Positions 1 to 37,338 of a DNA stretch of 37,338 nt are shown here, piece after piece. The stretch is taken from the IMG/VR virus record IMGVR_UViG_3300020477_000069, positions 1 to 37,338 of that record; one strand, written 5' to 3'. Every line of letters begins with the position of its first letter. The first letter of the stretch is position 1. The stretch is from a virus. The position numbers and the translations under genes were made by a program. The notes below the pieces were generated by a model, which saw nothing but the letters and a program-made list of their open reading frames with translations, did no database searches and had not been told where the DNA came from.

Positions 1-28
1 GTGTGAGGGTTTGCTGCTGCTGATACTA

Positions 29-57
29 AAGATAGTAATTCTATCAGTAGCTGTCAA
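29..57 (-). promoter_or_regulatory. σ70-type promoter, minus strand, reading off the left edge
   Basis: Read on the minus strand, a perfect -35 TTGACA (52-57) is followed by a 17-bp spacer and a -10 TATCTT (29-34). It lies just downstream of the 54-362 gene and overlaps that gene's stop codon, so it should drive a gene beyond the left edge of the window. The spacer holds the inverted repeat GATAG/CTATC (31-35 and 41-45). The same arrangement occurs at 1213-1241. The sequence on its left (1-10) resembles the leader found before other genes of this block. Confidence 0.7.
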
Positions 58-362
58 GGGCCTTCGGGCAAAATTCTCAATTGCCCAGCGAGATACCAGC
101 TGCCGCCCTGACTCGCAGGGCGTTTGAGGGTTTGCACATCCTGCAATTCTACCCTCCTCCAGACCCTCCCCCGTTTTGAAAGGTGAGGCGCCACCGGCTC
201 AGAGCAGGCGTGCCACCCCGGCCGATGGGCAAATCCTTTAGTCGGGTGGTCCTCGGCAGGATACCAGGTTCCTGTCTCGAGGCGCATTTTTCTATTGATG
301 AATAATGGGCCCACTGACCCGTCCTTTTTGGCGCTAAATAATTTCCAGGCTATCGTAGTCAT
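54..362 (-). CDS. Small conserved phage protein with RPGWHA motif, function unknown
   Basis: This 102-aa protein starts at ATG 362, with AAGGAT about 5 bases upstream, and follows the 398-835 gene by 35 bp in the same direction. They are probably co-transcribed, since no promoter is visible between them. It carries RPGWHA (residues 47-52), APHL (58-61), RVW (66-68) and RPASQGG (81-87). I recognise this 'RPG[WF]HA ... AP ... RVW.EVE' pattern from small phage proteins and from segments of large polyvalent phage proteins. No biochemical role is known to me. It is basic and tryptophan-rich, with no membrane segment. Its stop codon overlaps the -35 element of the next minus-strand promoter, so the block is very compact. 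The gene call is strong and the function is open. Confidence 0.75.
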   Translation of the reverse strand: MTTIAWKLFSAKKDGSVGPLFINRKMRLETGTWYPAEDHPTKGFAHRPGWHACSEPVAPHLSKRGRVWRRVELQDVQTLKRPASQGGSWYLAGQLRILPEGP

Positions 363-397
363 TTCAATCCTTTGGTGTGAGGGTTGTGGAGTGCTCT

Positions 398-835
398 TTA
401 TCCTGCAGCCCGAAATGGGTCCCAGCCCAGCCGAGTCAGCTGTGTGATCAACGAATCGGGCGCATTCAGCAAGCCCTCCCCATTGACCCCCGGGTTGCGG
501 GGATCCTCGTTGTATCCGTATGGAAATAGATAATCATGGAGGTCCAGGTCGGCCCTGCTCTCATCATCACCTCGTTCGAGGTATTGTTCATAAGCCTGGT
601 CCGGGTCCTGTTCCTCCTCCTCGCACTGCGCGAGGTAGGCTTCCAACTCCCATTTTTCGAGCTGGTCTTTGGTGCCGACCAGGGTCTCGTCCCCCGTGAG
701 GGGATCGATGTGTACGTGGGGCTGCTCCGATTTCGTGAAGTGGAACCGAAAGCAAGGCTTGACGCTGGCCAGCTCCCACTTGTCTGTCGATGTTGAGAAC
801 TGGCGTTCGATGAATATGTCAATCATTTTTTTCAT
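398..835 (-). CDS. Hypothetical acidic phage protein
   Basis: The open frame extends upstream to 901, but ATG 835 is chosen because GGAGATC sits 6 bases before it. The same GGAGATCAAAATG start context is used by the genes starting at 1166 and 1776. The product has 145 aa. Residues 1-60 look β-rich with aromatics. Residues 70-100 are very acidic (a run of Glu at 72-75, many Asp). The C-terminus (102-145) is rich in Pro, Gly and Asn. No enzyme motif, signal peptide or membrane segment is visible. Its ribosome binding site abuts the stop of the upstream gene (846), which suggests translational coupling within one transcript from the promoter at 1213-1241. I do not recognise the family. Position in a block of small, individually controlled genes suggests an early or accessory host-interaction role, but this is inference only. 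Confidence 0.75.
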   Translation of the reverse strand: MKKMIDIFIERQFSTSTDKWELASVKPCFRFHFTKSEQPHVHIDPLTGDETLVGTKDQLEKWELEAYLAQCEEEEQDPDQAYEQYLERGDDESRADLDLHDYLFPYGYNEDPRNPGVNGEGLLNAPDSLITQLTRLGWDPFRAAG

Positions 836-845
836 TTTGATCTCC

Positions 846-1166
846 CTATTTGTCGAAACTAAAGTGACCCACATAGATCCCGGTTGTAAGATCCTGACCA
901 TCGGGAATGAATTGATCAGCGAGAGCTCTAAACTTCTCGCAAAAAAACGTGACTCTTGGTGCTATCATATCTACCCTGGCGACTGCGCTTACAAACGGGC
1001 TATCCGTTTGATCTATTATTTCGTGGTAGACCGTCTGCCAGTGATACCCATCCCAAATTTGATGCTTGTAAATCCCGAAATCGTAAAAATCTTTATGACT
1101 GGACAGCGCATGTATTTGCTCTATTAGCTCATGAGCAAATATATCGCGTTCAATTGTAGTTTTCAT
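846..1166 (-). CDS. Hypothetical small phage protein
   Basis: A 106-aa protein starts at ATG 1166. The frame is open to 1241, but the internal ATG has the GGAGATC ribosome binding site and sits downstream of a near-consensus promoter whose -35 lies at 1236-1241. The longer form would begin within the promoter itself. The sequence is mixed α/β with several aromatic residues and the motif YHEIIDQTDSPF near the middle. There is no transmembrane or signal segment and no recognisable catalytic motif. It is the first gene after the promoter at 1213-1241 and is followed 10 bp later by the 398-835 gene. Function unknown. Confidence 0.75.
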   Translation of the reverse strand: MKTTIERDIFAHELIEQIHALSSHKDFYDFGIYKHQIWDGYHWQTVYHEIIDQTDSPFVSAVARVDMIAPRVTFFCEKFRALADQFIPDGQDLTTGIYVGHFSFDK

Positions 1167-1191
1167 TTTGATCTCCTGGTTTGAGGTGTTA
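1164..1191 (-). promoter_or_regulatory. Repeated 5' leader with ribosome binding site (copy A)
   Basis: The 28 bases 1164-1191 are identical to 1774-1801. On the minus strand they read TAACACCTCAAACCAGGAGA followed by TCAAAATG, the last three bases being the start codon. Identity stops just beyond this block, while the coding sequences are unrelated. A shared, swappable translation-initiation leader is therefore likely. A shortened variant (GGAGATCAAAATG) precedes the gene starting at 835. Confidence 0.75.
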
Positions 1192-1212
1192 GGTTTGCTG
1201 CTGCTGATACTA

Positions 1213-1241
1213 AATATAGTAATTCTATAAGTATCTATCAA
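1213..1241 (-). promoter_or_regulatory. σ70-type promoter with palindromic spacer, minus strand
   Basis: On the minus strand, -35 TTGATA (1236-1241), a 17-bp spacer and -10 TATATT (1213-1218) are seen. The expected start is near 1206, about 40 bp before ATG 1166. The spacer contains TATAG/CTATA (1215-1219 and 1225-1229), and GATACT/AGTATC (1206-1211 and 1230-1235) flanks it. The inner palindrome differs from that at 31-45 by a paired change (T:A to G:C), which suggests that the dyad is maintained as an operator. Confidence 0.7.
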
Positions 1242-1245
1242 GGGC

Positions 1246-1776
1246 TTACTGACCTAAAAACGTATTATGGGGGGTGTCAGGATGGAATCTATCTATCCGA
1301 GGAGCCCGGATCAGCTTTAAATCTTTTTCCCGATCTAACATCGGTACAATAAGAACACTCCCCTGCTCGTCTCGACCCCAAACAGCCTCATAGCCCTGGC
1401 CCCTAGCAGCCAGCCCTTGGAGCCCTTGCACAGCCCAGGACAATTCGGCGTAATCCATGTAGACTCCGTATTTTGCACCGCCATCATCCTGGGGCGGGAT
1501 ATCCTCGCTCCCATCAAGGATTTTTTCAGCATCTTCCACGCTGACGCCGAGGAGATCTGCAATCTCAACGACCTGCGGGAGATGATACAGATCCTCGACA
1601 TCTATGATGTCTCGCTCATCTATCTCGAGAGCGTATACGTAGATATCTGCATCGGCCTTTGCCGTCATTGTATACGGCAGCGTTGAGAAGCATAGACATT
1701 CCCCCAGGGCTCCGTTCGTGTGAATTGACTCGATCTTCTCGGGGGAGGTGTGATAGACTGTCATCGTATTTCCCAT
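1246..1776 (-). CDS. AcrIF11-like ADP-ribosyltransferase-fold protein (candidate anti-CRISPR)
   Basis: A 176-aa protein from ATG 1776; the GGAGATC site and the shared leader rule out the longer frame to 1866. The N-terminus VYHTSPEKI (7-15), then TNGALGE (20-26), and the C-terminal block AELSWAVQGLQGLAARGQGY (110-129) ending in DEQG (136-139) follow the layout I recall for AcrIF11. That protein begins with FHGS, then GVFGGLF, and ends with a helix plus DEHG; its Asp115 is catalytic and it ADP-ribosylates Cas8f of type I-F Cascade. Here H9 and D136 would be the matching residues. The protein is longer than AcrIF11 (about 132 aa), with an acidic middle insertion (50-100). It has its own promoter (1838-1866). 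Whether it blocks CRISPR or modifies another host protein cannot be told; related ART proteins are widespread in phages and plasmids. Confidence 0.6.
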   Translation of the reverse strand: MGNTMTVYHTSPEKIESIHTNGALGECLCFSTLPYTMTAKADADIYVYALEIDERDIIDVEDLYHLPQVVEIADLLGVSVEDAEKILDGSEDIPPQDDGGAKYGVYMDYAELSWAVQGLQGLAARGQGYEAVWGRDEQGSVLIVPMLDREKDLKLIRAPRIDRFHPDTPHNTFLGQ

Positions 1777-1801
1777 TTTGATCTCCTGGTTTGAGGTGTT
1801 A
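1774..1801 (-). promoter_or_regulatory. Repeated 5' leader with ribosome binding site (copy B)
   Basis: Identical over 28 bases to 1164-1191 and placed at the start of the AcrIF11-like gene. It supplies GGAG six bases before ATG 1776. This repeat is what decides the start codon in preference to the upstream ATG at 1866. Confidence 0.75.
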
Positions 1802-1837
1802 TATTTTTTGTGCTGGACTACGGTGGAACTATTACTA

Positions 1838-1866
1838 AAAGTATCTAATCTGTGAGTAGCTGTCAA
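1838..1866 (-). promoter_or_regulatory. σ70-type promoter of the AcrIF11-like gene, minus strand
   Basis: On the minus strand, -35 TTGACA (1861-1866), a 17-bp spacer and -10 TACTTT (1838-1843) are seen. GAGTAGCTGTCAA (1854-1866) is nearly shared with the promoter at 29-57, but the inner palindrome seen in the other two promoters is not conserved here. This gene may therefore be regulated differently. The plus-strand gene begins 47 bp away, so this is a divergent control region. Confidence 0.7.
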
Positions 1867-1912
1867 CAGTTTTTTGATACAATTTTAAAATTATTTCCTG
1901 GGGGACACGTAA

Positions 1913-2545
1913 ATGTCTGGAGATGAAGAGCTTAGTAAGCTAAAAAAAAATGGAACCCTGCCTAAAAGTGGGGCAAACCCTATGCGCTGCGGTGCAAAAA
2001 CTCGGTCAGATGGGACCTGCAAATCTCCTGCGATGAAAAACGGTAGATGCCGACTCCACGGAGGGAAAACACCGGCACCTGGACCTACCCATCCCAACTA
2101 CAAACACGGCCTTTACTCTGGGGTTATGACGGCCGAGGAGGAGGATGCATTTGATGCATTCGGGGATAGGGGCGAGGTAGATAGAGAGATTGATATGGTG
2201 AGGCTGCTACTGCGTAGGGCTCTGGTAGCGGCACATCAGCTCGAGGAGGTTAGACCAGGGAGAGCTCCCGACCCGGCGCTGGTAACGATGATAGATCGGT
2301 TGACAGGGCGAGTAGGACACCTGGCTAAAATTCGAGCTGAGTTAATCGAGACCCTGGGAGAGCCAGGAGACGAGGTTGAGGTAGGAGAGATGGTCGGCGA
2401 TCGACAGCAGGTAGACCCCGAGCTACGGCTCCCGGTAGATCAGCTGCTAAAAGCCGCATCATGGATAGAGTCTGTGTGTTATGAGTTAGACTATCCTGTG
2501 CCGACTGAACTGATTGCCTGGTGCCGAGGGGAAAAGTTGAAATGA
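1913..2545 (+). CDS. HGG-motif zinc-binding phage protein, candidate small terminase
   Basis: A 210-aa protein from ATG 1913, with GGGGGA about 9 bases upstream. The N-terminal region has C26-G-A-K-T, C36-K-S-P-A-M and GRCRLHGGK (C46, H49). This is the Cys/His pattern of the phage 'HGG' family, usually found just before the large terminase. The rest is mostly helical and acidic (residues 75-175), consistent with an oligomerisation region. Two genes downstream lies TerL, so a small-terminase or DNA-recognition role is reasonable. I cannot show a helix-turn-helix with confidence, and the HGG family is often left as hypothetical. It is the first plus-strand gene after the divergent region. Confidence 0.6.
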   Translation: MSGDEELSKLKKNGTLPKSGANPMRCGAKTRSDGTCKSPAMKNGRCRLHGGKTPAPGPTHPNYKHGLYSGVMTAEEEDAFDAFGDRGEVDREIDMVRLLLRRALVAAHQLEEVRPGRAPDPALVTMIDRLTGRVGHLAKIRAELIETLGEPGDEVEVGEMVGDRQQVDPELRLPVDQLLKAASWIESVCYELDYPVPTELIAWCRGEKLK

Positions 2546-2637
2546 AAACTCGTCCCATATATGGTCCATGTTTTCTCCGACGATGTAGCATGGTTTTATA
2601 ACGCAGTTGTCGTCTTCTTCTTCTATAGGGCCCGATT

Positions 2638-2797
2638 GGCCCTAATTTTTGGCCCTTTATAGGGGGTAAAGTAGGTCTAAGTATCTTTATTGTCAGTGAG
2701 TTATGACTGGCCCTAAATTTTGGCCCTTTATAGGGGGTAAAGTAGATCTAAGTATCTTTATTGTCAGTGAGTTATGACTGGCCCTAAATTTTGGCCC
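2638..2797 (+). repeat. 71-bp tandem repeat, 2.25 copies, in the control region before rusA/terL
   Basis: Units start at 2638, 2709 and 2780 (partial, 18 bp), with a period of exactly 71 bp. Each full unit has GGCCCTAA(A/T)TTTTGGCCC, then CCCTTTATAGGGGGTAAAGTA, then GTATCTTTATTGTCAGTGAG and TTATGACT. The two full copies differ at a few bases only. An extra inverted repeat AGGGCC/GGCCCT (2627-2632 and 2638-2643) abuts the first unit. TTGTCA in each unit, with TAAATT 18 bp downstream in the second, is a weak promoter candidate. No gene is seen in 2546-2964. Possible roles are an operator or phage-promoter array, a packaging site, or an origin iteron. Confidence 0.85.
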
Positions 2798-2832
2798 GAG
2801 GGTGGAATTAGCAGGTGGGAATCCTGCCCACA

Positions 2833-2883
2833 ACGAAGTGCCAAAAGTGACAAAAGGGGCTTCTGTCACTTTTGGCACTTCGT
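2833..2883. repeat. Perfect 20-bp inverted repeat with 11-bp loop
   Basis: Arm 2833-2852 (ACGAAGTGCCAAAAGTGACA) is the exact reverse complement of 2864-2883, with loop 2853-2863. A perfect 20-bp stem is unusually long. Neither side is followed by a T-run, so an intrinsic terminator is unlikely. Two small competing hairpins (GCAGG/CCTGC and GTGGG/CCCAC) lie at 2811-2831. It sits between the tandem repeats and the rusA-like gene. It could be an RNase III site, a protein-binding dyad, or a replication or packaging signal. Confidence 0.85.
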
Positions 2884-2964
2884 ATCTTTAGGAATACTTG
2901 AAATCAACCTATGCACGCACGTCATTATTTGCCATCAATCGAGGTGGGTGGTAGGTTTTTTTAC

Positions 2965-3342
2965 ATGCGCGAGGATTTGATAAACTACACAATTCGGGGG
3001 GAGCTGCCTGGCCTGAACGAGGTAATCTCGAAGGCAAAGCGGCACTGGTCGAAGTATCATCGGCTCAAGTCGAGCTCTACCCTGCTGTGTTCAACTTCGG
3101 CCAAGGGGTTGCCTCCGTTAGCTGGGCCCCTGCGGGTTGAGATCGATTGGTTTTGTTCATCTCGGAGGCGGGATCCTGACAATATCAGCTCGGCTAAGAA
3201 GTTTGTTCTTGATGGTCTGATTGATGCCGGGGTATTGACCGATGATGGTTGGAGTCAAATCACAGAATTCTGTGATCGGTTCCACGTCTCGAAGCACGAC
3301 CCGAGGGTTGAGGTGCATCTGCAGGGGGTGCTCGATGTTTGA
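2965..3342 (+). CDS. rusA: RusA-family Holliday junction resolvase
   Basis: The chosen start, ATG 2965, gives 125 aa with GGTGGTAGG upstream. An earlier ATG at 2911 would add 18 residues with no good ribosome binding site, and RusA proteins normally begin close to the YTIRGELPGLNE strand seen at residues 8-19. The catalytic block is clear: RRRDPDN (67-73, Asp70 and Asp72), a lysine pair (78-79), DGL (83-85) and TDD (92-94). It matches the three essential aspartates and the lysine of E. coli RusA. Such enzymes cut four-way DNA junctions as dimers. In phages they resolve branched DNA before packaging, which fits the position directly before TerL. The stop codon overlaps the TerL start (ATGTTTGA), so the two are translationally coupled. 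Confidence 0.88.
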   Translation: MREDLINYTIRGELPGLNEVISKAKRHWSKYHRLKSSSTLLCSTSAKGLPPLAGPLRVEIDWFCSSRRRDPDNISSAKKFVLDGLIDAGVLTDDGWSQITEFCDRFHVSKHDPRVEVHLQGVLDV

Positions 3343-4987
3343 TCGTTTGGCAGACGATCTGCATGGTCGCATGTTTCACTCCCCGCAGTGGGCTGAGTCG
3401 CATCTCTGGATCAAGACTAAGTCCGCTCGGGTTGAGCCATTGCGCTATAATTCTATACAGTGGCGGCTTGAGGAGATACTGCGCGAAGAGCGTCAGGCAG
3501 GTCGGCCGATTCGATTACTCGGCTACAAGGCCAGGCAGGAGGGATTTTCGACCTGGACCGAGAGCGTTATTTACGACTGGATTCACAACGTCCCACAAAC
3601 TGAGGCAGCTATCGTTGCCGATTCACCGGACTCCACGAATAATCTGTATGATATGTTTCGTCGATTCCACGATCACAATCCTAATCCTCGGGAGACAGAG
3701 CACCAGCATCAGAAAGGTCTGAAGTTTCCCGAGCCGCATGGATCCCGGGTGGTGGTCTCAACGGCTAAGCGAAAATATGTTGGCACAGGTCGGACCACGC
3801 AGCTGGCACATCTGTCTGAGATATCAAAATGGGATGACCCTGAGACTACTATGCTGTCTATCATGCAGGGCGTACCAGATCTCCCGGGCACCCTGGTCGT
3901 TGTAGAGTCTACCGCCAATGGTGCTGGGGATTATTTCAATAGCTTTTGGGAGGCGGCTGAGCGGGGAGAGAATGAGTGGCGGCCGGTCTTTTTTAGCTGG
4001 TTTGATCTGCCCGAATATCAGCGGGATCCGACTCTTGAGGATATGGACGGTATTGGTAGCGCTGATCGTTACAATCTCTACCCGGGCGAGGAGACAGATC
4101 TGCTCAAGAGGCATCAGGTCACCGAGGCACAGCTGGCCTGGAGGCGCTGGTGCATCCGCAACAAGTGCCGGGGCAATATTCTGATGTTTCACCAGGAATA
4201 TCCAAGCACCCCGGAAGAAGGGTTTGTTGCATCAGGCAATCCGCGCTTCGCGGTGCCGGTGTTACAGCGATGGCGGACAGAGGTAACGGATCCTCGATTT
4301 GTGGGGGATATTATCGAGTCTGAGGGTAAGCCTGAGCTGGTAGAGTATGAGGGGCAATACGTATATCTCTGGGCGTTTCCGCAGCCGGGGCATCGATATG
4401 CAATTGGTGCTGACTGCAAGGGATCCAGTCCCCTGGGCGATTATAATGCGGCCGTGATCCTGGACAAGGATGTATACCCGCATCCGGTTGTTGGATTGAT
4501 CTATGGGGTGGGAGATGCTGACTCGTTTGCATCTAAGCTTTGTCTAATTGCTAAGTTTTACAACCAGGCGGTGCTGGCGATTGAGAAAAATGGCGTTGGC
4601 GAGGCGGTATTGCAGCCAGCGCTGCGGTTGTATAGTAATCACTATCATCGGCCGGTCAAGAGGGGGGAGCTTGTAGTTCCTGGTGAGGATCCGGGCTGGT
4701 GGACTGGGGCCGGGACTCGGGGCGTTTTGATCGAGGACCTGGCTGCTGCTGTTCGGGATGAGGCTTTGCAGATTTCTGCTGATTTGGTATTAAGGGAAAT
4801 GTTGGCGTTTCATACGGTTCCCGGTCCCCGGGGGGCCGAGGCAAAGCTGGGAAGTCATGACGATTTTGTTTTTGCGTTGGGCATAGCATTGCAGGCGCTC
4901 AATTATTCGGCATTCGATCAGTTGCGTGCGGGGCATTCGGGAGATGCAGTAGTAGTAACGGGACATATGTCGGAGATTTTTCAATGA
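3335..4987 (+). CDS. terL: Terminase large subunit (TerL), packaging ATPase-nuclease
   Basis: A 550-aa protein from ATG 3335, which overlaps the rusA stop; the frame stays open upstream to 3242 but only as a shadow of rusA. ATPase part: deviant Walker A GYKARQEGFST (63-73), Walker B region LAHLSEIS with Glu162, and coupling motif VVVESTANG (188-196). RNase H-like nuclease: YAIGAD (Asp360), LAIEKNG (Glu417) and SHDDF (Asp509/Asp510), giving the full set of metal ligands. It should drive DNA into the prohead through the portal at 6961-9219 and cut concatemers. The C-terminus overlaps the next gene by 4 bp (ATGA). Length and motif order are normal for the family. Confidence 0.95.
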   Translation: MFDRLADDLHGRMFHSPQWAESHLWIKTKSARVEPLRYNSIQWRLEEILREERQAGRPIRLLGYKARQEGFSTWTESVIYDWIHNVPQTEAAIVADSPDSTNNLYDMFRRFHDHNPNPRETEHQHQKGLKFPEPHGSRVVVSTAKRKYVGTGRTTQLAHLSEISKWDDPETTMLSIMQGVPDLPGTLVVVESTANGAGDYFNSFWEAAERGENEWRPVFFSWFDLPEYQRDPTLEDMDGIGSADRYNLYPGEETDLLKRHQVTEAQLAWRRWCIRNKCRGNILMFHQEYPSTPEEGFVASGNPRFAVPVLQRWRTEVTDPRFVGDIIESEGKPELVEYEGQYVYLWAFPQPGHRYAIGADCKGSSPLGDYNAAVILDKDVYPHPVVGLIYGVGDADSFASKLCLIAKFYNQAVLAIEKNGVGEAVLQPALRLYSNHYHRPVKRGELVVPGEDPGWWTGAGTRGVLIEDLAAAVRDEALQISADLVLREMLAFHTVPGPRGAEAKLGSHDDFVFALGIALQALNYSAFDQLRAGHSGDAVVVTGHMSEIFQ

Positions 4988-5337
4988 AGTTTTCAGATGA
5001 GGATCTATCAAAAGCTATCAATGATTTGACGCGACCGCCGCCGGCAAAGGGGGCAGGATCTCAGGATCCTACTCCGCCGACAGGGGCGGAGGGTGATGGA
5101 GATCGAGATATGAAATTGATGGCCCTGGCGGTGTTTAACCAGGGTCTTGAAGTGGTGCTAAATCAGACACCGCCAGAGGCTACCCTGCAGGCCAGTTTTA
5201 CCTTGCGGTTGAGGGATTGGTTGCAGTGGGCGTTAGGTGTAATTGTTCAACGCTGGATAGATGCGGGTTTGTCAACGCCCGAGCTGAAACATAGACGGAG
5301 TATCCTGCAAGCAGAATGGGCTAAGCGGTGTTTATAG
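4984..5337 (+). CDS. Hypothetical protein of the terminase operon
   Basis: A 117-aa protein starting in the ATGA overlap with terL. Residues 17-40 are low-complexity (Pro, Gly, Ala, Asp), probably disordered. Residues 43-117 look helical, with tryptophans in RLRDWLQWALGVIVQRW. No catalytic or metal motif and no signal peptide are seen. The hydrophobic stretch is amphipathic rather than clearly membrane-spanning. Small helical proteins coupled to TerL may be packaging accessory factors, but nothing here proves it. Family not recognised. Confidence 0.7.
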   Translation: MKFSDEDLSKAINDLTRPPPAKGAGSQDPTPPTGAEGDGDRDMKLMALAVFNQGLEVVLNQTPPEATLQASFTLRLRDWLQWALGVIVQRWIDAGLSTPELKHRRSILQAEWAKRCL

Positions 5338-5672
5338 ATCCTCGCCGGGAGGTGTTTAATCAATTAATGGCAGACGCTCAAGTCGAATTAGTTGCTAATG
5401 CTGAGAGTATCAGAGATAAGGCGTGGGAATGGGCCACAGCACTCCGCCGTAAGGAGGAAAGTATTACTCCTACTGAGGCCATGTATTGCCCCCAGACACG
5501 TGCTAAGGCTGACAAGGTATCAGGGGGGGCCTTTGCGCCGATTGCCTTTAAGCTGGCCGTAGGGGAGGCCACAGCACTATTGAGGGGTGAGGATCCCAGC
5601 ACGATCACAAAACAGAGAATGGGCCTGCAAAAAGTGCACTATAATCCTGGTGGAGAATTTGATGGTTATTGA
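5328..5672 (+). CDS. Hypothetical protein of the terminase operon
   Basis: A 114-aa reading, taken from GTG 5328, overlaps the previous stop by 10 bp. Other starts are possible: GTG 5352, or ATG 5367 with GGGAGG about 16 bases before it, so the first 8-13 residues are uncertain. The product looks helical and contains WEWATALRRKEESITPTEAM and a C-terminal Gly/Asn/Pro tail. No known motif is visible. Its stop is overlapped by the TTG start of the next gene. Tight coupling with TerL and the following gene is the only functional clue. Confidence 0.6.
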   Translation: MFIDPRREVFNQLMADAQVELVANAESIRDKAWEWATALRRKEESITPTEAMYCPQTRAKADKVSGGAFAPIAFKLAVGEATALLRGEDPSTITKQRMGLQKVHYNPGGEFDGY

Positions 5673-6667
5673 ACACGTATCAGGACGAGGCAGGCAATTG
5701 GCACTCTCACGTTCAGGTGCGCCGCCGCACCGAGCCCGAGATGGTGGAGATTATAGATCGTAGTCCTGGGGCTATAGAACTTTATCCTAAAAGTCGATTT
5801 GGGATAGATTCCAGGGGCTATATGCGTTACCTGCAGGATCGGCCCAATCCCTATAATGGGGGTATTGTGGAGGGTGGGAGCTTTAGTCTTTATACCCGGG
5901 TATGGATGGGCGTATGGCCACCTCGCCGGTCGGAACCAGGATATTGTGCGGTGGTTGGCGAACAATGGGATGGGAAGTATAATTCGCGGGATCGGCCGTA
6001 TACACTGCTGGATGAGGGTGTGGGTTTGGAGGTCGGTCCATCTGAGGCATTGTTGCCTGATTTATTCGATGCTGTCTGTTGTCTGAAGGATATCTATAAA
6101 GTTGATTCTATCTATGTCCCCCCAAATGAACCGCAATTCCTTGCTGATTTACAACGGGCCAGGTGGGGTATTTGCTCTTATCCGCCCGAGGATGAGATGA
6201 GTGAGGCGGAATTGCGGAAGGTGCATCCTTTTTTTGTATCCCGTGGTCGGATCGGTCCCCCAATTGAAGCGCCATATGCTGATGATGAGGAGCAGGTTTT
6301 TCGGACTATGCAAGCGCTGCTAAACCGGAATAAGATCCAGGTCAACCAGGGATGTCAGATCTTCCTCGAGGATCGTTATCGCGCACCGTTCCTGGCCTCG
6401 GCCCTGGCAACGAATGCGTTCCAGGCTGTTGATTGGAATGAGCGACTTGCTGACCAGGCGGACTATGATGGGTATCCTATCGAGGAGCCGACTGAGGAGG
6501 AGGAAGAACACCGGGAGGATTGGCTGGTATATCTGCAGGATTTAGTCGAGGCGCATAGTGATTCGACTACCCGGGAGCGGTTGGCCAAAGGTGGGTGGGC
6601 TTCTTTTGTTCAACCCCGAGGTGGATGGCATACTCCTGATCAAGTGGGGTTTTTAGACGAGTTTTAA
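5669..6667 (+). CDS. TerL-nuclease-like protein, function uncertain
   Basis: A 332-aa protein, probably started at TTG 5669 inside the ATTGA overlap with the preceding stop; GGTGGAG lies 14-20 bases upstream. The middle resembles the C-terminal nuclease half of large terminases: GYCAVVGEQWDGKYN then YTLLDEGVGLEVG (strands of an RNase H-like hairpin), KVDSIYVPPNEPQFLADLQR, and VFRTMQALLNRNKIQVNQGC followed by QIFLEDRY. The first metal aspartate expected before the CAVVGE strand is not obvious, and the last third is very acidic (EEPTEEEEEH). The true TerL two genes upstream already has a complete nuclease. This copy may therefore be a degenerate paralogue or a packaging partner. The resemblance is a visual match only. 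It ends the rusA-terL operon. Confidence 0.5.
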   Translation: MNTYQDEAGNWHSHVQVRRRTEPEMVEIIDRSPGAIELYPKSRFGIDSRGYMRYLQDRPNPYNGGIVEGGSFSLYTRVWMGVWPPRRSEPGYCAVVGEQWDGKYNSRDRPYTLLDEGVGLEVGPSEALLPDLFDAVCCLKDIYKVDSIYVPPNEPQFLADLQRARWGICSYPPEDEMSEAELRKVHPFFVSRGRIGPPIEAPYADDEEQVFRTMQALLNRNKIQVNQGCQIFLEDRYRAPFLASALATNAFQAVDWNERLADQADYDGYPIEEPTEEEEEHREDWLVYLQDLVEAHSDSTTRERLAKGGWASFVQPRGGWHTPDQVGFLDEF

Positions 6668-6674
6668 AAATGAG

Positions 6675-6704
6675 TTGACAAATTCAGTATTGGGACATTA
6701 GGCT
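6675..6704 (+). promoter_or_regulatory. Candidate promoter before the small RNA and portal operon
   Basis: A perfect -35 TTGACA (6675-6680) is followed by an 18-bp spacer and a weak -10 TAGGCT (6699-6704). It lies a few bases after the stop of the preceding gene, at the start of a non-coding gap. The -10 is poor, so the call rests mainly on the -35 and on position. Confidence 0.4.
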
Positions 6705-6710
6705 AATAAG

Positions 6711-6828
6711 TAATTCCCAGGGTGTATTTGCGGTAAAAGACGAGACTGGCGGCTCTCCAAAGGAAGGCGGATTTGCGATGATAGCAATACCCGTCTTCAG
6801 TGATCCCCCTTTTCTCGTCTTTTTTTTT
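6711..6828 (+). ncRNA. Candidate structured small RNA or leader ending in a terminator
   Basis: An 11-bp closing stem pairs 6735-6745 (AAAAGACGAGA) with 6813-6823 (TCTCGTCTTTT) and runs into nine T's (6820-6828). Inside it are a hairpin GCTCTCC-AAA-GGAAGGC (6752-6768, one mismatch) and a second TTGC-GATGATA-GCAA (6773-6787). The shape is a three-way junction with a terminator tail. There is no open frame of note. The 5' end is guessed from the promoter-like site at 6675-6704. It could be a free small RNA or a leader controlling the portal operon. I cannot match it to a known RNA family. Confidence 0.4.
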
Positions 6829-6867
6829 CTATGACCTGATCTCCGCCAGGACGGGCTCATAGAATCA

Positions 6868-6906
6868 GCCCCCAAGAGCATGGTTGGCAGGCCGACTCTT
6901 GGGGGC
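6868..6906 (+). promoter_or_regulatory. 11-bp hairpin upstream of the portal gene
   Basis: GCCCCCAAGAG (6868-6878) pairs perfectly with CTCTTGGGGGC (6896-6906) around a 17-base loop. No T-run follows, so it is not a standard terminator. It lies just before GGAGGA (6921-6926), so it may affect transcript stability or translation of the portal gene. Confidence 0.6.
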
Positions 6907-6960
6907 ATCTGATAATGACCGGAGGATTTGTATATCCCCGGCACAAAAGCAAAGTTATGC

Positions 6961-9219
6961 ATGTCTGACTATCCCGTCAATGGCTCTGATGGTCCGACCA
7001 AAGGTACCAAAAGAGCAATTGGCCCCGCCAGGGGCGCATCACAAAAGGCGGATCGAGCCAAAGAGATCAATGAGCTCATCCACCAGGGCGTCTATGAAAT
7101 GGCCGAATGGCGGCGTTTGGCTTTAAAGGCCAGGCGCTATTACCATTCCCGGCAGTGGGATGAGATTGATCGAGATGCTCCCCGTAGACGGCTTAGGATT
7201 ACCGCTAATATAATCCGTCGAGATATTGATAATATGCTGGGCCGGATCCAGGATTCGGATCCGATTATGGAAGCCCAGGGCCGAGGTGGTGAAGACTTCG
7301 AGCTGGCTGATACTTGGCGAGACTTGCTATCCTGGTCGGAGGATTGGACTGGGGAAGAGTATGATTCGGTCAATGAAGTTCGCATGGATGTTATTGCCGA
7401 TGATCTACAGGTCGGCGAGGGCATTGAAAAGGTTGGCTGGGATCAGAGTGAAGAGCAAGGTCAAGGCATGGTGGTCTCTGAATGGATCGATCCCATGTTT
7501 ATTACCTGGGATCCACAATCCCGCTCTCGCCAACGGCGCAATGCTCGGTGGATTTGTGAGTTCAAACCCATCCCGATTGAAGAGCTCGAGGAAGAGTTTC
7601 CTGCACTAAAGGGATCAATCAAGGCTGATGTTCCATCATTTTTGACAGATGTGTATGAGGAAGCTCGTTTCGAGGAATATCGCACGTTAAATCGTGCGGA
7701 TATCGAGGTGGAAGGGGCTCCAACTGACGAGGATAAAGCCTACAGAAAAGAATTCTGGGAAAAGCGGGTCAAATACGAGACGGCTTACTTCGATAAAGAT
7801 GGCCGTCCGATGTCTCGTAGGATTGAGGGGGAGTATATTGAGTTCACTGCGGCCCATTATAAGAAACTTTCAAAGAGGGCCAAAGAGGATATTACTGAAA
7901 GACGGATAAAGACCTATGAGTTGTGGGTCACTGTAGTCATTAATGATTTTATTGCAAGTGAAAAGTTATCAACTTTTGATAAAACTGAGGGTGGTCATGG
8001 GCAATACCCTTATGCCTTTTATTCTGGCACTCGAGATCATTCACAATCCCACCATCATGGTGAGATAGAGCCCCTCCTGGGGATTCAAGACGTTACCAAT
8101 CACAGCACATCCCGGTGGCTCGAAGCTCTCTTTATAGCTAATGCTCAGTTCCTCAAGGTTTATCGGGGATCTATGCCAAAGTCTGAAGAGGGCAAACTGG
8201 ATCAGATCGGCAATCGGCCAATCCAGAAGGTTTTTCTTTATCCGGGTCAGGCTCCTCCTGAATTTGTATCAGCTAATCCCACATCGGCACAGCTATATCA
8301 AAGTGGTTCCCAGTTCCTGATGGATTTGAAAGACAAAATGTCAGGGATATCAGATGTCAATCGTGCTGCTCCAAGGTATGATATGTCTGGTCGGGCGGTT
8401 CGGGCATTACAGGCGGATGCGGATGTAATCTCAATCCCTTTGCGAAAGGGAATTGAGAGCGGTATGAGGCAGGCTACCTGGCTAAGGATGGCAATTATGC
8501 AGCAATTGATGCGGGGAAATCGCAAGCTGCGAATAACACCAAAGGCTGGGGCCGATCCATATAGTCTTTATGTGGGTGAGTCCGATGCAGGGATACAGGC
8601 GCAGTATCAATTGCAACCTGAATTGAAATCTCAGGTAGTCGAAGGCAAGCCTATGACGCAGGAGACTGGCGAATTATTGGATGGTGCCGGGAATCCTACT
8701 AAGCGATTGCTGATTAATGACGAGAATGCGCGGAAGTTTGATTTGAAATTGAAGCTTGATTCAGGGAAAGAGCGATCCAGGGAAGAGCGCGAATCTTTGG
8801 TTCGTTCGATTATGGAATATTTGGGACCAGGCGCTGGTCCTGGGGTCCTCAAATGGGCTGCAAGTCTCTTGGAAGTTCCCAATATGGATAAGCTTTCTGA
8901 AGCCTTGGATGAAGCTGATCAGCAGGCTCAAATAGTAGGTATGGTAGATGAAATTCAAAATAAGGCGGGAATGGGGATACAGGACATAGGCGCCATGATA
9001 GAGCAATTGGCGACTGCAGGGTTGAGTTTGCAGGATGTAATGGGTCTTATACAAGGAATGGCCGGTGGTGCTCCGCCCGGAGGACCAGCAGGACCTCCTG
9101 TAGCGCCTCCAGAAGGCCCTGCTGGTCCTCCGGGCCCTGGTGGTCCTCCTATGCCTCCCCCGGGCCCTGGTGGCCCTCCTGGTCCGCCTCAGCCCCCACC
9201 TGATGGGAGGCCTGTATAA
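6961..9219 (+). CDS. Portal protein (P22-like family) with collagen-like C-terminal tail
   Basis: The start is taken at ATG 6961 (752 aa). TTG 6928 in the same frame lies only one or two bases after GGAGGA, too close to use it, while 6961 itself has a weak site. The exact start is therefore uncertain. The N-terminal half has the P22-type portal pattern: RYYHSRQWD (59-67), LRITANIIRRDIDNMLGRIQ (78-97) and a GEGIEKVGWD strand. The middle is charged and helical, and MSGISDVNRAAPRYDMSGRA is typical of the portal stem region. About 50 C-terminal residues (from roughly 701) are GGPAGPP/GPGGPP repeats that look like collagen or a polyproline helix, not a usual portal ending. The dodecamer forms the DNA channel and binds TerL. 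The stop overlaps the next start (TAATG). Confidence 0.85.
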   Translation: MSDYPVNGSDGPTKGTKRAIGPARGASQKADRAKEINELIHQGVYEMAEWRRLALKARRYYHSRQWDEIDRDAPRRRLRITANIIRRDIDNMLGRIQDSDPIMEAQGRGGEDFELADTWRDLLSWSEDWTGEEYDSVNEVRMDVIADDLQVGEGIEKVGWDQSEEQGQGMVVSEWIDPMFITWDPQSRSRQRRNARWICEFKPIPIEELEEEFPALKGSIKADVPSFLTDVYEEARFEEYRTLNRADIEVEGAPTDEDKAYRKEFWEKRVKYETAYFDKDGRPMSRRIEGEYIEFTAAHYKKLSKRAKEDITERRIKTYELWVTVVINDFIASEKLSTFDKTEGGHGQYPYAFYSGTRDHSQSHHHGEIEPLLGIQDVTNHSTSRWLEALFIANAQFLKVYRGSMPKSEEGKLDQIGNRPIQKVFLYPGQAPPEFVSANPTSAQLYQSGSQFLMDLKDKMSGISDVNRAAPRYDMSGRAVRALQADADVISIPLRKGIESGMRQATWLRMAIMQQLMRGNRKLRITPKAGADPYSLYVGESDAGIQAQYQLQPELKSQVVEGKPMTQETGELLDGAGNPTKRLLINDENARKFDLKLKLDSGKERSREERESLVRSIMEYLGPGAGPGVLKWAASLLEVPNMDKLSEALDEADQQAQIVGMVDEIQNKAGMGIQDIGAMIEQLATAGLSLQDVMGLIQGMAGGAPPGGPAGPPVAPPEGPAGPPGPGGPPMPPPGPGGPPGPPQPPPDGRPV

Positions 9220-9905
9220 TGGTTTACATCATTGGTGAATCGGCGGCGGCTGGAAGTGTGAATACTTCTCAGCATGTGCCTTTGTTGGATGCGAATCTGG
9301 ATGATGGCACCTGGGAAGAGGATCCTGAAATTTCGGATGAATTTGAACCATGTCTTTGGGTGATAATGCAGCAGAATGATATTACGATGGATCCCACTTT
9401 ATCGGCGGAGGAAAGCCTGCGATCTTCCAACATTGGAATACTTTCGGCTTCCTTTGGCAAGTGGACTATTTACGTAAACTGGCAAATCAAGTGGGCGCAA
9501 ACAATACCGCCCCATCATATGGGTGTTGAATTCGATGGAGAGTTGAAGGGGGTTATTTCTCCCTATCTCACTATGCGAACTTGTTGGAAGTGTCGCCGGG
9601 GAAATCCTTTGAATTCGGATGGCGTGTATAATGATGCTGGCTATTGGATTTATCCTCCAAAGGGGTTTTTGGCTAAATATCCTTATATGCCAAGAAAGTG
9701 GCCTGCTGTTTACCCGGCTCATCCCTGCCCGGTTTGTGGGGAATTTGATTGGTTTGCTCGGACGATAGAGCGTGAAGCTCTTCAGCGGGATGCAGCAGAG
9801 GAAACGGCTCGTTTAACGGAAATAGATAAATTGGCACAAGATATGCGGATTAAACATAATCCCACAGGCAGCGAGGGTATGAGTGTTGCCAAAACAAATG
9901 TGTAG
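9219..9905 (+). CDS. Zinc-ribbon protein of the portal operon, function unknown
   Basis: A 228-aa protein starting in TAATG overlap with the portal stop. It has two CxxC pairs: C122/C125 (RTCWKCRRG) and C170/C173 (HPCPVCGEF), separated by an aromatic/proline-rich loop. Together they should form one zinc ribbon. The N-terminal 40 residues are acidic, and the C-terminal 45 form a charged helix. No catalytic residues are visible. The position between portal and scaffold suggests a head-morphogenesis or DNA-binding accessory role; this is inference. I do not recognise the full family. Confidence 0.7.
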   Translation: MVYIIGESAAAGSVNTSQHVPLLDANLDDGTWEEDPEISDEFEPCLWVIMQQNDITMDPTLSAEESLRSSNIGILSASFGKWTIYVNWQIKWAQTIPPHHMGVEFDGELKGVISPYLTMRTCWKCRRGNPLNSDGVYNDAGYWIYPPKGFLAKYPYMPRKWPAVYPAHPCPVCGEFDWFARTIEREALQRDAAEETARLTEIDKLAQDMRIKHNPTGSEGMSVAKTNV

Positions 9906-9914
9906 GAGATTTAC

Positions 9915-10334
9915 ATGAATCTGGCACGTAAGTATCTCACTCAGCACAATCCCACCTCAGATAGTGGGCCTATTCAAATCCATGCTATGGATGATCCGGG
10001 ACCGGAAGGTGTTAGGCATCTTTATAAGATTTTTTTTAGTGGGCCACATGGAATGCAGGTGCGAACGGATCTGGCTTTTCAAAAGGGTGCTGTTGTTGGG
10101 GCTGGCCAGAATGGTATAACTATCGAAACATTACTGGCTATTTGTCTTGATAGATTGCGGGATTTCCAGGATGGTAGTAAGGCTTGTGATTTTTATGAGA
10201 TAGCTCTGCATCATACTGAAGCAGCTTTGCAGGCATTGCATGAAAAGACGAGGAAGGGGGAGGTGGAGGAAGAGCCTTCACAAAGAGAAGTAGAATTTAA
10301 TGATTTTGCAAAGCATCAGGATCATATGTCCTGA
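9915..10334 (+). CDS. Acb2/Tad1-hairpin-like protein (candidate anti-CBASS cyclic-nucleotide sponge)
   Basis: A 139-aa protein from ATG 9915, with GGAGA 6-7 bases upstream. Residues 55-115 form a helical hairpin that matches the pattern I recall for the Acb2/Tad1 hairpin family. FQKGAV (55-60) corresponds to FQ.GP[VI], and GQNGITIETLLAICLDRL (64-81) to GVNG[VI]T.E.LLAI..DRL. FQDGSKACDF then corresponds to FQ.G..ACR.N, followed by an AL..E.AL..L...T helix. Acb2 proteins form compact hexamers that bind cyclic di- and trinucleotides and so block CBASS. The usual C-terminal RGVEGT is replaced here by KGEVEEE plus an acidic tail, and there is a 50-residue N-terminal extension. Its place in the portal operon means late expression unless it is also made earlier. 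Binding activity is unproven. Confidence 0.65.
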   Translation: MNLARKYLTQHNPTSDSGPIQIHAMDDPGPEGVRHLYKIFFSGPHGMQVRTDLAFQKGAVVGAGQNGITIETLLAICLDRLRDFQDGSKACDFYEIALHHTEAALQALHEKTRKGEVEEEPSQREVEFNDFAKHQDHMS

Positions 10335-10359
10335 TACTTAAATAAGAGTAGTAAAACTC

Positions 10360-10402
10360 AGGCGAGGTGGCGGACTCAATAGGATGCTGTCTCGCCTTTT
10401 TT
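10360..10402 (+). terminator. Intrinsic terminator ending the portal operon
   Basis: AGGCGAG (10360-10366) pairs with CTCGCCT (10391-10397) and runs into six T's (10397-10402). The loop is 24 bases and may fold further. It lies 26 bases after the stop of the Acb2-like gene and separates the portal operon from scaffold and coat. Confidence 0.7.
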
Positions 10403-10564
10403 GTGCTCTCTGCGTCAGCGCCAGTCGTAGAGGGTTTCATCCAGAAGACCAACACCTGGATGTTGTACATGCGTCGAGTAGACCAACGAGGATGATAGGG
10501 CCTGCCGCTCGAGTCTGAGACCAACATAAGGCAGCAGACAGGCGCGTCGAGAAAGGAGGCCACT
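10403..10564 (+). other. Non-coding leader before scaffold/coat with short repeats
   Basis: No gene is seen. GACCAAC occurs three times (10447-10453, 10481-10487, 10519-10525) and GCGTCGAG twice (10471-10478, 10544-10551). CAACA/TGTTG and CTGCC/GGCAG can form hairpins. AAAGGAGG (10552-10559) is a near-perfect ribosome binding site for ATG 10565. No convincing σ70 promoter is visible, yet scaffold and coat genes must be strongly expressed. The repeats may be promoter or RNA-structure elements. Confidence 0.45.
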
Positions 10565-11566
10565 ATGGTGTGGTTAGATGATAGGATGTTCCAGTATGCT
10601 CCCGATGAAGGGAGTGGCGGAGTCTCGTTTGCGGACAATTCCGATGGGACGTTTACCATCGACGGCGAGGAGTACAGCATTGATGAATTGAAGGATGCTC
10701 GTAATAATGCGGACTGGAAACGGTCTAATACGGCATCTGCCAAGGAGGTTAGTGCTGAAAAAGGTGCTCTTGCTGCTGAGCGTGCAGCTTTAGCGCGGGA
10801 ACGTCAAGCATTTGCCATGGAAAGAGAGGAGAAGGTGAACAGTAACCGTGAACCTCAAGCTCCGGCTCCGCCACCGGATCCGGGATTGCAGCTTGATATG
10901 TCGGATGTCCCGAATGTATTGGATGATCCAGAAGGTTATACCCGGGTAATGGGTCAAAAGATACAAGAGGCGGCGACAGGTGCGTATCAAAAGGGCATTG
11001 CTGATACGCAGAGGATTGCGGATGCTGCTAAGCGGGATGCTGTTAATACGGCAACTGCTGCCGTCAACTCTCAAGTAAGTAAGAGTGAGGGCCGACAGGC
11101 GGCTTTCAAGCAGAATGAGGTCATGCTCGATACTTATTTTGCCGCACATCCAGAGATCTCTCAGGGTGAACGCGCTCGGATTACTAAACACATGGACAAT
11201 ACTTTGCGGGATCCTGCCTATGGTCAGCAGGACGGTAGCGGGGTGTTCATTTTCAATCGTGAGGCAGTGGAATTGGCCAACCGTGCTATTCGGCATGATG
11301 CCTTGATTGAGGCTGCTCGGAATGAGGGCTATCAATCTGGCTTGACGCAGAGTGGTAAGGGCTTTGAGGCCAGTAAATTCCAGGCAAGGCCGGGAGTAAA
11401 GACTCCGGGTAAGAATGCAACTGCCCAGGAAATCTATGAATTTGGCAAAAGTCTACCTGAAAACTCTCAGGCGGCTTACCAATACTTTGAAAGCTTGTCA
11501 CCGGAACAGGTAGATCAATACCTGGAGGCCGATGCAGGTGCAGTCATGGCAGAGGTAGGCGCTTAA
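10565..11566 (+). CDS. Scaffolding protein (head assembly)
   Basis: A 333-aa protein with the best ribosome binding site in the window (AAAGGAGG, 5 bases before ATG). After an acidic N-terminus with a short DGEEYSIDELKDARNNADW element (33-51), residues 58-90 form an Ala/Glu/Arg coiled coil. A Pro-rich hinge (97-106) follows, then long helices rich in Ala, Gln and Lys. Composition, length and position directly before the coat gene fit a phage capsid scaffold. There is no protease motif, so it is probably expelled or processed by another factor. Individual residues of the scaffold family are poorly conserved, so the assignment leans on context. Confidence 0.78.
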   Translation: MVWLDDRMFQYAPDEGSGGVSFADNSDGTFTIDGEEYSIDELKDARNNADWKRSNTASAKEVSAEKGALAAERAALARERQAFAMEREEKVNSNREPQAPAPPPDPGLQLDMSDVPNVLDDPEGYTRVMGQKIQEAATGAYQKGIADTQRIADAAKRDAVNTATAAVNSQVSKSEGRQAAFKQNEVMLDTYFAAHPEISQGERARITKHMDNTLRDPAYGQQDGSGVFIFNREAVELANRAIRHDALIEAARNEGYQSGLTQSGKGFEASKFQARPGVKTPGKNATAQEIYEFGKSLPENSQAAYQYFESLSPEQVDQYLEADAGAVMAEVGA

Positions 11567-11600
11567 GAGGATTTAGGTCCACGCCAGGAAAGGCTAAACG

Positions 11601-12716
11601 ATGGCTTTCGTAACCGGTACAGCAACCGGTAATAATCTGACCCGCATTGCGTGGTCCTCGAAGCTGCATCGTGAGACCCAGAATCGTTTCTTTTTTGAGC
11701 AACGAGGTATGGTAGCTCCCGATGTGGGCGATGAACCAACATTTGAACGGCGCGGAGGTGCTCCGATTCGTTCACAGGAAGCTCTCAATGGAAAGAGGGC
11801 ACAAGAGGTGCGCGTAGGCCTCAGACTCCAGCTGACTACGAACCGTAGTATAAGCGGCTCGACTCGTACGTTGGATGCTCAGACTTACGGTACCGCCAGT
11901 ATGATAGACAACGAAGAAACGATGGCCTTGTCGGATTTTACGGCATGGGTAGAGCAGATGAAACATGCAACATCGTTTGATGTTCCTGAGATCCAGGATC
12001 TCCGCACCGAATTCAAGATGACTGTCCAGGCAGCGGATGCGCTGACTGATTGGATGGCCGCTGAGAAAGAGGAAGCGGTATTGGATGCTATTTATAATCA
12101 GCATTCGGCTCACGTTGTAGCGGGTATCTCCAGTGTGAGTGCGGCTAATCCGCCTTCAAATAATCAACAGTATGCTAATGCCGTAGCAGATTCTGCTACT
12201 TTGGCTACTGCTGATAGGTTGGACTCGGCTGAGTTGCGGCGTATGTTCGCTTGGTTTGATATAAATAATATCAATCCAATTTCTTACAAGGGCCAGGATT
12301 GTGCAGTGCTCTTGTGCCATACGCATAATTATAATGACTTGAATGCAGATACGACTTTTCGTTCGGCATTCGAGCAGGCGTGGGATCGCGGCACGGGCAA
12401 TCCACTATTTGATATGGCGGATTGTAAATTTATGAATATTTATATTCATAAGTATAACCGGATCCGTAACGCTGCAAGCGGTGCAAATGCTGCTAATGTC
12501 AGGCGTTGTGTCCTTCTGGGTGCCGATGCTATTGCAGAGGGTGTGACTGCACGCCCCCGATTGGTACGTAGGAAGGAAGACAAATACGAGGACATCTTTG
12601 GTCTGGCCATTAAGGCGATCAATGGATGGGCTCGTGCTGACTTTGCTCCTGTATCTGGCACGACTCTTAATCAGGGTTTGGCCATTTGGGACATTTACAC
12701 CAATTCGTCGATATAG
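11601..12716 (+). CDS. Major capsid (coat) protein, N4-gp56/DUF4043-like
   Basis: A 371-aa protein from ATG 11601, with AGGAAAGG upstream. The N-terminus IAWSSKLHRETQNRFFFEQR, the APIRSQEALNGKRAQEVRVG segment, a bulged loop (TLDAQTYG) and a C-terminal KAINGWARADFAP resemble the DUF4043/N4-gp56 coat family with an HK97-type fold. It follows the scaffold by 34 bp and precedes a strong terminator, which fits the most abundant virion protein. No N-terminal delta-domain cleavage site is evident. It is slightly shorter than N4 gp56 (about 400 aa). Confidence 0.85.
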   Translation: MAFVTGTATGNNLTRIAWSSKLHRETQNRFFFEQRGMVAPDVGDEPTFERRGGAPIRSQEALNGKRAQEVRVGLRLQLTTNRSISGSTRTLDAQTYGTASMIDNEETMALSDFTAWVEQMKHATSFDVPEIQDLRTEFKMTVQAADALTDWMAAEKEEAVLDAIYNQHSAHVVAGISSVSAANPPSNNQQYANAVADSATLATADRLDSAELRRMFAWFDINNINPISYKGQDCAVLLCHTHNYNDLNADTTFRSAFEQAWDRGTGNPLFDMADCKFMNIYIHKYNRIRNAASGANAANVRRCVLLGADAIAEGVTARPRLVRRKEDKYEDIFGLAIKAINGWARADFAPVSGTTLNQGLAIWDIYTNSSI

Positions 12717-12724
12717 TCTGAGAT

Positions 12725-12760
12725 GCAAGGGGGGGGGATTGTCCTCTCCCTTGCTTTATT
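12725..12760 (+). terminator. Strong intrinsic terminator just after the coat gene
   Basis: GCAAGGGGGGGGG (12725-12737) pairs with 12742-12754 (TCCTCTCCCTTGC) around the tetraloop ATTG. This gives 13 continuous pairs, including three G-U pairs, followed by TTTATT (12755-12760). It begins 9 bases after the coat stop. Downstream genes have no clear promoter of their own, so read-through at this hairpin probably sets a high coat-to-tail ratio. Confidence 0.75.
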
Positions 12761-12773
12761 AAGGAAGGTGATT

Positions 12774-13127
12774 TTGAAAGCAGAATATCCTGTAGAGTAT
12801 ATTTTGAATCCCGGGGATCCGGGTTGGGGGGAAGTAGTTCGTTTGGATTTGGGTCCTAATGGGCAGTGGGACTTTGCGCCTAATCCAGACTATGATGGTA
12901 GGCGGATTGTTATGTGCCAGAGCAGGCAGCAGGTAGAAGCTATATTGAGTCGCAATCCATGGGGAGAAGTGGTTTGGGTAGAGCCTACGGATGTGGTAAG
13001 CTTACAACAAAAGGCTAATATCAGGCAAATAATAAGTGAGGTCTTAATAGAGCATGGATTGTTGAGTGGTGGTGTTGAGACGAAAGTAGTGCCACGAAAA
13101 AAACCAGGACCAAAGCCTAAAAAATGA
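12774..13127 (+). CDS. Hypothetical protein between coat and adaptor
   Basis: The start is TTG 12774, with AAGGAAGGTG ending 3 bases before it. The in-frame ATG at 12723 lies inside the terminator hairpin and would give a poly-Gly start, so it is rejected. The 117-aa product opens KAEYPVEYILNPGDPGWGEV, looks β-rich to residue 72, then has a helix (QQKANIRQIISEVLIEHG) and a basic tail PRKKPGPKPKK that resembles an AT-hook-like DNA-binding end. It overlaps the next gene by 4 bp (ATGA). In this position phages often carry head decoration or head-closure proteins. The function is not established. Confidence 0.7.
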   Translation: MKAEYPVEYILNPGDPGWGEVVRLDLGPNGQWDFAPNPDYDGRRIVMCQSRQQVEAILSRNPWGEVVWVEPTDVVSLQQKANIRQIISEVLIEHGLLSGGVETKVVPRKKPGPKPKK

Positions 13128-13843
13128 CTATCACGGATCTTCTTACTTCAGTTGGCTACCAGGCGCATCGGTCTTCGGGTATAACAGATACTGTATCTGA
13201 TGATTACCTGGATGCTAAACGATGGGTTGAGCGTGCTATCCGGTTCATGCAAACGGTTAATGATTGGACCTGCCATAAAGCAGAGTTTGAGTTGAATACC
13301 ACAGATGCCCCAGTCCTTACGGCGGGAACGTATTTGTATAACATGCGGACCCGATATTCGGATTTCCGCAAGATACAAGGGGATTCTCTTCATTATGGTA
13401 ATGGGACTTTGGCCTGGATTGATGAGATCGAGGAGTTGGATCGGCACCTGGGGCGGAAGTGGCGACTTGTGGATACGGCTAATGGAACGCCTTCAGTGGT
13501 CACTCGGATGGGCAACAATTTGGTGATAGGTAAGAAGCCTTCGACGGAATTCCTTACAACGAATCCTAAGATTTACGGGTATTATTACAAGACTGAAGAT
13601 CTCTCAAATGTATCGATAGATCTTTTGTTCGATGAAGATTTTTATGAGCCATTGGTTGATGTGGCAATGATATTCGCTCTGCAGCAGCAGGATGATGCAG
13701 AGTTTCGGACGCAGTTAAATTACTGGACCAGGCAGCGATTGCCTGAAGTTCGGGGGTATGATCCATCTCCACATTCGGATGAGCCGATTAGCACAGTAGA
13801 TTGGGCTCCTCATGTTGAAGGAACACAGGGATCCATTTATTGA
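13124..13843 (+). CDS. Head-tail adaptor-like protein
   Basis: A 239-aa protein starting in the ATGA overlap. The N-terminus (residues 1-45) is helical: TDLL then a DAKRWVERAIRFMQTVNDW helix. A β-rich middle follows (GTYLYNMRTRYSDFRKIQGD, then a short TANGTPSVVTRMGNNLVIGK hairpin), and the last third is helical (FYEPLVDVAMIFALQQQDD). This layout and the position between coat and β-propeller tail protein fit the P22 gp4/adaptor type that docks under the portal. The helix that would insert into the portal groove cannot be confirmed by eye. Confidence 0.6.
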   Translation: MTITDLLTSVGYQAHRSSGITDTVSDDYLDAKRWVERAIRFMQTVNDWTCHKAEFELNTTDAPVLTAGTYLYNMRTRYSDFRKIQGDSLHYGNGTLAWIDEIEELDRHLGRKWRLVDTANGTPSVVTRMGNNLVIGKKPSTEFLTTNPKIYGYYYKTEDLSNVSIDLLFDEDFYEPLVDVAMIFALQQQDDAEFRTQLNYWTRQRLPEVRGYDPSPHSDEPISTVDWAPHVEGTQGSIY

Positions 13844-13854
13844 AAGAAGGAAAG

Positions 13855-13995
13855 ATGCCAGTTGTAAAAGGGAAGCATTTTGCATATACAGCAGCAGGGA
13901 AAAAAGCGGCTTCTAATTATGCAAAGAAGACAAAAGCAAAGCCTACTGGAATGCAAAGTAAGGCTCGGGGAAGCTCTAAGAAGAAAGCTAAATAG
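13855..13995 (+). CDS. 46-aa lysine-rich phage protein
   Basis: ATG 13855 with GAAGG just upstream. The product begins PVVKGKHFAYTAAGKKAASN and continues as Lys/Ala/Ser-rich to a KKKAK end. Very small basic proteins with the opening '[KG]K.F.YTA.GK..A' are common between head and tail genes of phages, which supports a real gene despite its size. The net charge is strongly positive, so DNA binding or a packaged basic peptide is possible. No function is known to me. It ends 30 bp before the next start. Confidence 0.75.
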   Translation: MPVVKGKHFAYTAAGKKAASNYAKKTKAKPTGMQSKARGSSKKKAK

Positions 13996-14025
13996 CTCAC
14001 AAAGCCTGCCGGGGATTGGTGTTTT

Positions 14026-15573
14026 GTGGCCAGGAGACTTAAGGCTTACAGGCTTGATGAATTTCGGGGTGAGAATAATAGGGATGGTTTGACGAATCAG
14101 CGGATCTTTGGTCGGCAAGGCCGAATGATGTCCCTGATGCGGAATTATCATCTTATTGGTTATGGTCGCGCTCTTCGGCGTAGAGGGTATCAGGAGTATG
14201 CTACAAATCTGATTGATGGGGCCAATCCTCTAACAGGCCTCCATATGTATAACTTTGGTAGCACTCAGCGCCTACTGGGTGTAAGTAATGGGAAAGTCGC
14301 CCGATTGGCTGGGGCAGGAACTACCTGGTCTGACATATCGGGAGATGCAGCTATTTCAACAGATAAAAATGATATAGTTAGATGGACTGATTTCCAGACA
14401 GGTGGCCAGAGTTATTCAATAGGTTGCGATGGGCAAAATTATTTATTTATAGTCGGCGCAACTGGGGATGCTTCTAAGATCACGGCCAATAGTGCCCCTA
14501 CATCACCTATAGATGTTTGTGAGTTTAATGGGTATTTGTTCACGCTTAATGCAAATGGCGTGCTTGAATACACAGATTATGGGACTTTGGATTGGAGTAG
14601 TAGTAATAGTATACAATGTTCCCTGAATTCTGATGGTGTTGGATTGTCTTTGCATTCCCGTAATGCTATGCTGGTTTTTTATGACCGCCAGGTCTATCGA
14701 ATCGAGTTGAATACCAGCACTACGGGGAGTGCCGCATTTTTCTCTTATCCTGTGGCCGATGAGGGATGTATTTCACGCAGTTCAATCATTTCAAAAGATG
14801 GGTATACTTATTGGGCTTCTGAACGAGGCTTTTGGCGGTTGGGTAGGTTGGATCGGCAGGCTGAGTTTATTGGTTATCCGGTAGGAAACTATTGGCAAGA
14901 GTTGAGCCAGAATCGTCGGCCTTATATCACGGCTGTAGATCGGCCGCATCCCTGGACAGAAGTATGTTGGTTGGTTTCTCATGGCTCTAATGATCATAAT
15001 GCTGTGATGGTATGGAATACTTTCATTGGAGGATGGACTATTTTCCCCGTGTCATCGGTAGCCGGGAAGCTTGAATTTAATGTGGGAACAACCTACAAGG
15101 ATACTAATGGCCTTGATCGTACAGTAGTAGGGGCTGACAATGGAGTTTTATACGAGGCGTGGGGTACTAAGGATGTGGACTCGGGTAATACGGATGATGG
15201 GACAACTATCCGCACTGATTTTCAGACGGGTTTTCTCGACTTCGAGTATCCGGGAGTTTCAGAGATGCGGGAGATGTGGCTTGATCTTGAGTTGAATGAT
15301 CAGAAAACATTCGATTTGACAGTAGAAAGTTTAGGTGCTCGTCCGACTCTCCAGAAAAGTTTTGTTGTAGGTACTTCCGCGCATGAATTAGATGTAGGGT
15401 TTATGTTGGATTCTTCCTTTTTAGAAGTCCAGGGTATCTCGAATGGTTTAGTTAAGGCTGAGATAGCCAGTCGTAACTTGCAAATAAAAATTTCAGAGGA
15501 ATCTGAAGGTCCCCCTTATGCTATAACGGCATTGAACATTCCGCATTTAAATACAAGAATGCAATCACATTGA
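14026..15573 (+). CDS. β-propeller tail protein, P22 gp10-like stabilisation/hub candidate
   Basis: A 515-aa protein from GTG 14026 (GGGGAT 11-16 bases upstream). After a basic N-terminus (RRLKAYRLDEFRGENNRDGL) the sequence is a series of β-blades. Repeated pieces are of the type YSIGCDGQNYLFIVG, FNGYLFTLNANGVLEYTDYG, RNAMLVFYDRQVYRIELN and SKDGYTYWASERGFWRLGRL, about 45-60 residues apart. This is the look of phage tail propellers that cap the portal-adaptor complex and hold the packaged DNA. The C-terminal 120 residues look like a separate β-sandwich. Order and length are close to P22 gp10 (about 470 aa). Homology itself is inferred. Confidence 0.6.
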   Translation: MARRLKAYRLDEFRGENNRDGLTNQRIFGRQGRMMSLMRNYHLIGYGRALRRRGYQEYATNLIDGANPLTGLHMYNFGSTQRLLGVSNGKVARLAGAGTTWSDISGDAAISTDKNDIVRWTDFQTGGQSYSIGCDGQNYLFIVGATGDASKITANSAPTSPIDVCEFNGYLFTLNANGVLEYTDYGTLDWSSSNSIQCSLNSDGVGLSLHSRNAMLVFYDRQVYRIELNTSTTGSAAFFSYPVADEGCISRSSIISKDGYTYWASERGFWRLGRLDRQAEFIGYPVGNYWQELSQNRRPYITAVDRPHPWTEVCWLVSHGSNDHNAVMVWNTFIGGWTIFPVSSVAGKLEFNVGTTYKDTNGLDRTVVGADNGVLYEAWGTKDVDSGNTDDGTTIRTDFQTGFLDFEYPGVSEMREMWLDLELNDQKTFDLTVESLGARPTLQKSFVVGTSAHELDVGFMLDSSFLEVQGISNGLVKAEIASRNLQIKISEESEGPPYAITALNIPHLNTRMQSH

Positions 15574-15585
15574 TTTGAGGATATT

Positions 15586-18500
15586 ATGGCTGTTAATATT
15601 GGCGCACCAATAGAAGACCAGGAAGATGAAACTGGGGCAGATGCTCCAGTCCTCGAGACCCCCGATCCCCTGAAGAAGGCGGCGGAGGTTGCAGAGGCAA
15701 ATATTGGTGCGCCTGTAGATCAGGCTGAGCAAGAGCGGATCTTTAAGCATCGGGCTGATCCATACTTTAAAGCCGCTGAGAAGGCGCGTAAGCAGTCCGA
15801 GCGCTATTTCCAGGCTCAGGGCCTACGTTACTCTTCGGCACGCGCTAAGGACATAGGAGAGCAGCAGGCAGAGACTTGGCGCCAGGTGGGCGAGAATGTT
15901 ATGGTGCCCCAGATCGAGCAGCGGCGTGCAGAGGAACGGGCTGATATCGAATTAGGTGCTCGGGTAGGGGATACTTATAGTCGGCGGGAGGAGGCCCGAA
16001 AGACGGCTGATATAGAGCGTGCTACGATGGAGGCGGGGCAGACTGGTTATTATGTCAGTCCTACGACAGGGGAAGAATATAGCACCATTGCCGGCAAGGA
16101 GGCTGAGACTCGGATAAGTATTAGTGGCCGTGAGATGACTTTGAAAGAGCTCGATGCAGCTATGGCAAGAGCTGTTGAGGAGGGTAATCTTACGGGGATT
16201 TATACGGATCCTGAGACTGGGATAGAGTATGATACATTGGAGGCTGTGGGGCAGTATGCTGATATAGGCTTTACCGAGCGTCATACGGTATTAGCAGAGC
16301 TCGGTTTTACGGAAGGGCAGCGGCAATTTAACGAGACTATGGCACAGAGGGCGGGAGAGTTTGGTGCCGAGTTTGGGTTGTCGGAAGCCCAGTTTAAGGA
16401 AGCTATTAGGCAGTATGATTTAGGTAGGGAAGATCAGCTCTTTGAGTTGGATAGGCAGTTTGGGTTGCAAGAAGGGACTTTAGCGCAGGCTGTTGCTGAG
16501 TTTGATCAAGAGATGGCTCAACGGCAGGCGGAGTGGAAGGATCAAATTCAACTTGAGAGGGACCGGTTTGTTGAAGATCAATCTCAATTTGATATAAACT
16601 ATAACCAACGAGTTACTGAATGGGAGGATGGGTTTGGATTAGAAGAGGGACAATTTGAGGAATTTAAAAGGCAATATGATCTAAATCATGAACAACGTAT
16701 ACAGGAATTTTTAGATACTCATCAATTGAGCAGAGATCAGCTTGATCAGCAGATGGATATGTTTGATGAGGAGATGGCAGTCCGCAGGGAAGAGTTGGCT
16801 GAGGCTTCTGCACAACATGCTGGTGAGTTGGGACTATCGACAGATCAATTCAATCAGATGGTGATTCAGTATAATGATGGTAAGATTATTGAAAATCGAG
16901 ATCATTTGGAAAGTATCCGGCGGTTCAATCGGGAGATGGGGCTTAAGGAAACAATGGGCGAGGCTGAGGTATTTCTGAATAGTCGTGAGATGTATCTCAG
17001 AGAGCAGGAGATCCAAAACAATTTTAATTTGAGTAATGCAGAGATGTTAAATGCAATGGCCATGCACAAGGCAGGCATAGAGCTGGAGGATAGGAAGCTG
17101 GCGGACGCATTTAACGAGTTTCAACGAGAGCAAACATATAGGGAAAGTGTTTCGGATAGAGAGTTTTTGGCTCGGCAGGCTGAAGTGCAGTTTAAGGTTC
17201 AACAGTGGGCTGATCAGTATGAGTTGGATGGTAAGAAGTTTCTCCAAACTCAATATGAATTCGGTGAGCTTCAGCAGCGTCAAAAAGATGAACTTACAGA
17301 GAGGGGGCGGCAATTTGATGCTGAATTAGAACAGATAGCCACAGAGTTCATTGTAAATAATATGTTGTCGAGGGACCAATTCCTTCAGTCAGTAAGGGAA
17401 TATAATCAGGGACATGATGTGCGGTTGTCTGAGATAACGGGCAAATATGAAGAAGCTACCTATACATTGGTAGATGATGGATTTGGTAATAAGACTTGGG
17501 AGCGGTCGGTAACGGGGGACGCTGTTGAGACTGAGGAACGTAGGCGTTATGACCAGGAATACTTAGAACAGATAAGACAGTTTAATGAAGAAGTCTTAGT
17601 ACGTAGAGAGCAGCTTACAGATCTTGATACTCAACATGCTAATGAGTTGGCCCAAAGGTCAACAGAGTGGGCAGATCAGCATGGTTTGAGTTTGCAAGAA
17701 TTCCAGGAGGGGCAGGATCAATTTGATGAGACGATATCTGAGCAGTCCGATAGATTTTCTCGGCAAATGGATTTAACGGAAGCAGAATTTGCCGAGCAGC
17801 GCCGCCAATATGATCAACAGTCCACGATGCAAATGTGGGAAATGACGGGACAGGTTGGGGCTGGTGGAGAGATTACTGCGGGAATGATTGGGTTAGATAC
17901 ATCTGCATATCTGGATTCAGAGGGTAATATTACAGATTATCAAGAGCTTTTTCGGGCTGCTGATAGGGTAGCTGATATGTTGCGTCCTTTCCTTGGTGGC
18001 CGAGAGCCAACTGAGGAAGAGATGCAGGCTTTTGCTATGGGAGAGCCTATTTCTGTGGCTACTATGCCAACTCTATCGGCGCAAAAGATGTATCAAGAGG
18101 CAGAGCAATTTGCTACCCAGGCAGGGATGTCTAAAGAAAGGTTCTTGGAAGAGATTCGGCAATTTGATGAACGAGAGGAAACATTGTCGGATCAATTTAC
18201 TCAAGAGATGGGGCTTACCAGTGCTCAGTTTGAAGAAGCAAAGAGGCAGTTTGATATAACTCAAAAGTTTGCAGGTCGTGAGTTGTCTTCCCGGGAGGCT
18301 GAGCAACATAGGCAGGCAACTCGGGCCTTGTGGGAGATGACGGGGCAGGTGGGTGGTCCTGGCAAGATGAGTGCTGCCGATATGGGATTAAATCTTGATG
18401 ATCTTAGGGATGAAGATGGGAATTTAGACTTTGATCGAATGGAAGAGGCTGAAGGACGTATTCGGGATTTATTTGGGCCCATGCTTGATGAGGGAATAAC

Positions 18501-20490
18501 AACCGTTCAAATAAATACTTTATTAGCCGGGGGGACTATTGATGTTTCAGTAACCCCAACTATGGAAGCTCGTCGGGCATCCATGCAGATGCAGCAATTC
18601 CATGATTCCATGGATATGGAGGACAAACAGCTTCAGGCTCAAATTACTCGATGGAATGATGAGAAAACCCAGCGAGAAGATGAGTTGGAAGAAAATATGC
18701 GGCAATTTGACGTAGAGGCTGAGTTGCTCAGGGATCAGTTTACTTTGTCTGAGCGCCAGCAGGATCTACGGGAAGCTGAGTTTCAACGTCAGGCTTCAAG
18801 GGATATTTGGGAGTTGACTGGTCAGGTTGCTGGCAGCGGAGAGATGACTGCTGCTGAGATGGGTATAAGTGTATCTGGGTTACACGATGCAGATGGGAAT
18901 ATAAACTTTGATCGAATGGAAGAGATTCATTCTCAAATAAAGGATCAGTTTGGCGGTTTGGTAGAGGGGGATTTGACTGAGGAACAGATACAAACTTTGA
19001 TAGATGGTGGATCTATCGAGGTTAATGCCATGCCAACTTTGGCCGCTCGGCAGATCAACCAAAGGGCGGATGAGTTTGCGGCCTCTTATGGATTAAGCCG
19101 GGATGAATTTGATGAGCGGGTGCGTCAGTATAATGCAGGAGAGGTGCAGCTGGATGAGGATCAGGCTGAGTCAATCCGTCAGTTTAATGCTCGATTAGTT
19201 TTGGATCAATTTACGGCAATGCACGAGCATCAAAAAGGTAATAGGATGACAGTTATTGCCGAGATGAATGCGGCAATGGACAGGGCTATAGCCCAGGGGC
19301 AGATAACCGGGGAGTTTGTGGATCCGGTCTCGGGTATAGCGTATGATACAATGCAAGCTCAGATACATGAATTGGACAAGCGCGTACAACGGGCTGCTAT
19401 GTTGGGAATTTGGGAAGAAAGTGATGTTGTAATTGATATCAATAGCTTGATAGATGCTGATGATCCTGAGTGGGAGGGGATAATAACTGCTCTTTTCCCT
19501 GATGGTGTTCCCGCAAATCCGGGTGCAGGAGAAGATGATGGCGTTACGGTTAAGGTAGATGAAGTCGCGGAAGCTCTTGATCCTATAATAGAAAATATTC
19601 AGTTAATTAATAAAGCTGATGATCTTCTCCCTATTTCTATTCCTGATTTATTCAATTGGATTTCTTATGGGGGGGATGCAGCTCAGGGATTTATTCAGAG
19701 ACTAACTTCACCAGGTTATCATAATTTGACCTGGGGGGAGTTGTATGATGCTCTTGGGGAATTGCCGGATGAAGTTCAGACAGCTACACTCACGAATATT
19801 TTTGATGCTTTGGCAGATCAGAATACTGATTCGACTTCAAAAATAAAATGGGGGCCAGGAGATAAATCAGACGATCCATTGAGTGATACGGAAGATGCAT
19901 ATGAAGATTATACCCAGGCGTCAAAGGATACGGAAGATGCATATGAAGATTATACCCAGGCATCAGAGGGTGCAGAAGACATAGAAGATACAGAAGATGC
20001 ATATGAAGATTATACCCAGGCATCAGAGGATACAGAAGATGCATATGAAGATTATACCCAGGCATCAGAGGATACAGAAGATACAGAAGATACAGAAGAT
20101 ACAGAAGATGCATATGAAGATTATACCCAGGCATCAGAGGATACAGAAGATACAGAAGATGCATATGAAGATTATACCCAGGCATCAGAGGATACAGAAG
20201 ATACAGAAGATGCATATGAAGATTATACCCAGGCGTCAGAAGGTGCAGATGAAGAAGTAGATTATTCTGCTCAGGTGGGTACTTATACAAGAAAAGCTGG
20301 TTTGGCACCGACATACCGGGGGGTGGTGGAAGGGATGTTTAATGATGGCTCTTTTGGAGAAGGCGTTGAAAAGCGTAAGGAACATATAATGGGGATGTTC
20401 CGCAGTTGGGGTCTGAGGTTTGGTGACGCGAGAAATCTATATAATGAATTGGTGACATTGGCTCGGGGAGATAATAGAAATGCCATTTGA
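15586..20490 (+). CDS. Giant repeat protein 1 (1634 aa), probable ejected/internal virion protein
   Basis: Starts at ATG 15586 with GAGGAT upstream. Residues 90-750 are Gln/Glu/Phe-rich helical repeats of about 20 residues, with cores such as FGLSEAQFKEAIRQYD and FDEEMAVRREELAE. Three longer units follow, period about 160 aa. Each has W-E-[ML]-T-G-Q-V (about residues 750, 915, 1074), an M[ST]A.[ED]MG segment, an acidic loop with DxDGN or DSEGN, and a PT[ML].AR end. A GR.MTLKELDAAMARA...DPETG element occurs at about 183-223, with a variant at about 1221-1260. The acidic minisatellite (19885-20240) and a basic C-terminus end the protein. No lysozyme motif is seen. Length and position fit internal proteins that pass into the host with DNA. 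The next gene overlaps by 11 bp. Confidence 0.6.
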   Translation: MAVNIGAPIEDQEDETGADAPVLETPDPLKKAAEVAEANIGAPVDQAEQERIFKHRADPYFKAAEKARKQSERYFQAQGLRYSSARAKDIGEQQAETWRQVGENVMVPQIEQRRAEERADIELGARVGDTYSRREEARKTADIERATMEAGQTGYYVSPTTGEEYSTIAGKEAETRISISGREMTLKELDAAMARAVEEGNLTGIYTDPETGIEYDTLEAVGQYADIGFTERHTVLAELGFTEGQRQFNETMAQRAGEFGAEFGLSEAQFKEAIRQYDLGREDQLFELDRQFGLQEGTLAQAVAEFDQEMAQRQAEWKDQIQLERDRFVEDQSQFDINYNQRVTEWEDGFGLEEGQFEEFKRQYDLNHEQRIQEFLDTHQLSRDQLDQQMDMFDEEMAVRREELAEASAQHAGELGLSTDQFNQMVIQYNDGKIIENRDHLESIRRFNREMGLKETMGEAEVFLNSREMYLREQEIQNNFNLSNAEMLNAMAMHKAGIELEDRKLADAFNEFQREQTYRESVSDREFLARQAEVQFKVQQWADQYELDGKKFLQTQYEFGELQQRQKDELTERGRQFDAELEQIATEFIVNNMLSRDQFLQSVREYNQGHDVRLSEITGKYEEATYTLVDDGFGNKTWERSVTGDAVETEERRRYDQEYLEQIRQFNEEVLVRREQLTDLDTQHANELAQRSTEWADQHGLSLQEFQEGQDQFDETISEQSDRFSRQMDLTEAEFAEQRRQYDQQSTMQMWEMTGQVGAGGEITAGMIGLDTSAYLDSEGNITDYQELFRAADRVADMLRPFLGGREPTEEEMQAFAMGEPISVATMPTLSAQKMYQEAEQFATQAGMSKERFLEEIRQFDEREETLSDQFTQEMGLTSAQFEEAKRQFDITQKFAGRELSSREAEQHRQATRALWEMTGQVGGPGKMSAADMGLNLDDLRDEDGNLDFDRMEEAEGRIRDLFGPMLDEGITTVQINTLLAGGTIDVSVTPTMEARRASMQMQQFHDSMDMEDKQLQAQITRWNDEKTQREDELEENMRQFDVEAELLRDQFTLSERQQDLREAEFQRQASRDIWELTGQVAGSGEMTAAEMGISVSGLHDADGNINFDRMEEIHSQIKDQFGGLVEGDLTEEQIQTLIDGGSIEVNAMPTLAARQINQRADEFAASYGLSRDEFDERVRQYNAGEVQLDEDQAESIRQFNARLVLDQFTAMHEHQKGNRMTVIAEMNAAMDRAIAQGQITGEFVDPVSGIAYDTMQAQIHELDKRVQRAAMLGIWEESDVVIDINSLIDADDPEWEGIITALFPDGVPANPGAGEDDGVTVKVDEVAEALDPIIENIQLINKADDLLPISIPDLFNWISYGGDAAQGFIQRLTSPGYHNLTWGELYDALGELPDEVQTATLTNIFDALADQNTDSTSKIKWGPGDKSDDPLSDTEDAYEDYTQASKDTEDAYEDYTQASEGAEDIEDTEDAYEDYTQASEDTEDAYEDYTQASEDTEDTEDTEDTEDAYEDYTQASEDTEDTEDAYEDYTQASEDTEDTEDAYEDYTQASEGADEEVDYSAQVGTYTRKAGLAPTYRGVVEGMFNDGSFGEGVEKRKEHIMGMFRSWGLRFGDARNLYNELVTLARGDNRNAI
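19885..20240 (+). repeat. Coding minisatellite: seven 42-bp units with 9-bp insertions
   Basis: Seven copies encode DTEDAYEDYTQAS[EK]. Extra 9-bp GATACAGAA units (DTE) are inserted between some copies, and one spacer reads GAEDIE. Copies are nearly identical at DNA level, including third positions (most read GATACAGAAGATGCATATGA at their start), so the expansion is recent. All lengths are multiples of three, which keeps the 1634-aa frame open. Confidence 0.92.
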
Positions 20491-23400
20491 ATTGATGGGT
20501 GGTCGTATGACTCAGGTTGGCGGTGGGGCTGCTATTGATAATGATAAATTTAGTCGGGCCCTTGAGAAGATAAAAGAAGCCAGTCTATCGAAGTATGGGT
20601 ATAGAATGTCTGATGAGGAGGCTCGTAAGGTAGCCTCTGGGCAGACATCTAAAGTGAATATCCGTAAAAAAACGATGGATCGGGTAGACCGGGATGTGAG
20701 GAATGAGTTGGCGGTGTCTGGCTTGACTGGGATGTATAGGGGTGCGCCGACTATGAAATCGCAGGAATTAACGGCTCAGTTCACAGGGTATTGGCAAGGT
20801 AAGAGTACGCTTGAGAGGGATTGGAATGTTGCAAGAATCAAATCCCAGGAAGATAAGGATAGGCTGGCCCGAGAAGAAGCTTATGGCATCAATCCGCTTA
20901 CGGGGGCGATGACTTTAAAGCGTCAGGAATTAAACCATAAGGTAAATATTGAAGGCCGGGATATGTCACTTAGGGAGGTTAATGCGGCCTTGGAGAGAGC
21001 AGTAAAGCAGGGGCAGCAGACTGGAGTATATATAGACCCAGAGACTAAGGATACATATGAGACCCTACAGAGTACACTTCAAAAACATATGATAGATAGG
21101 GAGAATGCTGCGGCAGAAGCTGATATTTTTAACAGCTTAGGACTGACGAGGATTAAGGGGTCTATAAGTGCTGCTGACTTTGGTGTAGATGTGACTGAGT
21201 ATTGGGATGCAGATGAGGGTAGAATTACAGATGTGCGTAAACATGCATATGCTGCTGCAACTATTAGGGAGGCGGTTTTTAATATCTTTGGCGAAGATCG
21301 CCTGACCAATGGGCAGATTAATATGCTGACATTTGGCAAAACATTAGATGATATCCTTCTGAAAAATGCTGACTCTTATGAATTCGATAAGAAACTAAAA
21401 TTTGAGCAAGACGTTCAGTTGGGGATGATTGACGGAGTTAGAACCCTAAATGGGATGACGTTTGATTTAGAAAGTGATATGACGGAGTGGAAAAAGGCTG
21501 AGATTAGAGCACGAGCTGCGGGGGACTTTATAGATCCTGTCACAAAAGAACGCTTAGAAACTATCCAAAGCAAACAGCTTCAGATGGCTATGTGGGAAGT
21601 TACCGGGTATCTGGATGATGGGTCTCCAACGGCAGCTATGGCAATCGCTAAAATGGACAGAGACTTGCAAAGGAAAAAGATCTTTGGCTTTGATAAGCAA
21701 GTCAAAAATGAAGAGACAGGTGAGTGGGAATGGGTGCATGTGTATGGCACTAATGAATTACAATTGGTTGCACAAACCAAGGATATAAAGTTTCGGGAGC
21801 GAATGGAGACAGGGTTTTGGTTCGTTGGAGAGGATGGGGCTGACCACTGGTGGGGAGGTACGACTGAGGCTCAGATGAAACTTTCTGAAGCAGAGTGGCA
21901 GCAAGATGAAAAAACTCGGATGGGGCATCATGTGTGGAATGAGCATTTGGGGCGGTTCGATTACATCGTAGGTACCCAGGAGCATGATGGCTGGAAGGAA
22001 AGGTTGAGAGATTCGTATCTACGGGACGGCTTAGAGCAGGCAGATGCACACATGATGGTTCAAATAGAGTTTGAGAGAAAGCAATGGGAGGGGTATACTG
22101 CTTATGTTCGGAACCCGGATGGCAGTGTGAAAATGCACCCACAACATGACCGCCCTATGACTAAGTATGTAGTGGGCAAGCAAGGGTTGGAGAAGCAGCA
22201 TATGGAATTGAAGAAAACTCTAACCCAGATGACTAATGATGCAGAGTCTGCTCGACAGATTGCACTTCAGTTGTATGAGGACAAAAAGCGCAATGGGTAT
22301 TGGGGAACGGATAACCTGGGTAACGAGGTTTGGATTTGGGGAACGCAAGATTGGGAAGAGAGGAAATTAGAGAAGGTCCAGGAAATTGAAGATGCAACAC
22401 GCGCTGGACGTTGGGCGGTTGATCCCCATGGAATGCGGTATTGGGTAGAGGGAACTCAAGGTTTTGATGCCAGGATGCAAAGAGAAAGAAACCAGTTAGT
22501 TAAGGATGGCTGGGAAGAGGAGAGGATTCAGGCAAGAGAGGATTTTGAGCGGAGGCATAATGCGGAGTGGGGTCATTATGTTGCTGATCCCAGAGATCCC
22601 TCCAGAGTTTTATGGGTCGAAGGAACGAAGACAAGGGAATGGCAGCATGAGCTTGATTTTCTTAAAGATACCCAGGAGGGCGCCGAGAGTCTTGAAAGAG
22701 TTCGGTCTTTTCTGCAGCAGCAGGGTGAGGCTAAGAAGTGGAGTTACCAATTATTGGAAAATGGATTTCAAAGATCCCACGATCTTACCCTGTTGCAAAA
22801 AGAGCATATACACAAAACTAATGAAAATATGCTTGATCGTGAAACAGAGGAAGCTATAGCTCAAATAAAAGCAGCCGCTGCGGAGGGTTTATTAGATAAG
22901 GAGCTGACATGGAAGGAAATACAGCTTAAAGCAGAGGAGAAGCGCAATCAAAGGAAGGCCATCAGTGGTATTGTTGGTAATATTATAGACTTCGCACTTA
23001 AGAGGAAGGTGTATGACCTTGTTTGGGGGGAAGAAGGCGGGGAGAGAGGTAAGCTGCCTACATTGAAAGAAGCATTAAGTGTTGATTATTGGTTTGGGAA
23101 GGAAGGGGTAACAGAGGTCGAGGCAAAAGCTATAGTAGCTGGAGCTGAGAAGTCTGTTACCCAGACTTATCCAGATGGCTTGCCGCTGGGTCAAACGCCC
23201 GAGAATGTTACCCCCCCGGGAGAGGGAGGAACGGGAGGAACGTGGAGGCTTGGCGTTGCTCCTACGAAGACTCAAATGCTTGGTGCTGTAATAGCTGGGT
23301 ATGCTGCGTATAAGCAGGGAGGTCCATCGGCTCAGTTAGAAAACGATCTTCCCCCCAGTATGGATTGGGGTATGGACATGGCCGGAATGGCGGCGGCTTT

Positions 23401-24331
23401 TGCTACATCTGGCTGGGTGGGAGCTTTGGCGTACGGCCTGGGAAGGTGGGCTGCTCATGCTATGGATGCTGATGGGGCTGCAGAGTATTGGGAGGCTCGG
23501 GGGCAGTATGTTCCTACGACCTTGTCTGTTAGGAGACTGGCCCCCAAGGATATGTTAGAAGAAATGTCCTATAGTCAAAAAAACCAGATGAAGACTTATA
23601 TTCAGTGGCCTGTGGTAAATGAGAGGGGCTGGACGGAGAGTGAAGGTGTGGTAAAATATACCGATCCGCACGGGAGAGAAATAGGGCGTGAAGGTTTTGT
23701 AGATTTTATGAGTAGAAATGATGTCTCTATCATGCCTATAACGGCAGATATGATGAAAGATTGGCTTGCGAAAAATCCCGATCTGAAAAAGAAGATGCCA
23801 TGGGAGCCTCGATACCTTTGGATTTGGGGTGGAGAGAATGTAGAGGATACAGGAGTTTCTATCTGGGCAGAGACTGTTATAGATGAAGGGAAAGCCGCCA
23901 AAGATTCTGAGTTTCAAAATATATTTTTGAGTTGGGATGGCACTGGGAATGCTAATGGCTCCATTAAGGATGATCCTTATTTGAGAGAGTTTTTTGATGC
24001 CATTGCTCATGGTTCGGATGTGGATACTGATAAAGGGCAGGATAATCTGCAAGGTTTGGAGAATGAAGTTTTATCGAGTTCGGGCCTTACCCAAGAGGTG
24101 CTATTTGAGCTTTCTGATGGGTTGGGGGAGGCTGAGAAGTATGCTTTATTCAGGAAGATTAGGGATGGGGAAGAGTTTACGCACGATGATATTGAAGAGA
24201 TTTTTAAATATCGTCCAGGCATGGGTGACTATCAAACGGGAAATATGTTTATGAAAAATTATTTTGCGTTTGACGATCTTGTTAATAGTGGGAAGATAAA
24301 GAGAAGAGAATCGCCTGCATCCGGCTTTTAG
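20480..24331 (+). CDS. Giant repeat protein 2 (1283 aa), paralogous in part to protein 1
   Basis: ATG 20480 overlaps the previous stop, with GGGAG upstream. Residues about 159-198 (GRDMSLREVNAALERAVKQG ... DPET) and 228-289 (ISAADFGVDVTEYWDADEGR ... GQINMLTFGKTLDD) match the modules of the preceding 1634-aa protein. MAMWEVTG further on matches its W-E-[ML]-T-G. Residues about 414-724 hold six or seven tryptophan-rich repeats of the type 'G.W....G...WV.GT..' separated by charged helices. Hydrophobic Gly/Ala segments at about 932-947 and 964-995 (MAGMAAAFATSGWVGALAYG) could insert in a membrane. A virion protein that forms part of the DNA-entry path is plausible. No enzyme motif is seen. Confidence 0.6.
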   Translation: MPFELMGGRMTQVGGGAAIDNDKFSRALEKIKEASLSKYGYRMSDEEARKVASGQTSKVNIRKKTMDRVDRDVRNELAVSGLTGMYRGAPTMKSQELTAQFTGYWQGKSTLERDWNVARIKSQEDKDRLAREEAYGINPLTGAMTLKRQELNHKVNIEGRDMSLREVNAALERAVKQGQQTGVYIDPETKDTYETLQSTLQKHMIDRENAAAEADIFNSLGLTRIKGSISAADFGVDVTEYWDADEGRITDVRKHAYAAATIREAVFNIFGEDRLTNGQINMLTFGKTLDDILLKNADSYEFDKKLKFEQDVQLGMIDGVRTLNGMTFDLESDMTEWKKAEIRARAAGDFIDPVTKERLETIQSKQLQMAMWEVTGYLDDGSPTAAMAIAKMDRDLQRKKIFGFDKQVKNEETGEWEWVHVYGTNELQLVAQTKDIKFRERMETGFWFVGEDGADHWWGGTTEAQMKLSEAEWQQDEKTRMGHHVWNEHLGRFDYIVGTQEHDGWKERLRDSYLRDGLEQADAHMMVQIEFERKQWEGYTAYVRNPDGSVKMHPQHDRPMTKYVVGKQGLEKQHMELKKTLTQMTNDAESARQIALQLYEDKKRNGYWGTDNLGNEVWIWGTQDWEERKLEKVQEIEDATRAGRWAVDPHGMRYWVEGTQGFDARMQRERNQLVKDGWEEERIQAREDFERRHNAEWGHYVADPRDPSRVLWVEGTKTREWQHELDFLKDTQEGAESLERVRSFLQQQGEAKKWSYQLLENGFQRSHDLTLLQKEHIHKTNENMLDRETEEAIAQIKAAAAEGLLDKELTWKEIQLKAEEKRNQRKAISGIVGNIIDFALKRKVYDLVWGEEGGERGKLPTLKEALSVDYWFGKEGVTEVEAKAIVAGAEKSVTQTYPDGLPLGQTPENVTPPGEGGTGGTWRLGVAPTKTQMLGAVIAGYAAYKQGGPSAQLENDLPPSMDWGMDMAGMAAAFATSGWVGALAYGLGRWAAHAMDADGAAEYWEARGQYVPTTLSVRRLAPKDMLEEMSYSQKNQMKTYIQWPVVNERGWTESEGVVKYTDPHGREIGREGFVDFMSRNDVSIMPITADMMKDWLAKNPDLKKKMPWEPRYLWIWGGENVEDTGVSIWAETVIDEGKAAKDSEFQNIFLSWDGTGNANGSIKDDPYLREFFDAIAHGSDVDTDKGQDNLQGLENEVLSSSGLTQEVLFELSDGLGEAEKYALFRKIRDGEEFTHDDIEEIFKYRPGMGDYQTGNMFMKNYFAFDDLVNSGKIKRRESPASGF

Positions 24332-24397
24332 GGTGGTTGAGGCGATTGAAAGAGTTCAGTCTTTAATGTAGTTCACCTTAGCACAAAGGGACGTGCG

Positions 24398-25837
24398 ATG
24401 AGTTTTTTAAGTGGCATACTTGGATTGCTTCCAGATGCCTTAGAGATAGGCACTAAGGGACTTGCTACTACCTACTCCCAGGAGCGAAGTAAGTTAAATA
24501 AGCACAAACAGGATTTAGCCTTAGAATCTTTTAGACAGCATAGGAGGAAGGGAGGGGATTCCTCTATTGAGACTACTAATAGGATTGGCGATGATGTAAA
24601 TATGGGCTATGGGGGCTTTCGACCTACAGGCAATGCCTCTCCAGGCGGTGGTCCTCCGGGAGGTGGGATAGGTGGTAGGGGTGTAAAGGGCGGTGCTGCT
24701 GGGTTTTTTGGAGGGGATGCTGCATCTCAGACGGATCTTGCTCAAGGGAAGGCTATTGGTAATCTGTATGATCAAGCAAGTACTACTCCTACTCCTCGGG
24801 AATCTACAGCTGCATCAGTAGGAGCTCCAGCTGGTGCGGATGAAATAGAAGAATTAAAAGCTCTTACCATGAAGGGGCGAGAGGAGGTTGCCAATATAAA
24901 TAGTGGCCCTCCGACATTAGAAACGGCTGCAAAGTTAAGGAGTGTAATTGATGGAATTATAGACTTTGCAAGGGATAGTGGGCTTGTTGATAAAGAGCAT
25001 CCGGCCTATGCGCTTTATAAAGATATTTACGATAAGGATATAAAGAGGTGGGAGGCCTTAGAGAAAGAGGCCGCTAAAGCAGCTACCAAAATCAGGGAAG
25101 AGGATGCAAAAGCTGAAAAGTCTCAGGGGCTTAGAAAGGCTCGAGAGATAGAAGAAAGTCAGAACTTCTTTTCTGATCCAGGAAATAGAGAAGCTCGATC
25201 TCCTTCTCCTGGTGGATTGAGCGATGCCCTTAGTAGGAAGGCAAGGAAAAGTCTCGGAGGATACGATCCTGCTATGCAGCGTTCCGTAGGAGCTCCCCCA
25301 GGGGGAGCAGGGGTAATGAGTAGTCTAACTGGCGGAGCTGGTCCTATGGGGCAAACAATAGGTGATAAGCAGCCCCAGCCTCCTATGGGTGGTCCTACTC
25401 CTAAGCCTCCTATGGGTGGTCCTACTCCTAAGCCTCCTATGGGCGGTCCTACTCCTAAGCCTCCTATGGGGCAAACAATAGGTGACAAGCAGCCTCAGCC
25501 TCCTATGGGGGGGCCTACTTCCAAGCCTACCACTACTCCTACCCCATCTCCAGGAGGAGAGCCATGGAAGCCAACGCCTGAAGATATGAAGATTGTCGAG
25601 TCGGAGGGTATGGATATGGCAGATGTTAGAGCCATTGAAGATGAGGCAAAACGCCTATATGAGGAGGGTAAGAGGGTAACTTTTGCGGTGGTGCTTAAGA
25701 ATATGATGGCGGCAGGTGTCGGTGGAGGTAGTTCGGATAATTCTATGGGTCGTGCTCGGGGGGGAGCTCAGCCTCCTCCTATTGTTTCACCCCCTAAGGG
25801 GGTATCAGGATTAGAGCATCTATCTTTGGGAAAATAA
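24398..25837 (+). CDS. Low-complexity virion-type protein (479 aa) with Pro/Gly repeats
   Basis: ATG 24398 lies 66 bp after the previous stop, with AAAGGGA upstream. The N-terminus FLSGILGLLPDALEIGTKGL is hydrophobic/amphipathic. Residues 75-110 are glycine-rich. Residues 145-270 form charged helices (KEAAKAATKIREEDAKAEK). Residues about 316-378 are PMGGPTPKP repeats. A short helical C-terminal domain (390-435) is followed by a Gly/Pro tail. It is largely disordered in prediction by eye. It lies between two giant virion proteins and is probably the third member of an internal protein set. Family not recognised. Confidence 0.6.
   Translation: MSFLSGILGLLPDALEIGTKGLATTYSQERSKLNKHKQDLALESFRQHRRKGGDSSIETTNRIGDDVNMGYGGFRPTGNASPGGGPPGGGIGGRGVKGGAAGFFGGDAASQTDLAQGKAIGNLYDQASTTPTPRESTAASVGAPAGADEIEELKALTMKGREEVANINSGPPTLETAAKLRSVIDGIIDFARDSGLVDKEHPAYALYKDIYDKDIKRWEALEKEAAKAATKIREEDAKAEKSQGLRKAREIEESQNFFSDPGNREARSPSPGGLSDALSRKARKSLGGYDPAMQRSVGAPPGGAGVMSSLTGGAGPMGQTIGDKQPQPPMGGPTPKPPMGGPTPKPPMGGPTPKPPMGQTIGDKQPQPPMGGPTSKPTTTPTPSPGGEPWKPTPEDMKIVESEGMDMADVRAIEDEAKRLYEEGKRVTFAVVLKNMMAAGVGGGSSDNSMGRARGGAQPPPIVSPPKGVSGLEHLSLGK
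25344..25530 (+). repeat. In-frame 27-bp and 36-bp repeats encoding PMGGPTPKP / PMGQTIGDKQPQ
   Basis: CCTATGGGTGGTCCTACTCC-type units (27 bp) occur three times in tandem. They are flanked on both sides by a near-identical 36-bp unit encoding PMGQTIGDKQPQ (from about 25344 and about 25464), and one degenerate 27-bp unit follows. All are multiples of three and keep the frame. The duplicated flanking unit suggests expansion by unequal recombination or slippage. Confidence 0.88.
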
Positions 25838-25838
25838 A

Positions 25839-28800
25839 ATGGGGCGTTTTTCTGATTACTTAGAACAAAACATAAAGAATCCTTCTTGGGATAATTATAT
25901 CAGGCTATACGAAGAGGAAGAGGAAGAGAAGGATCCTTTTCAGTCTACGGTATCTATTCCTCCAGTTACTGCTTCCCCAACTGCAGGCATTAGTCTTGCA
26001 GGTGATGTAGGCAGTGGCCCTCCCGCAAGGCCCTCGACCTCAGTGGTTACTGGCTCCCAGATGGATAATAAGTCTTTTATTCAAGCTGCAGCCGAGTCTA
26101 CGGGGTTTGCTAAAGATCAACCTTTTAGGCGAGGTCTGGTTGATCCCGCACGACAAGGTTACCATGATGTAGGTGTAGCCTTCGGAGGAGCGGTTGAGTA
26201 TATAGGGGAAAAAGCCAATAGTGACTTACTCCGCCGAGGAGGGCGTGCTATTTCCGAGGCAGGCCAGCAAGGAGTAAAAGATGTAAATCTTAAGTCTTAT
26301 GACAGTTTTGTTGGGCAGATGTTTCAGGGTATGGTCAGATCGGCCCCTTTGATGGCTGCTACCGGGGCTGCATCTATACCAGCTACGGGCGCTACTATGG
26401 CTGCAGTTACTGCTGCTGAGGGCACTAAGCTGGGAGCTCGTTTAGTTGGCAGTATAGTAAAGAAGTATCCCAAAGCACCTGCTGCTGTAGTGAGCATGTT
26501 GTCTAATGCAGTTACGAATATGTTCACTGAAACAGGTTCCTATTATTCCCAGGCTTTGGCAGATGGTAAATCTCAGGATCAAGCAGAAAAAGAGGCGGAT
26601 GATATCTTTGCCTGGAATGCTGCTACCTTTGCTACTTCTCTTGCTGAAAGTGCCATACCAATGGGGCTGGGTACAAGGGCTGCAGTTGCGACTATCACGG
26701 AGAGTACTGAGGAGATTTATCAGGCTATTGGAGAGAAGTTAATAAGTAAGCAGGCTACTTGGGATGAGATACTATCATCTATAACTAATACCCGGAACTG
26801 GGAAAGCATTGGAACAGGAAGTAGTGGGAAGTCCTGGGAGCTTTTTAGGGAGCTGGGATTAGCTGGTGCAATTGGCGGGGTAATGGGTGGTGCCATTGCG
26901 ACAGGTACGGGTCGAGCTCAAAGTATAGATGAAATGACCCGCACGAAGGTTGAAAAAGATGAGAATTTAAGCCAAACTGTCATAGGTAAGAAAGAGCGGA
27001 ATGAATTAATTAATAGGATTAAATCTAAGGGTCTTGTTCCCAGTAGTTTTCTGGGAGAGAATTTCCCCGAGTCTTCACTTGGGCGAATGTCTCAACAGGA
27101 TTACGAGAATGCTTTAGGTATTCTGGAGGTGGTTGATGCGGAGACGGACACCGATACAGGCCCGAGGACCCCCGGAGATTTGCCTATGGCTCCGGGATCC
27201 CAGTGGGATGAAGGTAGTAACAGGCCAATATATTCAGTAACAGGCCGAGAATCTAAACGGCTTGATCTAAGATATCCAGAAGATAGTCCCCCTTCCCTTG
27301 AAGAGCAGGAATTGCTGACCAAGCAAGCCTTTCGCCATAGGAACAAGAAGAGGGAATGGTATGCTCCTGCAACTGCGGAACGTATGGACCTGGTGGCCAT
27401 GCTTACGGGGGAAGATGCATCTGATGTAAGTATGCGAGTGGCTGCTACTGGCACGAAGGCAGAGGGCGGTATCGAGCCTGTTAAGGAGATGCAAGATCGT
27501 TTCGTTAAACGACAGGCCGAGATAACAGGGGAATCAGCAGAGGATATTGCCGGCAGGAAGCCCCGATGGGAGAGCGGTCCACTAAAAGTAGAAGAGGGAG
27601 AGCCGACTGATGTGCTCCTGCAGAAGGCCTTAGAAAACCCAGCGGAATTCCGTTGGGAGACACAAACGGATCATCGCTGGGAGGGATATTTCAAGATAGA
27701 AGGTGCAGATCCCTCGGAGTCTCGCCTTTACCAGGTAGAGGTAATAGACTCGCAATGGACTGATGACTGGGAGTTCTCGTTTTCTTTAAATAGAGTGGGG
27801 GAACAAAGGATTTCCGGATTGAGGGGGATGCCGAGTATGGGCGTGACTGGACATGGCGATGCCTTTAAGGTCTTTGCTACTGTGGCCAGCATGTTTGATG
27901 ATTTTGTAGGCTCAAAAAGTCCCGATTCTATGAACTTTCAAACCAGTGATGATTCACGAGGAAGGAAGAGGCTTTATAATAGGTTCGTTAGGTTAGCTGC
28001 GGAAAAGTATGACTACATTTATGAGGCGGAGGAGGCTGGTTGGGCTCGTGGCGGCGGCGGTAAATTCCAGATTAAGAAAAAGACTGCGTTCGATTCGGCG
28101 GCGGAAAGGCGGCTCTCTCAGCCTGTTTCTTCAAACCGGGAAGATAGACTGGCGGCTGCTATTGGCGAAAGGGACTACTGGGAGAGCAGGTGGGGAAGAG
28201 AAGGGTCCCCAGAGGCTGAGGCTGGCTATGATGATGCGTTGGCCTATTTGGCTCGGATGGAGCAGGATGCTGAGGACTGGAATGAGGGGCAAGGCATCTA
28301 TAGACCTGGCGCTGAATTTACGGCGCAAGAGCTGGTGGATATTCGCCGGGAAATCCCGGAGTTTGAGCCAGTGCCTGCAGAATTTAGGGACGCAGAAAGG
28401 CAGCGTATTGAAGAATTAGATAGGGAGGACGAAGAGGTCTCGGCGGAGATGGGGAGGATAAGGCGCATCCAACGAACTCGTCGATCTCGACAGGACAGGG
28501 TAAATAATATTCTCAATCGGGAAGATTATAATCGTGAATTAAGGATGTCTCAACACGCTGAAGGATCGTATGCATCTGGTACTGCTGATCCAGATTTTAT
28601 TAGAAGCCTCGAAGAGATGCAAGAGAGGCATCGTCGGCTATTTCAAGGGCGGAGGGCGACCTCAGGCTTGATGACTCCCGAAAATTTGGATTACAGTAGG
28701 CCTCTCCCAGACCTGATAGACGAACTTGAGTCTCTTGATAGAATGGAGGAGGAAAGCAGTCGGGGATTGTTTAGAAGGTTGTATATGCAGGCGGAACGGG

Positions 28801-31800
28801 ACCGGCGTGAGGAAATAAACAGAGCCATTGCTGTTGGTGGGTCATTGCCCGAATGGCAGCAAACCGATCACAGCCATTGGGAAGATTTGCGGTCACAATT
28901 GGGTGCCAGGGATGTGGAGGAAATAAACAGAGCCATTGACGATGGGTTAGACGAGGGGGATATGGCGAGGAGTGATTTTGCTGAATTTGGCCCTGGTCCC
29001 CAAGAAGCTGCTGCAGCTGGTGAACGGGCGGCTGAGAGACGGGCTGAGAGACGGGCTGAGAGACGGGCACAGGCGGAAGCTCGAATGGGTGGCCTTCAGC
29101 CCCAGCATCGCCAGGAGGGGGAAGAGCCTCTGGAGGCCAGGCGGGAAAGGTTGGCACAGCGGCGCATAACGTCACTCGTTAATGACTTTATTGAAGCTAC
29201 TCCCGAGGGGGCAACTGAGTTTAATATTTCGGGGTATCATCGAGCATGGAAGACAGCAAGAGATGAAGGGGTAATGGCCTTACCTCTCGATGATGCTGAT
29301 GACCGTACGCCAATGATAAACTATGCCCGCGAAAATAGAATAACGCATTCTGATTTTTTCTCGCATCTCCTTGAGGAGGAAGGTATTAATAACCTGCGGG
29401 AGGGAATGCATTCAGGAGAGGCGTATGATAGGGATCCAACGGCAGGGCCCGAGGTCCTTTATCAAATCCCTCATGAGTTGACAAAGGCCCAAGATATAAA
29501 AACGCTCCATGGGCTAAGGGATGAAGATATACCTGATAATGATTATGAAAAAACGGAGATACATAAGAAAAAAATAGTAATGGGCACCACTCGGAAGAAT
29601 GCTGCTAAGGGGATTGCCCGTCTTGATGAGATTGAAAAGGAAGAGCCTGCTCCCCTTTCAAGTGAGAGAGCCTGGCACCGTTTCATGACCAAGGTTAAGG
29701 GAACTCCGCAGTCTACATTATTCCCATCACGAGCTGGTCGTATATACAGAAATCCAGACGAAGCCCTGCAGCCTCGTAGGGAGATGGATGATAAGCAGAA
29801 AAGTATGGCCGATAATGGCCTTTCTGCTGGAGATGAGGTCCGCCGGTCGTATGTAGATAAAAGGGCACGGGAGGAGGATACAGCGAGGTTTTTCTTATGG
29901 TCTATTTTATCCAGGGCCCAATCGGTCTATCCCCATGAAAGTGGAGCAATGGTGGGCATTGTGGCTGGTGTAGATCGGTTTATAAAAGAGGCCAAGGATA
30001 AGAAGGGAAAGGTGGACCTTGTTAGATTTGAAAGTTTGCCCCAAGAGGTTCAAGATGAATCTTGGGCTAAGACTATTAGAGCGAGAAGAGAAGAAACGAA
30101 AGGAAAAGGGAGAAAGCCACCGAATCCAGAGGTATGGCCTGAGTATCGTCGTTGGGTTCAAGAAACTCTAAAGGATAATCCTGGTGCCAGTACCATCTCG
30201 AATATGAATGATTTTGGGGAAAAGTTATTAAGGAAGATGTATACCCCTATAGATCATGGAGAGTATAAAGGTCGCTCTGGCATGGAATTAATACATGAAT
30301 GGCTGGGTAGTGATATGTCTGGCCCGGAGATACGTAGAGAGTTTCATAAGATAAACGATAAATTTGGAATAAATAATAAGATATTATCCTTTACGCTATT
30401 AGTCACAGGACGTAAGGATGTCTTTGTGATAGATCGAGTACAAGCGCGTAATTTGTTTGATGGTCGAAATCGTTTTAAGGATGGAGAGCTGTCAACGCAA
30501 GAGATCTATGATGGTTATGAGGAAAGTTTTGCAGAGTATAGAAAAAATAAAGGCAAGAGTAAGGCCAAGCCCTTTGGGTCTATTAAACCCTTATCAGGTG
30601 AGCCTAAAGCAGGAGATAAGGGAAAGAGTGGACTGGTCTCAGAATTAGATAATCTTTGGGGCTTGGCATTGCAGGAAGGAATAGAGAAAAACCTGGAGAA
30701 ATCCCTTCAAGATGCTTATATTAAGGGGTTCGATGAAGGGCTTTATGATGCCCCTGTTGATCCGAAAGAAGTATTAGGCCGGTATCATTGGGAGTCCTGG
30801 GTTTGGGATTCAAAGCAGCAGGTTGGGCATGGCTCTATAGAGGGCATCGCCCGAATGGCCGCAAACCCAAAGCTAAGTGCTGCGGAAGCTTTTGAGGGAG
30901 TTGGCGTCAGGCATGGACGGTTTCAGGAAAGGGGGTATGGAACTGTATTTGCCAATATTGGTGGCAATTATAAGTATGGACTTGAGGACAGTAAAGGAAA
31001 TTGGTGGACGCTTGATTTAGCAGGGCAGCAAAAATATAAAAAGGTATTAGAGAGCACAGCCAAAGAAGGTAGTAAAGTCAAAGGGCTGGATGGGCGCATA
31101 GTTCACATAAATCCTATACTTCCTCAAGACTTTACGGTCTCTAAACAAGAAAGGGATTGGTTACAAGATGGCACAGCAAACACCAAAGAACGAGACAAAC
31201 TCCTCAGTGTCATTGGAATACTTTCAGAAGATGCAGAATCTGCAGTCTTCAACAGGATTACCTATGGCGCCGATGGAGCCAGAGATCGGCCCGGAGATAA
31301 AGCGGGACGATATGACCTGGGAGGACCAGGTAAGGATACACGAGCTGGACGCGATAGAATACGGGGTGATTCCCGAGGAGTAGAAGGTCCAGAAGGTCCA
31401 GAGATATTAGAGCAGCGGCCTATCGGTGAGACCGCTGCGGTAGCTTCACCGGAAAAAGCCAGGTCAGATCTCCAGGCAGCAGGCCTGAACCCCAAATATG
31501 CTGACTCTCTGGCATCCGTAAGAAAACTCACAATTGATCAGCTTGATCGAGCCCAGCCTGCATCTCGGGGTCCTGACTCACCAATAGGCAAGGTGGCCAG
31601 GTCTCCGGGATTTAGGGCTTGGTTTGGTAAGAGTAAGGCCGTTGAATCAGATGGCCTTCCCTCCGTTGTTTTTCATGCCACTCAAGCCCCAGAAAATTTC
31701 CATCGATTTACCTCTCTTGATTTTGGGATCCATGTCGGTGCAGACCCAACCCAGGGAGAGGATTTAGTTCGGATGGGGAAGGCTTACCGGACTGCTGGGG

Positions 31801-34800
31801 ATCTATATAGAGATCATTCTCGAAACATCCCTCTATTTATAAAGGTTGAAAATCCCTTACGTTTAAGAGACCGAGGGACCTGGGAACAGGCGGAGACTCT
31901 TGAGGATCTTAAAGATGCCGGGGTTTTAACGGTAGATGATATAAGGATGCTTGAACGGGAAGGTGCTTATGGACACAAGGTAGCCAGGCATTCTTTTGTA
32001 AAAAGGAAAATTAAGGAAGCTGGATATGATTCTATTGTTTATCTCAATCGCATGGAGGGCGTTCGCCTAAAGGGAGTAAGGGAAGGCGTAAAGCCTGATT
32101 GGCTTGGGCGAGACTTGCCATTTGATAAGGGAATGGTAATGTCAAGCGCTGAGGAGTATCTTGCCGCCGCAAACCCAGATAAACAAGTTACTGAGATTGA
32201 TGAATATACAGATGAAGAATTCCTCAAGGCCTTTGATGCTCGTGATTCTTATATCCTTTTAGATCCCACTCAGCTAAAGAGTGCTATTGGCAATGAAGGA
32301 ACTTACGATCCATCTGACCCAGATATACTTCGCCAAGAGGGCGATCTCTTACCCCCAGACCCCCAGGGACGAATCGAATTTTATGCCAATCAGCCCCCGA
32401 TTGCACGCCTATTTGAACGTGGGGATCCTTCGACTCTGGCCCATGAAACCGTTCATTGGTGGCGCAGAGAGCTTACTCCCGAGCAATTAAAGCCTTTTGA
32501 GGATTTTCTGGGCGTTACACCTGGTGAAAAATGGACCATAGACCAGGAGGAGCGCTTTGCCTGGGCAGCTCAGGGTGTGCTTATGGGGGATGTAAAAACT
32601 ACAGACCAGTTGCCAGTAGGGATCCGTGGTGCCTTCGAGGACTTTAAAGTCTGGCTCCAGAATATATACCGGCAATTGAAGGGAAGGCATGACTTTCAGT
32701 TCAATCGGGAAACTCAAGCCTTATTTGAGGATCTGATAGGCGGGGCTGAATCTATGGCCCAGATCCAGGCCGGATTCCAGGAAGGTGCAGGACCTCCAAT
32801 TACAGGTACCAAGGCAGAGGTTACTGCAGGCCAGACCCTACGACAGGCACGACAGCAAATCGTTATGGCTCAAACTGAGGATGATATTGAGTCTGCGGTA
32901 GAAAGATATACAGATCTTGTTGCAGATGGACGGGCCCCTGAATCTACTTTGCAGAGTCTGTTAAATCTGGCCGAAAAGCAACAAGACAAGATGGCCACAG
33001 CCCAATCTGTGGATACGCCGCCTGAGGCGGCTCCTGAGCCCATAGGAGCCCCACGAGAGGGTATACCCCCACAGCCAGAGATCGACGCTCAGGAGGGGGA
33101 TGAGGAGCTTGAGGGGGCTATTACGGAGACCTTCCGCCCTGATCCTCCCAAGGGAGCAAAAGAGCGCAGATTTCCCCAGAGTTTAGAGCGTCAGGGATTG
33201 GTTGGTGGAGACAATATATACTATCGCCCAATTTCTAATATCGAAACAGAGAACGAGGCTCGAGATTGGATCCGTAAGGATGGTGTTGATGCCGTAGCAT
33301 TGGCCCTTGATGAGGAAGAAAAGCCATCGGCCAAGCATACAGCGGCGGCTATTGGGGTAATGGCTACCTATCAGCATGAGGCGGACCAGCTGAGGGCTCA
33401 AGGGGAAGAAGTAGCAGCAGATGCCAAGTTGAGTAGGGCTATATCTTTGGCGGGTAAAACAGCTCAACGGCTGACTGAGATGGGCCAGGCAGTGCAGGCA
33501 GCTTCGATGATTGCTCGAATGTCACCAGAGGGCGTGACTCTTTGGGCGCAGCAAAGGATTAATAAAATAAATGAGGCAACTCCCCCTAAAGCAGAAAAAC
33601 CTTTAGTAGAATTGAAGCCTGCCGAAATTACCCAATTGCGCCGGTTGGCTGAAAAGACTCAGGAATGGGAGGAGATCGGCGGTCGTGCTCGTGAAATGTC
33701 TGAAGTAATGAGCCAGATACAGGAAGGGGCCGAGCTGTCCGAGGATCACGTAGAAGCCTTAAGAGGTTATGCTGAGCAAATCCGTCAATTGACTGGATTT
33801 CCAGAGCCTAAAAAAACAGAAGAGGCTCCTAAATCCCGCAAGCTGGCCCCTTCCACCAATATCTTGATGGGCCGGTTATCTCGAGCAGAAGAAGCAGCCA
33901 AGCAGCGATTAAGGGAGCGGGGCATAATCATAGGGGCAGGTATACCTACTGACTTGATTGGGGATTATGCAATTATCGGTGCAGCTCGATTGGCCAAGCG
34001 AGGGATTAAGTTTGCCGAGTGGTCAACCCAAATGGTTACTGAATTCGGTGGATCTATAAAACCTCATCTTCCTATTATTTACGATAGGGCAAAAGAGCAT
34101 CTTACTCGTGAGCGCAGGAAGGCAAGGGAGACAGCCCAGCAAGCTCGGAAGATTGAAGAGTTACTGGCTAAGGTTGATGCGGGTCAGGTCCCAGAAGATA
34201 TTGACACAGAAGTATTAGGTCGGGCTGTTAATTCTTTGAGGCGTTTGAGTGGCGACGAGCAGGTCGAGGCAGCGCAAGAAGTGCAACAGTTAATTAGCAT
34301 GATGGAGCCTGTAGCTACTTTGCGGAAAGTTTCGACCGCTCAAACAGTAGCTCAATTGCTTAATCCCAAGACGATTCTTACCCGTAATCCATTAGGCAAT
34401 GAGTTGTTTTATCGAGTTGAACGATTGCGTCGATACGTTGATACCCCGATTGATATAGCTCGATCTAAGATAACTGGAGGCCCTCGGCATGTTACCTTTA
34501 AGAAGGGTGGGCAAGGAGGCTATTGGCAGGGCTTAATGAAGGGTGCGCGATTGGGCTGGAAAGGGATAGCCCCCGGGGCCTTGACCACGGGGTGGGATTT
34601 GGATGTCAATAGAGGTCCATCCTTCAGGGGTGGCAAGAATCCCTTGACCTATCTTGAAAAGCTTATGGGGGCAACTTTAAGAGGATTTGATTTTGCGGCT
34701 TATAATCGAGAGTATTTACAAACTTTGGGAGAATTGGGAGAGGTAGAGGCTATTAATAAAGGCCTGAAGGGAAAGGCCCGGAAGGCCTTCGTTGATAACT

Positions 34801-36233
34801 TTATTGCTACTGCTGATGAGCGTGCAATGGAAATTGCTGATCAGCGCGGGAAGTATATCACCTTCCAACAGGATTCCATCCTATCAAAGGGGGCTCAAAA
34901 ATTAAAAAGGGCATTGAATATAGATAAAGATTGGGGCCTTGGGGATATGGTATTAAAGTATCCAAAGACTCCCTCTAACTTATTCAATGCGGGTGTGGAT
35001 TATACACCGATCTCCTTCGTTAAGGCAGCTGCTTTGGCGACTGGACCTTGGATCGAGGGAAAGCGAGGCAAGGCTTTTTTCAAAACCCCAATAGAGGTCA
35101 ACCCACGAGAGGCAACGGCTGCTTTGTCCCGTGCGCTTCTATCTACGAGTATTGGGTATGGGATGCTTGCCTTGCACCTGGTGGAAAATGATGTATTGAC
35201 AGGAGAGTATGAAGAAGATAAAGACAAGCGATACCTTGAGAGGGAGCAAGTTGGCACAGGTCCTTATAGGGTAAACCTCTCCGCTATCTACCGAGGGGTT
35301 AGATCCTTTTGGAAGGAGTCTGAACTTAAACCCCGTAAGGGGGATATATACTATACGTATAATTGGGCTATGCCAGTAGCTTTGGGTTTGGGGGTAGTTG
35401 CTGAAATAGAAAAGGCTGGACTTGAGGAAGCTGGCGCTATTGATACTGCTACTCAAATAGCTAAAGGAGCTGCTGCGGGATTATCCCAAATGGATGATCT
35501 GCCTATGTTGAGAGGTCTTAAAGATCTCTTTAAGGGCTGGGATGGTCCTGGAGAGTCTGGGGTAGCTACTAATATTATGAAAGTAGTAGAAGGCATACCT
35601 TCCTCGTTTGTTCCTACGTTTTTGAATCAAATCCGACAATTGACAGATAATACTTATCCTGAGTATCAAGCCCCTAAGCCTTGGCAAAAATCAATCAATA
35701 GGGCTTTGGCTCGTTTGCCCTTCCTTGATGAGATGGCAGAGGCCTTGGGAGAAAAAGGACTGCCCCGGAAGTATAATACTCTTGGGGGTAGGATGAAAAA
35801 GACATTTGCCAATGGGAACAATAACTGGTTTAATGTCTTTCTAAATCCTGGATTTGTGTCTGAGTATAACCCTGACTCGATGACTAAAACTTTATTGAAT
35901 TTAGAAAGGGCTACTGGTGAGCGAGGACAATACCCACGAGTGGCTAAGGATAAAATCAGAATATCTAAAACTTTGCTCAATGATGAGTTTGGTGAAGGTG
36001 CCTTTAATAAGGAGGTGGCCTTTAATTTGGAGGGCAAAGATAAATCTCATATGCAGCGGCTTATGGGGCATCATACGGAGAAGCTTTTTGGAGAGCTAAT
36101 CCAAAGCGGAGAGCTTGAGGATCTTACTCCAGATCAGCAAGTCCGAAAGTTTGTTAGATCACTAACAGACGCAACCAGAGAGGCCAAAATCTGGTTTGTT
36201 AAAAACCGAGCCAGAAAGTATCTTGAGAAGTAA
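25839..36233 (+). CDS. Giant large polyvalent protein (3464 aa) with ADP-ribosyltransferase and HExxH metallopeptidase domains
   Basis: Starts at ATG 25839, two bases after the previous stop. Gly/Ala-rich, possibly membrane-active segments lie at about 155-360. About 590-720 is a conserved phage module with DAFKVFATV. About 1345-1575 has NNKILSFTLLVTGRKDVFVI followed by DRVQARNLF, like helix-hairpin-helix DNA-glycosylase relatives. The ART domain (about 1925-2165) starts at FRAWFGKSKAV, has VFHATQ (His1946) and ends KSAIGNEGTYDPSDPDI, a standard ending for polyvalent ART domains. The metallopeptidase has AHETVHWW (His2202, Glu2203, His2206) and EERFA (Glu2237/2238) as likely third ligand. About 2455-2720 and 2830-3464 resemble polyvalent-associated helical regions. 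Polyvalent proteins are thought to be delivered with phage DNA to modify host proteins. Targets are unknown. Confidence 0.8.
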   Translation: MGRFSDYLEQNIKNPSWDNYIRLYEEEEEEKDPFQSTVSIPPVTASPTAGISLAGDVGSGPPARPSTSVVTGSQMDNKSFIQAAAESTGFAKDQPFRRGLVDPARQGYHDVGVAFGGAVEYIGEKANSDLLRRGGRAISEAGQQGVKDVNLKSYDSFVGQMFQGMVRSAPLMAATGAASIPATGATMAAVTAAEGTKLGARLVGSIVKKYPKAPAAVVSMLSNAVTNMFTETGSYYSQALADGKSQDQAEKEADDIFAWNAATFATSLAESAIPMGLGTRAAVATITESTEEIYQAIGEKLISKQATWDEILSSITNTRNWESIGTGSSGKSWELFRELGLAGAIGGVMGGAIATGTGRAQSIDEMTRTKVEKDENLSQTVIGKKERNELINRIKSKGLVPSSFLGENFPESSLGRMSQQDYENALGILEVVDAETDTDTGPRTPGDLPMAPGSQWDEGSNRPIYSVTGRESKRLDLRYPEDSPPSLEEQELLTKQAFRHRNKKREWYAPATAERMDLVAMLTGEDASDVSMRVAATGTKAEGGIEPVKEMQDRFVKRQAEITGESAEDIAGRKPRWESGPLKVEEGEPTDVLLQKALENPAEFRWETQTDHRWEGYFKIEGADPSESRLYQVEVIDSQWTDDWEFSFSLNRVGEQRISGLRGMPSMGVTGHGDAFKVFATVASMFDDFVGSKSPDSMNFQTSDDSRGRKRLYNRFVRLAAEKYDYIYEAEEAGWARGGGGKFQIKKKTAFDSAAERRLSQPVSSNREDRLAAAIGERDYWESRWGREGSPEAEAGYDDALAYLARMEQDAEDWNEGQGIYRPGAEFTAQELVDIRREIPEFEPVPAEFRDAERQRIEELDREDEEVSAEMGRIRRIQRTRRSRQDRVNNILNREDYNRELRMSQHAEGSYASGTADPDFIRSLEEMQERHRRLFQGRRATSGLMTPENLDYSRPLPDLIDELESLDRMEEESSRGLFRRLYMQAERDRREEINRAIAVGGSLPEWQQTDHSHWEDLRSQLGARDVEEINRAIDDGLDEGDMARSDFAEFGPGPQEAAAAGERAAERRAERRAERRAQAEARMGGLQPQHRQEGEEPLEARRERLAQRRITSLVNDFIEATPEGATEFNISGYHRAWKTARDEGVMALPLDDADDRTPMINYARENRITHSDFFSHLLEEEGINNLREGMHSGEAYDRDPTAGPEVLYQIPHELTKAQDIKTLHGLRDEDIPDNDYEKTEIHKKKIVMGTTRKNAAKGIARLDEIEKEEPAPLSSERAWHRFMTKVKGTPQSTLFPSRAGRIYRNPDEALQPRREMDDKQKSMADNGLSAGDEVRRSYVDKRAREEDTARFFLWSILSRAQSVYPHESGAMVGIVAGVDRFIKEAKDKKGKVDLVRFESLPQEVQDESWAKTIRARREETKGKGRKPPNPEVWPEYRRWVQETLKDNPGASTISNMNDFGEKLLRKMYTPIDHGEYKGRSGMELIHEWLGSDMSGPEIRREFHKINDKFGINNKILSFTLLVTGRKDVFVIDRVQARNLFDGRNRFKDGELSTQEIYDGYEESFAEYRKNKGKSKAKPFGSIKPLSGEPKAGDKGKSGLVSELDNLWGLALQEGIEKNLEKSLQDAYIKGFDEGLYDAPVDPKEVLGRYHWESWVWDSKQQVGHGSIEGIARMAANPKLSAAEAFEGVGVRHGRFQERGYGTVFANIGGNYKYGLEDSKGNWWTLDLAGQQKYKKVLESTAKEGSKVKGLDGRIVHINPILPQDFTVSKQERDWLQDGTANTKERDKLLSVIGILSEDAESAVFNRITYGADGARDRPGDKAGRYDLGGPGKDTRAGRDRIRGDSRGVEGPEGPEILEQRPIGETAAVASPEKARSDLQAAGLNPKYADSLASVRKLTIDQLDRAQPASRGPDSPIGKVARSPGFRAWFGKSKAVESDGLPSVVFHATQAPENFHRFTSLDFGIHVGADPTQGEDLVRMGKAYRTAGDLYRDHSRNIPLFIKVENPLRLRDRGTWEQAETLEDLKDAGVLTVDDIRMLEREGAYGHKVARHSFVKRKIKEAGYDSIVYLNRMEGVRLKGVREGVKPDWLGRDLPFDKGMVMSSAEEYLAAANPDKQVTEIDEYTDEEFLKAFDARDSYILLDPTQLKSAIGNEGTYDPSDPDILRQEGDLLPPDPQGRIEFYANQPPIARLFERGDPSTLAHETVHWWRRELTPEQLKPFEDFLGVTPGEKWTIDQEERFAWAAQGVLMGDVKTTDQLPVGIRGAFEDFKVWLQNIYRQLKGRHDFQFNRETQALFEDLIGGAESMAQIQAGFQEGAGPPITGTKAEVTAGQTLRQARQQIVMAQTEDDIESAVERYTDLVADGRAPESTLQSLLNLAEKQQDKMATAQSVDTPPEAAPEPIGAPREGIPPQPEIDAQEGDEELEGAITETFRPDPPKGAKERRFPQSLERQGLVGGDNIYYRPISNIETENEARDWIRKDGVDAVALALDEEEKPSAKHTAAAIGVMATYQHEADQLRAQGEEVAADAKLSRAISLAGKTAQRLTEMGQAVQAASMIARMSPEGVTLWAQQRINKINEATPPKAEKPLVELKPAEITQLRRLAEKTQEWEEIGGRAREMSEVMSQIQEGAELSEDHVEALRGYAEQIRQLTGFPEPKKTEEAPKSRKLAPSTNILMGRLSRAEEAAKQRLRERGIIIGAGIPTDLIGDYAIIGAARLAKRGIKFAEWSTQMVTEFGGSIKPHLPIIYDRAKEHLTRERRKARETAQQARKIEELLAKVDAGQVPEDIDTEVLGRAVNSLRRLSGDEQVEAAQEVQQLISMMEPVATLRKVSTAQTVAQLLNPKTILTRNPLGNELFYRVERLRRYVDTPIDIARSKITGGPRHVTFKKGGQGGYWQGLMKGARLGWKGIAPGALTTGWDLDVNRGPSFRGGKNPLTYLEKLMGATLRGFDFAAYNREYLQTLGELGEVEAINKGLKGKARKAFVDNFIATADERAMEIADQRGKYITFQQDSILSKGAQKLKRALNIDKDWGLGDMVLKYPKTPSNLFNAGVDYTPISFVKAAALATGPWIEGKRGKAFFKTPIEVNPREATAALSRALLSTSIGYGMLALHLVENDVLTGEYEEDKDKRYLEREQVGTGPYRVNLSAIYRGVRSFWKESELKPRKGDIYYTYNWAMPVALGLGVVAEIEKAGLEEAGAIDTATQIAKGAAAGLSQMDDLPMLRGLKDLFKGWDGPGESGVATNIMKVVEGIPSSFVPTFLNQIRQLTDNTYPEYQAPKPWQKSINRALARLPFLDEMAEALGEKGLPRKYNTLGGRMKKTFANGNNNWFNVFLNPGFVSEYNPDSMTKTLLNLERATGERGQYPRVAKDKIRISKTLLNDEFGEGAFNKEVAFNLEGKDKSHMQRLMGHHTEKLFGELIQSGELEDLTPDQQVRKFVRSLTDATREAKIWFVKNRARKYLEK
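31168..31383 (+). CDS. Candidate overprinted (nested) gene, 71 aa
   Basis: In the +1 frame inside the giant ORF, ATG 31168 has GGGATTGG 7 bases upstream and encodes a 71-aa acidic protein ending VIPEE-stop. Its sequence looks native: SVSLEYFQKMQNLQSSTGLP, then PMEPEIGPEIKRDDMTWEDQ. Codons are normal, unlike the Leu/Ser/Arg-rich shadows elsewhere. In the main frame the same DNA gives a Gly/Asp/Arg-rich linker (about residues 1777-1848) just before the ART domain. Either the small gene is translated within the larger one, or a former small gene was absorbed when two polyvalent genes fused. Function unknown. Confidence 0.4.
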   Translation: MAQQTPKNETNSSVSLEYFQKMQNLQSSTGLPMAPMEPEIGPEIKRDDMTWEDQVRIHELDAIEYGVIPEE

Positions 36234-36262
36234 CATTAACCATAACCTTGGAAGGTGGGAAA

Positions 36263-36751
36263 ATGGATCCTAATTTCTTGCAACACACAATAGCAGACGT
36301 ATCAACGCGATTTGCAACTACGTTGATATTTTTGCTGGGATTCTCGGTCTTCATCTATTCGACCTTGCAGTTGTTATTTAAAACCCAGCTCTATAATAAA
36401 TGGCTTGGCAAGGGATGGAAGGATGGAGGTGAAACAAAGTCCTCGAAATTGTTTCCTAACTGTGATCCTCGGGCCTGGATCTCGATGTTGGTAGGAATTA
36501 TCTTTGCCTGGGGACTAAATCTTAATTTTGCTTTCCAGCTCTTTGGCTTAACTGATGAAGCTTTTTTTGCCGGCAAAGAAAATATGGATATCCTGGGAGT
36601 TTGGGACTTCCTAAGCCCGGGGTTAATGGTTTTTCTTTGTCAGATCATTACGGGCATGGCTATTGGTGCTGGTCCTAAATTCCTAATAGGTCTGAGTAAT
36701 ACGTTTGCCTCAACAAGGGATGCAATTTTAGCTCGAATAAATCCTGCATAA
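36263..36751 (+). CDS. Small membrane protein with three helices, holin-like candidate
   Basis: ATG 36263 is used because GGAAGGTGGG ends 3 bases before it; an earlier in-frame start at 36248 lacks a site. The 162-aa product has hydrophobic segments at about 17-39, 71-96 and 115-145, with a positively charged loop (47-62) between the first two. The last segment contains the ITGMAIGAGPKFLIGLSN type ending seen in small phage membrane proteins (TG..IG.GSK..H.L). Three helices fit a class I holin or another virion/envelope membrane protein. No lysis enzyme lies next to it in this window, so holin is only a possibility. Confidence 0.6.
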   Translation: MDPNFLQHTIADVSTRFATTLIFLLGFSVFIYSTLQLLFKTQLYNKWLGKGWKDGGETKSSKLFPNCDPRAWISMLVGIIFAWGLNLNFAFQLFGLTDEAFFAGKENMDILGVWDFLSPGLMVFLCQIITGMAIGAGPKFLIGLSNTFASTRDAILARINPA

Positions 36752-36822
36752 AGAATTTCAGCGGCCTGCCATAACCTGGTAGACCGCCTGGCGGGGTGGT
36801 CACTTAGCAAATAGGTGTTATC

Positions 36823-37338
36823 ATGCTAAAACGACTACTGATTGCCCTGTCTATTACGCTTAGCTTAGTTGGCGTCAACTGGGCTCTTACCTCTATTACT
36901 GCCTATAAGACCTTCACTCGTGAGGTCCTTACCAGTTCGGATTTAAATCAAAGCTTTAGCCGACTGGTAGGAGGCATCAATTCTCTAATAGCCTTGCATC
37001 CAGGGGATTCCACTGTTACGGTCCTGGGGTCTCATGACACTCTGACAACTCGAGTGACGGGTAAAATTGTTTTTAATGACCCCCTGGTCTCTAAGAGTTC
37101 GGCAGATTCCGTCCTCCTGCATTTGGCAAATATCCAACGAATTAATGCTGACTCGCTATATATTGCAGGTCAGCCTATAGCTGGGTTTAGCTTTGGTGTC
37201 ACAGCAGGGCAGCGTGCTCGTATTGCTTATTTGTCTGCGGATACGCTTCTGCCTGGTATTATGGCTGGAGCATTGGATGCAAATAACCAGGCTATTACTA
37301 ATGTAGATATCAACTCTGGTAGTATAGATGGTGCTACT
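36823..37338 (+). CDS. Fibre-like protein with N-terminal signal/anchor, cut by the window end
   Basis: ATG 36823 has AGGTG 5-10 bases upstream. 172 codons are open to the last base, so the C-terminus is missing. Residues 4-27 (RLLIALSITLSLVGVNWALT) look like a signal peptide or membrane anchor. The body is β-rich with Ser/Asp/Thr, and the visible end (ALDANNQAITNVDINSGSID) has the look of tail-fibre or adhesin repeats of the 'ITNVDI.SG.IDG' type. Fibre genes normally lack signal peptides, so this could be a secreted or membrane-anchored adhesin-like protein, or a fibre whose N-terminus is hydrophobic for another reason. The 71-bp gap before it holds no clear promoter or terminator. Confidence 0.7.
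   Translation, partial: MLKRLLIALSITLSLVGVNWALTSITAYKTFTREVLTSSDLNQSFSRLVGGINSLIALHPGDSTVTVLGSHDTLTTRVTGKIVFNDPLVSKSSADSVLLHLANIQRINADSLYIAGQPIAGFSFGVTAGQRARIAYLSADTLLPGIMAGALDANNQAITNVDINSGSIDGAT

Follow-up and report, generated by a model that had tools for sequence, protein, structure and literature searches.

Does a small minus-strand gene close to the left end of an IMG/VR virus record encode a relative of AcrIF11, a viral enzyme known to inactivate, by chemical modification, one type of CRISPR defense in bacteria, and would its product act on the same target as AcrIF11Pae1 (PDB 6KYF), which ADP-ribosylates N250 of Cas8f? The window analyzed here is the whole stretch of 37,338 nucleotides, which carries no end repeats. 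The initial annotation had pointed to an AcrIF11-like protein encoded in an accessory block of small genes, and the candidate gene is indeed one of four small genes that form a minus-strand block; they run opposite to the rightward phage genes and point away from the series of head and tail genes of an uncultured tailed phage (Table 1).

Table 1. Coordinates of the features discussed in the text
Position	Strand	Feature	Basis
8..61	-	Promoter-like repeat, TTGACA, 17 nt, TATCTT; reads out of the record at its left end	Sequence
54..362	-	Neighbor gene, 102 aa, PHROG 12224 (unknown function)	Searches
398..838	-	Neighbor gene, 146 aa, without phage relatives found	Searches
846..1166	-	Neighbor gene, 106 aa, own promoter and leader copy, without known relatives	Searches
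1192-1245	-	Promoter-like repeat copy 5' of gene 846-1166	Sequence
1246..1776	-	Candidate acr gene: AcrIF11-family ADP-ribosyltransferase, 176 aa; putative NAD-site residues H9, Y35, D136, E137	Sequence, profile, model
1774..1800	-	27-nt leader of the acr gene; contains the Shine-Dalgarno and has the start ATG as its last three nt	Repeat match to 1164-1190
1817..1870	-	Promoter-like element 5' of the acr gene; TTGACA, 17 nt, TACTTT; third copy of the repeat, diverged	Sequence
1913-2545	+	Weak small-terminase match	PHROGs
3242-4987	+	Large terminase	
6928-9219	+	P22-like portal, 7e-42	Profile
11601-12716	+	Major head protein, 3.3e-25	

The coordinates of the acr gene are exactly those of the open reading frame call. 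An AGGAG Shine-Dalgarno sequence is located 6 nt 5' of the ATG, within a 27-nt leader (AACACCTCAAACCAGGAGATCAAAATG) that recurs with zero mismatches 5' of the adjacent gene in the block; the chance expectation for an exact 27-nt match of this kind is 0. Because the leader is repeated exactly, both genes, as well as the acr start at position 1776, are supported, although the relatives of the protein mostly begin at or near the alignment position of its Met5.

With respect to family membership, the profile search that had been proposed in the initial annotation matched the protein to the NCBIfam equivalog model NF052490 (AcrIF11_anti) along the complete length of the model (positions 1-142 of 142; 2.1e-26), at 93.6 bits against a curated cut-off of 50 bits, and the same model is matched by all 16 members of an alignment comprising this protein and its viral and Aliivibrio relatives. 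Comparison with solved structures gives a concordant result: in a phmmer search the single sequence matches AcrIF11Pae2 (PDB 8DWQ, entered as 'H3 protein') at 3.3e-18, and the alignment profile recovers 8DWQ at 9.3e-48 and 6KYF ('AcrF11') at 5.9e-11. Moreover, against a profile of the 15 relatives built without it, the protein scores 135.8 bits and the best of 1000 shuffled sequences 5.3 bits, so that the likeness to these relatives is far beyond chance. The match to AcrIF11Pae2 extends over the full length of the sequence, although identity is only ~31%, and identity to AcrIF11Pae1, with which the fold is shared, drops to 19%; overall, the protein is no more than 30-45% identical to any relative. 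In PHROGs it falls into PHROG 11282 (unknown function); the members of this group and the proteins of the Vibrio anguillarum phages VaK and H20 belong to the same family by sequence but are ~37% identical and have other neighbors. Thus, the profile matches, the comparison with solved structures, the modeled fold and the catalytic residues (see below) concur with the original identification: the protein is a distant but clear AcrIF11 relative, that is, a divergent member of a known family.

The structure prediction and Foldseek search, likewise proposed earlier, indicate an ADP-ribosyltransferase (ART) fold. The AlphaFold2 model (pLDDT 86.5, pTM 0.81) is confident outside the C-terminal tail and a loop near residues 91-110, and Foldseek places 8DWQ (2.4e-7) at the top of its PDB matches and 6KYF (1.8e-5) second, with moderate TM-scores of 0.57/0.60 and 0.42/0.51, respectively. 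Helices at residues 66-76, 80-87 and 109-126 of the model make up the variable helical region between the strands. Among the next matches are the RES toxins MbcT (1e-3) and VPA0770 (4e-2), which raises the question of whether the protein could be a RES-type NAD-degrading toxin, or another NADase, that depletes NAD and leaves Cas proteins unmodified. These matches are well behind the AcrIF11 structures, AcrIF11 being much closer in both fold and sequence; furthermore, a Pfam search up to E = 1 yielded zero matches, RES included, and we recognized no antitoxin gene beside the acr gene. A toxin of this type is accordingly a highly improbable reading.

The residues required for activity in the experimentally characterized homolog are conserved as well. 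The YHTSP and DEQG motifs noted at the outset map to residues 8-12 and 136-139, and H9, Y35, D136 and E137 align with H20, Y46, D146 and E147 of AcrIF11Pae2; in that protein, the double mutants H20A/Y46A and D146A/E147A both lose ADP-ribosylation of Csy1 along with phage protection (PMC12421852). The catalytic acidic pair, D115/E116 in AcrIF11Pae1 and D146/E147 in AcrIF11Pae2, corresponds to D136/E137, and the role of D146/E147 is played in AcrIF11Pae1 by D115 (PMC12421852), so that D136, the residue originally suggested for mutation, is the counterpart of both D146 and D115. All 20 aligned sequences share H9, S11, D136 and E137 without exception, and Tyr35 is kept in every one of the 20 except AcrIF11Pae1. 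S22 and E25 of AcrIF11Pae2, which are dispensable (PMC12421852), have S11 and K14 as their counterparts. That the gene is a decayed, non-functional copy could be argued from nothing beyond the divergence from the characterized members, whereas the frame is intact and full-length, the ribosome-binding leader is clear and all putative catalytic residues are kept; decay is the least probable of all the explanations considered here.

Does the protein retain the target of the family? It had been described as about 40 aa longer than AcrIF11, with an acidic insertion on account of which the target might differ. AcrIF11Pae2 itself measures ~150 aa, and the surplus over it consists mostly of a C-terminal tail of ~20 aa that is modeled with low confidence and predicted to be disordered; this tail and a loop of ~8 aa before the last helix are private to the protein and set it apart from AcrIF11Pae2. 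The helical region, which is thought to select the target and shows more variation across the family than any other part (PMC12421852), is 68 aa long, compared with 58-75 aa in the other aligned members, similar to that of AcrIF11Pae2 and longer than that of AcrIF11Pae1. Its net charge, -0.16 per residue, lies within the range of the 19 relatives (-0.09 to -0.22), which rules out an unusual acidic insertion. As the extra length is mostly tail and loop and the helical region does not exceed that of the relatives in acidity, nothing points to a changed target, and the earlier argument is not borne out. A drifted specificity, in which an ADP-ribosyltransferase of the AcrIF11 fold would modify another Cas subunit, another defense protein or the host machinery, would nonetheless be compatible with the low identity to all relatives, the variability of the target-choosing region and the private loop and tail. 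The score well above the equivalog cut-off, a helical region within the family range in both length and charge, and the low confidence of the tail, as is seen for disordered regions, argue against such a drift, which we regard as unlikely. We consider it very probable that the gene encodes an AcrIF11-family mono-ADP-ribosyltransferase that modifies the Cas8f of a host type I-F system and so allows the phage to escape CRISPR.

A single-sequence scan of the viral collection with the protein found no relatives, whereas the alignment-based scan identified 18 viral contigs that carry them. Vibrio anguillarum phages, including the two named above, encode additional relatives annotated as hypothetical proteins, and others are plasmid-borne in Vibrio chagasii and Alteromonas mediterranea. 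Among bacterial genomes, a relative was found in one Aliivibrio genome out of the 330 of its family, and in the class-level scan the same genome was alone above the cut-off (1 of 369). This genome also carries Cas8f/Csy1, which lends little weight to the proposed target, given that Csy1 is present in 45 of the 326 genomes of the family. Several contexts in this set deserve a separate mention. In two viral contigs (L013:6007-6990 and L019:6007-6990), the AcrIF11-like domain is followed in the same frame by ~185 C-terminal residues without a Pfam match, possibly a two-domain AcrIF11. On the Vibrio chagasii plasmid p1 (L004), the AcrIF11-like gene lies among small unknown genes, with genes for DndB and for a DNA cytosine methyltransferase within ~6 kb.

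Among the neighbors of the acr gene, Vibrio, Pectobacterium and Cronobacter phages encode proteins related to the product of the 102-aa gene (best 61%), as do 14 viral contigs; the phage relatives point tentatively to a gammaproteobacterial host. A single-sequence scan of the viral collection with the 106-aa protein returned zero relatives, and PADLOC detected nothing on the minus-strand block. The first AcrIF11 described reportedly had a linked aca gene, encoding a helix-turn-helix (HTH) protein. None of the three neighbors here matches any family, HTH families included, but the record ends 53 bases past the last of them; next to one relative (L022), an HTH-like gene is located just downstream, with a score below the Pfam cut-off.

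The acr gene had also been credited with a strong promoter of its own. A TTGACA -35 element is present, but the -10 element (TACTTT) is poor and the element is one of three related copies, so that the promoter is not exceptional. The consensus of the three copies is TTGAYA, a 17-nt spacer and a weak -10. Each of the two right-hand copies precedes a minus-strand gene, and the gene that the leftmost copy would serve falls beyond the contig; the related repeats suggest co-regulated minus-strand units. A TACTA-N4-TAGTA palindrome overlies the -10 in two copies, the acr copy being degenerate only, and was considered as a candidate for a shared repressor site. A block with repeated promoters and two genes without known relatives could conceivably serve host takeover, the AcrIF11-fold enzyme modifying a protein other than Cas8f; to this scenario we assign a slightly lower probability still than to target drift as such.

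As expected of AcrIF11, which is phage- or plasmid-borne, the gene shares its record with a terminase, a P22-like portal and a major head protein. The phage itself appears to represent a little-sampled, undescribed lineage of tailed phages: tblastn with the portal and capsid proteins against 50,697 phage records gave no match, neither the portal nor the terminase recovered relatives as a single-sequence query on the viral collection, and the capsid scan found one, at 66%, in a contig (L025) that does not reach the accessory block because it begins ~3.8 kb before the capsid gene. Rfam and tRNA scans were empty. More than a quarter of the record is occupied by a single plus-strand open frame (25839-36233, 3464 aa), whose only matches are weak ones to PHROGs without a name.

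Under the favored reading, modification of Cas8f, the acr gene's own promoter would drive its expression early in infection, and the enzyme would transfer ADP-ribose from NAD+ onto Cas8f (Csy1) in the host's type I-F surveillance complex, at the position equivalent to N250. The modified Cas8f would then be blocked in PAM and target-DNA binding, and the phage would escape CRISPR. By analogy with the characterized members, we infer NAD use, the Cas8f target, early expression and the benefit to the phage alike.

The biology of the AcrIF11 enzyme is already published, and the present finding is a well-founded annotation that does not amount to a new type of system. It extends a well-characterized family of enzymatic anti-CRISPRs to an undescribed lineage of tailed phages, and the adjacent small genes with shared promoters and leaders are candidates for other counter-defense functions.
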